Positions 1 to 64,000 of a DNA stretch of 64,000 bases are shown one piece after another. The position numbers and the translations under genes were made by a program. Positions within the stretch are counted from its first letter, which is position 1, and every line of letters begins with the position of its first letter. Source of the stretch: Synechococcus sp. SP2 MAG. Its GTDB lineage: Bacteria > Cyanobacteriota > Cyanobacteriia > PCC-6307 > Cyanobiaceae. The stretch covers positions 65,223 to 129,222 of the forward strand of contig JAVBIX010000036.1 of NCBI GenBank assembly GCA_030756895.1, in the 5' to 3' direction. The notes under the pieces were generated by a model. That model searched no databases. It saw only the letters and a list, made by a program, of their open reading frames with translations, and had not been told where the DNA came from.

Positions 1-1005
1 CATGACGTGGTTCGACTTGTGGCCGATGATCCTCTGGGTCTTCGACCAGAGATGACAGCGTCAATTGCAAGAGCAGCCTGCACAAGACTGAAGGATCGAC
101 CTAGGCCGCTGCGACTTTGTGCTTGCGGAACCATTTTCGAGAGCCGTACGGCAGAAGAGGGGGGGCTGTGCATCGAAGAAAAACTGCACAGTGGCGTAGA
201 ACTCTTTGGCGTCAAAGATCTGGCAGCAGAACTTGAACTTCTAACTCTTCTCTTAGAAGCCATGAATGCTCTCTCGCTACTGGGAGAACATCAGCCGCAA
301 CTTTTGATTGGGCATACCTCTTTGATGGAATTGGTCTTGGCGCCATTTGAGCAACCCATTCGGGAAGAGATTCGCAGCTGCTTAATTCAGTACGACCGGC
401 TTGGACTAGAAGCGATGGGCCTTGAAGCTGCGGATCTCGCGCGACTGGTGAACCTTCTGGACTGTCGTGGCACGCCCAAGACCATTCTTGATCTGTTGGG
501 AGAAAGCTTTGGTTCACAACCTGTGCTCAATGAATTGAAGCGATTATTCGTACATCTCAGTCCACTTGCTAAACAACAATCGTTGGCACTTCAATTGGAT
601 CCAACCTTTCATCCTCACCATGAGCTGTATGACGGCTTGGTATTTCAGCTCGTCTGTCAGGGGGTTTCAGCTCCGGTGGTGATTGCCCGCGGAGGCCGAT
701 ATGACGGATTGGTAGAGCGATGCGGAGAAAGCGAGGTGAATGCAGGAGGTGTTGGATTTAGTTTCTGTCTCGACGATATTCGTAATCTTCCTGGCTCAAG
801 TTCTGAGAATCCCAAAAGAGAATCTACAACGTTAGTTTGCTGGAGTGATAACTCAAGTCTTGAAAAAGCGCTCTTAAAACAAACAAGCTGGCATGCACAA
901 GGACAAGTCGCTCAATGTGACCTTAAGCCTTGTTGCAATCGAGAAGAAGCTGAACAGCGACTCAAAACTTCGGGATGTAACACCATCGACTGGCTCTCTG
1001 ACTAG
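1..1005 (+). CDS. hisZ: ATP phosphoribosyltransferase regulatory subunit (HisZ), 5' end missing
   Basis: HisZ is a catalytically inactive HisRS-like subunit that pairs with short-form HisG in the first step of histidine synthesis. The frame is open from base 1 and runs off the window edge, so the true start lies outside. The class II synthetase fold shows in the motif-3-like GGRYDGL segment (near base 700) and in an acidic, leucine-rich middle part. The C-terminus is divergent and lacks the HisRS anticodon-binding domain. A divergent HisRS is the alternative, but the short tail ending in NTIDWLSD favours HisZ. The ferredoxin gene follows after 27 bases on the same strand. Confidence 0.85.
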   Translation, partial: HDVVRLVADDPLGLRPEMTASIARAACTRLKDRPRPLRLCACGTIFESRTAEEGGLCIEEKLHSGVELFGVKDLAAELELLTLLLEAMNALSLLGEHQPQLLIGHTSLMELVLAPFEQPIREEIRSCLIQYDRLGLEAMGLEAADLARLVNLLDCRGTPKTILDLLGESFGSQPVLNELKRLFVHLSPLAKQQSLALQLDPTFHPHHELYDGLVFQLVCQGVSAPVVIARGGRYDGLVERCGESEVNAGGVGFSFCLDDIRNLPGSSSENPKRESTTLVCWSDNSSLEKALLKQTSWHAQGQVAQCDLKPCCNREEAEQRLKTSGCNTIDWLSD

Positions 1006-1032
1006 ATTGACAGCAAGAGACAACCAACAGCT

Positions 1033-1257
1033 ATGGCACACTCGATCGTCACCGACATCTGCGAGGGCGTGGCTGACTGTGTTGATGCTTGTCCTGTTGC
1101 CTGCATCAACCCAGGGAATGGAAAAAACAAAAAAGGAACAGATTTCTATTGGATTGATTTCAATACATGTATTGATTGTGGCATTTGTCTCCAAGTTTGC
1201 CCTGTGGCTAATGCCATCCTCCCTGAAGAGAGAGCAGATCTACAAACTCCTGGCTAA
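1033..1257 (+). CDS. Two-cluster [4Fe-4S]-type ferredoxin
   Basis: A 74-residue bacterial-type ferredoxin, a small soluble electron carrier. The second half has a classic four-cysteine motif, C46-x2-C49-x2-C52-x3-C56-Pro. The first half has C10-x5-C16-x3-C20-Pro-x2-C24, a spacing closer to seven-iron or atypical two-cluster ferredoxins, so the first cluster could be [3Fe-4S] or [4Fe-4S]. The sequence between them (GTDFYWIDF) is the usual linker in cyanobacterial members. The ATG is chosen because MAHSIVTD matches the family N-terminus. It lies 27 bases after hisZ and may be co-transcribed. The redox partner cannot be told from the sequence. Confidence 0.88.
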   Translation: MAHSIVTDICEGVADCVDACPVACINPGNGKNKKGTDFYWIDFNTCIDCGICLQVCPVANAILPEERADLQTPG

Positions 1258-1542
1258 AAGCTAATTTCCGAAGCGTACGAATCGAATTGTCGATCATAAA
1301 AATTCTGCTTTTGAAAAAACTTATGTTTTAATGAGTATGCGTAGAATTATTTGATGAATTCATAGACGATGTTTAAGTTTTATTTTTGCCTAAAGCAAAG
1401 TCTTATCTCCAAAATCTGCATCCGATTGAGTCTGTGGCATCAAACGAGCAAGAGACTAGTCGGAGGTTCGGAGAACCCCCTCAATAGGCTGTTGTGTCCT
1501 GATGGCTTCTATCTATAAAATTTGGTTTTTAACGTTGCTGTC
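1258..1542. other. Gene-free leader region upstream of htpG
   Basis: About 285 bases without a credible ORF. A small hairpin, GGTTC-gga-GAACC with two further outer pairs, lies at 1462-1480 and would sit in the htpG 5' region. No CIRCE-type inverted repeat (the HrcA site) was seen. Confidence 0.5.
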
Positions 1543-3447
1543 ATGTCGGTGTTGGACGAACAGGGTCAAATTCAGATCCACACCGAGAATATTTTCCCGA
1601 TCATCAAAAAGGCTGTTTATTCCGGCCATGAGGTGTTTCTGCGAGAACTTGTCAGCAATGGCGTCGATGCCATCAGCAAGCGTCGAATGGCGGCAATGGC
1701 GGGAGATTGTAGTGAAGGAGAGGATGGCACTCTCAAAATTCACATAGACCGAGAGGCAAAAACACTCACCATTTCCGATAATGGAATTGGGATGACAGCA
1801 GATGAAGTGAAGCGCTACATCAATCAAGTAGCTTTTTCAAGCGCTGAAGATTTTCTCGAAAAATATAAGCAAGAAGATGATGCCATCATCGGACATTTTG
1901 GGTTGGGTTTTTACTCGAGCTTCATGGTGGCGGAACGCGTTGAATTACTCACCAAATCTGCTAAGCCCAACAATGAAGCCGTGCGATGGTCCTGTGACGG
2001 TTCTCCCAATTTCAATCTGACTGGGGCGGAACGAGCAGATGCCGGTACCGATGTGATCCTACATCTCATGGAGGAGGAATTAGAATATATAGAGCCTGCA
2101 CGAATTCGCACACTTATCAATACGTACTGCGATTTCATGTCAGTACCTGTGCAGCTTGAAGGTGAAACTGTCAATAAAATGGTAGCTCCATGGCGCAAGA
2201 GTGCTCGAGAACTTAAGGATCAAGACTATATTGATCTTTACAATTACCTTTACCCGTTCCAAGGTGACCCTTTACTTTGGGTGCATCTCAATACCGATTA
2301 CCCATATAACTTACAAGGGATTCTCTTCTTCCCCAAGCAAACCGGTAGAGCTGATTGGGAGAAAGGAGAAATTAAGCTCTATTGCAATCAAGTTTTCGTA
2401 AGTGATTCAATCAAAGAAGTGGTTCCTCGCTATCTTTTACCATTAAGAGGAGTGATTGATTCACCCGACATCCCGTTAAATGTGAGTAGAAGTGCGCTCC
2501 AAACAGATCGACGCGTGCGTTCTATTGGTAATTTTGTCGCTAAAAAAGTTTCTGATCGACTTCGCAGTCTTAAAAAAGATGATCCACAAGCGTATGCAGA
2601 GGCTTGGGAGTCATTGGCACCCTTCGTGAAAATCGGAGCGATGGAGGATGACAAATTTGCTGAACAAGTTGAGGAATTGGTGATGTTTGCAACCAGCGCA
2701 CCACTATCAACTAACGACAATCCCGATCCAATCGGCGGAAATGAGCGAAACTTTACAACCCTTGATGGGTACCAAGCTCGATTGCCTCATGGAGAGAAAT
2801 TAATTTTGTATTGCACTGATGAAGTTTCACAATCAGCGGCACTCAGCTTATGGACTTCACAGGAGCGAGAAGTGTTGTACGCCGATACAGTGATTGATAG
2901 TCAGTTCATTCCTTGGCTTGAATCTCGACATGAAGAATTAAAATTCCAGCGAGTTGATGCTGAGTTGGACGCATCGCTTAAGGAAGAAACACCTGAATTG
3001 AGTGATGGTGATGGCGAAACAAAAAGCGAAACTCTGCGAAAATTAATCAAAGAGGCATTGTCTAACGACAAAGTAACGATTCAGGTACAAACTCTCAAAT
3101 CCGGATCAGAAGGACCTGCTGCTTTAATATTACTTCCAGAACAAATGCGTCGCATGAATGATATTGGCGCATTAATGGACCAACGACTACCTGGATTGCC
3201 TGATTATCACGTGTTGCTTGTCAATCAAAAACATCCTCTAGTTGAGGGTTTGCTCAAACTACAATCAGGGGGTGTAATCGTTGGTGATGCTGGGCAATCG
3301 CCTAGCGAAATACTTGCAAAAGACTTGGCGCAACATCTTTATGAAACTGCAAAGCTGTCTGTGGGAGGATTGGATCCAAAGGAGCTTGCAAACTTCCAAA
3401 CCAAGAATTTGCAGCTGATGTCTCGCTTGATGGAAAGAGCCTTCTGA
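1543..3447 (+). CDS. htpG: Molecular chaperone HtpG (Hsp90)
   Basis: Cytosolic Hsp90-family ATP-dependent chaperone, 634 residues from the chosen ATG, the usual length. The N-terminal GHKL ATPase domain shows the ATP-binding signatures ELVSNGVDAISK, DNGIGM and GHFGLGFYSSFMV. The middle domain includes the catalytic-arginine region around NVSRSALQ, and a C-terminal dimerisation region follows. A TTG 21 bases upstream extends the frame, but the ATG starting MSVLDEQGQI matches cyanobacterial HtpG better. The N-box has Gly-Val in place of the more common Ala-Ser (NGVDA against NASDA), normal variation in this lineage. It is monocistronic or leads into rpmB. Confidence 0.97.
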   Translation: MSVLDEQGQIQIHTENIFPIIKKAVYSGHEVFLRELVSNGVDAISKRRMAAMAGDCSEGEDGTLKIHIDREAKTLTISDNGIGMTADEVKRYINQVAFSSAEDFLEKYKQEDDAIIGHFGLGFYSSFMVAERVELLTKSAKPNNEAVRWSCDGSPNFNLTGAERADAGTDVILHLMEEELEYIEPARIRTLINTYCDFMSVPVQLEGETVNKMVAPWRKSARELKDQDYIDLYNYLYPFQGDPLLWVHLNTDYPYNLQGILFFPKQTGRADWEKGEIKLYCNQVFVSDSIKEVVPRYLLPLRGVIDSPDIPLNVSRSALQTDRRVRSIGNFVAKKVSDRLRSLKKDDPQAYAEAWESLAPFVKIGAMEDDKFAEQVEELVMFATSAPLSTNDNPDPIGGNERNFTTLDGYQARLPHGEKLILYCTDEVSQSAALSLWTSQEREVLYADTVIDSQFIPWLESRHEELKFQRVDAELDASLKEETPELSDGDGETKSETLRKLIKEALSNDKVTIQVQTLKSGSEGPAALILLPEQMRRMNDIGALMDQRLPGLPDYHVLLVNQKHPLVEGLLKLQSGGVIVGDAGQSPSEILAKDLAQHLYETAKLSVGGLDPKELANFQTKNLQLMSRLMERAF

Positions 3448-3508
3448 GCAGACACTTTGCTAATATTCACGCTCGGCCATTGGCCATTGCTTTCTTAAGG
3501 ACGCCGTT

Positions 3509-3745
3509 ATGTCTCGGGTGTGTCAGCTCACAGGTACTCGCGCTAACAACGGCATGGCTGTGAGCCACTCTCACATACGTACTAAGAAGCTGCAGCAAGC
3601 CAACCTGCAGCAGCGTCGTCTGTGGTGGGCTGAGGGAAAACGCTGGATCAACATACGGATTACTACGCGGGCTCTCAAGACCATCCAGAAGAAAGGTTTG
3701 GGTGCTTACGCACGTTCACTTGGAGTTGACCTCGCCAAATTCTGA
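3509..3745 (+). CDS. rpmB: 50S ribosomal protein L28
   Basis: A 78-residue basic protein of the large ribosomal subunit. It begins MSRVCQLTG and contains the L28 signatures [13 protein letters not shown] and [15 protein letters not shown]. Length and ends match cyanobacterial and plastid L28. It lies 61 bases after htpG and 34 bases before the peroxiredoxin gene, same strand. Confidence 0.97.
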
Positions 3746-3779
3746 GTCTCTCTAGAATTCGCGTAATTAAAACAGTTTC

Positions 3780-4331
3780 ATGAAAAGACGATCCCTACTC
3801 CAGACTGCAGTGCTGGGAGCAGGGATTTTTTTATTGGCACCGACTCGTGTACGCGCCCTTGGTGGTACGGCTCCAGAGATCGGAGTTAAAGCACCTGATT
3901 TTGATCTGTTGGGTTTCAGTAGTGTTAATCCAGATCAAAATCACTGGAGTTTGAAAAGCCTTCAGGGACGTTGGTTGGTGGTTTATTTTTATCCGAGAGA
4001 TTTCACCTCTGGTTGCACAATCGAAGCCCATGGCTTTCAGGAAGCTTTGCCTGCTTTCAAAAAGCAAGGAGCGGAAGTTATTGCCATCAGTGCTGACTCT
4101 GTAAGCGATCATGAGTCATTTTGTAGCTCTGAGGAGCTGAAGTTTCCTTTGCTTTCAGACCCAGATGGTGTTGTGAGCAAAGCTTACGGTTCTTGGATGG
4201 CGCCATATTCGATGCGGCATACATTCATCATCGATCCAGAGTCCGTGCTTCAAGCCGTTTGGACAGGAGTTCGACCAGTTGGTCATGCCAACGAGGTGCT
4301 TAGCCGCCTCAACGAGTTACAAACCGGTTGA
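3780..4331 (+). CDS. Peroxiredoxin of the Bcp/PrxQ family, Tat-type signal
   Basis: Thiol peroxidase that reduces peroxides with thioredoxin. The thioredoxin-fold core carries the peroxidatic motif DFTSGCT with Cys79 and ends in the usual NEVLSRL helix. The N-terminus has a KRRSLLQ twin-arginine-like motif, a hydrophobic stretch and an Ala-rich cleavage area (TRVRALGG), which suggests export to periplasm or thylakoid lumen. The common PrxQ resolving cysteine five residues after the peroxidatic one is His84 here. The only other cysteine in the core is Cys115, 36 residues on, which could take that role. ggpS follows 68 bases downstream. Confidence 0.9.
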   Translation: MKRRSLLQTAVLGAGIFLLAPTRVRALGGTAPEIGVKAPDFDLLGFSSVNPDQNHWSLKSLQGRWLVVYFYPRDFTSGCTIEAHGFQEALPAFKKQGAEVIAISADSVSDHESFCSSEELKFPLLSDPDGVVSKAYGSWMAPYSMRHTFIIDPESVLQAVWTGVRPVGHANEVLSRLNELQTG

Positions 4332-4366
4332 GTCCTCAGAGCGTGTTAGAGATGGGATGTTGACCA

Positions 4367-4382
4367 TGGCTCGCCAGAGCCA
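4367..4382 (+). promoter_or_regulatory. Small hairpin in the ggpS leader
   Basis: A perfect 6-bp stem with a 4-base loop (TGGCTC-gcca-GAGCCA) ends 17 bases before the ggpS ATG. There is no T-tract, so it is not a clear terminator. It could shape ribosome access or stabilise the leader; this role is inference. Confidence 0.35.
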
Positions 4383-4399
4383 GTAAACAGAGGTGAAGC

Positions 4400-5896
4400 A
4401 TGGCGGTCACAAAGGGACAAAGTCCTTTCATTCTTTTGTACCATCGCACGCCATTTGATGAAGGAAAAGATGAGAATGGCAATAGGATTTGGTGTGATCA
4501 GAAAAGTCCAAATGGCATTATTCCAACGCTAAGAAATTTATTTCGAACGCGAAAAAATGGAACATGGATTGCTTGGAGGAAGGTAGACAAGGTTGAAGAT
4601 GCAACTGATGAAAGCATCTCGATGTCGGACCCGAAGCCGTTTACATTATGCAGAATTCCATTAGAAGAGAGGCAAATATCAAGCTTTTATCACGTTACTT
4701 CAAAAGAATCCTTTTGGCCCATACTTCATACTTTTCCAACTCATTTTAACGTTAACAATGCTGATTGGGGGATCTTTGAAGAAGTAAATCTACGTTTCGC
4801 CAAAGCAGCCTGTCATCAAGCGGCTGAATCAGCAACTGTATGGATTCATGACTACAATCTATGGCTTGTTCCTGGTTATATTAGAGAGTTAAGGCCTGAC
4901 TTAAAGATTGCATTCTTTCATCACACACCATTCCCTGGGAATGATGTCTTTGCCATTTTGCCTTGGCGTGAACAAATCCTTGAAAGCCTTTTAAGCTGCG
5001 ATGTGGTGGGATTTCATATTCCACGTTATACCGAAAACTTTGCCCGAGCGGCCAATTGTTTATTAGGTGCCAAAAAAGGCTCCAAGCAACCTGTTAATTC
5101 CAGATTTGCTCCAACTGGTTCGGCCCTGACGGAGCCATCAGAAACGCCTTGCTTGCATTACAAGGGACGAAAGATTCAGCTCTTGTCATCTCCTGTTGGA
5201 ACATCACCAGATGTTATCCAAGAACTTGCTGCTCGAGCTGATGTTCAGGAATTAGCCGGTCAAATTGATGATGACACCAAGAAAGGGAGAAAACTAATTC
5301 TTTCTGCAAGTCGTGTGGATTACACCAAGGGCAATGAAGAGCTCCTACTAGCTTTTGAACGTTTACTAGAACATCGACCAGATTGGCACGGCAAAGTTGT
5401 TTTGATGCTTGCTTGTGTTGCCGCTGCAAGTGGTATGAAAATATACGAAGATACGCAACGCACTATTGAAGAAACTGCAGGTCGAATTAATGGGAGATTT
5501 AGCTTGATTGATTGGGTTCCAATTCGTTTTTCAACACGGCGCATACCATATGAAGAAATGGTTGCTTGGTTTACTCGTTCAGACATCTGTTGGATTACAC
5601 CTCTACGCGATGGATTGAATTTAGTTGCTAAGGAATATGCGGCTGCACGTAAGAATCGAGGTGGAGTCCTTGTGCTTTCAGAGTTTACAGGTGCTTCCGT
5701 TGTTCTTGATGGTGCAATCTTGACCAATCCTTATTCACATCGACAGATGGATCAGGCCATTGAACGTGCCTTGGAAATGCCGGAAGATGAACAAATTAAA
5801 CGGATGAGTAGAATGAGTAATGCTGTTGAAAGTTTTACTGTCAGTGATTGGGTAAGCGAACAAATGGATGCTCTTGAAGGAAAAAATGATGATTAA
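4400..5896 (+). CDS. ggpS: Glucosylglycerol-phosphate synthase
   Basis: Transfers glucose from ADP-glucose to glycerol-3-phosphate, the committed step to the osmolyte glucosylglycerol. It is a GT20 (trehalose-6-phosphate-synthase-like) GT-B enzyme of 498 residues. Family signatures include VWIHDYNLWLVPG, FFHHTPFPG, the SRVDYTKG loop that binds the sugar nucleotide, and LRDGLNLVAKEY near the C-terminus. The operon context (ggt transporter genes directly behind) separates it from trehalose synthases. The stop overlaps the ggtB ATG by one base (TAATG), implying coupled translation. The phosphatase gene ggpP is not in the window. Confidence 0.94.
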   Translation: MAVTKGQSPFILLYHRTPFDEGKDENGNRIWCDQKSPNGIIPTLRNLFRTRKNGTWIAWRKVDKVEDATDESISMSDPKPFTLCRIPLEERQISSFYHVTSKESFWPILHTFPTHFNVNNADWGIFEEVNLRFAKAACHQAAESATVWIHDYNLWLVPGYIRELRPDLKIAFFHHTPFPGNDVFAILPWREQILESLLSCDVVGFHIPRYTENFARAANCLLGAKKGSKQPVNSRFAPTGSALTEPSETPCLHYKGRKIQLLSSPVGTSPDVIQELAARADVQELAGQIDDDTKKGRKLILSASRVDYTKGNEELLLAFERLLEHRPDWHGKVVLMLACVAAASGMKIYEDTQRTIEETAGRINGRFSLIDWVPIRFSTRRIPYEEMVAWFTRSDICWITPLRDGLNLVAKEYAAARKNRGGVLVLSEFTGASVVLDGAILTNPYSHRQMDQAIERALEMPEDEQIKRMSRMSNAVESFTVSDWVSEQMDALEGKNDD

Positions 5897-7170
5897 TGAT
5901 GAGGCATAGTCATTTTATTCGCAGGATTATAGCAACACTATTTATTGTCCTTATTTGTAGTGCTGGATTTGGTATTGCCCAAGCAAGATCAATTGAGTCA
6001 GTTTCCTTTTTGATGGCAGCTCCTTTTGCTGATGCAACTCAGGATTTAGTCAAGCAATTTAATCAAGAGCATCGCGGCAACATCAGTCTTCAAGTTGTTA
6101 GGGGACCATTGGAAACGGAAGCTATGTCTGATTTAGCGATTAGTAGTTTGCTTTTAGGGAAAGCCCCATTTGACGGTCTACTGATGGACGTTACCTGGCT
6201 ACCAAAGTATGCTGCAGCTGGTTGGATGCAACCTTTAGAGGATTATTTCAGTGAAACAGATATCGCTTCCTTGGCGATTGGGGCACGTGAGGGAAACTCA
6301 TATGACGGGCATCTTTATCGTTGGCCAATGAATGCAGATATGGGCTTGCTTTATTACCGAACTGACCTGATGGAACAACCACCAGAAACTCCAGATCAAT
6401 TAGTTCAAGTGAGTCAATCCCTACAAAAGGATAAAAAAGTAGATTGGGGTTATGTTTGGCAAGGGCGCCAGTATGAGGGGCTTAGTTGTGTCTATTTAGA
6501 ATTGATCGATGGATTTGGTGGCGATTGGTTAAAGACCGATAGCAATCAAATTGGATTAAATTCAAAACCTGGTGTCGAAGCAGCGGCTTGGCTACAAGGA
6601 CTAATTGATCAAGGTGTTAGTCCAAGAGCAGTAACTAATTATGGAGAAGCTGAGGCTCTACAGAGCTTCAAGGTGGGAGATGCTGCTTTCATGCGGAACT
6701 GGCCCTACGCGTGGGCTGAACTTCAAAAATCCGATAGTGCCGTTAAGGGGAATGTTGGCATCACCACCATGGTTGCTAAGCCTGGTCACACCACGGCAAC
6801 GCTTGGAAGCTGGGGGCTCACGGTTCTAAAAGGTTCTTCGCATGTAGATGCTTCGATCGAAGCGATTCGGTTTCTGACTAGTGAAACTGCACAAAAGCAG
6901 TTGTTCCTCAAATATGGATATTCCCCAACGCAACAACGCGTTATTGATGATCCTCAATTGCTGCAAGATAAACCAATTCTTGCAGAATTCGGGCGTGCTT
7001 TAAAAGTCGCTACTCCAAGACCTCAAACGGCTTTGTATGCTCAAATCAGTGATGTATTAACACGCCAACTTAGCAGCATTCTTACCGGTGAGAGAACGCC
7101 AGAGAACGGGATGAATGTTGCCGCTGCCAACACAAACCAAATTTTGATGTCAGCAGGAGAGAAACCATGA
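5896..7170 (+). CDS. ggtB: Glucosylglycerol ABC transporter, substrate-binding protein
   Basis: Extracytoplasmic solute-binding protein of the sugar (MalE-like, family 1) type, 424 residues. An N-terminal signal peptide with a basic start and hydrophobic core (TLFIVLICSAGFGI) ends near AQA. The sugar-binding fold appears in segments such as DGLLMDVTWLPKYAAAGW and WPMNADMGLLYYRTDL. It captures glucosylglycerol, and probably sucrose or trehalose, for re-uptake. It is the first of four transporter genes that overlap by 4 bases each, directly coupled to ggpS. Substrate assignment rests on operon context. Confidence 0.88.
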   Translation: MMRHSHFIRRIIATLFIVLICSAGFGIAQARSIESVSFLMAAPFADATQDLVKQFNQEHRGNISLQVVRGPLETEAMSDLAISSLLLGKAPFDGLLMDVTWLPKYAAAGWMQPLEDYFSETDIASLAIGAREGNSYDGHLYRWPMNADMGLLYYRTDLMEQPPETPDQLVQVSQSLQKDKKVDWGYVWQGRQYEGLSCVYLELIDGFGGDWLKTDSNQIGLNSKPGVEAAAWLQGLIDQGVSPRAVTNYGEAEALQSFKVGDAAFMRNWPYAWAELQKSDSAVKGNVGITTMVAKPGHTTATLGSWGLTVLKGSSHVDASIEAIRFLTSETAQKQLFLKYGYSPTQQRVIDDPQLLQDKPILAEFGRALKVATPRPQTALYAQISDVLTRQLSSILTGERTPENGMNVAAANTNQILMSAGEKP

Positions 7171-8048
7171 TTATATTTCTTTTACTTCCTGCACTGCTGC
7201 TGTTGCTGGTTGTATTTGTAGTTCCCTTGTTTCGGTATGCATGGCTTAGTTTCCATGCCGACTCCGTGATTACTGGATTAATTGCGATTCCGAATGGTGG
7301 TGCTAATTGGCTGCGCTTGTTGCAAGATTTACGATATTGGCAGGATCTTGGCCAAACACTACGTTTTGCAGGAGTATCGGTTGGTCTTGAGTTGATTCTT
7401 GCGCTTTGCATTGCTCTTCTATTAGATCAGCGCTGGCGAGGTCGTGATGTGGTTCGAACTTTGGCGCTTATTCCTTGGGCATTACCGACCACAGTGATGG
7501 CTCTTGGTTGGCGTTGGATCTTCAATACCCCCTATGGTCCAATTGATCATTTCACCAAGATTGCTGGGATAGGTTCGCTCAATATTCTTGGAGATCCTAA
7601 CTTTGCGTGGATAGCTACAGTATGGGCCGATGTTTGGAAAACAACCCCATTTGCAGCCTTGATTCTATTGGCTGGGTTGCAGACTATTCCAGCTGACCTA
7701 TATGAAGCACTACGACTGGAGGGCGGTAATGCACTGATCTGCTTGAGAAGAATCACATTGCCCTTGCTCCGTCCCTACATCCTTCTCGCCTTGCTTTTTA
7801 GACTTGCACAATCATTTGGTGTTTTTGATCTAATTCAAGTTCTTACAGGAGGCGGGCCTGCTAGTACTACTGAAAGTATTGCTTTATATGCGTATTGGAA
7901 TGCACTAAGGTTTTTAGATTTTGGCTATAGTTCTACGATTATTATGGCTAGTTTCGTACTTATAAGTCTGATTTGTGTGATTGCCTGGATTGGCTTACAA
8001 GTACTTATTCCTACTCATCCAAAGTCTCGTGGAGTTATTGAGTTATGA
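7167..8048 (+). CDS. ggtC: Glucosylglycerol ABC transporter permease GgtC
   Basis: Inner-membrane permease of the MalF/UgpA type, 293 residues with about six membrane helices. The cytoplasmic EAA loop that contacts the ATPase reads EALRLEGGNALICLRRITLP. It overlaps the end of ggtB by 4 bases (ATGA) and ggtD by 4 bases. The two permeases form the channel for solute delivered by GgtB. Confidence 0.9.
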   Translation: MIIFLLLPALLLLLVVFVVPLFRYAWLSFHADSVITGLIAIPNGGANWLRLLQDLRYWQDLGQTLRFAGVSVGLELILALCIALLLDQRWRGRDVVRTLALIPWALPTTVMALGWRWIFNTPYGPIDHFTKIAGIGSLNILGDPNFAWIATVWADVWKTTPFAALILLAGLQTIPADLYEALRLEGGNALICLRRITLPLLRPYILLALLFRLAQSFGVFDLIQVLTGGGPASTTESIALYAYWNALRFLDFGYSSTIIMASFVLISLICVIAWIGLQVLIPTHPKSRGVIEL

Positions 8049-8857
8049 ATCGACGTACTCTTGTTGGGCTGCTTTTGTTATGGTCTTTAGGGCCATTATT
8101 GTGGCAAGTTTACACGTCTTTTTGTAGCGATCAGGCTCTTATTCAACCATTTGTTTCGCATGATCAGCGTTGGACTTTGATTCATTACCAGAGTGTACTA
8201 AATGCCAATCCACCATTCTGGAGGTACCTCGTTAACAGTTTAATTGTAGGAATATCCAGTACTTTTCTTTGCTTGCTCCTAGCACTTCCTGCTGCTTATG
8301 CTCTGAATCGTATACCCAGACAATTGTCGGCGCTCAGTCGTTTGGCGCTCGTTGGAGCAGCTTTATTCCCTTATGTTTTACTTTTTCTCGCTTTGCTTGA
8401 GCTGGCACGTGCATTAAATTTAGGCAATCAACTCTTAGCGCTAAGCCTTCCTTATGCAGCATTATCACAACCGCTTGCTATCCTTTTACTCAATAATGCG
8501 TTTAATGATCTTCCACCTGAATTAGAGGATGCTGCAAAACTTGAAGGCCTTTCTCTTTTTCAAAGGTTTCGTTGGATTTTTATACCCCTGATTTCTCCTG
8601 CTACGGCTAGCACCGCAATCCTTGTGTTTCTGTTTTCCTGGAACGAATATCCAATTGCCTTGACCTGGATTAGTGATTCAAGCAAATTAACGTTGCCGGT
8701 TGCGATGGCGAGAATTGCAGGATCCTCTATTTATTCTGTTCCATATGGTGCTTATGCAGCAGCAACCGTTCTTGGATCGATTCCCTTGGTCTTACTTGTT
8801 TTAATCTTTCAAAAACCCATTGTATCTGGTCTCACTAGCGGAGCTGTAAAAGGATGA
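8045..8857 (+). CDS. ggtD: Glucosylglycerol ABC transporter permease GgtD
   Basis: MalG/UgpE-type permease, 270 residues, about six membrane helices. The EAA loop is EDAAKLEGLSLFQRFRWIF and the family end motif SWNEYPIAL is present. The 4-base overlaps with ggtC and ggtA indicate a single translational unit. Confidence 0.9.
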   Translation: MNRRTLVGLLLLWSLGPLLWQVYTSFCSDQALIQPFVSHDQRWTLIHYQSVLNANPPFWRYLVNSLIVGISSTFLCLLLALPAAYALNRIPRQLSALSRLALVGAALFPYVLLFLALLELARALNLGNQLLALSLPYAALSQPLAILLLNNAFNDLPPELEDAAKLEGLSLFQRFRWIFIPLISPATASTAILVFLFSWNEYPIALTWISDSSKLTLPVAMARIAGSSIYSVPYGAYAAATVLGSIPLVLLVLIFQKPIVSGLTSGAVKG

Positions 8858-9822
8858 CTCTTCAAATTCAAAATTTAGGACGTCATGTTGGACAGCAATG
8901 GATTGTTCGTCATCTCAATCTGCATGTTGAGGATGGTGAATGTGTAGCTTTAGTGGGACCATCTGGTTGTGGCAAGAGTAGTACTTTGCGACTTATTGCT
9001 GGACTTGACCCAGTTTCTGAAGGTGAGATCATTCTCAATCAGAAAAATATCTCCCATGTTTCTGCAGCACAAAGGGCTGTTGGAATGGTTTTTCAAAGTT
9101 ATGCCTTACTTCCACATTTGAGTGTTTTTGCCAATTTGGAACTCGGCCTGAGGGTTCGAGGAGTTCGTCCATCTGATCGGCAACAACGTATCCAAGCAAT
9201 GCTTGAACTTGTCCAGTTGCAAGATCGTGCAGATGTTTTGCCTGCGCAGTTGTCTGGAGGTCAAAGGCAACGTGTTGCACTCGCAAGGGCTTTGCTGCGG
9301 GATCCAGATGTGTATTTGCTCGATGAACCTATGAGTAACTTAGATGCCCAACTGCGTGAGGAATTAAGGCCTGAGCTTCGTCGACTTGTACTTGACCGTC
9401 AAAAACCGGTGATTCATGTGACTCACGATCAGCATGAAGCGATGGCCATTGCTGACCGTATTGCCGTTTTGCATTCTGGAAGAATTCAACAGGTTGCGAC
9501 TCCTACAGAGCTTTATCATCTCCCCGAAACTTTGTTTATTGCCAAATTTATTGGCCGCCCTCAGATTAATTGCCTTCGACCTAAGGATGGTGTTATTACT
9601 GCAGTCAGGCCAGAGTCTCTTTTCTTTGCTAAGGAGGGGCTCCCATGCAAATTAATGTCTCGTGAATGGCTAGGTAGTTCTCAGCTTCTATACCTTGAAT
9701 CTCCGGAAGGCTCATTGAGATTGTCTTGCTCTACGTCTGTTGATATTCCTGAATCACTCATCGTCTCATGGCATCGCTCTGATGAACACTACTTTGATGA
9801 AGACAGTGGTCGTCGCCTGTGA
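8854..9822 (+). CDS. ggtA: Glucosylglycerol ABC transporter ATP-binding protein
   Basis: ATPase that powers the GgtBCD importer. It shows Walker A GPSGCGKSS, Q-loop VFQSYALLPH, signature LSGGQRQRVALARAL, Walker B with DEPMSNLD, and the switch His in HVTHDQHEA. At 322 residues it is shorter than MalK (about 370), with a reduced C-terminal TOBE-like region. In some freshwater cyanobacteria ggtA is separate from ggtBCD; here it closes the operon. Csab faces it from the other strand after 77 bases. Confidence 0.92.
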   Translation: MTLQIQNLGRHVGQQWIVRHLNLHVEDGECVALVGPSGCGKSSTLRLIAGLDPVSEGEIILNQKNISHVSAAQRAVGMVFQSYALLPHLSVFANLELGLRVRGVRPSDRQQRIQAMLELVQLQDRADVLPAQLSGGQRQRVALARALLRDPDVYLLDEPMSNLDAQLREELRPELRRLVLDRQKPVIHVTHDQHEAMAIADRIAVLHSGRIQQVATPTELYHLPETLFIAKFIGRPQINCLRPKDGVITAVRPESLFFAKEGLPCKLMSREWLGSSQLLYLESPEGSLRLSCSTSVDIPESLIVSWHRSDEHYFDEDSGRRL

Positions 9823-9899
9823 AGACTAGATATTGATCATTTATTATCATTGATTGTTTTTACTGATTTCGCTTTTCTTATTTTTCCATGAATGACTGA

Positions 9900-11000
9900 T
9901 TACAATTTTCCAAGTGCGGTTTTGAGTATTTGTCCATGGACGCAGGCTTGTTCCTGAATCCTTTGTAGATGTGATTTCGATGGAGCATGTGACATGCATT
10001 CACTCCATTGAACTAAAACTCTTTCAAGACTTGGCAGTTGAGATAAATCAAGCCATGGCGCTTCTGCTGTTCGAGCTGCTGCCTCTACTTTTGGATCATA
10101 GCTTAGACCAACGGTTGGACATTGACTAACTATCGATAAGATAAGAGCGTGCAATCGCATTGCAATAACTAGACTTGCATTGCTAAAAATTTCCCGAGCA
10201 TGGCCGATATCCTTCGCGATAATTGTTGATGATCTTTCTTTGAGTCTTTCGGATACCAATCCTTTTTTACTCAGTGTTTGCAGTAGGTTGACATCTTGAT
10301 TGGCATGAAATGCGAACCAAGTTACCGATTTTTGTTTGCTTTCACTCAGCTCATCCACGGCTTGTAGCAAGAGTGACCATCCACTAGTTGTCAACAAACT
10401 TGTTGTTCTCCAGCACAGCACAATGTTTCCTCCTCCTTGATAATTACTCGTCTGGTGGCTCCACACTGGATCTGGAGCCATTGCCATTGAACTTTTGATT
10501 CCGATGCTTTTTGCCAGTTGCATCGACGCATTGTCCCTCCAGGTAATGGACGTTGCACCGTTCAGAACACGACCTACGAGATAGCGACTCCATGCATGCC
10601 TCAGTGGACCGAGGCCTTGCCCCCATAACAAAACTGGTTTGCATTTAACTCGTGCCACTATTATCAAAGCAATGTAATAAACAAGGCTTCGAAAACTTGT
10701 GCTGTCTTGGAGCAAGCTTCCGCCGCCAAGCACCACCACCTGTACATGTTTGATGGTTCTCAGTACCGTTTTCAACGACCTTCTGTTCACCACCATTCCA
10801 TTCGGAACGATTGTTTGAACAGCCGATGCGTCATTTGCAGTAATCACGGGTTGCCATCCTTTAGGCAACTGTCTGTTCAAGACTTCAAGCAGTGCGTCAT
10901 CGCCCAGGTTGTGTTCTCCGTAATAGCCACAGAGGAGAATGCGCCTCGGTGAGGAAGACGGAGCCAAGCCAGACATTCGATCACCATGAGGGCTCTTCAT
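9900..11000 (-). CDS. csaB: Polysaccharide pyruvyl transferase CsaB
   Basis: Adds pyruvyl groups to cell-surface polysaccharide, which in cyanobacteria and bacilli anchors S-layer or SLH-domain proteins. The 366-residue protein has the N-terminal GYYGEHNLGDDALLEV, a central VVLGGGSLLQD segment and the C-terminal MRLHALI plus GLSYDPKV motifs of the family. A second in-frame ATG, MSGLAPSSSP, lies 8 codons in and may be the real start. It is divergent from the DUF2499 gene (48 bases apart). Confidence 0.9.
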   Translation of the reverse strand: MKSPHGDRMSGLAPSSSPRRILLCGYYGEHNLGDDALLEVLNRQLPKGWQPVITANDASAVQTIVPNGMVVNRRSLKTVLRTIKHVQVVVLGGGSLLQDSTSFRSLVYYIALIIVARVKCKPVLLWGQGLGPLRHAWSRYLVGRVLNGATSITWRDNASMQLAKSIGIKSSMAMAPDPVWSHQTSNYQGGGNIVLCWRTTSLLTTSGWSLLLQAVDELSESKQKSVTWFAFHANQDVNLLQTLSKKGLVSERLKERSSTIIAKDIGHAREIFSNASLVIAMRLHALILSIVSQCPTVGLSYDPKVEAAARTAEAPWLDLSQLPSLERVLVQWSECMSHAPSKSHLQRIQEQACVHGQILKTALGKL

Positions 11001-11048
11001 TATCCGCGCTTAGGGCGCCTACGTTGGAGAATCGCTTGGTTGTGAAGC

Positions 11049-11351
11049 ATGCATGCCCTTTCACTCGGTACATGGTGGATTCATGTGGCGTCTGTTTTTG
11101 AGTGGTTGTTAGCCATGGTGTTGATCGCTCATCGTGGATCGCTCCGTTCTCAGACGAGCATGATCTGGCTCTCAGCAGCAATGATTCCTGCGTTGATCAG
11201 TGCCATGGCTGCATGCACATGGCATCTCTATGACAACTCTGAGAGCCTGCGTTGGCTTGTCACGCTGCAAGCCAGTACAACCCTGCTTGGGAACATCACC
11301 TTGGCCATTGCTGCCTGGAACCTGCAACGCGATGACATGGTGAAGGGATGA
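11049..11351 (+). CDS. Small membrane protein, DUF2499 (Ycf49-like)
   Basis: A 100-residue protein with three likely membrane helices, resembling the Ycf49-like/DUF2499 family found in cyanobacteria and plastid-bearing eukaryotes. Function is unknown. Its stop overlaps the next ATG (ATGA), so it is coupled to the DUF3593 gene, and psaK follows. The pairing suggests a thylakoid role, which is inference. Confidence 0.8.
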   Translation: MHALSLGTWWIHVASVFEWLLAMVLIAHRGSLRSQTSMIWLSAAMIPALISAMAACTWHLYDNSESLRWLVTLQASTTLLGNITLAIAAWNLQRDDMVKG

Positions 11352-11677
11352 CAGCGAACTTTGATCCAGCTCCCCTCTTCGCTTTGTCCTTAATTCCCTA
11401 TCTGGTGTTCCTTTACCACCTTGGGCGAAGTGGGCAGCTACCGAAATTGACCGTTATCGGGTTTCAGCTCACGCTCTTGTTTGTTGCCGTCACCATTGCG
11501 GCTGCGGTGTTTGCGCTCGTTCGATATGACTCTGAATTAGTAGCTGTGGATTGGCTTCACGGTGGTGCCGAAGCATTTCTGACCTTGAGCAATGCCTGCA
11601 TCGTTGCCGGCCTGCTCAGATCAAACGCTCAGCAACCAGTAAATAACTCTTACGAGGAGGAGAACTTGGGGCAATGA
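11348..11677 (+). CDS. Small membrane protein, DUF3593
   Basis: A 109-residue protein with three hydrophobic segments and a hydrophilic tail. It matches the DUF3593 family of cyanobacteria and plants (FALSLIPYLVFLYHL, DWLHGGAEAFLTLSN). Function is unknown. It overlaps DUF2499 by 4 bases and lies 33 bases before psaK, forming a probable three-gene photosynthetic operon. Confidence 0.8.
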   Translation: MTANFDPAPLFALSLIPYLVFLYHLGRSGQLPKLTVIGFQLTLLFVAVTIAAAVFALVRYDSELVAVDWLHGGAEAFLTLSNACIVAGLLRSNAQQPVNNSYEEENLGQ

Positions 11678-11710
11678 AATCGGAAGATGAGGTGTCGCTT
11701 GTTGCGCTGC

Positions 11711-11968
11711 ATGTTTATTCCTCTTCTGGCTATTGCTCCCGCCACTGTTTCCTGGTCACCCAAGGTTGCCCTTGTGATGGTGGTCTGCAATGTCATCGCC
11801 ATCGGGATTGGCAAAGCCACGATTAAGCATCAAAACGAGGGCATCAAACTGCCCGGTGCCTCTTTCTTTGGAGGCATGAGTCACGCCAGCATGCTTGCTA
11901 CAACAAGCCTGGGTCACATGATTGGCATTGGCGCAATCCAAGGTCTCGCAGCCCGAGGCGTGCTTTAA
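11711..11968 (+). CDS. psaK: Photosystem I subunit PsaK
   Basis: Peripheral PSI subunit with two membrane helices near the antenna-docking edge. The 85-residue form starting MFIPLLAIAPATVSWSPK is chosen, because known PsaK proteins begin this way; an ATG 24 bases upstream only adds a basic extension. The loop KATIKHQNEG and the end GIGAIQGLAARGVL are typical. Last gene of the DUF2499-DUF3593-psaK group. Confidence 0.94.
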   Translation: MFIPLLAIAPATVSWSPKVALVMVVCNVIAIGIGKATIKHQNEGIKLPGASFFGGMSHASMLATTSLGHMIGIGAIQGLAARGVL

Positions 11969-11988
11969 GTTCCCCTCGCCGATCTCCT

Positions 11989-12017
11989 GAACTGAGGCAG
12001 CTCTGCTGCCTCAGTTC
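11989..12017. terminator. Hairpin between convergent psaK and dxs
   Basis: Perfect 13-bp stem with a 3-base loop (GAACTGAGGCAGC-tct-GCTGCCTCAGTTC), placed exactly between the two convergent gene ends. No clear T-tract follows on either strand, so it may act as a two-way stop aided by other factors or as a 3' end stabiliser. Confidence 0.6.
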
Positions 12018-12025
12018 AACCACAC

Positions 12026-13969
12026 TCAGCCAGCTGATGAGACTTCCGCTGGTGATTTTTCTTCGAGTTTTAGGGAACCTGTTGTTGAGAGCACGAAATG
12101 CTTCTTGATCCGGACTGCCATTTGATCTGGAGTTAGACCCAAGGCTTCAAAACTTTGTTGGGGAGTTGCATGATCCACAAGCCGGTCAGGAATTCCAATG
12201 CGCAGCATCGGTATCGCAAACCCCTTCTCCTGGAGTGATTCAAGAACAGCTGAACCGAAGCCACCCGCCAACGCCCCCTCTTCCATCGTGACTATTTTGC
12301 CGATCTTTTGGGCCATTGGATGAATGAGTGCTTCATCCAATGGACGTAAATACCGTGCATTAATCACAGCAGCCTCAACGCCTACTGCTGATAAACACTT
12401 CGCAGTGGCTACGGCCTTCGGCACCATGGCGCCATAGGCGACGATCAAAACATCTTTGCCTTCACGCACAACTTCGCCACAGCCGATGGGAAGAGCTTCC
12501 CAGCCTTCCTCCATCAGTGGCACACCTTCACCGGGGCCGCGAGGGATTCTCAGAGCAGTAGGTCCATCGTGATGGAGACAGGTCACCAGCATCCTCTGAA
12601 GCTCAGCTTCATCTTTGGGAGCCATCACGGTGAAATTGGGAATCGCACGCATATAGCTGATGTCGTATTGACCTTGGTGGGTTGGACCATCGGCTCCGAC
12701 AATTCCCGCCCTATCCAACACAAAGGTCACGGGCAGTTTTTGTATCCCGACATCGTGAATGAGTTGGTCGAAGGCTCTCTGTAAAAACGTGCTGTAGATC
12801 GCCACCACTGGCCTTAATCCATCGCAGGCCATACCAGCTGAAAGGGTGACGGCATGCTGCTCAGCAATGCCAACGTCGATGTATTGGTCGGGGAGTGCTT
12901 TTTGGAGGATATCTAGACCAGTTCCAGTCGCCATAGCGGCTGTGATCCCAACAACCTTTGGATTCTGTTCGCAGAGTTTGACAAGGGTTTGTCCAAATAC
13001 CTTGCTGTAACTCGGTGGTTTTGGCGTCTTGCTTGGCCTTGCTTTACCGGTACTGAGATTGAAAGCTGACTGTGCGTGGTAACCAACTTGATCGGCTTCT
13101 GCGTAGGGATACCCCTTTCCTTTTTTTGTAACAACATGAACCATGACAGGCCCACCCACACGATGTGCGGCTTGGAACGATCGGGTCATTTCAGCAATGT
13201 CATGACCGTCAACCGGACCCATATAGGTGAATCCAAGCTCTTCAAAGACGGCACCGACTTTGGGAACAGCGAGGCGGCGCATGCTCTCTTTGAGACGATT
13301 CAGCTCTGGTGGAATTTCTCCCCCCATAAAGGGAAGATGACGCACGCTTTCTTCAACGCTTCCAGATAAAAATTGAAGAGGCGGGCTCAATCGCATCCGG
13401 TTGAGGTAGGTCGATAGCGCACCAACAGGTGGTGAGATCGACATGTCGTTGTCGTTCAAAACAACGAGTAGTGGAGTAGATGGCAGATGACCGGCGTGGT
13501 TGATGGCTTCCAATGCCATGCCACCGGTTAAGGCTCCATCACCAATAACAGCAACGCATTTGTAATCAAGACCTTGCCGATCACGGGCTATGGCCATTCC
13601 GAGGGCTGCCGAGATGGATGTGCTGGCATGCCCCGCACCGAAATGATCAAAACGACTTTCGGTTCTCTTGAGATAACCGGCCACTCCTCCCTGTTGACGC
13701 AGGGAGTCAAAGCTTCCGTAGCGTCCGGTTATTAATTTGTGCGGATAGGCCTGATGCCCCACATCCCAAACCACCTTGTCTTGATCCAGATCAAGGGTTT
13801 GGTAGAGGGCCAGGGTTAATTCAACAACGCCTAATCCAGGTCCAAGATGACCGCCGCTGTTCGACACCACCTCCAGATGGCGTTCGCGAATTTGCTTGGC
13901 CACATCCTCAAGCTGCGCCTCGGAGAGACCATGCAGCTGATTGGGATGGGTTAATTCGCTCAGATGCAT
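12026..13969 (-). CDS. dxs: 1-deoxy-D-xylulose-5-phosphate synthase
   Basis: Condenses pyruvate and glyceraldehyde-3-phosphate in the first step of the MEP isoprenoid pathway, feeding chlorophyll phytyl chains and carotenoids. About 647 residues. The TPP-binding region has [18 protein letters not shown] and the first domain has [17 protein letters not shown]. The transketolase-like second domain has [18 protein letters not shown], and a C-terminal domain follows. The start [14 protein letters not shown] is the usual cyanobacterial one; an ATG two codons upstream is in frame. Divergent from ilvA. Confidence 0.97.
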
Positions 13970-14048
13970 ACCCATCCCCAGACCGGTTCAGCCAATCTAC
14001 GAGCCTCCCCGACCCTTCGTGATGGTGAGTGGTTGTCAGACTGCAGTG

Positions 14049-15575
14049 ATGGATCATTATTTGCCGAGGATCCTGCGCGCCCGTGTCTATGACGTGGCCA
14101 GGGAAACCCCTTTAGAACTTGCCAACAACCTGAGCCGAAGGTTGAGCAACAGCGTTTGGTTGAAACGGGAAGACCTTCAACCCGTTTTCTCCTTCAAGTT
14201 GCGCGGTGCATACAACCGAATGGCTCAACTTTCTGAAGCTGAGCTGAAACTCGGCGTGATCGCCTCCAGTGCTGGAAATCATGCACAAGGTGTGGCCCTC
14301 AGTGCTTCACACCTCGGTTGTAGAGCCGTGATCGTGATGCCGGTCACAACTCCTGGAGTGAAAGTTGATGCTGTCCGCCAGTTGGGAGCAGAGGTCGTCC
14401 TGCATGGTGAGACTTATGACGAGGCCTATGCGGAGGCCAGGTCACGCAGCGAAGCGGAACAACTTTGCTTTATCCATCCGTTTGACGATCCGGAGGTGAT
14501 TGCAGGACAGGGAACGGTGGGCATGGAAATCCTCCGCCAGTGCCATCAGCCACCCGATGCGATTTATGTGGCTGTGGGAGGTGGTGGTTTGATCGGCGGA
14601 ATTGCCGTGTATGTGAAAAGTCTCTGGCCTGACGTTCAAATCATTGGTGTTGAACCCCACGATGCTGCCGCCATGACGCTGTCCTTAGAGGCAGGTGAAC
14701 GCATTCGATTGCCACAGGTGGGTCTGTTTGCAGATGGAGTTGCTGTTCGTGAGGTGGGTGAGCACACCTTTGCTTTGGCCCAGAAATACGTTGATGACAT
14801 CGTCACGGTGAGCACCGATGAAATCTGTGCAGCGATTAAGGATGTTTTCGAAGACACCCGCTCGATTCTCGAACCGGCAGGTGCCCTTGCTGTTGCAGGC
14901 CTTAAGGCTGATGTAAGCCGGCGCTCGCTTCAGAATCAAAACCTTGTTGCTGTGGCCTGTGGGGCGAACATCAATTTTGCGCGCCTGCGTTTCGTTGCTG
15001 AGCGTGCGGAATTGGGTGAAGAACGTGAAGCGATGCTCGCCGTAGAAATTCCCGAGCGTCCGGGCAGTCTTCGCTGCTTGTGTGAATTACTTGCAGACCG
15101 CAGCCTCACGGAATTCTCCTATCGAATGGGGGCTGGTGATCAGGCCCATATTTTTATGGGCGTTCAGGTGAGCGGGCCCGATGACAGATCGTCCTTGATC
15201 GACCATCTCAAGACGCACGGTTATGCCTGCCTAGATCTCAGTGACGATGAGCTCTCGAAGGTGCATCTCCGGCACATGGTTGGAGGTCGACTCCCTGCGA
15301 GTTCATCGGCCAGCAATGTGCAGGAGCTGCTTTATCGCTTTGAATTTCCAGAGCGCCCAGGGGCCTTAATGCGCTTTGTGACGGCCTTGCATCGCGACTG
15401 GAGTATCAGCATTTTTCACTACAGAAATCATGGAGCTGATGTTGGTCGGATTGTGGTTGGAGTTCTTGTCTCCACGGACGATCTCAAGGCCTGGCAATCC
15501 TTCCTAAGTGACCTCGGTTACAGCAGTTGGGAAGAAACAAGTAATCCGGCTTACCAACTATTTCTCGGTGGATGA
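14049..15575 (+). CDS. ilvA: Threonine ammonia-lyase, biosynthetic
   Basis: PLP enzyme that deaminates threonine to 2-oxobutyrate for isoleucine synthesis. The catalytic domain has the PLP lysine in SFKLRGAYN and the phosphate-binding loop VAVGGGGLIGG. Two ACT-like regulatory domains follow (from about residue 330, each starting near PERPGSL or PERPGAL), the long form expected to be inhibited by isoleucine. The frame is open to 13941. The ATG of MDHYLPRILRAR is preferred because the extension overlaps the dxs start and looks random. ATG 14022 is also possible. Confidence 0.95.
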   Translation: MDHYLPRILRARVYDVARETPLELANNLSRRLSNSVWLKREDLQPVFSFKLRGAYNRMAQLSEAELKLGVIASSAGNHAQGVALSASHLGCRAVIVMPVTTPGVKVDAVRQLGAEVVLHGETYDEAYAEARSRSEAEQLCFIHPFDDPEVIAGQGTVGMEILRQCHQPPDAIYVAVGGGGLIGGIAVYVKSLWPDVQIIGVEPHDAAAMTLSLEAGERIRLPQVGLFADGVAVREVGEHTFALAQKYVDDIVTVSTDEICAAIKDVFEDTRSILEPAGALAVAGLKADVSRRSLQNQNLVAVACGANINFARLRFVAERAELGEEREAMLAVEIPERPGSLRCLCELLADRSLTEFSYRMGAGDQAHIFMGVQVSGPDDRSSLIDHLKTHGYACLDLSDDELSKVHLRHMVGGRLPASSSASNVQELLYRFEFPERPGALMRFVTALHRDWSISIFHYRNHGADVGRIVVGVLVSTDDLKAWQSFLSDLGYSSWEETSNPAYQLFLGG

Positions 15576-15638
15576 GGAGGTGTGAATGGCTAAAACCTGC
15601 ACCAGCGTTACTTTGAAGCCGTTTGATAAGGGGAGGTA

Positions 15639-16169
15639 ATGGCACAAGGATTGGAGCGAAGCAACATGCAGGAGTTCAATCTCTCCCTTCCAGCTCGGTT
15701 GGAGGCCATCCTCTACCTCAAAGGCAAAGCTTTGTCCCTTTCAGAGTTGGCCGAGCTAGCTGACGCCAGTGAAAAAGAAGCAGAACAGGGCCTACTCGCT
15801 TTGGTGGCTGGTTATGCCCAACGGGATACGGCTCTGGAAATTCATGAAAACAGTGGTCGTTACAGCCTTCAGCTTCGGGCTGGTCTTGGGGAACTGGTTC
15901 GTAATCTTTTACCGGTCAATCTGTCCACGGCAACGCTGAGAACGCTGGCAACGATTGCTCTGAAACGACGGATTCTTCAGTCAGAGCTCGTTGAATTAAG
16001 AGGGTCAGGCGCCTACGACCACATCAAAGAGCTGCTCAGTCAGAACTTCATTGAACGCAAACGCCAAAGCGAAGGACGTTCGTATTGGATCAGCCTTTCT
16101 GAGAAGTTTCATCGCACATTTTCTGTGCTTCCTGATAGAGGGATCTCAGAACCAGATCAGGCTGCATAA
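15639..16169 (+). CDS. scpB: Segregation and condensation protein B
   Basis: ScpB forms the kleisin-associated part of the SMC-ScpAB chromosome condensin. A 176-residue protein with tandem winged-helix domains. Characteristic segments are RLEAILYLKGKALSLSEL at the N-terminus and the ATLRTLATIALKRRILQSEL helix of the second domain. Start chosen at the first ATG after an AGGAGG-like leader (ggggaggtaatg). MQEFNLSLP, nine codons in, is possible. scpA is not in the window. Confidence 0.92.
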   Translation: MAQGLERSNMQEFNLSLPARLEAILYLKGKALSLSELAELADASEKEAEQGLLALVAGYAQRDTALEIHENSGRYSLQLRAGLGELVRNLLPVNLSTATLRTLATIALKRRILQSELVELRGSGAYDHIKELLSQNFIERKRQSEGRSYWISLSEKFHRTFSVLPDRGISEPDQAA

Positions 16170-16202
16170 AATTCAACTATTAATCACGGTCAAGAATCAC
16201 CA

Positions 16203-16505
16203 ATGGATTTGAGTTTTGTTTCCACCTTTCTTCAGATCATTGCCCAGACCCTGCAGATTTATTCGTTTGTCTTGATCGTTCGAGTCCTGCTCACCTGGTT
16301 CCCGAATGTGGATATGGGGAACCCAGTGCTCAGCACCGTGAGCTCGATCACAGACCCTTACCTCAATGCCTTTCGTGGTCTGATCCCGCCGCTAGGGGGC
16401 CTGGATCTATCCGCCATTCTCGCTTTCGTTGCCCTGAGCTTGATGCAGAAGCTCTTGGTGTCCGCGAGCTTCGCGTTTGCCGGTGGATTTGCCAACTACG
16501 GCTAA
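16203..16505 (+). CDS. YggT family membrane protein (Ycf19-like)
   Basis: A 100-residue integral membrane protein with two helices. It matches the YggT/Ycf19 family through ILVIRVLLTWFP-type sequence (SFVLIVRVLLTWFPNVD), ITDPYLNAFRGLIPPLGGLDLSAI and a hydrophobic second half. The family is linked to cell division or nucleoid and thylakoid organisation; the exact role is unsettled. It follows scpB by 33 bases. Confidence 0.9.
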   Translation: MDLSFVSTFLQIIAQTLQIYSFVLIVRVLLTWFPNVDMGNPVLSTVSSITDPYLNAFRGLIPPLGGLDLSAILAFVALSLMQKLLVSASFAFAGGFANYG

Positions 16506-16532
16506 GGGTTACGGCTAAGTGAGCCAGCGACC

Positions 16533-16862
16533 TCAGCGATGATCGCCGCTCCCTTTCAGCTGCCCACGCGCTGAACGGTCGCGCAACTTGCTGAGGTTTT
16601 GGTTCGCCACATCCTCCAGCTCATACCCCAGTTCGCTGGCTAATTGAGCGACGTACCAGAGCACATCACCCAGCTCCAGGGCGATCTCAGCTCTTACCTC
16701 ATCGTCAAAGTGTCCTGCTCGATCGCGCAACACCTTCTTCACTTTGTCTGCGACTTCCCCCGCCTCACCACTCAATCCCAAGGTTGGATAGATGGGATTG
16801 CTTCCAGCATCTGGGTAAAGAGCGGTTAGCCGCGCAGCGGCCTGATAAGCATTCAGGTCCAT
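16533..16862 (-). CDS. MazG-type nucleoside triphosphate pyrophosphohydrolase
   Basis: Likely hydrolyses (d)NTPs or damaged nucleotides to the monophosphate. The all-alpha NTP-PPase fold shows the Mg-binding helices EAGEVADKVKKV and ELGDVLWYVAQLASELG (E-x2-D pattern). About 109 residues from MDLNAYQAAA, single-domain MazG size. An upstream extension to 17009 overlaps the start of pyk on the other strand and looks non-coding, so it was not used. Its stop faces the yggT end across 27 bases. Confidence 0.85.
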   Translation of the reverse strand: MDLNAYQAAARLTALYPDAGSNPIYPTLGLSGEAGEVADKVKKVLRDRAGHFDDEVRAEIALELGDVLWYVAQLASELGYELEDVANQNLSKLRDRSARGQLKGSGDHR

Positions 16863-16951
16863 ACGAATCATGTTGAAGAGAGTCATCATCCAACAAGTTT
16901 TCGTGTCCAAAAGGTCAAGACGGTAGATTCCGCAAGCTTCAAGACCTGTGG

Positions 16952-18736
16952 ATGGCTCAGATCGATCTAACCCGTAGAACCAAGATCGTGGCCACCATCG
17001 GGCCCGCAACGGAAAGTCCTGAAAGGATCCGTGAACTCATCCAAGCCGGAGCGACTACGTTTCGACTGAATTTTTCTCATGGAGATCACAGCGAGCACGC
17101 CGAAAGGATCGTCACGATTCGACAGGTCGCCCATGAATTGGGAGCCCACATCGGCATTCTTCAGGATCTTCAGGGTCCAAAGATTCGCTTAGGTCGGTTC
17201 GAAGAAGGTCCGATCACGCTCGCAAAAGGCGATCAATTTGCACTCACGGCTAAGCAGGTGCGTTGCAATCAGACGGTCGCAACAGTTACCTACGACAAGC
17301 TTGCCGAAGAAGTTTCTGCTGGAAGTCGCATTCTTCTTGACGATGGCCGCGTTGAGATGAAGGTAGAGCGCGTGGATGCCGTCGACCAGACCCTCCACTG
17401 CTCAGTCACGGTTCCTGGCGTGCTGTCCAACAACAAAGGGGTGAATTTCCCGGATGTGCAGCTCTCTGTAAGGGCGCTGACCCCAAAAGACCGACAAGAT
17501 TTGGCCTTTGGTCTTCAGCAGGGTGTGGACTGGGTCGCGCTGAGCTTCGTGCGCAACCCCTCTGACATGCAAGAGATCAGAGAGTTGATTCGGAAGCATG
17601 GTCACACCACCCCTGTGATCGCAAAAATTGAAAAGTTCGAAGCGATTGATCAAATTGACGCGATCTTGCCGCTTTGTGATGGCGTGATGGTGGCCCGTGG
17701 TGATCTAGGGGTCGAAATGCCTGCAGAAGAAGTCCCACTTCTTCAAAAAGATCTGATCCACAAAGCCAACAGCCTCGGGATTCCGATCATTACGGCAACT
17801 CAGATGCTCGATTCCATGGCTTCGAGCCCTAGACCTACGCGTGCCGAGGTGAGTGACGTTGCCAACGCCATCTTGGATGGCACTGATGCAGTGATGCTGT
17901 CCAACGAAACAGCTGTAGGTGACTTTCCTGTTGAGGCCGTTGAAACGATGGCCACGATCGCTAGACGCATTGAACGCGATTACCCCCAACGGCCGATTGA
18001 TACCCATCTGCCGAGCACGATCCCGAATGCGATTAGTGGGGCAGTAAGCAGCATTGCCCGCCAGCTCAATGCTGCGGCGATTTTGCCCTTAACCAAAAGT
18101 GGTGCCACCGCTCATAACGTCAGCAAATTCAGGCCCTCTACTCCGATCCTTGCGATCACCAGCGAAGTCAATGTGGCGCGCAAGCTTCAGTTGGTTTGGG
18201 GTGTATCCCCACTCTTGATTGAAACTCAGAAGAGCACGACCGCGACCTTCACGTTGGCGATGGCTTACGCCCAAGAACTTGGAGTGGTGAAAGACGGTGA
18301 TCTTTGCGTCCAAACAGCAGGGACGCTCGCTGGAATTAGTGGCTCTACAGACCTGATCAAAGTGGGGATCGTGAGTGCTGTGCTCGGACGAGGCACCGGA
18401 TTCGGCAGTGGCTCTATCAGCGGAAAAGTGCGCATTGCGATGTCTGCTAGTGATTGCGCCCGACTCGAACCAGGAGACATCCTTGTGGCTAGAGATACAT
18501 CAGCTGAATACCTTGACGGCATTCGTGAAGCTGCGGCGGTCATCACAGAACAACCTGGCGAGGACTCTCACGCTGCGGTCATCGCTAAACGCTTAGGTGT
18601 ACCTGTGATTACCGGGGTGGTGAATGCCACGCAAGATCTTAGAGAAGGCGAAGTTGTCACCTTGCACGTGAAAGATGGTGTGGTTCATCGGGGTACAGGC
18701 AGCAACTCGGCGATGAAATTAGACACCATGCTCTGA
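16952..18736 (+). CDS. pyk: Pyruvate kinase with C-terminal PEP-utiliser domain
   Basis: Last glycolytic step, PEP plus ADP to pyruvate plus ATP. The TIM-barrel core shows TKIVATIGPA at the start, the catalytic lysine in VIAKIEKFEA, and MVARGDLGVEMP. The active-site signature is followed by TQMLDSM. At 594 residues it is longer than the 470-residue minimal form. The extra tail (EQPGEDSHAAVIAKRLGVP) is a PEP-utilising swivel-like domain, seen in many cyanobacterial and Gram-positive enzymes. Starts 89 bases from the divergent MazG-type gene. Confidence 0.97.
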   Translation: MAQIDLTRRTKIVATIGPATESPERIRELIQAGATTFRLNFSHGDHSEHAERIVTIRQVAHELGAHIGILQDLQGPKIRLGRFEEGPITLAKGDQFALTAKQVRCNQTVATVTYDKLAEEVSAGSRILLDDGRVEMKVERVDAVDQTLHCSVTVPGVLSNNKGVNFPDVQLSVRALTPKDRQDLAFGLQQGVDWVALSFVRNPSDMQEIRELIRKHGHTTPVIAKIEKFEAIDQIDAILPLCDGVMVARGDLGVEMPAEEVPLLQKDLIHKANSLGIPIITATQMLDSMASSPRPTRAEVSDVANAILDGTDAVMLSNETAVGDFPVEAVETMATIARRIERDYPQRPIDTHLPSTIPNAISGAVSSIARQLNAAAILPLTKSGATAHNVSKFRPSTPILAITSEVNVARKLQLVWGVSPLLIETQKSTTATFTLAMAYAQELGVVKDGDLCVQTAGTLAGISGSTDLIKVGIVSAVLGRGTGFGSGSISGKVRIAMSASDCARLEPGDILVARDTSAEYLDGIREAAAVITEQPGEDSHAAVIAKRLGVPVITGVVNATQDLREGEVVTLHVKDGVVHRGTGSNSAMKLDTML

Positions 18737-18755
18737 GTTAGGGCTTTAGCCGTTC

Positions 18756-19985
18756 ATGGCCAGCAAACTGCCTCTTGCCGACACCGTCGGCATGGCTCTC
18801 ACCACACTGAAGGCAAATCGCTTACGCAGTTTGCTCACGATGCTGGGCATTGTGATTGGCAATGCCTCTGTGATCACGCTGGTTGGTGTTGGTCGAGGCG
18901 CCCAAAATTTGGCAGAAGAGCAGCTCAGCAGTCTTGGAGCCAACGTGTTGTTTGTGGTTCCTGGGAGCAATGACACGCGAAGGCAGGGGGTGGCCTTTCC
19001 GCGCACCTTGGTGCTGGACGATGCCAATGCCATTGCTGCGCAAGTACCAAGTGTCAAACGTGTCGCTCCACAGATCTCAGCCAATGAAGTAGTTCAGGCT
19101 GGAGCAAGAAGTACGAGCGCCTCGATTTCAGGGGTAACGGCAGCTTTTTTACCGGTGCGCAGTTTTGAGGTTGCCCGTGGCCGATTCATCAGTTCAGAGG
19201 ATGAACAGAGTGCAAAGACCGTTGTAGTGATTGGTCCAGATCTGCGTGACAAGCTCTTTCCTTCTGGGGCAGCCGTTGGTGAAAGCATTCGGATTAGAGA
19301 CCAAAGTTTCTCTGTCATTGGGGTGATGGAGCCCAAGGGTGCGGTCTTTGGTTCAAACCAAGATGAAAATGCTTATATCCCACTAACAACCATGGTGAGT
19401 CGCCTCACTGGCCGGGACCCAACCTATGGAGTCAGTCTCAGCTTTATCAGCGTTGAAGCGAAGGATGAGCAAAGCACCGGGCCAGCCAAGTTTCAAATCA
19501 CCAATTTGCTGAGGCAACGGCATCGCATTTTGCGCAAAGACGATTTTGCCGTCAGATCTCAGAAGGATGCTCTCACCATCGTTGGCACGATTACAGGCGG
19601 CCTAACCCTGATGCTGGGTGCGATCGGAGGCGTTTCGCTGCTCGTTGGAGGCATCGGAATCATGAACATCATGTTGGTATCGGTCAGCGAGCGCACAGAA
19701 GAGATCGGCTTACGCAAGGCATTGGGTGCGCGTAGTTCCGACGTTCTTCGACAGTTTTTGATTGAAAGTCTCGTTTTAGCGAGCCTCGGTGGCGTGATTG
19801 GAACCGCCGTAGGACTTGGCACCGTGACGGCTGTTGCCTTCTTTTCGCCCTTACCGGCAGCAATTGGCGCCTCGACAATTTTTGTCACGGTGGGGCTGTC
19901 TGGATCGATCGGTCTATTTTTCGGCGTCGTCCCTGCTAAGCGCGCAGCGATGCTCGATCCGATCGTTGCATTAAGAAGCCTATAA
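18756..19985 (+). CDS. MacB/FtsX-type ABC transporter permease
   Basis: Membrane component of a mechanotransmission-type ABC exporter, 409 residues. Layout: cytosolic start, one N-terminal helix (SLLTMLGIVIGNASVITLVGV), a large extracytoplasmic MacB_PCD domain (about residues 50-270), then three C-terminal helices with GIGIMNIMLVSVSERTEEIG and GLRKALGAR, both highly typical. Lipoprotein release, macrolide or peptide export are the known roles in the family. No ATPase or adaptor gene lies beside it, so partner and substrate are unknown. Confidence 0.9.
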   Translation: MASKLPLADTVGMALTTLKANRLRSLLTMLGIVIGNASVITLVGVGRGAQNLAEEQLSSLGANVLFVVPGSNDTRRQGVAFPRTLVLDDANAIAAQVPSVKRVAPQISANEVVQAGARSTSASISGVTAAFLPVRSFEVARGRFISSEDEQSAKTVVVIGPDLRDKLFPSGAAVGESIRIRDQSFSVIGVMEPKGAVFGSNQDENAYIPLTTMVSRLTGRDPTYGVSLSFISVEAKDEQSTGPAKFQITNLLRQRHRILRKDDFAVRSQKDALTIVGTITGGLTLMLGAIGGVSLLVGGIGIMNIMLVSVSERTEEIGLRKALGARSSDVLRQFLIESLVLASLGGVIGTAVGLGTVTAVAFFSPLPAAIGASTIFVTVGLSGSIGLFFGVVPAKRAAMLDPIVALRSL

Positions 19986-20053
19986 ATCACCTTGCCTTGA
20001 AACAGCGGTTTAGGTAAGGAAACTCTTACAGTCCTGATACTCACGATGAATCC

Positions 20054-21985
20054 ATGAATCAACGCTGGCGTCAGATAGCCCTTTGGATTCTTCCCATAGG
20101 CGTCGCGTTGCTGCTTGTTTGGCAGCTGGTTGGAAGCGGAGCTCTTAATAATCTTCGTAGTAGTAGTGCTCCCACGAACGGCAGTACCACTGTTGCTCCA
20201 CGCAATGCTGCCGTTGCTCGGATGAGCTATGGACGCTTCTTGGATTACGTCGCAGCTGGTCGCGTCACGGCAGTTGATATTTATGACGGTGGACGTAACG
20301 CAGTTGTGGAGGCGGTTGATCCTGATCTTGACAATCGAGTTCAAAGGCTCCGCGTAGACCTCCCTGGCTTGGCACCTGAGCTGATCAACACCCTTAAGGA
20401 AGAGGGCATCAGTTTCGATATTCATCCACCGAAGACTGCTCCTCCTGCCCTTGGAATTCTTGGAAATCTTCTATTCCCTCTATTACTGATCGGATCCTTG
20501 ATCTTTTTGGCTCGCCGTGGCAATTCCATGCCTGGCGGCCCTGGTCAAGCTATGCAATTCGGCAAGACGAAGGCCCGCTTTGCAATGGAAGCCGATACAG
20601 GCGTGAAATTTGATGATGTGGCCGGAGTTAGTGAAGCCAAGCAGGATTTGCAGGAAGTAGTCACCTTTTTGAAGCAGCCTGAACGCTTTACCTCGGTTGG
20701 TGCTCAGATTCCTAAGGGTGTTTTGTTAGTAGGCCCTCCAGGAACAGGCAAGACTCTTCTCGCTAAAGCGATTGCAGGAGAAGCGGGCGTTCCCTTTTTC
20801 GCGCTTTCTGGTTCTGAGTTTGTAGAAATGTTTGTGGGTGTCGGTGCTAGCCGAGTCCGCGATCTGTTCAAACGTGCGAAGGAAAATAGTCCTTGTCTCA
20901 TCTTTATTGATGAAATTGATGCCGTAGGTCGTCAACGTGGTGCTGGAATTGGTGGTGGCAACGATGAGCGCGAACAAACGCTCAATCAGCTGCTGACAGA
21001 AATGGATGGCTTTGAAGGAAATAGTGGAATTATCATTCTTGCCGCAACCAATAGACCTGATGTTCTTGACTCTGCGCTAATGCGTCCAGGTCGTTTTGAC
21101 CGTCAAGTCACTGTCGATGCCCCCGATATCAAAGGCCGACTTTCCATTCTTGAAGTTCACTCCAGGAACAAAAAGCTCGACGAAAACCTAACTCTTGAGA
21201 GCATTGCAAGAAGGACTCCAGGTTTTACAGGGGCAGACCTTGCCAATTTGTTGAACGAAGCGGCGATCCTTACGGCACGACGTCGCAAGGAAAGCATTGG
21301 AATTTCAGAAATTGATGATGCTGTGGATCGCATCATTGCTGGTATGGAGGGCCACCCCCTTACAGATGGTCGAAGCAAGAGACTGATTGCCTATCACGAA
21401 GTTGGACATGCTTTAGTTGGCACCCTTGTTAAAGATCATGATCCTGTTCAAAAGGTCACGCTCATTCCACGTGGACAGGCACAAGGCTTGACCTGGTTTT
21501 CACCTGATGAAGAGCAGATGTTGGTCTCACGCGCCCAGCTCAAAGCTCGAATCATGGGAGCTCTAGGAGGTCGTGCTGCTGAAGACGTTGTATTTGGTCA
21601 CTCCGAGATCACAACTGGCGCCGGTGGTGACATTCAAATGGTGGCCTCTTTAGCTCGCCAAATGGTGACTCAATTTGGAATGAGCCAGTTAGGACCAATG
21701 GCACTTGAGGGTGGCAATCAGGAAGTTTTCCTTGGTCGTGATTTGATGACAAGGAGTGATGTTTCCGATGCCATCTCTAAACAGATTGATGAGCAGGTTC
21801 GTTTAATCGTGATGAAGTGCTACGAAGAAACTGTTGTACTCGTTGGTCAACATCGCCAAGCTATGGATAAATTAGTGGAGCAGCTCATCGAACAGGAAAC
21901 GTTAGATGGTGATGAATTCCGTGATGTTGTTGCTGAATTTGCTGAAATACCCGAAAAAGAGCGATTCTCTCCCCTGCTTGCATAA
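20054..21985 (+). CDS. ftsH: ATP-dependent zinc metalloprotease FtsH
   Basis: Membrane-anchored AAA+ protease that degrades damaged membrane proteins; in cyanobacteria FtsH complexes remove photodamaged PSII D1. 643 residues. Two N-terminal membrane helices flank an extracytoplasmic domain. The AAA domain has Walker A GPPGTGKT (about residue 227), Walker B with [12 protein letters not shown] and the second region of homology [18 protein letters not shown]. The zinc site is HEVGH (about residue 447). Length and TRRKESI-type linker are standard. The first of the terminators before clpP follows immediately. thf1, whose product is linked to FtsH levels, lies nearby. Confidence 0.97.
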
Positions 21986-21986
21986 C

Positions 21987-22021
21987 AAAAAAGACCAGGT
22001 TTTTTATAAACCTGGTCTTTT
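21987..22021. terminator. Two-way terminator between ftsH and clpP
   Basis: Near-perfect hairpin (AAAAGACCAGGTTT ... AAACCTGGTCTTTT) immediately after the ftsH stop. It ends in TTTT on the plus strand and, read on the minus strand, is followed by TTTTTT. It can therefore serve ftsH and the convergent clpP. Confidence 0.85.
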
Positions 22022-22041
22022 GATTATTTGGAATTAATTTC

Positions 22042-22070
22042 AAAGACCCTTACTATGAGGGTCTTTTTTT
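22042..22070 (+). terminator. Second terminator, plus strand, abutting clpP
   Basis: Hairpin AAGACCCT-tacta-tGAGGGTCTT followed by an eight-base T-tract on the plus strand. Its T-tract touches the clpP stop codon (22070-22072). It acts as a back-up stop for ftsH transcripts before they run antisense into clpP. Confidence 0.8.
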
Positions 22071-22660
22071 TATACAGAGCGAACAGGGCTCTTATCAATG
22101 ACATTGTCGATCAAGCCGTACTCCATAGCCTGTTGTGGAGACATAAAGAAATCGCGGTCGGTATCGGCTTGGATTTTGTCTAGTGGTTGTCCAGTCCGAT
22201 CAGCCAATTCATGATTCAGCCGATCTTTAAGGAACAAGATTTCGTCAGCTTGGATTCGAATATCACTGGCTTGACCACTTGCGCCTCCCAAGGGCTGGTG
22301 AATCATGATCCGAGAATGCTGCAAGCTGCTGCGCTTGCCTTTTGCTCCTGCGCAAAGCAGGAATGCACCCATGCTCGCAGCAAGGCCAACACAAACGGTA
22401 TGGACATCCGGCTTGATGTGCTGCATGGTGTCAAAAATTCCAAGCCCGTCGTAAACAGAGCCACCTGGAGAATTCACATATAGAAAGATCTCTTTTTCGG
22501 GATCTTCTGCTTCAAGAAAAAGAAGCTGAGCAACGATTCGATTGGCGGAATCGCTGGTGACAGGCTCCCCTAAGAAGATGATTCGCTCCCTTAAGAGACG
22601 AGAATAAATATCAAAAGCCCTTTCTCCTCTTCCTGATTCCTCGATCACGATCGGGATCAT
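22070..22660 (-). CDS. clpP: ATP-dependent Clp protease proteolytic subunit
   Basis: Serine peptidase that forms the barrel of the Clp protease with ClpX or ClpC. 196 residues. The catalytic triad is complete: Ser96 in GLAASMGAF, His121 in RIMIHQP, Asp170 in DRDFFMS. Start [21 protein letters not shown] is canonical. It stands alone on the minus strand, convergent with ftsH. clpS, the adaptor gene, is 3 kb away. Cyanobacteria carry several clpP copies, and the paralog number cannot be set from the sequence alone. Confidence 0.96.
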
Positions 22661-22741
22661 GTTGCATTGCTTCAGTTAGAACAATCCTAACGGCGGCAGC
22701 AGCGGCGCTATGGTCTTAATTCAAAGTGGGGTGGAAGGACC

Positions 22742-23485
22742 TTGACGGATCAACGGACGATCGCTGACAGCAAGCGTGCCTTCCATGCAGCTTTTCCCTA
22801 CGTCATTCCGTCTCTGTACAGAAGAACGGCAGACGAGCTCTTGGTTGAGCTGCACTTACTTAGTCATCAACAGCATTTCAAAAGCGACGCATTATTCGCT
22901 GTGGGCCTGCGTCAGGTGTTTCAGGCGTTCACCCAGGGCTACAAGCCCGAAAAACACCTCGATGAGCTCTATGCGGCCATTTGCACGTGCAATGGGTTCG
23001 ATCCGGAGGCTTTGAAACAGCTGGCAGAGGGATCGACCTCAGCCGTTTCAGGACATACGGTTAGTGAAGTGCGTGAATGGCTTTCCAATCGCGGAGCTGG
23101 GGCTCCAGAGCCTTTGGCATCGGGTATTTCTAGTGTTGGCGGTGAATCTTTTCACTATTCGCGTTTGATGGCTGTGGGCTTGTTGAGCCTGCTCTCCTCC
23201 GCTCAAGGTGGTGAACCATCCGACCCTGTTGAGCTCAAAACCCTTGCCCATGAAATTGGTGAGCAACTTGGACTATCCAAGCCTCGTCTTGACAAGGATC
23301 TCAGCCTGTACACATCCAATCTTGAAAAGATGGCTCAGGCTGTGGAACTGATTGAAGAAACCTTGGCTGCTGAACGTCGCAAACGGGAACGTCAGGAGGC
23401 TGATTCTCAAGCCAGCGATTCCAAGACACCCGAAGCTCAATCTGAGTCGTCCGAGGATTCAGCTGCGGAAGAGAGCACTAATTGA
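22742..23485 (+). CDS. thf1: Thylakoid formation protein Thf1 (Psb29)
   Basis: Thf1/Psb29 is needed for PSII assembly and repair and interacts with FtsH in cyanobacteria and plants. 247 residues, mostly helical. Signatures are SKRAFHAAFPYVIPSLYRR, ADELLVELHLLSHQ and FAVGLRQVFQAFTQGY. The acidic, Ser/Glu-rich tail (after about residue 205) is low-complexity. The start is TTG in MTDQRTIADSKRAF, behind a GGAAGGA leader, with no upstream ATG in frame. The 3' end overlaps the convergent DUF3352-type gene by 49 bases. Confidence 0.93.
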   Translation: MTDQRTIADSKRAFHAAFPYVIPSLYRRTADELLVELHLLSHQQHFKSDALFAVGLRQVFQAFTQGYKPEKHLDELYAAICTCNGFDPEALKQLAEGSTSAVSGHTVSEVREWLSNRGAGAPEPLASGISSVGGESFHYSRLMAVGLLSLLSSAQGGEPSDPVELKTLAHEIGEQLGLSKPRLDKDLSLYTSNLEKMAQAVELIEETLAAERRKRERQEADSQASDSKTPEAQSESSEDSAAEESTN

Positions 23486-24882
23486 CCACTGATCTTCCAC
23501 CAAGCTTGTTGGGCTGAAGCCTTCAGGTTGGACGAATTGATTGCTGGTTCGATTTGAAGATGTAAGGAATCGGCCTGCTTTAGGAGTGCAGGCCAGGATC
23601 CGTTCATCAATCCGAGCGATGCGAGATTGCTGGGACGGGCATTGAGCTTCAGTGCTAATAGCTTTGATATTGGAAGAACTTGATAAAACGGTTTTGTGTC
23701 AGGAAGACTTGCTAGTCCAGCACTCAACAGCATGGAATTTTTGGAGTATTGCAACCAACGCCAACCACCCACAATCTTGTTTTGCCCTTCACGCTTATCT
23801 TTCCAAATCACGGCATCTGATTTTTGGTCTTTGTTCTTAGCTGGGTTGATGCGTTGAAAGCCACGTTCTTCTAAGTGGTTGCTCACTCGATCAAGAACTG
23901 AGGCCCATGCGGCAGCTCCTCCAGGCAACGGTGCCTGAAATTGAAGCCCCGCTCGGTAAGCACCTTTGGCTTGTTGTTTAAGACGGAGCGAAAACGGTGA
24001 CAGCGCAAGCCTTGATCGAATCGATTGATTGACTCCGTACTGAGCTTCCAAGGGCTCCTGGATGATTTGGCGACTCAGCAGTTTGCCCAGGATTAAATCG
24101 ACTCGGGCTCCATTCACTTCTAGAAGACTGTCTTCATCAAATTTTGCTGGCTTTTGACGATTAGAAACTGAAAAAATCCACCCTTGTTTTGGTTGTGATG
24201 CGGCAAGAGCGAGAGAGCGATCACCAACGACTCCACCCCAATGGAGTGTGTTGCCGATCAGGCGAAGTGCAAGGCATCCGTGACTCGCCTGCTGAAGCAA
24301 GGTAGCTGTTGTTCCACTTATGGCAGCGAGTGCATCGCTCGTCCAAAACACGGCAGGAGCGTTAGCTAGACGCTGCATGCAACGGCTTTGAAGGGATGTT
24401 GGTTGAGCCGGACGTTCGGGTTGGCGTTTAAGTCTTTGAATAAGCTGTTGACGATGCAACTCATCGGAGCCAAGCAACGTCAACCCCAAGACTTGGTGTT
24501 TGCGTAAATTTTTGGAGTCGGTGGCGAGGAGTTGATCCGGAAGAATCAAATAGGCGTCGCCATCGTCTGACCATCCCTGCCACCAGATCGAGCGACCTTG
24601 CCGTTTCCATAAGTTTGCAGCTCGAACCAGGCCAAGGCGTTGATTCCAAAGCTTGGGAGCTGGGCGTTTTGAATCTCCGTGAAAAGACTGCATCAAACTG
24701 AATGCCCCTGAGACACGAGTCAGTGATGCATGTATTCCATCGTCTTGAAGTGATGGCTGATTCAGAATGACGCCGATCAAACCGCTCAATAAAACAGCCC
24801 CTAAACCCAGTGTCGTGACGGGTAGGGACTGAGCGATTGATCGGTAAGTGGAGATCTTCAGGAGTGAGTCAGCTGCGGTCAC
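23437..24882 (-). CDS. DUF3352-like anchored protein
   Basis: About 481 residues with one N-terminal membrane anchor (TTLGLGAVLLSGLIGVIL) and a long extracytoplasmic part. It resembles the DUF3352 family of cyanobacteria and others; function unknown. The longest frame uses a TTG at 24933, but this overlaps the 49-codon ORF behind petN by 65 bases. A GTG at 24882 with an AGG-rich leader shortens the overlap to 14 bases and is preferred. The last 49 bases overlap thf1 on the opposite strand, so both C-termini share DNA. Confidence 0.65.
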   Translation of the reverse strand: MTAADSLLKISTYRSIAQSLPVTTLGLGAVLLSGLIGVILNQPSLQDDGIHASLTRVSGAFSLMQSFHGDSKRPAPKLWNQRLGLVRAANLWKRQGRSIWWQGWSDDGDAYLILPDQLLATDSKNLRKHQVLGLTLLGSDELHRQQLIQRLKRQPERPAQPTSLQSRCMQRLANAPAVFWTSDALAAISGTTATLLQQASHGCLALRLIGNTLHWGGVVGDRSLALAASQPKQGWIFSVSNRQKPAKFDEDSLLEVNGARVDLILGKLLSRQIIQEPLEAQYGVNQSIRSRLALSPFSLRLKQQAKGAYRAGLQFQAPLPGGAAAWASVLDRVSNHLEERGFQRINPAKNKDQKSDAVIWKDKREGQNKIVGGWRWLQYSKNSMLLSAGLASLPDTKPFYQVLPISKLLALKLNARPSNLASLGLMNGSWPALLKQADSLHLQIEPAINSSNLKASAQQAWWKISGQLVLSSAAESSDDSD

Positions 24883-25018
24883 GAGAACGCCTGCGGCGAC
24901 GATCTTTCCACTCGATGGTGGAGAGGTAAGCAACTATCACGCTGACAAAGACCAATAGAACCGCAGCGGTCATCGCCAATCCCTGACTGACGATGGGAGC
25001 TTGCAGTGCTTCGTTCAC
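24869..25018 (-). CDS. Possible small membrane protein coupled to petN
   Basis: A 49-codon ORF with GTG start one base after the petN stop, too short to be listed by usual length cut-offs. It has one hydrophobic segment (GLAMTAAVLLVFVSVIVAY) and a strongly basic tail (EWKDRRRRRSRDRS), a single-pass design with basic tail in the stroma or cytoplasm by the positive-inside rule. An ATG 15 codons in gives a 34-residue version. Adjacent to petN, it may be a thylakoid subunit or assembly factor. I do not recognise it. Confidence 0.5.
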   Translation of the reverse strand: MNEALQAPIVSQGLAMTAAVLLVFVSVIVAYLSTIEWKDRRRRRSRDRS

Positions 25019-25019
25019 T

Positions 25020-25121
25020 TCAGAAATTCACGGTGCCATCACCATTACGACCCCAGACCACCATCGCGATCGAGAAACTGAAGACAGCAGCGAGGGATGC
25101 CCAGGCAATCGTGAACAGCAT
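25020..25121 (-). CDS. petN: Cytochrome b6-f complex subunit 8 (PetN)
   Basis: A 33-residue single-helix subunit of the cytochrome b6f complex. The translation begins [16 protein letters not shown], with a transmembrane helix, and ends in the hallmark [10 protein letters not shown] followed by TVNF. It is missed by length-based gene calls but is near-identical in plan to known PetN. It stands 73 bases from the divergent clpS start. Confidence 0.95.
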
Positions 25122-25194
25122 TGAAATAACGCTTGAATGCAGTGAGCTTACCTAGGTTTCCCCTCGGAACTGACTGGTTGATTCATTACTTCTT

Positions 25195-25491
25195 ATGACC
25201 ATGGCAACACCTGGAACTGCAAGCGTCCTTCAGCCGGAACGTACAACACTGCGTTATCCGAATGCCAGAGTCATCGTTCTCAACGATGACGTCAATACGT
25301 TTGAACACGTGGTTGAGTGCTTATGCAAAATCATCCCAGGGATGACTAGCGATAGGGCTTGGACACTTGCCCATCAAGTCGATGGAGAAGGTGCTGCAGA
25401 AGTTTGGGCTGGTCCCCTTGAACCCGCAGAGCTCTACCACCAACAACTCAGCAGTGAGGGACTCACGATGGCTCCATTGGAACGCAATTAA
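25195..25491 (+). CDS. clpS: ClpS adaptor protein
   Basis: Delivers N-degron substrates to ClpC/ClpA. 98 residues with the ClpS core VIVLNDDVNTFEHVVECL and the histidine-containing helix AWTLAHQVDGEGAAEVWAG that binds N-terminal residues. Start can be ATG 25195 or the ATG two codons later. Its stop overlaps the ATG of the PucC-like gene by one base (TAATG), suggesting coupled translation. Confidence 0.95.
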   Translation: MTMATPGTASVLQPERTTLRYPNARVIVLNDDVNTFEHVVECLCKIIPGMTSDRAWTLAHQVDGEGAAEVWAGPLEPAELYHQQLSSEGLTMAPLERN

Positions 25492-26897
25492 TGCCACTAG
25501 CCGCAACCATTGAGATGAATGACGTCCCAGGTCTTCGCTGGCCGACCCTGCTCCGTTTGAGTCTCTTTCAAGCTTGTCTTGGAACCCTTGCTGTTCTATT
25601 CACCGGGACCTTTAATCGGATTCTGATTACAGAACTTGCCTTTCCTGCATTGCTTGCGGGTGGAGGTTTGGGATTTGAGCAATTGGTCTCACCAGCACGG
25701 GTTCTGTTCGGACATCTCAGTGACTCCCATCCATTAATGGGCAAACATCGAACGCCTTATGTTCTGCTAGGGACGGTCGCTATCTGTCTGTTGGCGATTC
25801 TCAGTGTTCCTGTCAGTTTCAAAGTGAAGGAGGCTCTCGACAGCGGATCACCCTTGATAGCCACTGCTGGAATTGCTGCATTTTGTGGTTTATTTGCTCT
25901 CTATGGATTGGGTACTTCTTTAGCAAGCACGTCTTACTTAGCCCTTGTTATTGATCGCACAACCGAAGAGCAAAGACCGCGATGCATCGGTGTGATTTGG
26001 GCGATGCTCACAGTAGGAATCATCGTTGGTGCGATTGCAATCAGTCTTGCCGTCCGCTCAATTGATGGAATATCAGATCCAGTGATTCTTCAGAGCTGGC
26101 TTCAGAAATTCATGATCGCGATTACTTCAATTGTGATGGTATTGGCCATTATCTCCACCTGGGGCGTTGAAAAAAGAACCGCTCCTGGTTCTGTTCGATC
26201 TGTACAGGATTTGGTAACTCTTAAAGATGCCTGGGGTGTTGTTACATCAAGTCGTCAAATTGTTATATTTTTTGGATTTTTAGTTTTATTCACTCTTGGA
26301 CTATTTTTACAGGATCCAATCTTAGAAAGTTTTGGTGCAGAAGTATTTGGTATGCCTGTCTCTAAGACTACTTTGCTTAATGCATGGTGGGGTTCAGGGA
26401 CCCTTGTTGGTCTACTTTTGGCAGGCTGGTTTATCACACCGAAACTTGGAAAGTTGGCCACTGCCCGTTTGGGTTGCTGGATGGTGATGGGTTCTTTATC
26501 CCTGCTGGTGGTCAGTGGCTGGCAGCAAGCTTCAGGACTCCTTCCTGTCGTGATGGTGTTGTTTGGCTTAGCTGCCGGGGTTGGTACCAATAGTGCTCTC
26601 ACCTTGATGCTTGATCTCACTCTTCCAGCGATGGCTGGAACCTTTGTAGGCATTTGGGGGTTAGCGCAAGCTCTGTCTCGCGGGTTTGGGAAGGTCGTGG
26701 GTGGTGGTCTGCTTGATCTTGGTCGTCAGCTTCTACCCAATGCTGGTCCAATGGCAGGTTATGGCTTAGTTTTTACGATTGAAATCCTTGTTATGGCAGG
26801 GGCTCTGATTGTTTTAAATCAACTCAGCGTCGCTCAATTCAGAGAAACCACTACACAACGACTCGACATGGTGTTGATGGCAGAAATTGACGCTTGA
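25491..26897 (+). CDS. PucC-family (LhaA-like) MFS transporter
   Basis: Membrane protein of the BCD/PucC subfamily of MFS, 468 residues and about twelve helices. Signatures are RLSLFQACLGTLAVLFTGT, NRILITELAFPALLAG and DSHPLMGKHRTPYVLLG. In purple bacteria PucC and LhaA help assemble light-harvesting complexes; cyanobacterial members probably handle chlorophyll or pigment-protein assembly. Coupling to clpS by a one-base overlap is probably only compaction. Confidence 0.88.
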   Translation: MPLAATIEMNDVPGLRWPTLLRLSLFQACLGTLAVLFTGTFNRILITELAFPALLAGGGLGFEQLVSPARVLFGHLSDSHPLMGKHRTPYVLLGTVAICLLAILSVPVSFKVKEALDSGSPLIATAGIAAFCGLFALYGLGTSLASTSYLALVIDRTTEEQRPRCIGVIWAMLTVGIIVGAIAISLAVRSIDGISDPVILQSWLQKFMIAITSIVMVLAIISTWGVEKRTAPGSVRSVQDLVTLKDAWGVVTSSRQIVIFFGFLVLFTLGLFLQDPILESFGAEVFGMPVSKTTLLNAWWGSGTLVGLLLAGWFITPKLGKLATARLGCWMVMGSLSLLVVSGWQQASGLLPVVMVLFGLAAGVGTNSALTLMLDLTLPAMAGTFVGIWGLAQALSRGFGKVVGGGLLDLGRQLLPNAGPMAGYGLVFTIEILVMAGALIVLNQLSVAQFRETTTQRLDMVLMAEIDA

Positions 26898-26898
26898 A

Positions 26899-27135
26899 TC
26901 AAGCAGCAGGTTTACGCGTAGATCGAGTTAGCGACAACAGGGATTTCGTGCGCAACCGTTGTGTTTGAGCAGCAAAGACATACTGAATCACTTTTCCAGG
27001 GCAAAGAGCGAGACCCCGCACTTCATCACCATGGACCTCTGCCGTAAGGATCTTGGCTTTAGAGCCCAGTCGAGATGTCAACGGACCAGAGATCTCAGTT
27101 CTGAGGGAGTCGACAGATCGGAGCATGGCTCGCAA
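26899..27135 (-). CDS. Unrecognised small protein
   Basis: A 78-residue basic protein without membrane segment or signal. A central region (KILTAEVHGDEVRGLALCPGK) looks structured and the tail is Arg/Lys/Ser-rich. It ends one base from the PucC-like gene end and is divergent from the DUF2103-like gene. Function unknown; coding status is inferred from composition. Confidence 0.55.
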   Translation of the reverse strand: MRAMLRSVDSLRTEISGPLTSRLGSKAKILTAEVHGDEVRGLALCPGKVIQYVFAAQTQRLRTKSLLSLTRSTRKPAA

Positions 27136-27199
27136 GGAACACTTACCTGATCTCTAGCCAGAGTGGCTAACTTAAACAAGCATTATTTTTGAACCCCTA

Positions 27200-27484
27200 G
27201 TGGGCCGTCTCGTCATTACCCACAGCACCTACGTGAAGGGCCTCATACCCTGGCTCAAGGTGTTGGCGAATGACCCACAGATCCAGACCATTACCCCAGG
27301 AGTGATTGCAAGGGTTAAGGGACGTTGCCAAGATTTAATCCTGAGACCATCGGTTCCAATAAGAGGTGGATTCAAGTTGATGGCACGGCGTGGAAGGAGT
27401 GCTCAGGAGGTGTTTGTGATTACAACTTTGGAGAAAACGGATTTAATCGAACGTTTAGCGAGCACTAGATCTTTAATTCTCTGA
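27200..27484 (+). CDS. DUF2103-type protein
   Basis: A 94-residue protein starting at GTG with GRLVITHSTYVKGLIPWLK and a basic core (RRGRSAQEVFVITT). It resembles the DUF2103 family, annotated elsewhere as predicted metal-binding. No catalytic residues can be named. Monocistronic. Confidence 0.65.
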   Translation: MGRLVITHSTYVKGLIPWLKVLANDPQIQTITPGVIARVKGRCQDLILRPSVPIRGGFKLMARRGRSAQEVFVITTLEKTDLIERLASTRSLIL

Positions 27485-27551
27485 ATACATTAAATGAGAA
27501 TAATCATTAAACTTTTATCTCCAAAAATCGTTCGATAATTTTAGCCTATAA

Positions 27552-27857
27552 TTATTTTGTTAACTCAAATGTTTTTGCAACTTTCCATGTTGCTCGTATT
27601 TCTTTGTCTTGTCGACTATTTCCTGTTTCATAGTCTCCCTCATATCCCAAAACCACTGTTTTTTGCTGATTGAGTTGGCATGTTCGATTGAAAAGTGTGT
27701 ATTCCATTCCAAATCGCATGGTTTCTTTTCTTGTTTCTTCTTGCCAATTGTTGCATCTTTCTTCAGCTTCCACACCTTCAGCCATATTGTCAGGCGACAT
27801 AAAATCGCTGCAGCCAACCAGCCCTAACAGCAGTGTGAAAAATGCCAGGCGTTTCAT
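27552..27857 (-). CDS. Putative lipoprotein
   Basis: A 101-residue protein with a lipoprotein signal peptide: basic MKR, hydrophobic AFFTLLLGLV, then lipobox LVGC with the lipidated Cys at about residue 16. The mature part is small, acidic, and holds two further cysteines (RCNNW, RTCQL) that could form a disulfide. I do not recognise the family. Confidence 0.72.
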   Translation of the reverse strand: MKRLAFFTLLLGLVGCSDFMSPDNMAEGVEAEERCNNWQEETRKETMRFGMEYTLFNRTCQLNQQKTVVLGYEGDYETGNSRQDKEIRATWKVAKTFELTK

Positions 27858-28034
27858 CTGAGTCCCTTCTGTAGAAGCATTTTAGCCTTTTTGCCCAACA
27901 CGCCAATGGTTAATGATTGTTCGCGTCAGGCACTCGATAACAAATGCCTTCTCTAAGCACTACTAAAAATGAAGAAATCTTTATCCGTTGAATAATCTAA
28001 GTCCTTGCCACCAGTAGATATCAAGGGATTTACC

Positions 28035-28193
28035 TTAGACGAGAATATTTTCGGCGTGCAAACCACTGGTTTGTGGTTCTTCAGCTTCAACATTCTCCAG
28101 AACAATTGCAGGCACTACGAAGACCATAGCTAATAACCAAAAACTCAAGAAATTATTCGTTTTTTTCTTGCGTTTGAAAAGATAACGAGCCAT
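28035..28193 (-). CDS. Possible small membrane protein
   Basis: A 52-codon ORF from ATG with a basic start (MARYLFKRKKKT), one hydrophobic helix (FLSFWLLAMVFVVPAIVL) and an acidic tail. The charge pattern fits a single-pass or signal-anchored protein. No homolog comes to mind and no clear ribosome site decides the start. Confidence 0.4.
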   Translation of the reverse strand: MARYLFKRKKKTNNFLSFWLLAMVFVVPAIVLENVEAEEPQTSGLHAENILV

Positions 28194-28489
28194 GATTTTG
28201 TTTCCAGTGATATCAAATTAGCAGCGCCAAGGGCTTGCTTTGTGAGCTTAAGGTTGGCATTGCATTAGAACAAGCTGAGCACTCATTGAGTGTTAAAGCT
28301 GTTTAGCTGCTAGTTCAGAGTTTTTTAATGATCAAAGTCTCTTGGGACTAGTGAAAATCCTCTGTCAGAGAGATACTAAACATCGTTATCTTTGATGAAT
28401 GGTTAGATCGGCTTAATCAAACAACCAGTGACCGAAAGTCAAAATCAGACTTTTGTGCAATAAATAACGCTAATGCCCGTTCATTACGT

Positions 28490-28660
28490 ATGGATCAGGT
28501 CTTGATTTTGGTGAACCGCTGTGCCGTGCGAGCCCCAGTGTTCGACCTGGAGTTACCAGAAGGGGCGAAAGATTTCGAGAGGATTCGTTTCCGGCTACAA
28601 GGCCGGTTTACGGCACCAACACGACAGTCACCCCATGTCGAAAGAGAGTCAGATCAGAGC
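28490..28660 (-). ncRNA. ssaA: Probable 6S RNA (ssaA/ssrS) downstream of purK
   Basis: A segment that folds as a long rod. Paired blocks, outermost first: GATC/GATC (28493/28652), GGTGA/TCACC (28510/28628), GTGCCGT/ACGGCAC (28521/28610). Inside are CCCC/GGGG (28533/28562), CTGG/CCAG (28547/28556) and CCGGC/GCCGG (28591/28602). The roughly 170-nt length, closed ends and internal bubbles fit 6S RNA, which regulates the housekeeping sigma RNA polymerase. As I recall, cyanobacterial 6S genes lie directly after purK, and purK is here on the minus strand. The strand is inferred from that synteny. Another structured RNA is possible. Confidence 0.5.
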
Positions 28661-28694
28661 ACTAGAGAAAGGCTGTCACCAACACAGCAGTTCT

Positions 28695-29897
28695 CTACCA
28701 ATTTAGGGGAAGAGGCCAGATTTCACGAATGCTTTCCAGCATTTGTTGTCCTCGCTCAGAACGCTCATCAGCGCTGTGGCCCTTGAGCAGGGTGGTCACA
28801 TGCCCCACTTTGCGCCCAGGGATCTCATCTTTTCCGTACCAATGCAAATGCAATGCCTCGATTGAGCGCAGTTTTGAAAGCCGCTCCTCAAGCGGTTCAG
28901 CCTGATCAGCACTGAGACCAAGCAGATTGACCATCAAGGATCCATCGGCAATGAATTCTGGATTAGGGACATCTAGCCCTGCCGCTATACAGAGCTGTTG
29001 ATCAAATTGGCTGCTTGAACAAGCTTCAATTGAAAAATGCCCTGAATTATGCGTTCTAGGGGCTACTTCATTGACAAATAAACCCTCTGCTCCATAGAAA
29101 AACTCCAATGTCATGACTCCCACATAGCTGAGCTTTGTGAGAAGTGAGGCAGCGATGTTGTAGGCCGTTGCTTCAACGAGTTGACTGACTGGTGCAGGTG
29201 CGATGACCCAATCGCAAACTTGATTTTTCTGGTGCGTTTCAGCTAAAGGCAGGCTACGAATACGCCCTTTTGAATCTCGGCTTACAACGAGAGCAAGTTC
29301 CTGTTCGTAAGACACCCAGGCTTCGATTAACCACTCATTGGCATCGACGTTTCGGAGCAACTGTGCCAAGTCATTTAGATCTTCTACAACCCTTGTGCCC
29401 TTCCCGTCGTAACCGCCGTAGGCGGCTTTGGCCATGACGGGAAAGGTCCAACCGCTCGGTAAGGACGGCGATCCAGGATTGAGTTCAGCTAACGAAATCC
29501 AATCTGGACTTGGAATCAAAAGATCATTGAGTAGCCGCCTCTGAGACAACTTGTTGACGAGAGGGACCAGGCTTGCAAGTGATGGAGTGAATTGCACGCC
29601 CTGTCGCTCCAGAGGCATAAGGGCATCGACAGCGACCCATTCGTTTTCGAAAGTGATGCCTACGCAATGCGATGACAGCTCCCTTGTTGCACGAACATCT
29701 GTTGAACCAGCAATCACTAAATCCTTAGCCAGTGAGGCGGCAGGGTCTTCAGCTTTAGAAGCCTGAACCGCAAGAGTCAGACCTCGCGTTTGCGCTGCTT
29801 CTCCGAGCATGAGGGCTAATTGCCCTCCACCGATCACCCCAATTGTGTTGTCAACGTTGGACATCCGTTGCAGATCGATCTGGGTGGGGCTTGTCAT
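28695..29897 (-). CDS. purK: N5-carboxyaminoimidazole ribonucleotide synthase
   Basis: ATP-grasp enzyme of purine synthesis, AIR to N5-CAIR. 400 residues. The N-terminal GIGVIGGGQLALML-type motif is present as TIGVIGGGQLALMLGEAAQTRG, with ATP-grasp segments VMAKAAYGGYDGKGTRVV and FVNEVAPRTHNSGHFSIEA. It lacks nothing obvious. The first ATG gives an 11-residue leader, and ATG 29864 (MSNVDNTIGV) is an equally good start. Upstream is the orphan ABC permease, 27 bases away on the same strand. Confidence 0.93.
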   Translation of the reverse strand: MTSPTQIDLQRMSNVDNTIGVIGGGQLALMLGEAAQTRGLTLAVQASKAEDPAASLAKDLVIAGSTDVRATRELSSHCVGITFENEWVAVDALMPLERQGVQFTPSLASLVPLVNKLSQRRLLNDLLIPSPDWISLAELNPGSPSLPSGWTFPVMAKAAYGGYDGKGTRVVEDLNDLAQLLRNVDANEWLIEAWVSYEQELALVVSRDSKGRIRSLPLAETHQKNQVCDWVIAPAPVSQLVEATAYNIAASLLTKLSYVGVMTLEFFYGAEGLFVNEVAPRTHNSGHFSIEACSSSQFDQQLCIAAGLDVPNPEFIADGSLMVNLLGLSADQAEPLEERLSKLRSIEALHLHWYGKDEIPGRKVGHVTTLLKGHSADERSERGQQMLESIREIWPLPLNW

Positions 29898-29924
29898 TCT
29901 CTCCTTTTAGCAACGATGGCAGCC

Positions 29925-30824
29925 CTAAATCAGGCTTCGTTCTCCTCCGAACGCAAGTCGAATGGCAGTGAGCAGCAAAACGAGTAGGAACAGGGCGAGG
30001 CCAACTGTGCAGGCGTAGCTGATTTCTAGTTCTGCGAAGGCCTGGTCATAGACGTAATAAACAAGGGTGCGGGTGGAGTCTGCAGGGCCGCCCTGTGTCA
30101 TCAGAAACACCTCCTCAAAGACTTTGGTTGCTGCAATCGCGGAGATCACAGCCACCAAGGTGATGTAGGGACGCAGCAAAGGCAAAGTGATATCAACATG
30201 CTTTCTCCAGCCTTCACTTCCATCTAGCTCAGCGGCTTCATAAAGCTCTGTTGGGATGCCTTGAAGTCCTCCCAAGAAAATCACCATGTAGTACCCCAAA
30301 CCTTTCCATAGGGTGACGAGCATCACTGAGGGAAGGGCTAAGAACGGATTGGTTAAAAAATCGATGGGTATGAATCCTTGACCAAACAAGGCGCCAAGCC
30401 AGCCGTTAATTAAGCCGTTTTCGGCATAGAGCCATCGAAAAGCGATAGCAGCCACAACGATCGACACCAAAACTGGCGTGTAGAAAGCAGCGCGCAGGAT
30501 GTGTACACCTGGAAGGACTCGATTGACAAGAACCGCCAGGGTTAGCGCGCCGATCACAATGGGTGGAACAACGCCGAATAAATAAATCAAAGTGGTGCCA
30601 AGCACCTGGTAAAACATTGGATCGCCAAGAAGCCGCTGAAAATTGGTTAAGCCGATAAATTTCAGTGGCTCAGTGACATCCAGACCTGTTTGCGTGAAAC
30701 TGATCACGAGCGCCATCAATGCCGGAACCAGAACAGAAAGGCTCAGGAGAATCAGGGCAGGAGTTAGGAACCCCCAGGCAATGAGCGTGGACCGCTGTTT
30801 GGACGTTGAGGGCAAGGCCATCAC
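29925..30824 (-). CDS. Sugar-type ABC transporter permease, orphan
   Basis: MalF/UgpA-type inner-membrane permease, about 299 residues, six helices. The EAA loop is [20 protein letters not shown] and the fold ends in a helix-rich C-terminus. No binding protein, second permease or ATPase is adjacent, so partners must be elsewhere. It may share the ATPase of another sugar or glycerol-phosphate importer. Divergent from aroB across 47 bases; purK follows downstream. Confidence 0.85.
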
Positions 30825-30871
30825 CAGCGCCAGATGGTTTGAAGGAGAATAGATCCGTCACAGCGGGCGGC

Positions 30872-32005
30872 ATGACCAAATCCCAACCGAGCTCATCATC
30901 AGCGCTAGCTGCAAGACGTATCAGCGTTGCGCTCGAACACAATCCTTATGACGTTGTGATCAATTCCGGAGGTGTGGATCATCTCGGTGCTGAATTGCTT
31001 CGAATCGGGATTCGTCCGAACACAAAAATCCTGGTGGTCAGCAATGCAGATGTTGCAACGCCTTACGGAGGCCGTTGCCTTTCCAGCCTTGCCCAGGCGG
31101 GCTTTCAATCCAGCTTGCTAACGATTGCCGCAGGTGAAGATCAAAAGACACTGAACACCTTCAGCACGATTCTTGATGCTGCCAAAGAGAAAGCGTTAGA
31201 GCGTCAGTCACTGATGCTCGCTTTGGGGGGTGGGGTTGTTGGTGACATGACTGGTTTTGCAGCCTCTTGTTGGCTGCGCGGAATCGGAGTTGTGCAAGTG
31301 CCAACAACGCTATTGGCCATGGTGGATGCCGCAATTGGTGGAAAAACTGGTGTGAATCACCCCGGCGGAAAAAATCTGATCGGCGCTTTTCACCAGCCAC
31401 GGCTGGTGATGATTGATCCAGACACGCTTCATACCCTTCCCGTGCGGGAATTTAGGGCTGGTCTCGCTGAGGTCATCAAATACGGAATGATCGGAGATAC
31501 AGATTTGTTCGACTTGCTCGAGCAATCAACCGGTTTTGACGACCCTCTCTCTATTTCCTCCGATCTGCTGAAAACATTGCTCGAACGGTCTGCGCAAGCC
31601 AAAGCACTCGTTGTCGCTGCTGATGAAAAAGAAGGTGGTCAAAGAGCCATCCTCAATTACGGCCATACGTTTGGGCATGTGGTCGAAACACTGACCGGGT
31701 ATGGCACCTGGCTCCATGGGGAAGCTGTTGCGATTGGCATGGCGGCGGTGGCTTCACTTGCTGTGCAGCGCGGTGTTTTGCCTCAAGCCGATGCTGAACG
31801 TCAGAAACGTTTGATTCAAAGCGCTGGATTGCCTAGCCAATGGCCTGATCTCGATCCAGATCTGGTTTTAAGCACACTTCAAGGCGACAAGAAAGTCCGC
31901 AATGGTCGTCTTCGCTTCGTGTTGCCGTCACGCATCGGTGCTGTGTCGATCGTGGATGACGTGAGCAGTGATGAAATCAGAGCTTGCCTCGCATCGATGC
32001 GCTGA
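30872..32005 (+). CDS. aroB: 3-dehydroquinate synthase
   Basis: NAD- and metal-dependent cyclisation of DAHP, second step of the shikimate pathway. 377 residues from ATG of MTKSQPSSS. Signatures are [45 protein letters not shown] and metal-binding [11 protein letters not shown]. The frame continues upstream to 30806, but that part overlaps the divergent permease start and is not family-like. It ends one base before the convergent methyltransferase. Confidence 0.95.
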
Positions 32006-32006
32006 T

Positions 32007-33239
32007 TCAGCAAGGCTCTTGAAGGAATTGACTCCGTTCATTGGTTCCTGTATTTGGAAACAACGGGTTAAATCGCAGAAAAGACAGCCAGCGAAATTCG
32101 CCAAGGCAAGCAGGATCAACGAGACGCAAAAGTGCTTCACGCCGTTGCAGCACCTCAGCAAGTTGGTTGCCAGGAAGTTGTTGAAGACTGCTGAAGCGTT
32201 CAGCAAGGCCTAGAGCAAGTAAAGCCTCACCCTGTCGGCATTGACCCTCAAGGGTCCAACCATTGCTTGTCGCTTGGTGAACCATGGTCTCAAGACAGAG
32301 ATGGGCCGTGAGGTCTTGTTTGCCTGCATCAACCAAGACGTTGTCACTTGCCCGTTGGTTTCGATAGGCCATGAGGGTCCCCTCCCCGCGTGGAGCGGAG
32401 TAGTAGCGATGAGCCTCGAGGGCGTAGTCAACAACAAGCAGATGGCCCGCAATTAACGCCTCAAACGCTTCTGTGAACCATTTGGCGCATTCGTCATGCC
32501 ATTCCGTTGTCCATCCGTCCTCAGCAGCATCTGGAGGCAGGGCAATCTGTGTGGCTAACAACGTTGCGTCCATGCGCTCTTGAAGCCCTTGAGGGATGGG
32601 TTCAGTTCCCCAATGCAGATTTTTTTCGCCACTGCTTCCTTGTTGCAATTGAACGGTTTGACGACGAAGTTGTCCATCGATCAATTCAAGACGTTCTACG
32701 GGAAAGGCATCGAGGAGCTCATGAGCAATCAAGACACCAATCACCGGACTTGTCTTGAGATTCGACAGGGACGTCCAGCGATACGAAAAATGTTGATGGG
32801 AATCGCGTGAGTTGTGGTGCTGCTCTAAACGTTTGCGTTGACGCTGTTCCATCCCTGGATTGGCCTCCACCAAAACCAGCTCAAGACGATGGATCAGGTC
32901 GGGAAGCTGCTCAACCAAGTGATCGATGAGATCACAACTCAACTCCGCTTCGCCAGGTCCAACTTCAACGATGGAGAGGGTTTTGGTTGGGTGATTCAGC
33001 GCGAGAGTTCGGAGCCACTGGACAAGTTGACAACCCATCAAGGCTGAAAAATCAGGCCCCAAGGTGGCAGACGTTACAAAATCACCTCCCTTGCCGATCT
33101 TCAGTTGGCCACTGCCATAGGCCCCATAAACAGGGTCATGCAAAGCCCAGGCCATGAACTGGGAGAAGGGTACGGAACCTCCTGATTGCTCAAAACGCTG
33201 TTGAAGCCATAAAGGGCAAGACGCAGGAGAGCCTGTCAT
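32007..33239 (-). CDS. MidA-type SAM-dependent methyltransferase
   Basis: Homolog of bacterial and mitochondrial MidA/NDUFAF7 (DUF185), which methylates a complex I subunit arginine in mitochondria. The cyanobacterial target is unknown and could be NDH-1. About 410 residues. Signatures are GGDFVTSATLGPDFSALMG and the SAM-binding IVEVGPGEAELSCDLIDHL, plus AHELLDAFPV. The ATG of MTGSPASCPLW is preferred, since a longer frame to 33281 would overlap psb32. Confidence 0.85.
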   Translation of the reverse strand: MTGSPASCPLWLQQRFEQSGGSVPFSQFMAWALHDPVYGAYGSGQLKIGKGGDFVTSATLGPDFSALMGCQLVQWLRTLALNHPTKTLSIVEVGPGEAELSCDLIDHLVEQLPDLIHRLELVLVEANPGMEQRQRKRLEQHHNSRDSHQHFSYRWTSLSNLKTSPVIGVLIAHELLDAFPVERLELIDGQLRRQTVQLQQGSSGEKNLHWGTEPIPQGLQERMDATLLATQIALPPDAAEDGWTTEWHDECAKWFTEAFEALIAGHLLVVDYALEAHRYYSAPRGEGTLMAYRNQRASDNVLVDAGKQDLTAHLCLETMVHQATSNGWTLEGQCRQGEALLALGLAERFSSLQQLPGNQLAEVLQRREALLRLVDPACLGEFRWLSFLRFNPLFPNTGTNERSQFLQEPC

Positions 33240-33269
33240 TGAGGAGAATGCCTGTAATGCGACAGAGCT

Positions 33270-34079
33270 ATGGGAACACAACCGCGCTTCACACGATTCT
33301 TGTTCCCGTTGTTCAGCTTATTTCTGTTGCTCCTCGTCGCAAGTCCTGTCCAGGCAATCGACAACCCAGAGCTACTTCCAGACCATCCAACGCCGGTGAT
33401 CGATTTAGCTCGAGCCTTTAGTGACAATCAACTCAAAGAACTGGAAACGTCGCTAGATGCGTTTGAACAGCGCAGTGGATGGAAACTAAGAGTTCTCACC
33501 CAGTATGAAAAGACTCCTGGGCTCGCCGTTAAAGAGTTTTGGGGCCTCGATGAGCGGAGTTTGTTGATTATTGGAGATCCCCGCGGTGGGAATCTGCTTA
33601 ATTTCAACGTAGGCGATGCCTTCTTTGCCTTAATGCCACGCACCTGGTGGGTAGAGCTGCAAACCCGCTATGGAAATCAGTTTTACGTCCGCGACAATGG
33701 CGAGGACGGTTCACTGCTTGCGACGATTGGAGCCGTAGAACTCTGCTTGGATCGAGGCGGGTGTCAGTTTGTTCCCGGTTTGCCAAAGGAACAATGGCTA
33801 TTAACTCTGGCCACGTCAGTGCTCGGTGGCTTAATTGCAGGATTTGCTGCTTATCCGCGTAAAGAAGGTGAACGTATTGCCTGGGCTTGGGTGCTCTTGT
33901 TGTCTCCCCTATGGGTGATGTTGTTTGGAGTCTTTGGGATCGCACCGGTAGTGACAAGAACCAGCGATCTGTTGCCGCTCGTTCGGAACGGAATGGGATT
34001 CGTTGGAGGCATGGTTGGTGCCTATCTCATTGCCCAGACAATCGTTGGTCGCAAAATGGCAGAAGAAACAGACGAATAA
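33270..34079 (+). CDS. psb32: Psb32-like TPM-domain protein
   Basis: TPM-domain protein with a signal peptide (hydrophobic LFPLFSLFLLLLVASP, AQA-like site) and membrane helices in the C-terminal third. The TPM domain shows VIDLARAFSDNQLKELE and LLIIGDPRGGNLLNFNVG. Psb32 in cyanobacteria protects PSII and aids repair; the match is to that form. 269 residues, lumenal domain first. Divergent from the MidA gene by about 30 bases. Confidence 0.85.
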   Translation: MGTQPRFTRFLFPLFSLFLLLLVASPVQAIDNPELLPDHPTPVIDLARAFSDNQLKELETSLDAFEQRSGWKLRVLTQYEKTPGLAVKEFWGLDERSLLIIGDPRGGNLLNFNVGDAFFALMPRTWWVELQTRYGNQFYVRDNGEDGSLLATIGAVELCLDRGGCQFVPGLPKEQWLLTLATSVLGGLIAGFAAYPRKEGERIAWAWVLLLSPLWVMLFGVFGIAPVVTRTSDLLPLVRNGMGFVGGMVGAYLIAQTIVGRKMAEETDE

Positions 34080-34106
34080 TTCGTCCGCTTTACGACAAGA
34101 CCCTGA

Positions 34107-34847
34107 TCAGGGCATGCCACAAAGAATCTTGGGTCCGGTGCAAACAGGGGATTTGGGGCCCTTGGCGCCGTCGTCTCCGCTGAGAGCTTCCTGGCGCTGA
34201 TCTCTGATCTGACGCAGCTGACTCAAATTGACCTTATAAAACGATTGAAGATTGACGAAGCGCTTTACAGGCTGGCCGTAGTAGCTGCGGCCACGAAGGG
34301 TGGGGAAAGAGGCCCACTCAGGAGCAAGCCTGGCTGCAAGCTGAGGCGTCATCACACCAACATCCGTAAGCCGTAGAGCCTTACGTCTTTGGACGAGGAA
34401 CAGGGCACCTTGATCTTGAACTTCAGGTCCAAAACCCCTCACACCCAAACTGCGCTTCACCAGATCCCAAGTGAACGGCATGAACTGGTAAGCACCAGCC
34501 GCTGCACTCGCATAACGGGAGGAATAAATGACGCGATCGGGATGGCGATCCATCGACCCCATCAGACTCCCGCCAAACATCACGCGATAACCAACGTCGT
34601 GACCGTTTTTCCAGGTTCCTTCAGCGAAGCGGATCGTATTGAGAAGAGCGCGTCGTTCTGGGGTAATGATGTATGGAAGAGCACTAACAGACTGATCTGT
34701 TGAAGTAATCAGTCCCGAGCGTGAGGCTTCAAGAGTTGGCATCGCAGCTACAGCCGCTTCAGCTGACTGAGAAGTCATCAAGATCGGACCAAAACTTGCG
34801 AGAGCCGCTGGAAGCAGACGACAGACAGTTTTCGCAAGAAAAGACAT
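34107..34847 (-). CDS. Lambda-lysozyme-like muramidase, secreted
   Basis: Peptidoglycan lytic enzyme of the lambda endolysin-like (GH104-type) family, about 246 residues. It has a signal peptide (KTVCRLLPAALASFGPIL ... AEA). The catalytic domain holds IRFAEGTWKNG, with Glu as likely acid, GYRVMFGGSLMGSM, and SAAAGAYQFMPFTWDLV. It would act in the periplasm on the cell wall. An upstream ATG at 34895 adds a 16-residue leader. Its C-terminal 40 residues are variable and basic. Ends 27 bases from psb32. Confidence 0.82.
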   Translation of the reverse strand: MSFLAKTVCRLLPAALASFGPILMTSQSAEAAVAAMPTLEASRSGLITSTDQSVSALPYIITPERRALLNTIRFAEGTWKNGHDVGYRVMFGGSLMGSMDRHPDRVIYSSRYASAAAGAYQFMPFTWDLVKRSLGVRGFGPEVQDQGALFLVQRRKALRLTDVGVMTPQLAARLAPEWASFPTLRGRSYYGQPVKRFVNLQSFYKVNLSQLRQIRDQRQEALSGDDGAKGPKSPVCTGPKILCGMP

Positions 34848-35110
34848 ACGGGAAAAAAGAAGGATTGACCGGTGGAGGAGATCAACTGACCGCAAAGAGG
34901 CGGAATTCGAAATATCAAACAGACTTCAATTTGAACGCTTCAGGCTCAATGGAAGGAACTTTGACGAATACGCTCAAGCTGCCCAAGAGCTGATGTGCCA
35001 GCTGAAGGATTGTCCATAAGCACTGGCAAGACTCAGATGGGACGCATAGTGCGCCAAAGCCAGAGAGGGCCATCCGTCTCAGCTGAGATAAAAAAAAGTA
35101 ATTGAAGTGA

Positions 35111-36205
35111 TCAGTCGTGCTGAACTGTCTTCAATGCCACCGAGACCAAAGCCTTTGCGGCATCTTCGGCACCTTGTTTTGAAGCAATCGGACGGATTGC
35201 TTCAACAAGTTGTTGATCCAGCTGCCATTCCCCTTGATTGAAAGCGTGGCGACTGAGAATCTTGTGTTGTCCAAATAAACGAAGGCCATCCATAAGGACG
35301 GAGGCTTCGGCGAAGCCATCCCGCTCCACGACATGCATCCCTAGGTCTTGGCTTAACGCTTCACAAAAAGTGCTGTAACCAGGCTTGCCTAGGTGCCGTT
35401 CGCAAAAAGGCATTACATCAAAAGGGCGCACACTGTCGGGCAAAAGAGTGACATTGGCCTCAGATTCAAGGTTGGCCAAAAGGTGAGGAGCCACGGGGGC
35501 TGGCATTAGAAAATGATGATTAGGCCAATCACGAAATAAGGCAGGGTCGATTGCGACACCAAGGCCCCCAAATCCGACGAGCACGAGAGGCTTTTGAATC
35601 TGTTCCAAATGTTGCTGCAATGGGACAGGAAGCTCACGCAAGGCAGGCACCGTGAGACCTAACTGCTGCTCGTCTAGACCCCAGTGCATCGCCAGTGAAA
35701 AGGGACAACGCAATAGCAACTCACCCTGCTGATAATGAGCGCGTGCTGCTGCTGCGTATTCGGCGAATCGTCCACCAAGCGGTTGATAAATGTCATCCCA
35801 ACCGAAATTACCCATCCAAACCAAGGGAGCACCCGAGCGTTCAGCCAGAACTGCTGCTGCGGGGGGAATGTCACCAACAACAAGAACTGGGGTGTTCTGC
35901 ACAGCAAGCCAGGCAGCCTCTTGATCGAGACGTTGAGGCAGAACAGTATCTAGAACCTTCAACGAATCCAACGTTCGCTGTTGATCAACGCCCAGAGCAT
36001 CGGCCTGGATCATTCCCACATCCCAACCCACAAAGCGTTGCTCTACGGGCACAGCACCGCAGACCAACTTGAGAAAATCTGCAGAGACAAGGGAACTAAC
36101 TACAAGCCTCCAGGACGGCTGAAGTCGATGCAAAGCAGATAAAACGGTGGCCTGTCGTGCAGCGTGCCCAAACCCGTGGCTGCTTAAGCAGACATAAATC
36201 AGCAT
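35111..36205 (-). CDS. GT-B glycosyltransferase-like protein
   Basis: A 364-residue protein of the GT-B/MGT-like superfamily. It starts with YVCLSSHGFGHAARQATV, the nucleotide-binding N-domain typical of these proteins and of arabinokinase N-domains, and its C-domain holds FCERHLGKPGYSTFCEAL. Donor and acceptor unknown. It overlaps the upstream metallophosphoesterase by 7 bases on the same strand, so the two form an operon. Confidence 0.8.
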   Translation of the reverse strand: MLIYVCLSSHGFGHAARQATVLSALHRLQPSWRLVVSSLVSADFLKLVCGAVPVEQRFVGWDVGMIQADALGVDQQRTLDSLKVLDTVLPQRLDQEAAWLAVQNTPVLVVGDIPPAAAVLAERSGAPLVWMGNFGWDDIYQPLGGRFAEYAAAARAHYQQGELLLRCPFSLAMHWGLDEQQLGLTVPALRELPVPLQQHLEQIQKPLVLVGFGGLGVAIDPALFRDWPNHHFLMPAPVAPHLLANLESEANVTLLPDSVRPFDVMPFCERHLGKPGYSTFCEALSQDLGMHVVERDGFAEASVLMDGLRLFGQHKILSRHAFNQGEWQLDQQLVEAIRPIASKQGAEDAAKALVSVALKTVQHD

Positions 36206-37056
36206 GGCGCTGAGCTTGCACTGGGGTTGCGCAACAACGTTTGTTCATAGGCAAGCGTTCCATTCCGGTGGAACCAGCGATGACTGACAAGGCTGAGATG
36301 ACGCCCCTCAAATTCAACCCAAGTGAAATGAATCAGGGTCTGTCCGGCTTCGTCTGAGCCAGACCGTGGAACACAGGCGGCATTGACGTAGGAGGTGCCA
36401 TAACGATCACGATGGAACGTCATACGTTCTCCCTTCCCTCCTCGGAGGTTGTGATGCATGTGGCCAAACACCACAAGGTCGGCAGCGCGCCGCCGGCGAA
36501 GGGTTTCAACAGCAATCGCAAGGTCGCGATCACCCCAATCAATGTGGGGATGCTTCCAATCCCGACCACAAATGCTCGACGCATCGGATCCGAGACCAGT
36601 AGGACCACTATGGGCAAGAAGCACAAGTGGCCAGTCCTCGGGGGCGTCTGAAGCCGCCTGAACGATTCGATCAACCGACTCCTGTTCCGTGACAGGGCCG
36701 AAAACACTTTGCACAGCTTCAGACAGGTGAAAACCACCTCCTGAACTGCATGGACGGCCGCCAACAATGGCAACAGCTGGAGACGTCCAATTGCGCAGCT
36801 TCCAGGAGCAATCAAGATCGCCCAGCATTGAAATTTGCTGTCGCAACAGCTCACCACTGCGATCTCTGCCTCGATCGTGATTGCCGAGAATCACGGCACA
36901 AGGAAGCTTCAACCGCGTGATTGCTTTCACCAAGCGCAAATCACCGTCACTCAAATCGCCAACGAACAACAGGGCATCAGGCCGTAACTGCTCGAGCAGA
37001 TGTTCGTCGTGAAAGGTCCAGTCACCGTGAAGGTCTCCGGCTATGGCGAGGCGCAA
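36199..37056 (-). CDS. Calcineurin-like metallophosphoesterase
   Basis: A 285-residue metallophosphoesterase with the full motif set: GDLHGDW, GDLSDGDLRL, GNHDRG, LLAHSGP and FGHMHHNL. It resembles a cyanobacterial family of unknown substrate. Overlaps the glycosyltransferase-like gene, possibly linked to sugar-phosphate turnover. Divergent from nadA across 50 bases. Confidence 0.88.
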   Translation of the reverse strand: MRLAIAGDLHGDWTFHDEHLLEQLRPDALLFVGDLSDGDLRLVKAITRLKLPCAVILGNHDRGRDRSGELLRQQISMLGDLDCSWKLRNWTSPAVAIVGGRPCSSGGGFHLSEAVQSVFGPVTEQESVDRIVQAASDAPEDWPLVLLAHSGPTGLGSDASSICGRDWKHPHIDWGDRDLAIAVETLRRRRAADLVVFGHMHHNLRGGKGERMTFHRDRYGTSYVNAACVPRSGSDEAGQTLIHFTWVEFEGRHLSLVSHRWFHRNGTLAYEQTLLRNPSASSAPC

Positions 37057-37108
37057 TCTGGTCAGGAGTGTTGCCTAAGCTTTGAACATCCTGCCCGATG
37101 TGGCCAGA

Positions 37109-38086
37109 ATGTCTGCAATCAACACTGAGACAGATCTGGGGATCAGGATCATGAAAGACACTCCCGGTGATCTCGTCGGCGCCATCAACCAGCTTCGAAA
37201 GGATCGAAACGCCATCGTTTTGGCGCACTATTACCAGGAGCCAGAAATACAAGATATTGCTGATTTCATTGGAGATTCATTAGAACTCTCGCGAAAAGCT
37301 GCCAGCACAGATGCGGATGTCATTGTTTTTTGCGGAGTACATTTCATGGCAGAAACGGCAAAAATCTTAAGTCCAGATAAAATTGTTCTCTTACCTGATA
37401 GTGATGCAGGATGCTCACTAGCAGATGATTGTCCAGGCGAAGAATTTGAAGCATTTAGAGCCAACCATCCTGATCATTTTGTTGTAAGTTATATAAATTG
37501 CACAGCTGCAGTTAAAGCACAAAGTGACTTGATATGTACCAGCAGCAACGCGGTTGACCTAGTAAATCAACTTCCGACTGATCAACCTATTTTATTCGCA
37601 CCAGACCAAAATCTGGGACGATGGGTACAAAGACAAAGTGGACGTGAGCTGACATTGTGGCCTGGACGTTGCATCGTTCATGAAACATTTAGCGAAGAAG
37701 CTCTATTGAAACTTAAGCTTCAGCACCCTGATGGAGAGGTGATTGCACATCCTGAGTGCATGGAAAATCTGCTTGACCTAGCTGATTTCATCGGCTCAAC
37801 AAGCAAACTCTTAGCGCATGCTCAGTCAAGTTCAGCAAGTATTTTTATCGTACTAACAGAACCCGGTATACTACACCAAATGCAGAAATTAGTTCCTAAT
37901 AAGACCTTCATCGATGTACCAGGCTTAGATGGATGCAGTTGCAATACATGCCCATACATGCGTTTGAATACACTAGAAAAACTATGGCAGTGCTTAGAAA
38001 CACTTGAGCCTAAGATCGAAATGGATGAAACAATACGAAGAAAAGCCTTGGCACCAATACAAAGGATGCTTGAAATGAGTAAATAA
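37109..38086 (+). CDS. nadA: Quinolinate synthase NadA
   Basis: [4Fe-4S] enzyme of NAD synthesis, iminoaspartate plus DHAP to quinolinate. 325 residues from [10 protein letters not shown]. The cluster cysteines are visible: one in [10 protein letters not shown], one in [14 protein letters not shown] and one in the [12 protein letters not shown] cluster. [14 protein letters not shown] is the substrate-binding motif. An earlier start (37082) exists. The first 130 bases have the GC of upstream genes, and after 37240 the gene is AT-rich, so the gene straddles a compositional boundary. Confidence 0.95.
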
Positions 38087-38501
38087 AGCTCACGGATGAA
38101 GCTCATAGAAAACAGCAAAGTTGTAAATAATTATAGAAGCAAATTTATCAATTATCAAATATAAATGTATAAATAGACTTTTACTGAATCGATAACCTTA
38201 AAATCTTGAATTGGTCAAAAACAAAGCTAAGGAAATAGATATAGGTGGTAATTAGATAAATAAAAATTCTAAACAATAAATAAACAACTTTTTACAAAAT
38301 GTACAGCATATCTCGCGCAATGCAATAAGGTTGATTAAAACATGCTGACAAAGGCCAAACATAATAACAATATCAGTAACCTAATATTGTCTAAAATATA
38401 ATTCATTCGCAAAAACTTGATTCTTGGTCTAAACAAAATAGATTTATAGAGAAAGCTCAAAGAAGACCCACATCAAAGGAAAAGATTCGGCAAAATAAGG
38501 T
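38087..38501. other. AT-rich gene-free stretch before the ligase operon
   Basis: About 415 bases with no credible ORF and no clear hairpin. It probably holds the promoter of the exonuclease gene; no confident -10/-35 pair was chosen. Confidence 0.5.
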
Positions 38502-39479
38502 ATGGCCGTTCTTGAGAGACAAACTGAAGGCTTGTACTGCCCAGCAGCAGACGTATGGATTGATCCAACGCGACCAGTGAAACGAGCATTAATAACCCAT
38601 GCCCATGCAGATCATGCAAGAGCCGGATCTGGGGAATATTGGGCGGTGAATCAATCAGAAGGAGTTTTACGGCAACGGTTAGGGCAAGAAATCAAGCTTC
38701 ACGCCGTGAGCTATGGAGAAACACTCATCATTGGAGAAGCAAAGATCTCATTTCATAGTGCGGGTCATGTTTTGGGAAGTGCTCAGATTCGCATCGAAGT
38801 AGAAGGAGAAGTGTGGCTTGTCACTGGCGACTACAAACGATGCCATGATCCAAGTTGCACACCATTTGAAAACGTTAAGTGTGATGTAATGATCACTGAA
38901 TCAACTTTCGGTTTACCAATCTATCGTTGGAAAACAGGTCACGAAATAGCTAAAGAAATTCATCAGTGGTGGAGTGAAGAGAAAGATCATCCATCATTAT
39001 TATTTTGTTATGCCTTTGGAAAAGCTCAGCGAGTACTTGCCGAGCTCAAAGCACTAGGCATCGATGACGAAATCCTCCTACATGGAGCAGTAGAAACAGT
39101 TACACGACATTATCGTGACGCAGGAATATGCATGGCTAAAACTTGTCCGGTCAGCTCAATCGAACGCAAAGATCCACTGAAGGGAAGATTAATCATTGCA
39201 CCTCCATCTGCATATCGATCATCATGGATGAAACGTTTTAAAGAGCCACAGACAGCTTTCGCGTCTGGATGGATGACAGTGAGAGGAGCTAGACGAAGAC
39301 GCGGCTATGAAAAAGGGTTCGTCTTAAGTGATCATGCTGATTGGCCCGGTCTAATCCAAACAATTAAAGAAAGTGGCGCAAAGCTTGTCTATGTCACACA
39401 TGGTCAAGACGACGTTATTGCTAGATACTTACGTGAGGTGGAAGGAATCGCAGCAGATTCACTGAATACATTAAAATGA
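38502..39479 (+). CDS. Ligase-associated beta-CASP exonuclease
   Basis: Metallo-beta-lactamase fold nuclease of the ligase-associated exonuclease family (distant to mRNA 3'-end nucleases). 325 residues. The metal site is HAHADHARAG, with SAGHVLGSAQI and the beta-CASP elements DYKRCHDPSC and FVLSDHADW. Likely processes DNA ends ahead of the ligase. First of three co-directional genes; the ligase starts 10 bases after its stop. Confidence 0.88.
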   Translation: MAVLERQTEGLYCPAADVWIDPTRPVKRALITHAHADHARAGSGEYWAVNQSEGVLRQRLGQEIKLHAVSYGETLIIGEAKISFHSAGHVLGSAQIRIEVEGEVWLVTGDYKRCHDPSCTPFENVKCDVMITESTFGLPIYRWKTGHEIAKEIHQWWSEEKDHPSLLFCYAFGKAQRVLAELKALGIDDEILLHGAVETVTRHYRDAGICMAKTCPVSSIERKDPLKGRLIIAPPSAYRSSWMKRFKEPQTAFASGWMTVRGARRRRGYEKGFVLSDHADWPGLIQTIKESGAKLVYVTHGQDDVIARYLREVEGIAADSLNTLK

Positions 39480-39489
39480 GGTACAAATA

Positions 39490-41196
39490 ATGCGTCAAGT
39501 CAGTTTTAAGAGTTTCGGAGATTTATTGTCTGAACTTGATGAATGCAATGCAACAAAAAAGAAAATCAGTCTTATCAGTGAATTCATAAAGGGAATAGAC
39601 CCAAGAGATGGTTCATGGATTCTTGCATTACTAATAGGAAATAAACAAAAAAGAGTCATAACAGGAAGACGACTCAGGGAAATCCTACAATCAAACTCAA
39701 AGATACCTGCATGGTTATTTGATGACTGCTTCGCACAAGTAGGAGATTCAGCCGAAACAATAAGTTTATTATGGCCCCAAATAAAACATGAGTATGATAC
39801 AAGCAACCTTGAATGTAGCGAAGATCTTGAATTGGTATTAAATGAGTTAAGGAATTCAAATTCCATTCACTGGTGGATGGAAAGTTTGCTACCAAAACTA
39901 AAAAATTTAACAGATATAGCACAAAAAAATGCAATACTAAAATTATGGAAGAGGATACCAGATTTAGATCATTATTTGGCAAACAAACTGATTACAGGTG
40001 GATTCAGAATTGGCGTTTCAAAAGGAATTGTCGTACAAAGTATCGCACAATCCTATGAACTGGACGAAAGTACAATTTTAGAACGACTCATGGCACCAAT
40101 GGATCCAGATGCATTGTGGTTTCAAACATTAACGCAACCAGCAGAAAGAGATATAACTAATCGAGGAGCTATTCCATATCCATTTTATCTAGCAAGTCCT
40201 GTCCAAATCGAGAAAATAACAGAAACTCCAGAAGCAGATTGGAGATTAGAGTATAAATGGGATGGAATACGAGGTCAATTAATAAAGAGAGAATCAGGGG
40301 CTTATCTGTGGAGTCGGGGAGAAGAATTAATCAATCATACTTTTCCAGAAATTATGCTTATGGCTGACGTACTTCCTAAAGATACGGTATTGGACGGTGA
40401 AATACTGTGCTGGAACAAAGAACAAAATAGGCCGATGCCGTTTGCATCACTACAGCGCAGACTGGGGCGAAAAACAGTAGGTAATAAATTAATGAAAGAA
40501 TGCCCAATAGTATTCATGGCATACGATATCATTGAATACAATGAAGATGATTTGAGGAACAACAAACTAGAAGATCGTATTAAAATACTACAAGCCTTGC
40601 AAACTAATAGCAATCACCCATGCTTTTTATTTCAGCAAAATAAACAATATAAAAAATGGGATGAATTAGAAAGGATTCGAGAAATTTCTGGACACGATGG
40701 AGCTGAAGGTTTAATGATTAAAAAGAAAGACTCATGCTACTTATCTGGGCGTAAAAGAGGACATTGGTGGAAGTACAAGCATGAACCCATGACTCTTGAC
40801 GCAGTTTTAATCTATGCACAAGCTGGGACAGGGAAACGCGCAAATCTGTTTACAGACTACACGTTTGCATTATGGAATGAATCCAATAAGACCTCTAAAG
40901 AAAGAAAGTTAGTAACATTTGCAAAGGCCTATTCAGGACTGAATAATACAGAAGTTGAGCAGTTAGACAAGTGGATTCGCATGAATACGATTGATAGATT
41001 CGGACCAACAAGGGTTGTAGAACAGAAACAAGTCTTTGAAATTGCCTTTGAAGGTGTAATGGAATCTAAGCGACATAAATGCGGACTAGCCGTTCGATTT
41101 CCAAGGATTCATAGATGGAGGATTGATAAGAAAGTAAGTGACGCTGATAATATTGATGAAGCTCGCAGACTTCTGAAAACTGAATCAAAGCTATGA
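39490..41196 (+). CDS. ATP-dependent DNA ligase, ligase-associated type
   Basis: Seals DNA nicks with ATP. 568 residues. An N-terminal helical domain (to about 230) is followed by the nucleotidyltransferase domain with active-site motif EYKWDGIRG, Lys256 being the AMP acceptor. Further motifs are LDGEILCW, MAYDIIEYN, EGLMIKKKDSCYLSGRKRGHWWKYK and an OB-fold tail. It matches the four-gene repair cluster known from proteobacteria and others. Its TGA overlaps the ATG of the 59-codon ORF. Confidence 0.92.
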   Translation: MRQVSFKSFGDLLSELDECNATKKKISLISEFIKGIDPRDGSWILALLIGNKQKRVITGRRLREILQSNSKIPAWLFDDCFAQVGDSAETISLLWPQIKHEYDTSNLECSEDLELVLNELRNSNSIHWWMESLLPKLKNLTDIAQKNAILKLWKRIPDLDHYLANKLITGGFRIGVSKGIVVQSIAQSYELDESTILERLMAPMDPDALWFQTLTQPAERDITNRGAIPYPFYLASPVQIEKITETPEADWRLEYKWDGIRGQLIKRESGAYLWSRGEELINHTFPEIMLMADVLPKDTVLDGEILCWNKEQNRPMPFASLQRRLGRKTVGNKLMKECPIVFMAYDIIEYNEDDLRNNKLEDRIKILQALQTNSNHPCFLFQQNKQYKKWDELERIREISGHDGAEGLMIKKKDSCYLSGRKRGHWWKYKHEPMTLDAVLIYAQAGTGKRANLFTDYTFALWNESNKTSKERKLVTFAKAYSGLNNTEVEQLDKWIRMNTIDRFGPTRVVEQKQVFEIAFEGVMESKRHKCGLAVRFPRIHRWRIDKKVSDADNIDEARRLLKTESKL

Positions 41197-41372
41197 ACAT
41201 TATTGACACTATTAAAAACAGAAGCAAAGAATGTATCCATTCAGCATGGAAAATGAGTGAATGGATTAAATTCGTTCAGTACAATCATGAAAGAATGAAT
41301 GAACTCCTTAATATAATTGAATCAACGATATTACAAAAAGAAAGCAAGAGAATCAATAATGACAAGACCTGA
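41193..41372 (+). CDS. 59-codon coupled ORF between ligase and helicase
   Basis: An ORF of 59 residues, just under a 60-residue cut-off. Its ATG overlaps the ligase stop (ATGA), and its own stop lies 14 bases inside the helicase start. The product is polar, with many Asn, Lys, Glu and Ile, helical over residues 15-50 (SAWKMSEWIKFVQYN then NELLNIIEST), and has no signal or membrane segment. Double coupling in a repair operon argues that it is translated. I do not recognise the family. It might be a partner of the ligase or helicase, or a chance ORF that only carries ribosomes forward. Confidence 0.6.
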   Translation: MNIIDTIKNRSKECIHSAWKMSEWIKFVQYNHERMNELLNIIESTILQKESKRINNDKT

Positions 41373-43851
41373 ACACAAAAAACAGATACTTAAAAATCGA
41401 ATAGATCAACAACTGATACCAATCGAGAACTGGTTTGAGAAACAAGGATGGTCAGCTTCAGCCTTTCAAAAACAAAGCTGGAATGCGTACTTAAGTGGAG
41501 AAAGTGGTCTGATTCAGGTTCCGACAGGATCCGGGAAAACGTATGCGGCAGTCATGGGACCGATTGCAAGGATACTGGCTGATGAAAACCAACAAAGAGG
41601 TCTACGCGTTCTTTATCTCACTCCTTTACGAGCACTCAGTAGGGATTTAAAACTCGCAATTCAGAATCCGATCGAAACCATGCAGTGGCCGATACGTGTA
41701 GGAACAAGGAATGGAGATACAAAATCATCTGAACGCGTCAAGCAACTTAAAAACCCACCGGAGATACTAGTTACAACACCAGAATCACTTTGTGTCATTC
41801 TTAGCAATCGAAAAGCTAAGGACATGATTGGAGAGTTGCATACTGTCATTCTTGATGAATGGCATGAATTAATGGGAAGCAAACGAGGAAGCCAAACTGA
41901 GTTAGCGATTAGTTGGCTAAAGCAACAGCGACCGAATTTACAGATATGGGCTTTAAGTGCCACTATCGGCAATGTTATAGAAGCGACTGACCACGCATTA
42001 GGAATAGATGCAAGTAGTAGAATTGTTATCAATTCATCACCTAGAAGAAAAACCACTATTAGAAGTATTCTGCCAGATTCAATTGATGGATTTCCTTGGG
42101 CTGGTCACCTTGGGCTACGCATGTATGAACAACTGGTATCAAATTTAGATCCTAGAATAAGTACGTTGCTATTTACAAATACACGTAATCAGTCAGAAAG
42201 ATGGCATCAATGCTTACGTTATGCATGCCCCGAAATGGAAAATTCATTAGCGCTACACCATAGTGCAATAGACCGAACAGAAAGAGAAGCAATTGAAGAA
42301 AACATGAAATATGGAAGCATCCGATGGGTAGTCTGTACCAGTTCCTTGGATCTGGGGATTGATTTCCAACCAGTAGAAAAAGTAGTGCAAATAGGTAGCC
42401 CAAAAAATATTGCACGGTTACTACAAAGAGCTGGTAGATCAGCACATTGCCCAGGAGGAGAGTCACAAGTATTATTTATGCCTACAAATGCCTTAGAGCT
42501 TCTTGAACTAAGTGCATTAAGAAGAGGTCTTGAAAATGAACTAATAGAACAAAGGAAACCACCACATAAACCTCTTGATGTATTGCTACAACATCTAACA
42601 ACATTGGCATGTGGACCTGGATTTAATCCTGACGAAACTCTTGAAACAATCCAAAAAACAGCAAGCTTTGCAAGCTTGACAAATGAAGAATGGCAATGGT
42701 GTCTATTATTTCTTGAAAAAGGTGGAGTTTGTTTAAATGCTTATTCACGTTATCGAAAATTAAATTGGAATGCTGCTGAAAACTTATATATAATTAGTGA
42801 TCAATCGTTGGCACGTCTTCACAAGTTTAATATTGGAACAATCACTTCTGCTCCATCAATACGCGTCAAATTTAGTCGGGGCGCTATCCTTGGCCATGTG
42901 GAAGAAAATTTTATTAGTCAGTTAAATCCCAAAGACGTTTTCTTTTTTGCGGGGCGCCAATTAGAGCTCACTAAAATCAAGGATATGACTGCTTATGTAA
43001 AATTAACTACAAGAAAAAGTACAACAGTTCCAGCTTGGGCAGGTGGACAAATGGCGTTGTCGGATCTGTTAACGAAACAATTAAGGGAGGAGGTGTCAAG
43101 AGCTTCTAAGTATATCCTTGATACGCCAGAATTGAAAGCATTAAAACCACTTTTAGATCGTCAGGTTGATTTATCAATGATACCTAATGAGAATGAACTG
43201 CTAATTGAAACATGTGTAAGTAAAGAAGGTCAGCATTTATTTGTCTATCCATTTGAGGGAAGATTTGTTCATGAAGGGCTAGGTTTCCTGTGGGCATCAC
43301 GTTTTACAAATCATAGAAAGAGTACGATTACAGTGTCAGTGAATGACTATGGTTTTGAACTTTTAGCACCAAGGCAATATCCAATGAATGAACTTCTACA
43401 TGAGCTGTTAGAAACTCTATTGAATGATAATCATTTAGAATCAGATCTTGAAAACGCATTGAACATATCAGAACTATGCAAACGTCGCTTTCGTAGTATC
43501 GCGCAAATATCTGGTCTTATGATGCAAGGCTATCCTGGAAACAACAAAAGCAGTGGCCAACTACAAATTAGTGGTTCATTACTATGGGATGTATTTAGCA
43601 AGCATGAACCTCAAAATTTACTTTTAAAACAAGCAAGATACGAAGTTCTCAATGAACAACTTGAATTACCACGACTCCAAAAGGCATTATTTCGCATGAG
43701 AGCTGGTGATATTATCCATAGTGAAATTCCAAGGCCAAGCCCATTAGCATTTCCACTCATGGTAGAGCGGTTACGTTCCAGACTGAGCAATGAATCAATT
43801 TTGGAAAGGGTATCAAGAATGCAAAAAGAAGCCTTAAAATATGAAGGTTAG
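41359..43851 (+). CDS. Ligase-associated DEXH-box helicase (Lhr-like)
   Basis: Superfamily 2 helicase of the Lhr-like ligase-associated family, 830 residues from MTRPEHKK. The first 14 codons of the longer frame lie in the coupled ORF and are not family-like. Walker A is QVPTGSGKTYA, motif II is DEWHELMG (DEXH), motif III LSATIGN, motif VI RAGRSAHCPGG. The C-terminal half matches Lhr-like winged-helix and beta-barrel parts. Likely unwinds or remodels damaged DNA for the operon partners. Third gene of the operon. Confidence 0.92.
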   Translation: MTRPEHKKQILKNRIDQQLIPIENWFEKQGWSASAFQKQSWNAYLSGESGLIQVPTGSGKTYAAVMGPIARILADENQQRGLRVLYLTPLRALSRDLKLAIQNPIETMQWPIRVGTRNGDTKSSERVKQLKNPPEILVTTPESLCVILSNRKAKDMIGELHTVILDEWHELMGSKRGSQTELAISWLKQQRPNLQIWALSATIGNVIEATDHALGIDASSRIVINSSPRRKTTIRSILPDSIDGFPWAGHLGLRMYEQLVSNLDPRISTLLFTNTRNQSERWHQCLRYACPEMENSLALHHSAIDRTEREAIEENMKYGSIRWVVCTSSLDLGIDFQPVEKVVQIGSPKNIARLLQRAGRSAHCPGGESQVLFMPTNALELLELSALRRGLENELIEQRKPPHKPLDVLLQHLTTLACGPGFNPDETLETIQKTASFASLTNEEWQWCLLFLEKGGVCLNAYSRYRKLNWNAAENLYIISDQSLARLHKFNIGTITSAPSIRVKFSRGAILGHVEENFISQLNPKDVFFFAGRQLELTKIKDMTAYVKLTTRKSTTVPAWAGGQMALSDLLTKQLREEVSRASKYILDTPELKALKPLLDRQVDLSMIPNENELLIETCVSKEGQHLFVYPFEGRFVHEGLGFLWASRFTNHRKSTITVSVNDYGFELLAPRQYPMNELLHELLETLLNDNHLESDLENALNISELCKRRFRSIAQISGLMMQGYPGNNKSSGQLQISGSLLWDVFSKHEPQNLLLKQARYEVLNEQLELPRLQKALFRMRAGDIIHSEIPRPSPLAFPLMVERLRSRLSNESILERVSRMQKEALKYEG

Positions 43852-44017
43852 TGTGTGTGCCTTATCAACTATTTCAAATGTGAAGAATGGAATCTCAATT
43901 TCTTGTAAACAGTTTAGGAAACTCTGAAATCAATATTAACCGAGGTAATCGGAAATAAAGGTAAAGACCACACATGGGCTTGCATAATTCCTAAACTAAT
44001 TTGGTAGAGGAGCTTAA

Positions 44018-44500
44018 ATGCCTAAGGAAGAAAGAGTTTCTGATTACCCGAGGCCACCAATGATTGAACTAGTGAATGGTCCTGTATCGATTCGTATTGC
44101 CGATGAAATCATCGCTGAGGATACTCGCTACATTCGTGTATGCGAAACATTTCACCCTCCAACGATCTATCTTCATCAAAGATCTTTTAGGAAGGAAGCG
44201 CTTCAGCAGACCTCTGGACAACCTTCGTATTGTGAATGGAAGGGTGTTGCGGAGTACTGGTCATTAAGAAAGGCTGATGGCACCGATGTGAGGCCTCATG
44301 CTGGATGGAGTTATCCAAAACCCACAAGTCGGTTTGCACTCCTTGCTGATTGGATTGGTCTCTATCCGCGATCAGTTGATGCATGTATCTTAGAGGGTGA
44401 AGAAGTTATACCACAACCTGGTTCTTTTTATGGTGGATGGATAACAAGTTGGACAATAGGACCATTTAAAGGTGATCCAAACCATCCTGAATTAATTTAA
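44018..44500 (+). CDS. DUF427 family protein
   Basis: A 160-residue soluble protein that matches DUF427: VSIRIADEIIAEDTRYIRVCETFHPPTIYL and CEWKGVAEYWSL with SRFALLADWIGLYP. Function is unknown; the family has a small beta-rich fold. A strong ribosome site (GAGGAG) sits 7 bases before the ATG. Its stop overlaps the ATG of the fibrillin gene by one base. Confidence 0.85.
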   Translation: MPKEERVSDYPRPPMIELVNGPVSIRIADEIIAEDTRYIRVCETFHPPTIYLHQRSFRKEALQQTSGQPSYCEWKGVAEYWSLRKADGTDVRPHAGWSYPKPTSRFALLADWIGLYPRSVDACILEGEEVIPQPGSFYGGWITSWTIGPFKGDPNHPELI

Positions 44501-45054
44501 TGAATAGTAAGGAGCAATTAATTGAGTATCTTCGACTCGATCCCAAAAACACCCAAATTCCATCTTTGATTACTGAGATTGAGTCAAAACAAGTAGTAGA
44601 TTTGCAATCAGATGTAACTTTGTTGAAGGGAGTATGGGAGTTGAGATGGAGTAGTTCTACACAGCCATGGCTCAAACAAGCCTCATGGCTAGAAAATCTT
44701 CAGGCTCTTGATCCTGATCAACAAAAAGGTGTCAATCTTTTACGGCTAAGTGGAACAGTTGGATCCTTAGCAATGATTGCTGTTGAGGCGAAGTTATCAG
44801 TCAATAGCTCAAATCAAATTGGCGTACAATTCGAGCGAGGAGGCTGGTTAGGTCCATCTCTTCGGAATGGATGGAGACCTAAAATACTATCTAAAATTAA
44901 TCAATCGTTTCCTGCTTGGTTAGATATCACATTTCTAGACGAAACACTTAGGATTTGTCGAGGGAATGCTGGAACATGCTTTGCGTTGCTAAAGAGACCT
45001 GACTTAGATATCACTGACTGGATTCCTGCTTCCCCTGAAAAACTGAGTGAATAG
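44500..45054 (+). CDS. PAP/fibrillin family protein
   Basis: A 184-residue protein with fibrillin features: an LLKGVWELRWSSS strand-rich start and an end with LDITFLDETLRICRGNAGTCFALLKR. In cyanobacteria and plastids fibrillins bind lipids and protect thylakoids in stress. The ATG overlaps the DUF427 stop (TAATG), indicating coupling. Confidence 0.82.
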   Translation: MNSKEQLIEYLRLDPKNTQIPSLITEIESKQVVDLQSDVTLLKGVWELRWSSSTQPWLKQASWLENLQALDPDQQKGVNLLRLSGTVGSLAMIAVEAKLSVNSSNQIGVQFERGGWLGPSLRNGWRPKILSKINQSFPAWLDITFLDETLRICRGNAGTCFALLKRPDLDITDWIPASPEKLSE

Positions 45055-45788
45055 TTGGGACGGAGTGGGGAACATTCCCGCTACGAGCTACACCTAAATC
45101 CGTTCCCCAGCATTTAACCTATAGGACTGGTTTCAGCAATCAGGGAAGCAGCTTCGCTTGTCACTCTGCTCGTAGCCGGTGGACTTTGAAAGTCCCGCGA
45201 CCTTGCCTTACAAACTGAAAGCCAAATCGTTGCTCCTCATGGTTCCATCCGTGGAGTCGTCCATTTGCCATACCGAGACAGCGAGCAAGGACCTTGGTGC
45301 TTACTAAGCATTCGTTATCTGCGATCTCTTAAAGTTGTCGTTGAACTGAAACCTAATCAGTACAGCCCTTGCAATTGTAGAAACCTGCCTAGCGTCTTGA
45401 TAGGGGGAAGACATCAAAGTATCTGAATGGATACCCTTTTCAATCATTGAAGTAATGGGAATAAGTACGATGAACTCTATGAATGTTTTATTAAACAACA
45501 AAAGAATAAGATTACAACATTAGATGAATAATTTATTTTGGATAAAAGCTCCTATGTAGAAATAAAAACATTATTAATCAGATTCATGAATAATATTACT
45601 ACCAACAACCACAGCATTCAAATGCGACATCATGTATAAGGCTGAAACTAATTTGGATTAATAAATGCTTTTGGTTAATTCATAGAAAAACTCTTTAGCA
45701 CTGAATTCATTTTGCATAAAGACTTATTTTATAGAATCAGCGCAGTTCAAAACTGAGCACAAAGGGTGACTATCATGTATAATAAAAT
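45055..45788. other. Long spacer with a GC-richer structured block
   Basis: 734 bases without an ATG-started gene. Bases 45060-45300 are GC-richer than the rest. They hold a 9-bp inverted repeat, GCTACGAGC (45080-45088) with GCTCGTAGC (45168-45176), and a small hairpin GGACTT-tga-AAGTCC shortly after it. A 78-codon frame open after that hairpin has no start codon. The remainder is plain AT-rich sequence. Confidence 0.5.
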
Positions 45789-46322
45789 ATGAGAAAAAAC
45801 ATGATGAATCTTAGATCATTCCTATTAGCCTTATTATTAATAATCATTTCAGTGACAACTTCAGCCTATACAGATAAAATAATTGATTATCAAAAAATTG
45901 GGATTGAAAAACTTGAAATAGAGAATTTCTCTGGAGCTATTATTGATTTTACTAAAGCAATTGCAAACAATCCAAATGATGCTGCTTCTTATAACTACCG
46001 TGGAGTATCAAAAGCAAAAAAAGGCGACTTTGATGGCTCTATCATTGACTACAACAAATCATTAGAACTAGACCCAAAACAAATTGAAACTTATAATAAT
46101 CGTGGTATTGCAAAAGCTAGAACTGGTGATATCAATGGATCAATTCTAGATTTTGATGCGGCAATTGAAATAAATCCTAATATTGCCAATACATATTTTA
46201 ACCATGGTATGTCAATGGATATGTCTGGTGACCTTGTAACTGCATGTGCAGATTGGGAACGCGCTATGGAGCTTGGGGACAAAAACTCAACACAGTTTAT
46301 ATCTAAAAACTGTTCTTCATAA
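45789..46322 (+). CDS. TPR-repeat protein with signal peptide
   Basis: A 177-residue secreted or lumenal protein. The signal peptide is basic then hydrophobic (RSFLLALLLIIISVTTSA). Three to four tetratricopeptide repeats follow from about residue 30, each with the pattern of YNYRGVSKAKKGDFDGSI and YNNRGIAKARTGDINGS. TPRs hold protein partners; in cyanobacteria they often aid photosystem assembly or pili. No catalytic site. Confidence 0.85.
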   Translation: MRKNMMNLRSFLLALLLIIISVTTSAYTDKIIDYQKIGIEKLEIENFSGAIIDFTKAIANNPNDAASYNYRGVSKAKKGDFDGSIIDYNKSLELDPKQIETYNNRGIAKARTGDINGSILDFDAAIEINPNIANTYFNHGMSMDMSGDLVTACADWERAMELGDKNSTQFISKNCSS

Positions 46323-47067
46323 TAACAATAATGGATAAAAGAGTAGAATTAATAGACACAAATAATCTGTTAATACTCAAAACATACGGATATCTATCAA
46401 ACAGCTAAAAACCTAAAGATATAATCCAATAGGCTTTTATAGCTTTAACAAATAATTATATAAATACAAGTTTATACTACTAATAACGCTAAGATACACA
46501 GTTAATTTAATCATATGAAGCAAACACTCTTTAAGTGTCAATTCACCTTACTCAATAATTGTAGATCTTTTGAATAGAACGAGACCTAATCTCTTGCGTT
46601 AATCTGTACTTCTAGAATCAAGCATAGAGTCGTATGAAAATTCTTTATCTCGAATTCATGGCATCAACCATATTATTTATTGATACATAAACCACAACTT
46701 ATACATCTTTAATTGTTTCGTTCCTGAAAAGAAAATATATTTCTCAATAAAACTAAAAAGATTACGGCAACTATTAAATGAATATTTGTTGTCCGAGCAG
46801 TAATGAAAGTATAAAAATAATTTGGACAAAGAAGATAACATTGCTACAGAAAATAAGATGAATTTACAAACCAAAATCTTATTTCCATTTAAGGCTAATC
46901 AAATCAAAAATACTCAATTTTAGGCTATTTCCCATCTTAAGAGCACCAAAACATATAGATACGAGGCACAGATAGGTAACGGTGACCCATACCTGCAGGA
47001 TAGGTGTTTCAGCAGTTAAAGGATAATGAGAAAATTCAGGTAATCCAAAATAGATGCACTGCTATGG
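46323..47067. other. AT-rich gene-free stretch
   Basis: About 745 bases of AT-rich sequence between convergent genes. A 65-codon frame on the minus strand (46677-46874) looks random. No repeat, hairpin with T-tract or RNA gene was recognised. Confidence 0.5.
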
Positions 47068-47973
47068 CTAACTATTTAACGTTTGCTGATAAACTTTTAT
47101 AGAATCATGAAGTCCATTTTCTTTCAACCTCAAAAGGAAGGACTTGCCTTTTGTAGGGAGGCCTTCGGGATGATTGAGTTCATATCCAGTTACTTCTTCA
47201 AGACCGATGGATGCTAGCTCAAAAAAAGAAGTACTAATTAAGAGTGTTGCTATTTCTGCATTTTGAGTGTTATTAAGTGAATCGAGTTCCGCAGCCTGAT
47301 CCACTAAATCCATACGCATTGGGAACTTGGCAAACTTAACCAGCATTTGAAAATCGTCTTTTGATTGTAACCAGGGACGGCATTCATATTCATAAGCCAG
47401 GATTAGCTCTCCAACAGGAGGACAGAATTCTTTTTCATCTGAGTCGTCAATGTTATTATTACTTTTCCTGTCTTCGGCAATAATCTTGAGTAGTTCATTG
47501 GAAAAGGAATTGTATGACAAGGTGAAAAATCCTTCACGTAGAGATTCAACTGAGGCATCAGTTGCTCCGTCACAAAATTCGTCGATGAGTGGTAAAAGCT
47601 TTCTAAGCAGTTCTTGTGCCTGGATTGTAGTTACAGAAGTGCTTGTAAAAGAACGTGGAGTGTTAATGCCATCAATGTTGTTGGCAGAGCGCGAGACAAG
47701 CCACTGACTAGGTGCAATGGTGAAATCTGATGGGACATTGCCAAAACCTTTGCAATTGCTTAGAGCTTCCAATGCCAAATCGGCAGACTTGTAGCCTGCA
47801 GCCTCCGCCTTTAGCTCCAAAGCACTCTTATCTTGCAACGACTTTTCAATTATTTTCACAACGGTTGAAAGATCTGGATGGACGCCTTCAGCGCCCAGTT
47901 GAATAGCCAATGACCTCAACGTTTCGAGCTCTGAATCAACTCTACAAATTTGCTGCTTGAACTCTTCGAGCAA
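47068..47973 (-). CDS. Unrecognised 301-residue protein
   Basis: Soluble, acidic, helix-rich protein, no signal peptide or membrane helix. The N-terminal part (LRSLAIQLGAEGVHPDL, LQDKSALELKAEAAGYK) looks like short helical repeats; the rest is a second helical domain (LLRKLLPLIDEFCDGATD). I do not recognise it. Its length and balanced composition support a real gene of the island. Confidence 0.7.
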   Translation of the reverse strand: MLEEFKQQICRVDSELETLRSLAIQLGAEGVHPDLSTVVKIIEKSLQDKSALELKAEAAGYKSADLALEALSNCKGFGNVPSDFTIAPSQWLVSRSANNIDGINTPRSFTSTSVTTIQAQELLRKLLPLIDEFCDGATDASVESLREGFFTLSYNSFSNELLKIIAEDRKSNNNIDDSDEKEFCPPVGELILAYEYECRPWLQSKDDFQMLVKFAKFPMRMDLVDQAAELDSLNNTQNAEIATLLISTSFFELASIGLEEVTGYELNHPEGLPTKGKSFLLRLKENGLHDSIKVYQQTLNS

Positions 47974-48319
47974 TGGTTCGCCTTCTTACTTCATAATAGT
48001 AATAGAGAGAATTGCCTTTTGCATAATGTAAGTGATGAAGACTATTTTAAAAGAGCTATGGACGGTAGCGTGCTTATCACTCTGTCTTGCTACGGATGAG
48101 TCTGAGATGAGACGGCTGTCTGCCGATACAGCCCGTATAAACACCTACGACCAGATCATTAAGTTTGGTGTATAATCTTCATATATCGACACATTTAACT
48201 GTGATGGGCGATTGGTTTGCCATTTCTGTTCTGTCTGGGTTACCTCTGAAGATAGAAAAGAGTGGATGTGATGGCAGAACCCTCAACTCTAAATCATTAA
48301 AAGTGGACAGCGTTAATTC
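47974..48319. other. Spacer with a candidate promoter
   Basis: A TATAAT hexamer at 48171-48176 could be a -10 box for the coupled small ORFs at 48204 and 48320. The -35 partner is weak. Bases 48060-48090 resemble part of the structured block near 45.16 kb (GCTT-a/g-TCACTCTG shared). Confidence 0.4.
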
Positions 48320-48323
48320 ATGA
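48204..48323 (+). CDS. Possible 39-codon ORF coupled to the next gene
   Basis: Starts ATG 28 bases after a TATAAT-like box, encodes a mildly hydrophobic start (GDWFAISVLSGLPLK) and polar tail. Its TGA overlaps the ATG of the 71-residue ORF (ATGA). The overlap suggests coupling, but length makes it uncertain. Confidence 0.35.
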   Translation: MGDWFAISVLSGLPLKIEKSGCDGRTLNSKSLKVDSVNS

Positions 48324-48535
48324 CTATTGATCAGTGCTGCAGACGTCAACAAGCAATTGCTGACAGGATTTTTATGGATTTTAAATACACTAAAGCTGGA
48401 TCAGATGAACAGCTTAGGGCACTTGAAACTCTGCATTCATTAATTAGCATATGGGCAACTTACATTATCAATGATGAATGGTTGCATAATGAGAGTTTCT
48501 CACTGAAGGTAGCTGCGCATTCAAGCCATTATTAA
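48320..48535 (+). CDS. Unrecognised 71-residue protein
   Basis: Small soluble helical protein (RQQAIADRIFMDFKYTKAGSDEQLRALE then HSLISIWATYI). No motif recognised. Its start overlaps the upstream 39-codon ORF by 4 bases. Followed by 350 bases of empty AT-rich DNA. Confidence 0.5.
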   Translation: MTIDQCCRRQQAIADRIFMDFKYTKAGSDEQLRALETLHSLISIWATYIINDEWLHNESFSLKVAAHSSHY

Positions 48536-48889
48536 TCTTACTCACTTGCGCCCCAAAGCTATATCATTTTATCGCTAATTAACCCTGTTACATAAAGAAT
48601 AAATTCATTTACATCTAATTAATCACATACACTCTTATTATAGATGTAAGACAATATCTCTGCCTGCCTCTTTTTTCTTTAAGCTTATTGTGTTAGATAC
48701 ATTGTTAATTTATTAAAGTTTAACATCGGAGCGGAATTCTTACCTTTGCATTAAATGTAGATAATTTATTTTTATATGAAAAAATTATCCATTTGAGCAG
48801 CCAACGCTATTAGTAACAATTCTCTTGATTTCTATAAGTTTTTTGGTTACAACCTGTTTATGATTTTATCTTTTTAATTGTTTAAATAG
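48536..48889. other. AT-rich gene-free stretch
   Basis: About 354 bases, no ORF, repeat or RNA recognised. Confidence 0.5.
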
Positions 48890-49144
48890 TTACGTATAAC
48901 TTAGAGTTTTAATACTAAGTACAAAAATAGCAGGCACTAAAGTGATTAGATTTGCAATTAAAACTGGGCTATCACCTACCATCCATCCGTAGATTGACCA
49001 GAACATCACACCTGTAGTAAATAGCAAATACATTCGAAATGAGATGGATCGAGTATCTCTACTTTTAAGTGTTTTGACTGCTTGAGGGAAGAAGCTGACT
49101 GTCGTTAAAGTCGCGGCAACGTAGCCAATCAGGTCAGCATTCAT
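48890..49144 (-). CDS. SemiSWEET-type sugar transporter
   Basis: An 84-residue protein with three membrane helices, one PQ-loop repeat, the unit of SemiSWEET (MtN3-like) transporters that dimerise to a sugar channel. Signatures are LTTVSFFPQAVKTLKSRD with the Pro-Gln motif and SISFRMYLLFTTGVMFW. Substrate is unknown, probably a mono- or disaccharide. Start ATG is followed directly by the first helix. Confidence 0.88.
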   Translation of the reverse strand: MNADLIGYVAATLTTVSFFPQAVKTLKSRDTRSISFRMYLLFTTGVMFWSIYGWMVGDSPVLIANLITLVPAIFVLSIKTLSYT

Positions 49145-49255
49145 CTAGCAAATGGTATGGAACGATAATTCTATCCGAGTTTCAGAAGAGTCGTCTTAGA
49201 CTAGATTTAGAGGCAAATAAGAATAAACTATAGAAATATAATATAAAAACTCTGT

Positions 49256-49732
49256 TTATTCAGTCTTATCCACTTGTCTTCCGTCATTAGAAGGTGGTGA
49301 GACCAAAAGCAAGTCGGCCCTATACATACCCATTTGAACAATTAGCATCTTTCGTGGGGATGCATTGAAGCCATCCTTTGCAATATTTATTGCATTGAGA
49401 AGGTCATCAATATCACCTAAAATATCATTTTGAGATAATTGCTTGATCAAAGAAAGTTGATCAAAAAATTTCTTACTATTGACGTGATCTTTTTGAATCA
49501 TTTGTATTCTTGCATCTTCTGATCCAATCTCTATAGCATTGACAAGATATTCCTTAAGAAGTTGTTTTGACATTTCCAGAGGTATATCAATATGACTTGT
49601 TAAACCCCAAAGTGATGTCTCAAACAAATCCCCATCTTTGTTGATTACGATACAAGGTGTATCAAGAGTTAACAGTGATTGATCTCTCAGCTGAATCCAA
49701 TGATTCTCAATGTCATTCCAACTTTTAGACAT
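49256..49732 (-). CDS. Unrecognised 158-residue protein
   Basis: Soluble acidic protein, no signal, no membrane segment. Region DTPCIVINKDGDLFETSLWG and a helical middle (LSLIKQLSQNDILGDIDDLL). I do not recognise it. Coding is supported by length and composition only. Confidence 0.6.
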   Translation of the reverse strand: MSKSWNDIENHWIQLRDQSLLTLDTPCIVINKDGDLFETSLWGLTSHIDIPLEMSKQLLKEYLVNAIEIGSEDARIQMIQKDHVNSKKFFDQLSLIKQLSQNDILGDIDDLLNAINIAKDGFNASPRKMLIVQMGMYRADLLLVSPPSNDGRQVDKTE

Positions 49733-50150
49733 TACAATTAGTACTCAAAAACATTAAAATGGGGAGAAGAAAAATTAAAATTACTTTGTAGAATTTTTTT
49801 GAATTTATTCGTGTTTAATGGAATTGTGAACACAAATTATAGACTTTAAAATACTATCCAAATGAGTCACTTGATCAGTCATAATGTTCACTTATATTTT
49901 CTACTATAGCTTGTAGATTAGCAATTGTTTTCAAATATTTGATTCCCCACACAAAGCTGATCGTTTGTCTTCTTTTATGCGGCTTTACTGATTTCAATCC
50001 TAAGTATAATAAAGAGAGGTGTGATTAGCGACTAAATTATTGATAGTTTTTAATCTTGAGTTCGCACTCAAATTGTATTAGAAAGTTCATAAGCACCTGT
50101 CATGCAGGGCATACGTGGGTCTACTATAGACAAGCAGCTTCATTCAATCT
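49733..50150. other. AT-rich gene-free stretch
   Basis: 418 bases, nothing recognised apart from scattered poly-A/T tracts. Confidence 0.5.
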
Positions 50151-50483
50151 GTGATCTTTCCATACTTAGTCGTATTCATAGTTGTCTCACTCTTTTTTAA
50201 GCCGTTCTGGAATATTTATCGGCTAATAATTCATTGGGCATTTTTACTTGTATTATCACCTTGGATTGTGGGAAAAGCTTTAAGTGCACGCTGGGCTGAA
50301 GACGATTATGGGAATGGACCACGACTTATTGCTCTTCCTATAGCATTGGGAGGTTATTGGTTAATATATGGCTCTTATGTACATCCTGAATATTCATTAT
50401 TTCCATTATTCATTTATTACTTTGTAGCATGGCCAGCATTTCGCCATAGTGATGCTTGGGAAAAACTGAATAGTAAAAATTGA
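50151..50483 (+). CDS. Small membrane protein, unrecognised
   Basis: A 110-residue protein starting at GTG with three likely membrane helices (PYLVVFIVVSLFF, WAFLLVLSPWIVG, ALPIALGGYWLIYGSY) and a soluble tail. No known family recognised. Confidence 0.6.
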   Translation: MIFPYLVVFIVVSLFFKPFWNIYRLIIHWAFLLVLSPWIVGKALSARWAEDDYGNGPRLIALPIALGGYWLIYGSYVHPEYSLFPLFIYYFVAWPAFRHSDAWEKLNSKN

Positions 50484-50647
50484 ATACCAAACAGTCCATA
50501 AGTTTTGACTAATAAATCCGTCAAGAATAGAAATAAACAATACACAGTCGTCAATTGACGATGTTAGGTCCTATAACCCAATAAAAAACATAATTTAGAC
50601 TAGTTAGAACTAATGCCTTATTTTAACGATATTATTTAATATATGTT

Positions 50648-51271
50648 TTAATCTGTTGTATTGCCAATATCCTTATGAGTCATTTCTTCTGGGAGCCGAA
50701 AGCCTTTACTTGACTGAAGCTGCTTCAATGACGTAGCGATTGAGAGATTGGTCTGACCCTCACGTTCACCAATAAGATTAACTTCCTCAACCTCGATAGG
50801 CTGAACAGTATCACTTTACATTGTAAGGAGTGGTTCAAGTTTCTGCAATAAGAACAGTCGCTTAGCATCGCTACCTGAACGTTTTAGTGATTCAACAAGA
50901 TCACGCTCCTCTTGCATAAGACGCAAGGTCACCATGCCTTCTTTACCGACTAAGTCGTCATTGCGGATAAGTATGTCTGCATCGCGGCGGCTCATCAAAC
51001 GCAACAGATGCGATGCCGCCCATCCCATCCCTAGACCCATTGAACTAGCAACAAACAAGGAAAGAAATCCACTGTCACTTGGAGTAAGCAACGACATCAG
51101 AAGTCCGCACAACCCAAACCCACAGAGGCCAAACGACCAGAACGGGGTAGTGAACAACAGGCTTTGGCTTCCGCCCACACCATCATCATCAAAACCAACG
51201 CCATCGTTATCAAGAGAAAGGGCAATCAAAACACCTCCTGCTACAAGGCAAAAGCAATAGGTCCAGATCAT
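50648..51271 (-). pseudogene. NfeD-like membrane protein with in-frame stop
   Basis: The frame from 51271 runs 151 codons to a TAA at 50816-50818, then stays open in the same frame for 55 more codons, ending TAA at 50648. The N-terminal half has two to three membrane helices (LVAGGVLIALSLD, FWSFGLCGFGLCGLLMSLL), and a soluble part with LVGKEGMVTLRL resembles the OB-fold seen in NfeD-like proteins of flotillin clusters. The downstream codons (PIEVEEVNLIGEREGQ) also look coding. A nonsense mutation (for example AAA to TAA) would turn one 207-codon gene into a shortened form. The 151-residue product may still be made. Confidence 0.6.
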
Positions 51272-51481
51272 CGATATTCAGCCTCAGGGTGTTCATAATG
51301 GTGGTCATGATCAATTGTGACCCCGTTACTCGATCACGTCTACTGCCAACTGTCGAGATTATTTAGCAGGTTTGAACGAACGTGCAAACACATTTCTGAG
51401 TCAAAATGAAACCTCAAATATTAATCTATGGGTTCACTAGGCTCAATATTCATAGTATAATCTTTTGATCAATGATATTAA

Positions 51482-52273
51482 ATGAAAGTTCAAGAATCAG
51501 CAGCAGTTCAAAATTGGAAAGCGTTCTGGAATTTCCATCTTGGAAATTGGCATGGACGTTGGACTCGATATCAACCAAATGGTGAACTCTCAGAAACCTT
51601 CTTAAGTTCTAGATCATTTCACTCGGATCCCGAAAAAAAGAATATCAGCCAAATTAATCAGTATTTTTACACTGATGGGCAACATGGTGAGAAACGTTGG
51701 AGCTACAGCCTTGAAGATCACTGCAAAGAAAATGGCTTCATGCATCCCGCTAGCGACTACATGAGAGGGTTGGCTTTTCAGGATGGATCTGCTGCATGGC
51801 TCGTTCCCGAGGCGATACCAGAGCAATATTTTCCTATGGAACTTTTTCTTGCTAACAAAGATATCCGCTTCAGCGTTGGCATGCTCTATGGCTTGAATGG
51901 CGAACTTCAAAGAACAGCTTGCATACGAGAAATGCGTCTTGGCCTTAATCATTCAATCTGGTCGGACGCAGTTGAACTAATTCCGGCATGGAATGTCGGG
52001 AACCAGTGGCGGGGGATCACTCAGATCATCGCTGCGGATTTGGCCCGATCGAGGATCCAAGATGCTCTCTATATGGAAACACAATTTGATAATAAAGAAT
52101 ACTTCTTTCCTGATAATATTATTCTACGTTGTCCAGCAAAGCTCACTCTCAACCAACAATTTACAATTGATGCGATTTGGCTTGAATCTAGAAATAAGTT
52201 GAAAACAATAAGGGCATCTTATGGAGTCGATTCAAAGCTAATTGATGTTAAGCTTCAAAATTTATCACGTTAA
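51482..52273 (+). CDS. DUF3598 protein
   Basis: A 263-residue protein of the lipocalin-like DUF3598 family of cyanobacteria and plastids. The N-terminus has WKAFWNFHLGNWHGRWTRY and the central part ENGFMHPASDYMRG. Function unknown, possibly linked to pigment or chlorophyll-protein assembly. Monocistronic, convergent with the J-domain gene. Confidence 0.82.
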   Translation: MKVQESAAVQNWKAFWNFHLGNWHGRWTRYQPNGELSETFLSSRSFHSDPEKKNISQINQYFYTDGQHGEKRWSYSLEDHCKENGFMHPASDYMRGLAFQDGSAAWLVPEAIPEQYFPMELFLANKDIRFSVGMLYGLNGELQRTACIREMRLGLNHSIWSDAVELIPAWNVGNQWRGITQIIAADLARSRIQDALYMETQFDNKEYFFPDNIILRCPAKLTLNQQFTIDAIWLESRNKLKTIRASYGVDSKLIDVKLQNLSR

Positions 52274-52296
52274 ATATAGTTTCAATTTTGGTTGAT

Positions 52297-53109
52297 TCAA
52301 CCTTTCATCATAAGTTGCTGATAAGCCTCATTGACTTTACGAAATTGATCAACCGATCCGCCAAGATCAGGATGATGTTGTTTAACTAAGCGTCGATAAG
52401 ATTTTTTAATAGAGTCCTGTGAGGCACCACGCTTAAGACCTAAAACAAGTAATGCCTCGCCGACGGAAAACTCTGAGGACTTATTGGCTCTTCCGTAGGA
52501 CTGGGAGTTGCGATCTGAAGCTCGCTGATCGGACCTAGTTCTGCGATTTTTTTGCGAGCTCTGTTGTCTGCTTTTCAATTCAAAGACAACCCGTTGAGGG
52601 TCTTCGTCAAGCCATTCACGAGACCTAATGCCATACAAAGCAAAAGCTGCAAGCACAGCACATCGCTTCTTTGTTACCGGCTTATGAGTGGCAGCAAATA
52701 AATCAGCACCCAGCCCAGGCATAAGCCGATCTAATCGTTGCTGAAGATTCAGATGAGGGTGAAAACTTGCACGATTTAACGCATCGATTAATTGTTCAAG
52801 CTCATTGAGGCGAAGGGTATTCCAACCCTGTTGATGTGCGAGTGCTTCTCCCCAACGTTCAACCTGATCAGTGGAGACAGATGGAGTTATCTCTCTTTGT
52901 TGTTGTCGAGGCGCATCTGACGAGTGTTGTTGTCTTGAAGGGTGTTGTGACCATGAACGCTGACGGAGTACATCAAGCTGCCTTTTCAGCTGCAGCACCT
53001 GTCTACGCAGACTGTCATTTTCAGCCAAGAGGGCATCAACGTTACTTGTAACGGTCTGACGTCGATGCGGTCCAGCTGCTGACGACCAACGCCGAGGATC
53101 AAACCCCAT
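52297..53109 (-). CDS. J-domain protein (DnaJ-like co-chaperone)
   Basis: The C-terminal 60 residues form a J domain with KSYRRLVKQHHPDLGG, so the essential His-Pro-Asp is present. This contacts an Hsp70. The first 200 residues are helical, with a coiled-coil-like stretch (ALLAENDSLRRQVLQLKRQ) and a Gln/Ser-rich low-complexity part. Such C-terminal J proteins often target Hsp70 to thylakoid or RNA partners. The ATG of MGFDPRRW is supported because it overlaps the stop of a small upstream ORF (TAATG). The TTG 15 bases earlier is less likely. Confidence 0.85.
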   Translation of the reverse strand: MGFDPRRWSSAAGPHRRQTVTSNVDALLAENDSLRRQVLQLKRQLDVLRQRSWSQHPSRQQHSSDAPRQQQREITPSVSTDQVERWGEALAHQQGWNTLRLNELEQLIDALNRASFHPHLNLQQRLDRLMPGLGADLFAATHKPVTKKRCAVLAAFALYGIRSREWLDEDPQRVVFELKSRQQSSQKNRRTRSDQRASDRNSQSYGRANKSSEFSVGEALLVLGLKRGASQDSIKKSYRRLVKQHHPDLGGSVDQFRKVNEAYQQLMMKG

Positions 53110-53216
53110 TAGCGGCCAATACAACCCATGGCATGCTCAACCATCTCGCTCTGATCACCATAGGTCGTAAGAGCAAGCGCACAGAGGCTATTTGCACGTC
53201 CAATAGTCAGACCCAA
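53109..53216 (-). CDS. Possible 35-codon ORF upstream of the J-domain gene
   Basis: Frame is open from just after a TAA to the J-protein start. The only usual start codon is TTG at 53216. The product (LGLTIGRANSLCALALTTYG ... MVEHAMGCIGR) looks like real protein rather than random sequence. It ends TAATG with the next gene. Without an ATG it may be the 3' piece of an older gene. Confidence 0.35.
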   Translation of the reverse strand: MGLTIGRANSLCALALTTYGDQSEMVEHAMGCIGR

Positions 53217-53346
53217 CTTTTTGTAGAACGATTGTCCTTACAGCGACCTTCTTTTTAAGACCGCCGATTCAGCTTGCTTGAGTCCAATCCGTAAAATGAA
53301 GACATCGATCAGAGTTTTTCAACATTGAAGAGGTTAACCTTTCTCC

Positions 53347-54072
53347 ATGAATATTATTCTTCTACAAACCCAAGACTTCTTAAACAATTCAAACATAGCT
53401 ATCATTCGTGATTATCGCTTTACACATATCTTCAAGGTGTTGAATCCGAGCATTGGACAATCACTAAAAGTTGGCCTGTTAGGCGGTGATTGTGGATATG
53501 GCATTGTTGAATCTATTGATTCACAAGTTATCAAGCTCAAGGTTTTCCTCAACGAATCAGCCCCCCCTAGACATCAATTTGATATCGTTCTAGCATTACC
53601 ACGGCCTAAGATGTTACGAAAAATTTTGCGTACGATTGCAGAATATGGAGTAAAGAATCTACATTTAATCAATAGTGCAAGAGTTGAAAAGAGTTACTGG
53701 CAAAGCCCTCTCTTGCAACCTGAAAAAATACATGATGCACTCATGGCTGGTATGGAGCGCTCAAACGATACATTAATGACCAATGTACACTTGCATAAGA
53801 GATTTCGCCCGTTTGTTGAAGACCAATTGTCCCATCTATGCGCTGCTCGCAACTGCTGGATTACAGACATGAAAGCAGACAAATCAGCTATTGAACTTGA
53901 TATTGCTTCAACACCTGCTGTTGTCCTGATTGGTCCTGAAGGTGGGTTCGTTCCTTTTGAAGTTGAACTGGCTACTTCAAAGATTGCAAGATCTATACAT
54001 CTAGGAACAAGAGTTCTTAGTGTCGATACGGCAGTAACAACAGTTCTAGCCCAGGCCTTGCCGAGCACTTGA
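53347..54072 (+). CDS. rsmE: 16S rRNA (uracil1498-N3)-methyltransferase RsmE
   Basis: SPOUT-fold rRNA methyltransferase acting on the small subunit. 241 residues. Signatures are FDIVLALPRPKMLRKIL-type motif, VLIGPEGGFVPFE (SAM knot) and SVDTAVTTVLAQAL at the end, replacing the usual ETA motif with DTA. N-terminal PUA-like region is present. Monocistronic. Confidence 0.92.
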   Translation: MNIILLQTQDFLNNSNIAIIRDYRFTHIFKVLNPSIGQSLKVGLLGGDCGYGIVESIDSQVIKLKVFLNESAPPRHQFDIVLALPRPKMLRKILRTIAEYGVKNLHLINSARVEKSYWQSPLLQPEKIHDALMAGMERSNDTLMTNVHLHKRFRPFVEDQLSHLCAARNCWITDMKADKSAIELDIASTPAVVLIGPEGGFVPFEVELATSKIARSIHLGTRVLSVDTAVTTVLAQALPST

Positions 54073-54164
54073 CATAAAAAATAAATGGTTCTTATCAAGA
54101 GGAATAGGCACGGTTAATGAATCATCACAGCGACTGGCAAATGACTACTTCAAAATAGATGCAA

Positions 54165-54195
54165 TAAAAAACCTCCCTATTATTTAAAAGGAGGC
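54165..54195 (-). terminator. Rho-independent terminator after hupE
   Basis: Read on the minus strand: GCCTCC, an AT-rich loop, GGGAGG, then TTTTTT. Located 37 bases after the hupE stop. Confidence 0.75.
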
Positions 54196-54231
54196 AATAG
54201 ATTACGTTTGTTTGTATTGATGAAAACGTAA

Positions 54232-54864
54232 TTAGTCGATCAGGGCCACCCAGGCAAAGGCAATTCCAATACCCATCCAGATTCCAGCACTAAGTCGACG
54301 ACCTTGCTCTCCCAGGCGAGCGATCACAGTTTGCGATAAGGAGCAAACAAGGGCTAATAGAACGCCTTGACCAATGAGTAAACCTAAGAAATAGGTGATC
54401 AGAGGAGTGGGCTCCGCTCCAACAATGGTGGTACCAAGCAGAAAGCCATGGAGGCCGAAGAGTGGAAGAAGCCAGGCGGCTGGAGCTACTGAAAGAGCAA
54501 TCAGGCCCTCAACAACAAGGCTAAGCGACACGAGAGCTTCAGCCCAGGGCGCAACCAAATCTGGTAGTGGGATGAACTGAGAGATCAGGCTGCCGCCCAG
54601 GCCGATAGCCAGCATTGGGATAATCCAGGCGATCGGCCGCTTCAGTCCAATGAATGCGATGGCCAGCAGAAAGAGCAAATGGTCTGGCCCAAGAAGAGGA
54701 TGACCAATGCCACTCACTAGACCTGACCATCCACTGAGCTGGCTGCTGTCGCCCATTCCAAACGGATGGTGAGCGAAGGCGGGGCTTCCAAGCAGAAGCA
54801 TAGGAATCATTCCTAGGGAAGCCCACTTCATCGGCCGCAGGAAGGCCTGCTTTGAAAGAGTCAA
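54232..54864 (-). CDS. hupE: HupE/UreJ-family metal permease
   Basis: A 210-residue integral membrane protein with a signal-like N-terminus and about six helices, HupE/UreJ family. A His-rich motif (AHHPFGMGDS) follows the first helix and GPDHLLFLLAIAFIGLK is diagnostic. The family imports nickel or cobalt. The cobalamin riboswitch directly upstream argues for cobalt (precursor of B12). The start is TTG, with GAGGA eight bases before it; ATG 54831 would also work but leaves the leader unused. Confidence 0.9.
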   Translation of the reverse strand: MTLSKQAFLRPMKWASLGMIPMLLLGSPAFAHHPFGMGDSSQLSGWSGLVSGIGHPLLGPDHLLFLLAIAFIGLKRPIAWIIPMLAIGLGGSLISQFIPLPDLVAPWAEALVSLSLVVEGLIALSVAPAAWLLPLFGLHGFLLGTTIVGAEPTPLITYFLGLLIGQGVLLALVCSLSQTVIARLGEQGRRLSAGIWMGIGIAFAWVALID

Positions 54865-54871
54865 ATGTCGA

Positions 54872-55012
54872 TCCTCGTCGGTTGGAGTTCTGGCGGGCGT
54901 TCTGACTGACGACTCCCGAAGAGACGCTTCACAGCTGCGGGACAGCGACGGAGTTTCACCGTTCTTTCCCCGTTTCCTTCTCAGGCTGACCCCTGAGAAA
55001 CCAATGATCCAA
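54872..55012 (-). promoter_or_regulatory. Cobalamin riboswitch controlling hupE
   Basis: On the minus strand the core reads GGTGAAACTCCGTCGCTGTC then CCGCAGCTGTGAAGC, the conserved B12-element heart, preceded by a stem-loop CTCAGGGGTCAGCCTGAG and followed by the GTCAGTCAGAACGCCCGCC region. The 3' end lies within 10 bases of the ribosome site GAGGA, so adenosylcobalamin binding would likely block translation. A candidate promoter, TTCTCA-N16-TAAGAT, sits just upstream. Confidence 0.88.
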
Positions 55013-55646
55013 TCTTAGCTCGCGTATTCGCGATGAGAATCATTTTCCTACTCGTGTTCCATGACGTTATGTAGAGGTAATCATGTACCCCACGCACGCC
55101 AGTCATCTTGACGCCCTCGCTGCCGTAACCACGCACTGCCAGAACATGCATCGTTGCCCCAAAGCTCTCCACAAACCTTTTTCAATAAACAGTAAGGAAA
55201 CTACAGTCAGGCCGCAGAATCCAATGAGAAGGCACATTCTCGTTATTGGAGAGCTCACTAACACCTAAGCCAGAAGCGGTGAGCAACGCCGCAAACATTT
55301 GGCAATCATGTTGGTGACTGCTTTCTACAAAATAGAAGTGACTAACAAGAATGAAGTGAAAATACTTAGCAATCTTGAGATTTATTTTCGTCTACCCAAC
55401 CTCTCATCACCGTATTGTCTATTCCAAAAATGCACGGCCACTTCATCAAGATTGGATCAGCATTCTCGTCCCGATCTAGGCATTGGATTAGCGCTTCCTT
55501 TTAAGCAATAACATCAAGCTGAAGGACGAAATTCAATCGCGTCTGAAGGATCGACAACACCGAACCAGTGGCGAGCGATAACATGTGCTTAGGTTCATTC
55601 TACAGAGAAGCTCTAAACACTGCGTTCAACATGATGAGAAAGGTAA
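55013..55646. other. Spacer upstream of the hupE leader
   Basis: About 630 bases between hupE and a small conserved-looking gene. Apart from the Fur/Zur-like box and the hupE promoter, no gene stands out. Frames at 55083-55268 and 55299-55511 have no family features. Confidence 0.5.
55034..55048. promoter_or_regulatory. Fur/Zur-like box near the hupE promoter
   Basis: TGAGAATCATTTTCC matches 11 of the 14 specified positions of the canonical TGATAATNATTATCA Fur/Zur site. It overlaps the -35 element of the proposed hupE promoter. Chance matches of this kind occur in AT-rich DNA, so the call is tentative. Confidence 0.4.
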
Positions 55647-55877
55647 ATGAGTCTTGACGAGTTCCAGCAAGATCTTTCCAAACGGATTGGGAAGCGGGTT
55701 ATCGAGATCTTCACAAGAGATGGCGAACCCATTCAGGGTTTAACTGATCTCTACCAACCTTCTCCAGCTGGTTTTGCTGGACAGCTGATTGTGGTGAATG
55801 GCTCTCGGTACTCGTGGGAACTGTGGCAAGAGGCAGGAGAAATGTGGAACTTTCAATCAACACTCATCTCTTCATGA
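55647..55877 (+). CDS. Unrecognised 76-residue protein
   Basis: Small soluble protein starting ATG with SLDEFQQDLSKRIGKRVIEI and a Trp-rich end (SWELWQEAGEMWNF). No membrane or signal. A GAGAAAGGT-type leader precedes it. Function unknown. Confidence 0.65.
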   Translation: MSLDEFQQDLSKRIGKRVIEIFTRDGEPIQGLTDLYQPSPAGFAGQLIVVNGSRYSWELWQEAGEMWNFQSTLISS

Positions 55878-56085
55878 ATGATGTCTGATTTTGGTTTGAT
55901 GACTAATAGCAAAAGTGAAACTCCTTAGAGCTATCTGGGATGTAAGTGAATCCCCTTGCTCCGTTTCAGATTGCTCAGTCAATACTGGCCGTCATACCCA
56001 AAGCGCATCAGTGGGGATGACACTCATCAATCAGCGGAGGAGTCCCTTGCCAGTGATCGCACCCTCATGATTCCGTATCAAACTG

Positions 56086-56772
56086 TTGTCAGATTCAGAG
56101 GACTCTTTGGCGACCTTTCTTGTTACAGGCGCAAATAGGGGCATCGGGCTTGAGTTCTGCCGTCAATTGCAGGCTCGCCAAGACCAGGTGATTGCTGTAT
56201 GCAGAAAGACTTCTCCAGATCTTGAGGCTATAGGTGTGGAGATTCAGTCCGGCATCGAACTCACAAGTGAAGCCTCCATCGCCGCGTTAGTTCAGAACCT
56301 GAATGGTCAGCCGTTGGATGGAGTGATCCTCAATGCTGGGACTTTGCAATCCATGGGGCTCGAGAACCTGGATATCGAAGGAATCAAACATCAATTTGAG
56401 GTGAATGCCTTAGCACCATTGTTGTTGGCCCAATCGCTGATGGGACAGATGCCCCACGGCGCAAAGCTGGCCCTGATTACCAGTCGTATGGGATCAATCG
56501 ACGACAACACCTCGGGTGGCTCCTACGGGTACCGCATGTCAAAGGTGGCTCTCAACATCGCTGGCCGATCACTATCGATCGATCTGAAGCCACGCGGAAT
56601 CTCGGTGGCCATCCTTCACCCAGGGCTCGTGAGCACGCGCATGATCAACTTCAATCCAAACGGGATCAGCCCAGAAACAGCAGTATTAGGGCTCTTGGCA
56701 AGGATTGATGAGCTTCAACTAGAGACCAGCGGAACGTTTTGGCATTCCAATGGCCAGCGGCTTCCCTGGTGA
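56086..56772 (+). CDS. Short-chain dehydrogenase/reductase
   Basis: NAD(P)-dependent SDR of 228 residues. Cofactor motif TGANRGIGLEF, LNAG, and the catalytic Ser then Tyr-x3-Lys in SYGYRMSKVALN. Substrate unknown. Start is unclear: TTG 56086 or a TTG seven codons later; family members begin near TFLVTGANRG. Convergent with the epimerase-like gene. Confidence 0.85.
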   Translation: MSDSEDSLATFLVTGANRGIGLEFCRQLQARQDQVIAVCRKTSPDLEAIGVEIQSGIELTSEASIAALVQNLNGQPLDGVILNAGTLQSMGLENLDIEGIKHQFEVNALAPLLLAQSLMGQMPHGAKLALITSRMGSIDDNTSGGSYGYRMSKVALNIAGRSLSIDLKPRGISVAILHPGLVSTRMINFNPNGISPETAVLGLLARIDELQLETSGTFWHSNGQRLPW

Positions 56773-56893
56773 ATTGATAAGTCTCAATTCCTGATTGTTT
56801 TAATACAGTAAATGCATTGAGCTCTTCAACGTCGTGGGCGATCTTTTTTTGAATGCCCGCAAACAGCTTGAGAAACTTCCATGAAAGCGCTGG

Positions 56894-56923
56894 TCGAGCT
56901 AGCAAAAGAAATGACTAGCTCGA
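56894..56923. terminator. Hairpin between convergent SDR and epimerase-like genes
   Basis: 9-bp stem TCGAGCTAG with CTAGCTCGA, 12-base loop, no T-tract. Placed between the two convergent ends, eight bases from the epimerase-like stop. Confidence 0.35.
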
Positions 56924-56930
56924 TACATTG

Positions 56931-57779
56931 CTAAACAGGTGTAGGTAGGAGCATTGAAGGTGAACTCAAACGAAATCCCTCTGATTTAATTTTTTGATTG
57001 CTCACTTTGGCATTCATAGCTCGAGCGCCTGGAGAATTTTCATTAGCCCAAATTACAGGAGGCAAACCATCAATGTCGCAGATTTCGTTTGACAACTCTC
57101 GTCTACTGAGCTGCATATCATCAACAAGATTGTAGGTACCAACAAGCTGGTTGTTGAAAGCAAAACTCACTCCATTAGTGATGTCAAAAATACCGCTCCA
57201 AGCAGGGACATCATTACCATTCTTGGAAATTTGTTCACCAGCCGCCTGTTTGATCATGGCAACCATGTCACGTCCTGGGCCATAAATACCACCTAGACGA
57301 AGTACACAGATTTTTGTATCGGGTCGATCAATGGTGAGCAATACATTTTCTGCTTCAACCAACATCGCATTCACAGGATTCAAAGAATCCACAGCCGATT
57401 CTTCAGAGACAAGCTCACCTTGATGATCTCCGTATACACCAGCAGAACTGATGTAGGTCACATGGAGAGGTTGGGTGGACTGACGACAACGTAAAGCGCG
57501 AGCAAGATTTCGAATCCCGCTTGAGAAAACGGACTGATATCCATCACCATTTTGCGTGGGGGCCACGCTAATCAACAAACCCTGTTGGTCCTCAAGAAAT
57601 GAAAAATCGCAGTCTGGTACTGCAAGATCAAGGCTGATCGGTTCGTTCACAACATTGCGCAACTCAGCAAACCGCTGCGAGGTGCGGGTTGTGCCAATAA
57701 CGTAATTGCCCTGGCTTTTCATATTTGCCGCAACGAAGCTACCGACGTAGCCGCAACCAATTACGGAGTAGGAGGACAT
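56931..57779 (-). CDS. Atypical NAD-dependent epimerase/dehydratase-like protein
   Basis: Extended-SDR-like protein, 282 residues from MSSYSVIGCGYVGSF, whose Rossmann motif is GCGYVG rather than GxxGxxG. The middle has YISSAGVYGDHQGE and ICVLRLGGIYGPGRD. It likely binds NAD(P) and acts on a sugar nucleotide or similar, or as a regulator; the catalytic YxxxK is not obvious. The frame runs 65 codons further upstream to 57974 but that extension is random. Confidence 0.8.
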   Translation of the reverse strand: MSSYSVIGCGYVGSFVAANMKSQGNYVIGTTRTSQRFAELRNVVNEPISLDLAVPDCDFSFLEDQQGLLISVAPTQNGDGYQSVFSSGIRNLARALRCRQSTQPLHVTYISSAGVYGDHQGELVSEESAVDSLNPVNAMLVEAENVLLTIDRPDTKICVLRLGGIYGPGRDMVAMIKQAAGEQISKNGNDVPAWSGIFDITNGVSFAFNNQLVGTYNLVDDMQLSRRELSNEICDIDGLPPVIWANENSPGARAMNAKVSNQKIKSEGFRLSSPSMLLPTPV

Positions 57780-58057
57780 CTGCAAACATCGAGTCAACCT
57801 ATTTTTACAACTCTTTACCCCCCAACCGTGAGTCGGTGGATACCGTATCGATGATCCGTGAGTCGTCTGCTGATGCTCCATCAAAAATCGATCCGTCCAA
57901 GGCTGATTCCCAAAACTCCAGCGAAGAGCTCCCATATGGAGATTGATAGCGATCTCAGCAAACCAACGCCTCAATTCCGAGGAGCCAAAAAACTCACGAT
58001 GAGCAGCGTCTCCAACTCATATTCCTCCTAGCTTGTTTCAACAAATAGTGGCGATCG

Positions 58058-58777
58058 ATGATCTGGGGTTCAGCTCTCAATAACCGTGATCGTCAACCGG
58101 AAGTGATGGATCAGCCTGGCCTCGATCCAAAAGAGCACGCAAAGGCTTTAAGTGGCTTGCGGCGCATCAATACGATCAGTCGGTGTTCTGTTGGGCTGTT
58201 TCGCGCCATCGAATCCCTAGCGATCAGACAACCCACAAATCCACTTCGCGTTTTGGAGCTGGCTTGCGGAGGAGGTGATACAGCCATCGACCTTGCCCTG
58301 ATGGCCAAACAAAAGGGTTTGGCACTCGAGATTCATGCCTGTGATCTGAACCCTGAAGCCGTCGAGATTTCGCGGTCTAACGCAATGAAGAGAGAAGCAG
58401 ACATCACTTTTTTTACTGCCGATGCACTAGCAAAACCCACAGACCAGTACACCTTTGACGTGGTGTATTGCACGCTATTTGCACATCACTTGGATCAGGA
58501 AGCCGTAGTTCATCTTTTAGAAGCGATGGCGCTGCGATCTCGGAAACTCGTTCTCGTTGATGATTTGATTCGAAGCAGGCTTGGCTTTGCATTGGCCTGG
58601 ATCGGTACCCGTCTCTTGAGCCGTTCCTGGGTGGTTCATACCGATGGACCTCTCTCAGTACGCGGCGCCTTGCAACCCGATGAAATGATGAGCATCGCCA
58701 AGCAAGCAGGCCTGAAGAATGCACAGATCAAACGCTCATGGCCAGAGCGTTACCTGTTGAGCTGGGCCCATTCTTGA
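58058..58777 (+). CDS. SAM-dependent methyltransferase of the type III PKS cluster
   Basis: Class I methyltransferase, 239 residues, with the SAM motif RVLELACGGGDTAIDLAL and VYCTLFAHHLDQEA. It starts the three-gene cluster; the oxidoreductase ATG follows one base after its stop. It likely O- or C-methylates the polyketide product. A start at MDQPGLDPKEH, 16 codons in, is possible. Confidence 0.85.
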   Translation: MIWGSALNNRDRQPEVMDQPGLDPKEHAKALSGLRRINTISRCSVGLFRAIESLAIRQPTNPLRVLELACGGGDTAIDLALMAKQKGLALEIHACDLNPEAVEISRSNAMKREADITFFTADALAKPTDQYTFDVVYCTLFAHHLDQEAVVHLLEAMALRSRKLVLVDDLIRSRLGFALAWIGTRLLSRSWVVHTDGPLSVRGALQPDEMMSIAKQAGLKNAQIKRSWPERYLLSWAHS

Positions 58778-58778
58778 G

Positions 58779-59939
58779 ATGCAAAAGTTATGGGATGTCC
58801 TGATCATTGGAGCTGGACCTGCTGGAGGTCTCGCTGCTCTGGATTGTGCGAAAAAAGGATTGCGCGTCATGCTCGTTGAGCAGCGCTCGTTTCCCCGCTG
58901 GAAAGTCTGTGGATGCTGTTTTAACAACCAGGCTCAAGCGATTCTGAGTTCTCGAGGTGAGAACAACTTGATTGAGGAATGCGGCGGACAAACACTGGAC
59001 AGATTGCGCCTTGGACTGCGTGGGCGTGAAGCAACACTGGCGTTACCCAATGGCTTTGTACTTTCGCGGGAACGATTCGATCAAGCCCTGATCGAGGCGG
59101 CAATCAAAGCTGGAGCTTCAGCACGATTTCGGATGACAGCTCACGTTGAAGCAGCGAGCCCTGGCTATAGACGTGTGCGTCTAAAAGATCATCACAGTGG
59201 GAACACCAGCCATGTCAACGCTCGCGTTGTGCTGGTAGCCGCAGGACTTTCACAGCATTGTCTTCCCAAAAACGAAGCAGGGCAAAGCAGGGTTCGAAAG
59301 CAATCCAGACATGGTGCCGGTTGCGTTGTGGATGATGACACCAATCACTACCCAAGTGGAGCCATTCACATGGCGATTGGAGATCAGGGCTATGTGGGAT
59401 TAGTGCGCAGGGAAGACGGATTGCTCAATCTTGCAGGGGCCTTTGATCGTGACGCCCTATCTCAAGGTCAAGGAACCATGGATGCGGCCCATCAAATTTT
59501 GAAGCAGGCGGGGTTTCCAGTTCCACAGGCACTGCAAGGAGGCCAACGCTGGCAACTCACTGCTGCACTAAGCCGTCATTCCAATGTTGTGGCAGGGGAA
59601 CGCTTTCTTGTGATGGGCGATGCCGCAGGATATGTCGAGCCTTTCACCGGTGAGGGGATGGCCTGGGCCTTAACGGCAGGTGCTGCTGCTGCACCATTCG
59701 TTCTTGAGGGAATGGAACGATGGACTAGGAACTTAGAAAAGCGCTGGAAGACTACCCTTCAGGTGCATATCGGCAGGCGGCAAACGGTATGCAAAGCCTT
59801 GTCCTCAGTATTGAAACGTCCAGCCACTACAGCAGTTTTATTTGAAGTGGTGAAACGCTGGCCTTCAGTTTCAGAATCCATCGTCTCCAGCCTGAACAAA
59901 GAAAAGCTGCCATCGCCACAAGGTGACCCATGCCTTTAA
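58779..59939 (+). CDS. FAD-dependent oxidoreductase of the type III PKS cluster
   Basis: Geranylgeranyl-reductase-like flavoprotein, 386 residues. FAD motif DVLIIGAGPAGGLAALDC, then WKVCGCCFNNQA and the VMGDAAGYVEPFTGEGMAWAL signature. It would oxidise, hydroxylate or reduce the polyketide. It overlaps the PKS ATG by 10 bases. Confidence 0.88.
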   Translation: MQKLWDVLIIGAGPAGGLAALDCAKKGLRVMLVEQRSFPRWKVCGCCFNNQAQAILSSRGENNLIEECGGQTLDRLRLGLRGREATLALPNGFVLSRERFDQALIEAAIKAGASARFRMTAHVEAASPGYRRVRLKDHHSGNTSHVNARVVLVAAGLSQHCLPKNEAGQSRVRKQSRHGAGCVVDDDTNHYPSGAIHMAIGDQGYVGLVRREDGLLNLAGAFDRDALSQGQGTMDAAHQILKQAGFPVPQALQGGQRWQLTAALSRHSNVVAGERFLVMGDAAGYVEPFTGEGMAWALTAGAAAAPFVLEGMERWTRNLEKRWKTTLQVHIGRRQTVCKALSSVLKRPATTAVLFEVVKRWPSVSESIVSSLNKEKLPSPQGDPCL

Positions 59940-61024
59940 TGTTTCGCGGTCTAGCGACCGCAGTACCCGAGCAGAACGTCAATCAAACGGAGTCCACAAC
60001 ACTGTCTGAATGGGTGAGTGCAGATGATCCCGAACGCGCCTCGCTCGTACGCCGCATTCAGAGACGTTCCCAAGTTCAAAGTAGGGGCAGTGTTTTATTA
60101 ACTGGTGATGCACAGCAAACGATCCATCAACGGTTGCCCTTTTACGGAGTTGATAGTCCAACCACCGCAGAGCGAATGGAGGCGTATCGACTAAACGCTT
60201 CCTTGTTGGCACTCAAAGCCTGCAAACTTGCTCTCGCGGAATCACGAATCTCTGCTGGTGCAATCACACACCTAATCACGATCAGCTGTACGGGATTTCA
60301 TGCTCCTGGCGTTGATTGTGATCTCATAGAGCAACTGCAGCTGTCTCCCAATGTCCAGCGCACCCATGTTGGATTTATGGGGTGTCATGCGGCATTAAAT
60401 GGTTTACGCGTTGCCCACGCCTTTGTAGAAGCTGATCCCGAAGCTGTTGTTCTCCTATGCGCTGTGGAATTGTGCAGTGTTCATTTGCAATACGGTTGGA
60501 ATCCTGAACATGTAGTGGCCAACACTTTATTTGCAGATGGTGCTGCTGCTTTGGTTGCAACGCATGCTGAGACACCCAATCAGAAACCAACATCAGCAGG
60601 AATAGCTCTGCAGGCCTCTGGATCCACAGTGATTCCAGATACCCATGATTTAATGCATTGGCAAATTGGAAATCACGGCTTCTCCATGGGCTTATCCCCC
60701 AAAGTACCTAAAGCGATTTCCACTACCTTGCAACCATGGTTGACTGAATGGCTTCAAGCCCGTGGTACAGATCTCAACAGCATTCAACATTGGGCCATTC
60801 ACCCTGGAGGCCCAAGAATTCTTCAAGCATGTGCTGATTCATTGTCACTCAGGGAAGATCAACTCGTTTATTCAAGGAATATTCTTACTCACTATGGAAA
60901 TATGTCGTCAGCAACAATATTATTTGTTATTGACCAAATGCGACAACACGATTGCCACGGACCCTGTATCGCTCTTGCGTTCGGGCCAGGCCTGTGCGCT
61001 GAAGTTGCATTGATCACACTATAA
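59930..61024 (+). CDS. Type III polyketide synthase
   Basis: Chalcone-synthase-like homodimeric enzyme that extends a starter CoA with malonyl-CoA. 364 residues. The catalytic triad is complete: Cys152 in VGFMGCHAALNG, His291 in AIHPGGPR and Asn324 in HYGNMSSAT. The GFGPG-type loop near the end reads AFGPGLCAE. Starter and product (pyrone, resorcinol or phenol lipid) cannot be told. Coupled to the flavoprotein; a small DUF411 gene follows. Confidence 0.93.
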   Translation: MPLMFRGLATAVPEQNVNQTESTTLSEWVSADDPERASLVRRIQRRSQVQSRGSVLLTGDAQQTIHQRLPFYGVDSPTTAERMEAYRLNASLLALKACKLALAESRISAGAITHLITISCTGFHAPGVDCDLIEQLQLSPNVQRTHVGFMGCHAALNGLRVAHAFVEADPEAVVLLCAVELCSVHLQYGWNPEHVVANTLFADGAAALVATHAETPNQKPTSAGIALQASGSTVIPDTHDLMHWQIGNHGFSMGLSPKVPKAISTTLQPWLTEWLQARGTDLNSIQHWAIHPGGPRILQACADSLSLREDQLVYSRNILTHYGNMSSATILFVIDQMRQHDCHGPCIALAFGPGLCAEVALITL

Positions 61025-61123
61025 AAGCATTTCAAGTTTCTGCTTAGTCGCACCTTCTAATAAGTACGATTGCATTGGAAGGCTTCCGCTTATTATCATT
61101 GGTGTGTTGTTGAGCAGATAGGG

Positions 61124-61621
61124 ATGAAACAGTTTTATGTCGGGATTTTGATGGCGATATGTTTTGCCGTCCTGCCTCTTTCAGTGGATGCACAGCCAAC
61201 AGCAGATGCTGTAGTGCCATTACTCAATTCCGAGACGCTCCCTGAAATTGCCATTTATCGCTCTGAGAGTTGTGGATGCTGCACGAAATGGGGAGAGCAC
61301 GTGGAAACAGCAGGCTTCACGATCCAGGACAAGGTGATCGAAAACATGGAAGCTTTCAAACAAGCAAATGGAATCACACCAGAGTTGTCGTCTTGCCACA
61401 CTGCAATTGTTGCTGGCTATGTAGTAGAGGGACATGTTCCTGCGGCAACCATCCAAAAAATGTTGCACAAACGCCCAGATATCAGAGGTCTCACAGCACC
61501 TGGAATGCCGATGGGATCTCCTGGAATGGAAACAGCAGGCGTAAAAGCTGAAGCCTTTGATGTGCTTGCCATTGCTCACGATGGCACGACTACTGTCTTT
61601 GATCAGATCAGACCAAGGTGA
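61124..61621 (+). CDS. DUF411 metal-binding protein, secreted
   Basis: About 165 residues. A signal peptide (KQFYVGILMAICFAVLPLSV, cut near DAQ) is followed by a domain with IYRSESCGCCTKWGEHVETAGF, a Cys-x-Cys-Cys metal site, and SCHTAIVAGYVVEGHVPA. DUF411 members bind copper or other metals in the periplasm and often sit near copper resistance genes. The ATG at 61124 is chosen for the clean signal; an upstream ATG adds 18 residues. Confidence 0.85.
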   Translation: MKQFYVGILMAICFAVLPLSVDAQPTADAVVPLLNSETLPEIAIYRSESCGCCTKWGEHVETAGFTIQDKVIENMEAFKQANGITPELSSCHTAIVAGYVVEGHVPAATIQKMLHKRPDIRGLTAPGMPMGSPGMETAGVKAEAFDVLAIAHDGTTTVFDQIRPR

Positions 61622-61752
61622 GGCTTAAACGAAAAGCTTTTTATCGCAAACACAATTGCCTAGGTTCACAACATTTGTTCATGCTTTTATGTTTATGATT
61701 CAATAAATACTATTACTATGAATCATCTACTCCACATTAAACTAAATTCACG

Positions 61753-61772
61753 TTCCAAGGATAGCCTTGGAA
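61753..61772 (-). terminator. Hairpin after frmB
   Basis: 8-bp perfect stem TTCCAAGG-atag-CCTTGGAA, 14 bases past the frmB stop on the minus strand. No strong T-tract. Confidence 0.4.
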
Positions 61773-61785
61773 ACATCGCCATCTC

Positions 61786-62652
61786 TTAGCTTAATAAACC
61801 AAGAGCTTGCGCATGATGCTCGAGGTGGCGATTAATCACGCTGGCTACAAAAAAATAGCTGTGGTCGTACCCCTCATGAATGAATAACGCCAGTGGCTGA
61901 TGGTTATTTGCAGCGGCAACACTCAAATCATCTGGACGCAGCTGCTCTTGCAGGAAAGGATCGGCTGAGCCCAGATCCACCAACAACTGATCCTTACGGT
62001 GACAACCGTCTTCTAACAAGGCAACAGCATCCCACTGCCGCCAGCACAGTTGTGCTTCAGGAGTAGTGCCAAAGAAATAACCAAAGGCTTTTTGGCCCCA
62101 CGGGGATTGGCTGGGATGGGAAATCGGTGACACGGCCGACACCGATTGATAACGATCTGGATAACGCAAACCGAGAACTAAAGCGCCATGACCGCCCATC
62201 GAATGGCCAGATAATCCAAAACGCTGAGCATCAAGAGGTAATGCAGAGCAAAGCTGTGATGGCAGTTCATCCAATACAAAGCTGTGCATCCGGTAGTGCT
62301 TAGACCAGGGTGCTTGCTCAGCATCCACGTAAAAGCCTGCGCCGCAACCAAAGTCCCATTGACCTGCGGGATCTGTGGGAACGTCGTGTCCCCGTGGACT
62401 GGTATCCGGAGTGATCAGAGCAAGGCCTAGTTCAGCAGCTCGCCGTTGGGCTCCCGCTTTCTGAACAAAATTCTCATCACTACAGGTAAGGCCAGACAGC
62501 CAAAACAATGCAGGAACAGGTTCCGCATCAATAGCGAGAGCACTCGGGGGCAAAAACACGCCAACGGTGCTGCTGCCTTTCAGCTGATCAGACTCGATGC
62601 GGTAGCGACGTTGTTCACCGTTAAAACAACGATGACTACTGATCAATTCCAT
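61786..62652 (-). CDS. frmB: S-formylglutathione hydrolase
   Basis: Alpha/beta-hydrolase of 288 residues that releases formate from S-formylglutathione. Nucleophile motif GLSGHSMGGHGALVL, oxyanion region WLSGLTCSDENF, and late catalytic HEGYDHSYFF. It follows frmA on the same strand by 17 bases, forming the formaldehyde detoxification operon. Confidence 0.93.
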   Translation of the reverse strand: MELISSHRCFNGEQRRYRIESDQLKGSSTVGVFLPPSALAIDAEPVPALFWLSGLTCSDENFVQKAGAQRRAAELGLALITPDTSPRGHDVPTDPAGQWDFGCGAGFYVDAEQAPWSKHYRMHSFVLDELPSQLCSALPLDAQRFGLSGHSMGGHGALVLGLRYPDRYQSVSAVSPISHPSQSPWGQKAFGYFFGTTPEAQLCWRQWDAVALLEDGCHRKDQLLVDLGSADPFLQEQLRPDDLSVAAANNHQPLALFIHEGYDHSYFFVASVINRHLEHHAQALGLLS

Positions 62653-62669
62653 TCCTTCAATAACCTCTG

Positions 62670-63851
<1,182 letters not shown>

Positions 63852-63887
63852 TCAAAACAGATTTTAGAAAACGGAGGCCAAGATCCG

Positions 63888-63925
63888 CTCTTGACACACT
63901 CTGCTGAAGCAGGGTGTGTCAAGAG
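63888..63925. promoter_or_regulatory. Long palindrome upstream of frmA
   Basis: 17-pair stem including one T-G wobble: CTCTTGACACAC-t-CTGC, loop TGAA, GCAG-g-GTGTGTCAAGAG. No T-tract. It contains TTGACA on both strands, so it could be an operator, a promoter element, or the end of a transcript from outside the window. Bases 63783-64000 hold no other recognisable feature. Confidence 0.5.
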
Positions 63926-64000
63926 CACTGATGGCTAAGCGTGAAGAAGCAATTGGCCTAGATTCCATCCCCAGCTAGCCATAGACATTTTTGTTTCCAG

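What the first reader, a model, noticed from the sequence alone, without database searches (positions are those of the whole stretch)
41193..41372. Unannotated 59-codon ORF coupled inside a ligase-associated repair operon
The ORF's ATG overlaps the ligase stop (ATGA) and its stop lies 14 bases inside the helicase start, so it is coupled on both sides. It falls one residue below common length cut-offs, so it would be overlooked. The known family set is exonuclease, ligase, helicase and a phosphoesterase (PdeM); a fifth small subunit would be new. It could also be only a ribosome relay.
Basis: partly seen in the sequence, partly recalled or inferred. Interest (0 to 1): 0.7.

Follow-up and report, generated by a model that had tools for sequence, protein, structure and literature searches.

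The report
Ribosome-relay ORF between ligase and helicase
A 59-codon reading frame between two DNA-repair genes of a cyanobacterium is most likely not a new protein subunit but a bridge that hands translating ribosomes from the first gene to the second; relatives have different, unrelated-looking bridges in the same place.

Summary
No convincing homologue was found in the collections searched, its codon usage is not gene-like, and the six relatives with a similar ligase-helicase spacer carry unlike sequence there. A fifth conserved repair subunit is not supported.

In most other family loci read, ligase and helicase overlap by 4 or 1 nt. In one well-supported clade of seven loci they are 148-206 nt apart, in AT-rich DNA that mostly does not align between lineages. 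In five of the seven, back-to-back ATG ORFs still lead from the ligase stop to the helicase start (one ORF in three loci, two ATGA-linked ORFs in two). Shuffled spacers predict 0.16-0.72 of seven. The next spacer in the same genomes is bridged in 0 of 6, other 80-250-nt spacers in 3 of 158. Architecture persists while sequence does not, which suggests selection for coupling, not for a peptide.

Against: two clade members and one more distant genome have unbridged long spacers, n is small, thresholds were set after seeing the data, translation is unproven. A variant of known coupling ORFs.

The parts
38502..39479 (+). ligase-associated exonuclease gene
   Evidence: TIGR04122 466 bits, above cut-off
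39490..41196 (+). ATP-dependent DNA ligase gene (TIGR04120, 'cisplatin damage response')
   Evidence: TIGR04120 550 bits, above cut-off
41193..41196 (+). ATGA: ligase stop overlapping ORF59 start
   Evidence: sequence
41193..41372 (+). ORF59, the proposed ribosome-relay ORF (59 codons plus stop)
   Evidence: no convincing homologue; no codon-usage signal; bridging ORFs recur at this junction in relatives
41359..41372 (+). 14-nt overlap of the ORF59 end with the helicase start
   Evidence: sequence; alternative in-frame TTG start at 41317
41359..43851 (+). ligase-associated DEXH helicase gene (TIGR04121)
   Evidence: TIGR04121 1067 bits, above cut-off
43852..44017 (+). helicase-DUF427 spacer (166 nt, GC 0.34), used as matched control; not bridged

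Best explanation
ORF59 is a relay (bridging) ORF for translational coupling. Shown: the ligase stop and the ORF59 start share ATGA, and the ORF59 stop ends at the 14th base of the helicase. Inferred: a ribosome that finishes the ligase reinitiates at once on ORF59, is carried across a 162-nt AT-rich spacer too long for direct coupling, and terminates on top of the helicase start, where it reinitiates. The peptide is a by-product; selection keeps the frame open and its ends in place, not the residues. The ancestral state was probably a direct 4-nt ligase/helicase overlap, with the spacer arising once at the base of one clade (inferred).
For: 1) Among 31 loci read first, 15 have helicase directly after ligase without a long spacer: 13 have a start giving a 4-nt overlap (two of these also a GTG at +2), one a 1-nt overlap, one (G009) a 13-codon ORF between. 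In 40 further family stretches, 18 had both genes in line: 13 with a 4- or 1-nt overlap. 2) Seven loci with spacers of 148-206 nt form one side of a 100/100 branch. In 5 of 7 an ATG-ORF chain spans the spacer: 59 codons (window), 55 (L055), 67 (G020), 19+38 (G007), 33+14 (G014); the inner joins of G007 and G014 are ATGA. Shuffles expect 0.16-0.50 of 7 (P 4e-9 to 6e-6), or 0.28-0.72 with the first start kept (P 4e-7 to 7e-5); without the window and one of the sister pair, 4 of 5, P 2e-8 to 2e-4. Counting G035 as an eighth, unbridged locus: P 1e-8 to 9e-5. 3) Controls: helicase-to-DUF427 spacer, same genomes, 83-186 nt, GC 0.31-0.37: 0 of 6; nadA-to-exonuclease: 0 of 7. Of 99 same-strand spacers of 80-250 nt, 6 bridged: 4 of the 6 ligase-helicase ones and 2 copies of one conserved 56-aa gene. 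AT-rich G146/G167: 1 of 65. 4) No codon-usage signal: z 0.8; 28 real 59-codon pieces mean 3.4, minimum 1.5; the 56-aa gene 2.6-2.7. 5) Relay peptides are unlike each other (best relay pair p 0.076; 45 pairs tested); spacers align clearly only within G013/G030. 6) G009: a 13-codon ORF, ATGA-coupled to the ligase, leads to the helicase. 7) In E. coli a 38-nt gap cut reinitiation by 80-90% in two pairs and abolished it in a third (PMC10666635, abstract and section 6).
Against: G013 and G030, a sister pair, have the spacer but no ATG chain. In the wider family G035 has a GC-rich 152-nt spacer without a chain, G308 starts at +47 or +65, and G087 at +17 or later. So coupling is not kept everywhere. 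The window's own case is the loosest: a 14-nt overlap rather than 4, and 10-24% of shuffles do as well; with a 6-nt end tolerance it fails. Helicase starts are predicted; in G000 an upstream TTG (41317) is possible. Thresholds were set after seeing the loci; with GTG/TTG starts and 15-nt slack 6 of 7 are bridged against 1.67 expected. Lineages are not fully independent (G020 and G014 are sisters). Short spacers (30-80 nt) are bridged in 6-10 of 119 depending on tolerance, and in an early run 2 of 17 spacers of 250-400 nt were. AlphaFold2 gives ORF59 one confident 56-residue helix (pLDDT 97, single sequence); heptad pattern p 0.055. No expression data.
Confidence: 0.65

Rival explanations
1. 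ORF59 encodes a real, fast-evolving or lineage-specific small protein of the ligase complex; its relatives in other genomes have diverged beyond recognition.
For: Bridging ORFs recur at the same place in 5 of 7 loci. AlphaFold2 predicts one long helix for ORF59, pLDDT 97. Heptad bias p 0.055.
Against: No peptide similarity among the relay ORFs although flanking genes are 72-83% identical in DNA outside the sister pair. No codon-usage signal. In two genomes the bridge is two ORFs in different frames, and in two it is absent. A real 56-aa gene is 50 of 56 residues identical between two of the same genomes. L055's ORF folds poorly (pLDDT 67).
Confidence: 0.15
2. Chance: an open frame in an AT-rich spacer that happens to start in the ligase ATGA; no function.
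For: For the window alone, 10-24% of shuffles with the ligase end kept do as well. G013, G030 and G035 have long spacers without a bridge.
Against: Bridging in 5 of 7 loci against 0.16-0.72 expected, 5 of 8 with G035; matched spacers 0 of 6; other 80-250-nt spacers 2 of 93 and 1 of 65.
Confidence: 0.16
3. ORF59 is a fragment related to the C-terminal helix of Psb29/Thf1.
For: The G031 Psb29 tail matches over 56 residues, 33% identity, E 0.002 for one genome. With G031 left out, 13 of 1000 shuffles score as well on a Psb29 profile, and 1 of 500 on best pairwise score.
Against: Found as the best hit of a 60-genome search, so E is about 0.1 overall. No NCBIfam hit at E up to 10. G000's own Psb29 aligns only over 23 residues. 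No DNA similarity (141 of 300 shuffles as good), and the four other relay peptides tested show nothing.
Confidence: 0.03

Closest known systems
Short upstream ORFs that 'deliver' ribosomes to a coupled gene (reviewed in PMC12548453; passages read)
   Same: A short ORF whose proposed sole role is to bring a ribosome to the next start; the peptide itself is not needed.
   Different: Here it sits between two operon genes and takes over ribosomes from an upstream gene's stop; two-ORF chains occur; the architecture recurs in several lineages without sequence conservation.
Mycobacterial interspersed repetitive units (MIRUs; as described in PMC12548453)
   Different: The G000 spacer is single-copy in its genome, and spacers of relatives are mostly unlike each other; no repeat family seen.
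iraD short upstream ORF in E. coli (PMC5574718; search listing only)
   Same: Downstream gene translated by coupling to a short ORF.
   Different: There the short upstream ORF mediates repression by CsrA; here the ORF bridges two operon genes.
Synthetic 'nonfunctional ORF' translation booster (PMC13255528; abstract read)
   Same: A nonsense-peptide ORF next to a start boosts the downstream gene.
   Different: Engineered, carries a strong internal RBS; here no clear Shine-Dalgarno before the helicase start.

Membership tests
Ligase-associated repair operon, as a fifth conserved subunit | Recognisable homologue at the same place in related operons | tested here: not met
   No similarity to the ORFs of the relatives' spacers; only itself plus weak hits in 60 genomes
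Ligase-associated repair operon, as a fifth conserved subunit | Coding signature (codon usage) | tested here: not met
   z 0.8, frame 0 not the best frame; real pieces mean 3.4, minimum 1.5
Ligase-associated repair operon, as a fifth conserved subunit | Purifying selection between close strains | not testable with these tools
   one genome per species held; no alignable orthologue
Translational-coupling relay ORF | Start overlaps or abuts the upstream stop | tested here: met
   ATGA 41193-41196
Translational-coupling relay ORF | Stop at or within about 15 nt of the downstream start | tested here: met
   14-nt overlap; looser than the canonical 4 nt; fails a 6-nt tolerance
Translational-coupling relay ORF | Open-frame bridge kept across lineages more than chance and more than other spacers | tested here: met
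   5 of 7 against 0.16-0.72; controls 0 of 6, 2 of 93, 1 of 65; two of the seven, and G035 outside the clade, fail
Translational-coupling relay ORF | Downstream translation depends on translation of the ORF | not testable with these tools
   needs reporter or ribosome-profiling data
MIRU-type mobile bridging element | Repeated element in the genome | tested here: not met
   spacer found once in G000; in G007 its spacer is single-copy apart from a 16-nt match
Psb29/Thf1 (TIGR03060, PF11264) | Family HMM match | tested here: not met
   no NCBIfam family at E up to 10; no PF11264 at E up to 1

The most novel reading that the evidence does not exclude
Selection maintains content-free ORFs as hand-over bridges: as the spacer DNA turns over, most lineages of this clade keep an unbroken chain of start-stop contacts from ligase to helicase, sometimes through two successive ORFs (19+38 and 33+14 codons) and without clear Shine-Dalgarno sites. 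Many 'orphan' small ORFs in operons could then be bridges rather than genes.
Probability: 0.47. Interest if true: 0.65.

Novelty: new variant of a known kind. Interest (0 to 1): 0.46.

Why it matters
It gives a natural, comparative test of whether terminating ribosomes can cross a gap by scanning or need an ORF to carry them: seven orthologous junctions in one clade, five bridged and two not. It also warns that position-conserved, coupled small ORFs are not necessarily protein genes, and offers a way to tell: frame architecture kept, sequence and codon usage not kept.

Tried and rejected
Fifth subunit: rejected for lack of homologues, codon signal and peptide similarity. N-terminal extension of the helicase: all seven bridging ORFs of the five bridged loci are in a frame other than the helicase's. 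Structured RNA element: folding z-scores of six spacers are -1.9 (window), 0.2, -0.6, -0.2, 1.0, 0.6, and Rfam has nothing there at gathering thresholds. Own promoter or terminator in the spacer: one 10/12 promoter-like match at 41203-41232 (16 in the region, shuffles mean 19.6) and no terminator-like site there; not supported, not excluded. Protection against Rho polarity: no Rho over the cut-off in G000 (two weak hits, 24.5 and 23.1 bits). MIRU-like repeat: rejected. Psb29 fragment: see rivals. Shine-Dalgarno comparison: weak matches everywhere, uninformative. DUF553 (E 0.12) and phrog_1871 (E 0.056) are treated as chance.

Dropped or redone: misread minus-strand loci and was redone. Global spacer identities printed are inflated by cheap gaps and not used. 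In the 40-stretch survey 1 gave no ligase match and 21 no in-line helicase; they are not counted. In one search one exonuclease-ligase junction had no ATG start; at the 9-10-nt exonuclease-ligase gaps the rule was met trivially in 1 of 6 (a 4-codon ORF). The genome-contig scan returned one locus. For G030 and G013 I set the helicase start at an ATG inside the homology, because no upstream start (G030) or only a TTG at +102 (G013) exists. My searches found no paper describing a bridging ORF in this operon; three papers were opened (abstract, passages or one section), the rest seen as listings.

Full report
OBSERVATION. The ORF is real as a sequence feature: 41193-41372, 59 codons, ATGA overlap with the ligase stop, 14-nt overlap with the helicase ATG at 41359. 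Neighbouring genes are the ligase-associated exonuclease, ligase and helicase by NCBIfam models above cut-off. The fourth family member, PdeM, lies on another contig. Downstream comes a DUF427 gene (PF04248).

IS IT A PROTEIN GENE? A search of 60 genomes (its own and relatives) found the peptide itself once; the next best match was E 0.002 (G031), discussed below, and 10 further matches had E 0.08-0.85. Phage records gave no match, viral contigs gave no relative, and Pfam, NCBIfam and PHROGs gave no significant family. A codon-usage score trained on operon genes gives ORF59 z 0.8, and its own frame is not the best of three. Of 28 real 59-codon pieces (which are part of the training set) the mean is 3.4 and the minimum 1.5. 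A conserved 56-aa gene found in the same genomes scores 2.6-2.7.

WHAT DO RELATIVES HAVE? The genus holds 31 genomes, 28 with a helicase match. I first read 31 loci around the ligase: 30 from the family search and one contig of a MAG named bacterium TMED88 (L055; by its gene content probably mis-binned, my inference). In 15, helicase follows ligase without a long spacer: 13 have a start giving a 4-nt overlap (ATG, GTG or TTG; two of these also a GTG at +2), one a 1-nt overlap, and one (G009) is special, see below. In 9 no helicase lies within the 1.5-kb flank. In 7 there is a long spacer: G000 (window), G007, G030, G013, G020, G014 and L055. The seven form one side of a branch with 100/100 support (the tool warns about long branches and biased composition). 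They share the order nadA-exonuclease-ligase-helicase, and DUF427 follows in the six whose sequence reaches that far. In 40 further family stretches, 18 had ligase and helicase in line: 13 with a 4- or 1-nt overlap, one with GTG at +2 or -7 (G076), one with a two-gene insert (G100), and three with unbridged gaps: G087 (+17 or later), G308 (+47 or +65) and G035 (152 nt, GC 0.71). Three genomes of genus g41 (G146, G119, G167) overlap by 4 nt.

THE BRIDGES. In five of the seven clade spacers, ATG ORFs placed head to tail lead from the ligase stop to the helicase start: window, one ORF of 59 codons; L055, one of 55 whose stop overlaps the helicase ATG as ATGA; G020, one of 67 starting right after the ligase TAA and ending just before the helicase ATG; G007, a 19-codon ORF, ATGA, a 38-codon ORF, ATGA, helicase; G014, 33 codons, ATGA, 14 codons, then the helicase a few nt on. 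The helicase ATG used is the only upstream ATG candidate in these loci; G020 and the window also have a TTG. G030 and G013, 95% alike over the last 900 nt of the ligase, have no ATG chain.

STATISTICS. Rule: each start within d nt of the previous stop, last stop within 15 nt of the helicase start, ATG only. With d = 6, 10 and 15, 5 of 7 loci pass each time; 4000 dinucleotide shuffles per locus expect 0.16, 0.28 and 0.50 (P 4e-9, 1e-7, 6e-6). Keeping the first start codon: 0.28, 0.48 and 0.72 (P 4e-7, 6e-6, 7e-5). Without the window and with the sister pair counted once: 4 of 5, P between 2e-8 and 2e-4. Counting G035 as an eighth, unbridged locus: P between 1e-8 and 9e-5. With an end tolerance of 6 nt the window fails and 4 of 7 pass (0.06 expected); with GTG and TTG allowed expectations rise to 0.20-1.67 for 4-6 observed. 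I set these rules after looking at the loci.

CONTROLS. In the same genomes the next intergenic spacer, helicase to DUF427 (83-186 nt, GC 0.31-0.37), is bridged in 0 of 6, and nadA to exonuclease (221-415 nt) in 0 of 7. Among 99 same-strand spacers of 80-250 nt in 1.53 Mb sampled from these genomes with a simple gene caller, 6 are bridged: 4 of the 6 ligase-helicase pairs and 2 of 93 others, the latter being orthologous copies of one conserved 56-aa gene. In 0.8 Mb of two AT-rich relatives 1 of 65 is bridged (2 of 65 with 15-nt slack). Shorter spacers, 30-80 nt, are bridged in 6 to 10 of 119 depending on tolerance; an early, smaller run gave 2 of 17 for 250-400 nt, not inspected. Fisher tests give 6e-5 (4/6 against 2/93) and 1e-6 (5/7 against 3/158), ignoring relatedness.

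SEQUENCE TURNOVER. Relay peptides show no significant similarity (45 pairs tested, two control rows included; the only clear match is the control gene with its orthologue; best relay pair p 0.076). Spacers align clearly only between G013 and G030; 4 of the other 20 pairs have p 0.02-0.08, a slight excess that could be chance or faint common origin. Flanking genes are 72-83% identical in DNA outside that pair. So the frame architecture stays while the sequence turns over.

SUPPORTING ODDITY. In G009, whose close relative G029 has the helicase behind another gene with a hydrophobic C-terminus, the ligase lies next to the helicase. A 13-codon ORF, ATGA-coupled to the ligase and ending like that other gene, leads to the helicase. 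In these loci no ATG, GTG or TTG precedes the homology in frame, and a CTG overlapping the upstream stop (CTGA) is the likely start (inference).

MECHANISM. In E. coli pairs, widening the gap to 38 nt cut reinitiation by 80-90% in two pairs and abolished it in the third; the authors conclude that coupling needs overlaps or very short distances (PMC10666635, abstract and section 6). A 162-nt gap would therefore break the ancestral coupling unless an ORF carries the ribosome across. The review PMC12548453 (passages) describes short ORFs proposed to act only as ribosome deliverers, and MIRUs whose internal ORF keeps coupling at the insertion site. The relay fits that kind but is single-copy and not conserved in sequence. 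Translation, reinitiation and any effect on the helicase are inferred.

EVIDENCE THE OTHER WAY. AlphaFold2, from the single sequence, makes ORF59 one helix with pLDDT 97, L055's ORF only 67; a lone helix is weak evidence for a folded protein. Heptad bias p 0.055. A 56-residue similarity to the tail of G031 Psb29 (E 0.002 in one of 60 genomes) survives partly when G031 is left out (13 of 1000 profile shuffles, 1 of 500 pairwise) but shows no DNA similarity and is absent from the four other bridge peptides tested. I treat it as probable chance between helical sequences, not excluded. Unbridged spacers in G013, G030 and G035 show that the bridge is dispensable in some lineages.

VERDICT. Observation confirmed; the subunit reading is not supported; the relay reading is favoured at about 0.65. 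It is a new variant of a known kind, of moderate interest because the orthologous set makes the scanning-versus-bridge question testable.

Noticed in passing
window 38000-52000: GC falls to 0.34-0.41 against 0.43-0.54 in the rest of the window; ligases of the spacer clade have GC 0.37-0.39 while sampled parts of their genomes have 0.53-0.57 and the other ligases read 0.55-0.67.
   Followed up: partly
L049-L054, helicase starts: Helicase lacks an upstream ATG/GTG/TTG; a CTG overlapping the upstream stop (CTGA) looks like the start, in five loci behind a gene with a hydrophobic C-terminus and in G009 (L054) behind a 13-codon ORF.
   Followed up: partly
L073 (G100): A two-gene insert that looks like a VapB-VapC toxin-antitoxin pair (my reading, no HMM run) lies between ligase and helicase; the helicase TTG overlaps the insert's last stop.
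   Followed up: no
L114 about 1924-2094 and L150 about 12580-12750: A 56-aa ORF, 50 of 56 residues identical, bridging two genes in G007 and G000; the G007 copy has no significant Pfam family. Served as positive control for a true small gene.
   Followed up: partly
window 41235-41266: A 9-bp hairpin stem inside ORF59 (folding z -1.9 for the spacer); the five relatives' spacers folded gave z between -0.6 and 1.0.
   Followed up: no
window 22745-23386: psb29/thf1 gene (TIGR03060), converted from G000:C30:87967-88608.
   Followed up: yes
window 28509-28696 (-) and 54875-55020 (-): 6S RNA and a cobalamin riboswitch by Rfam.
   Followed up: no
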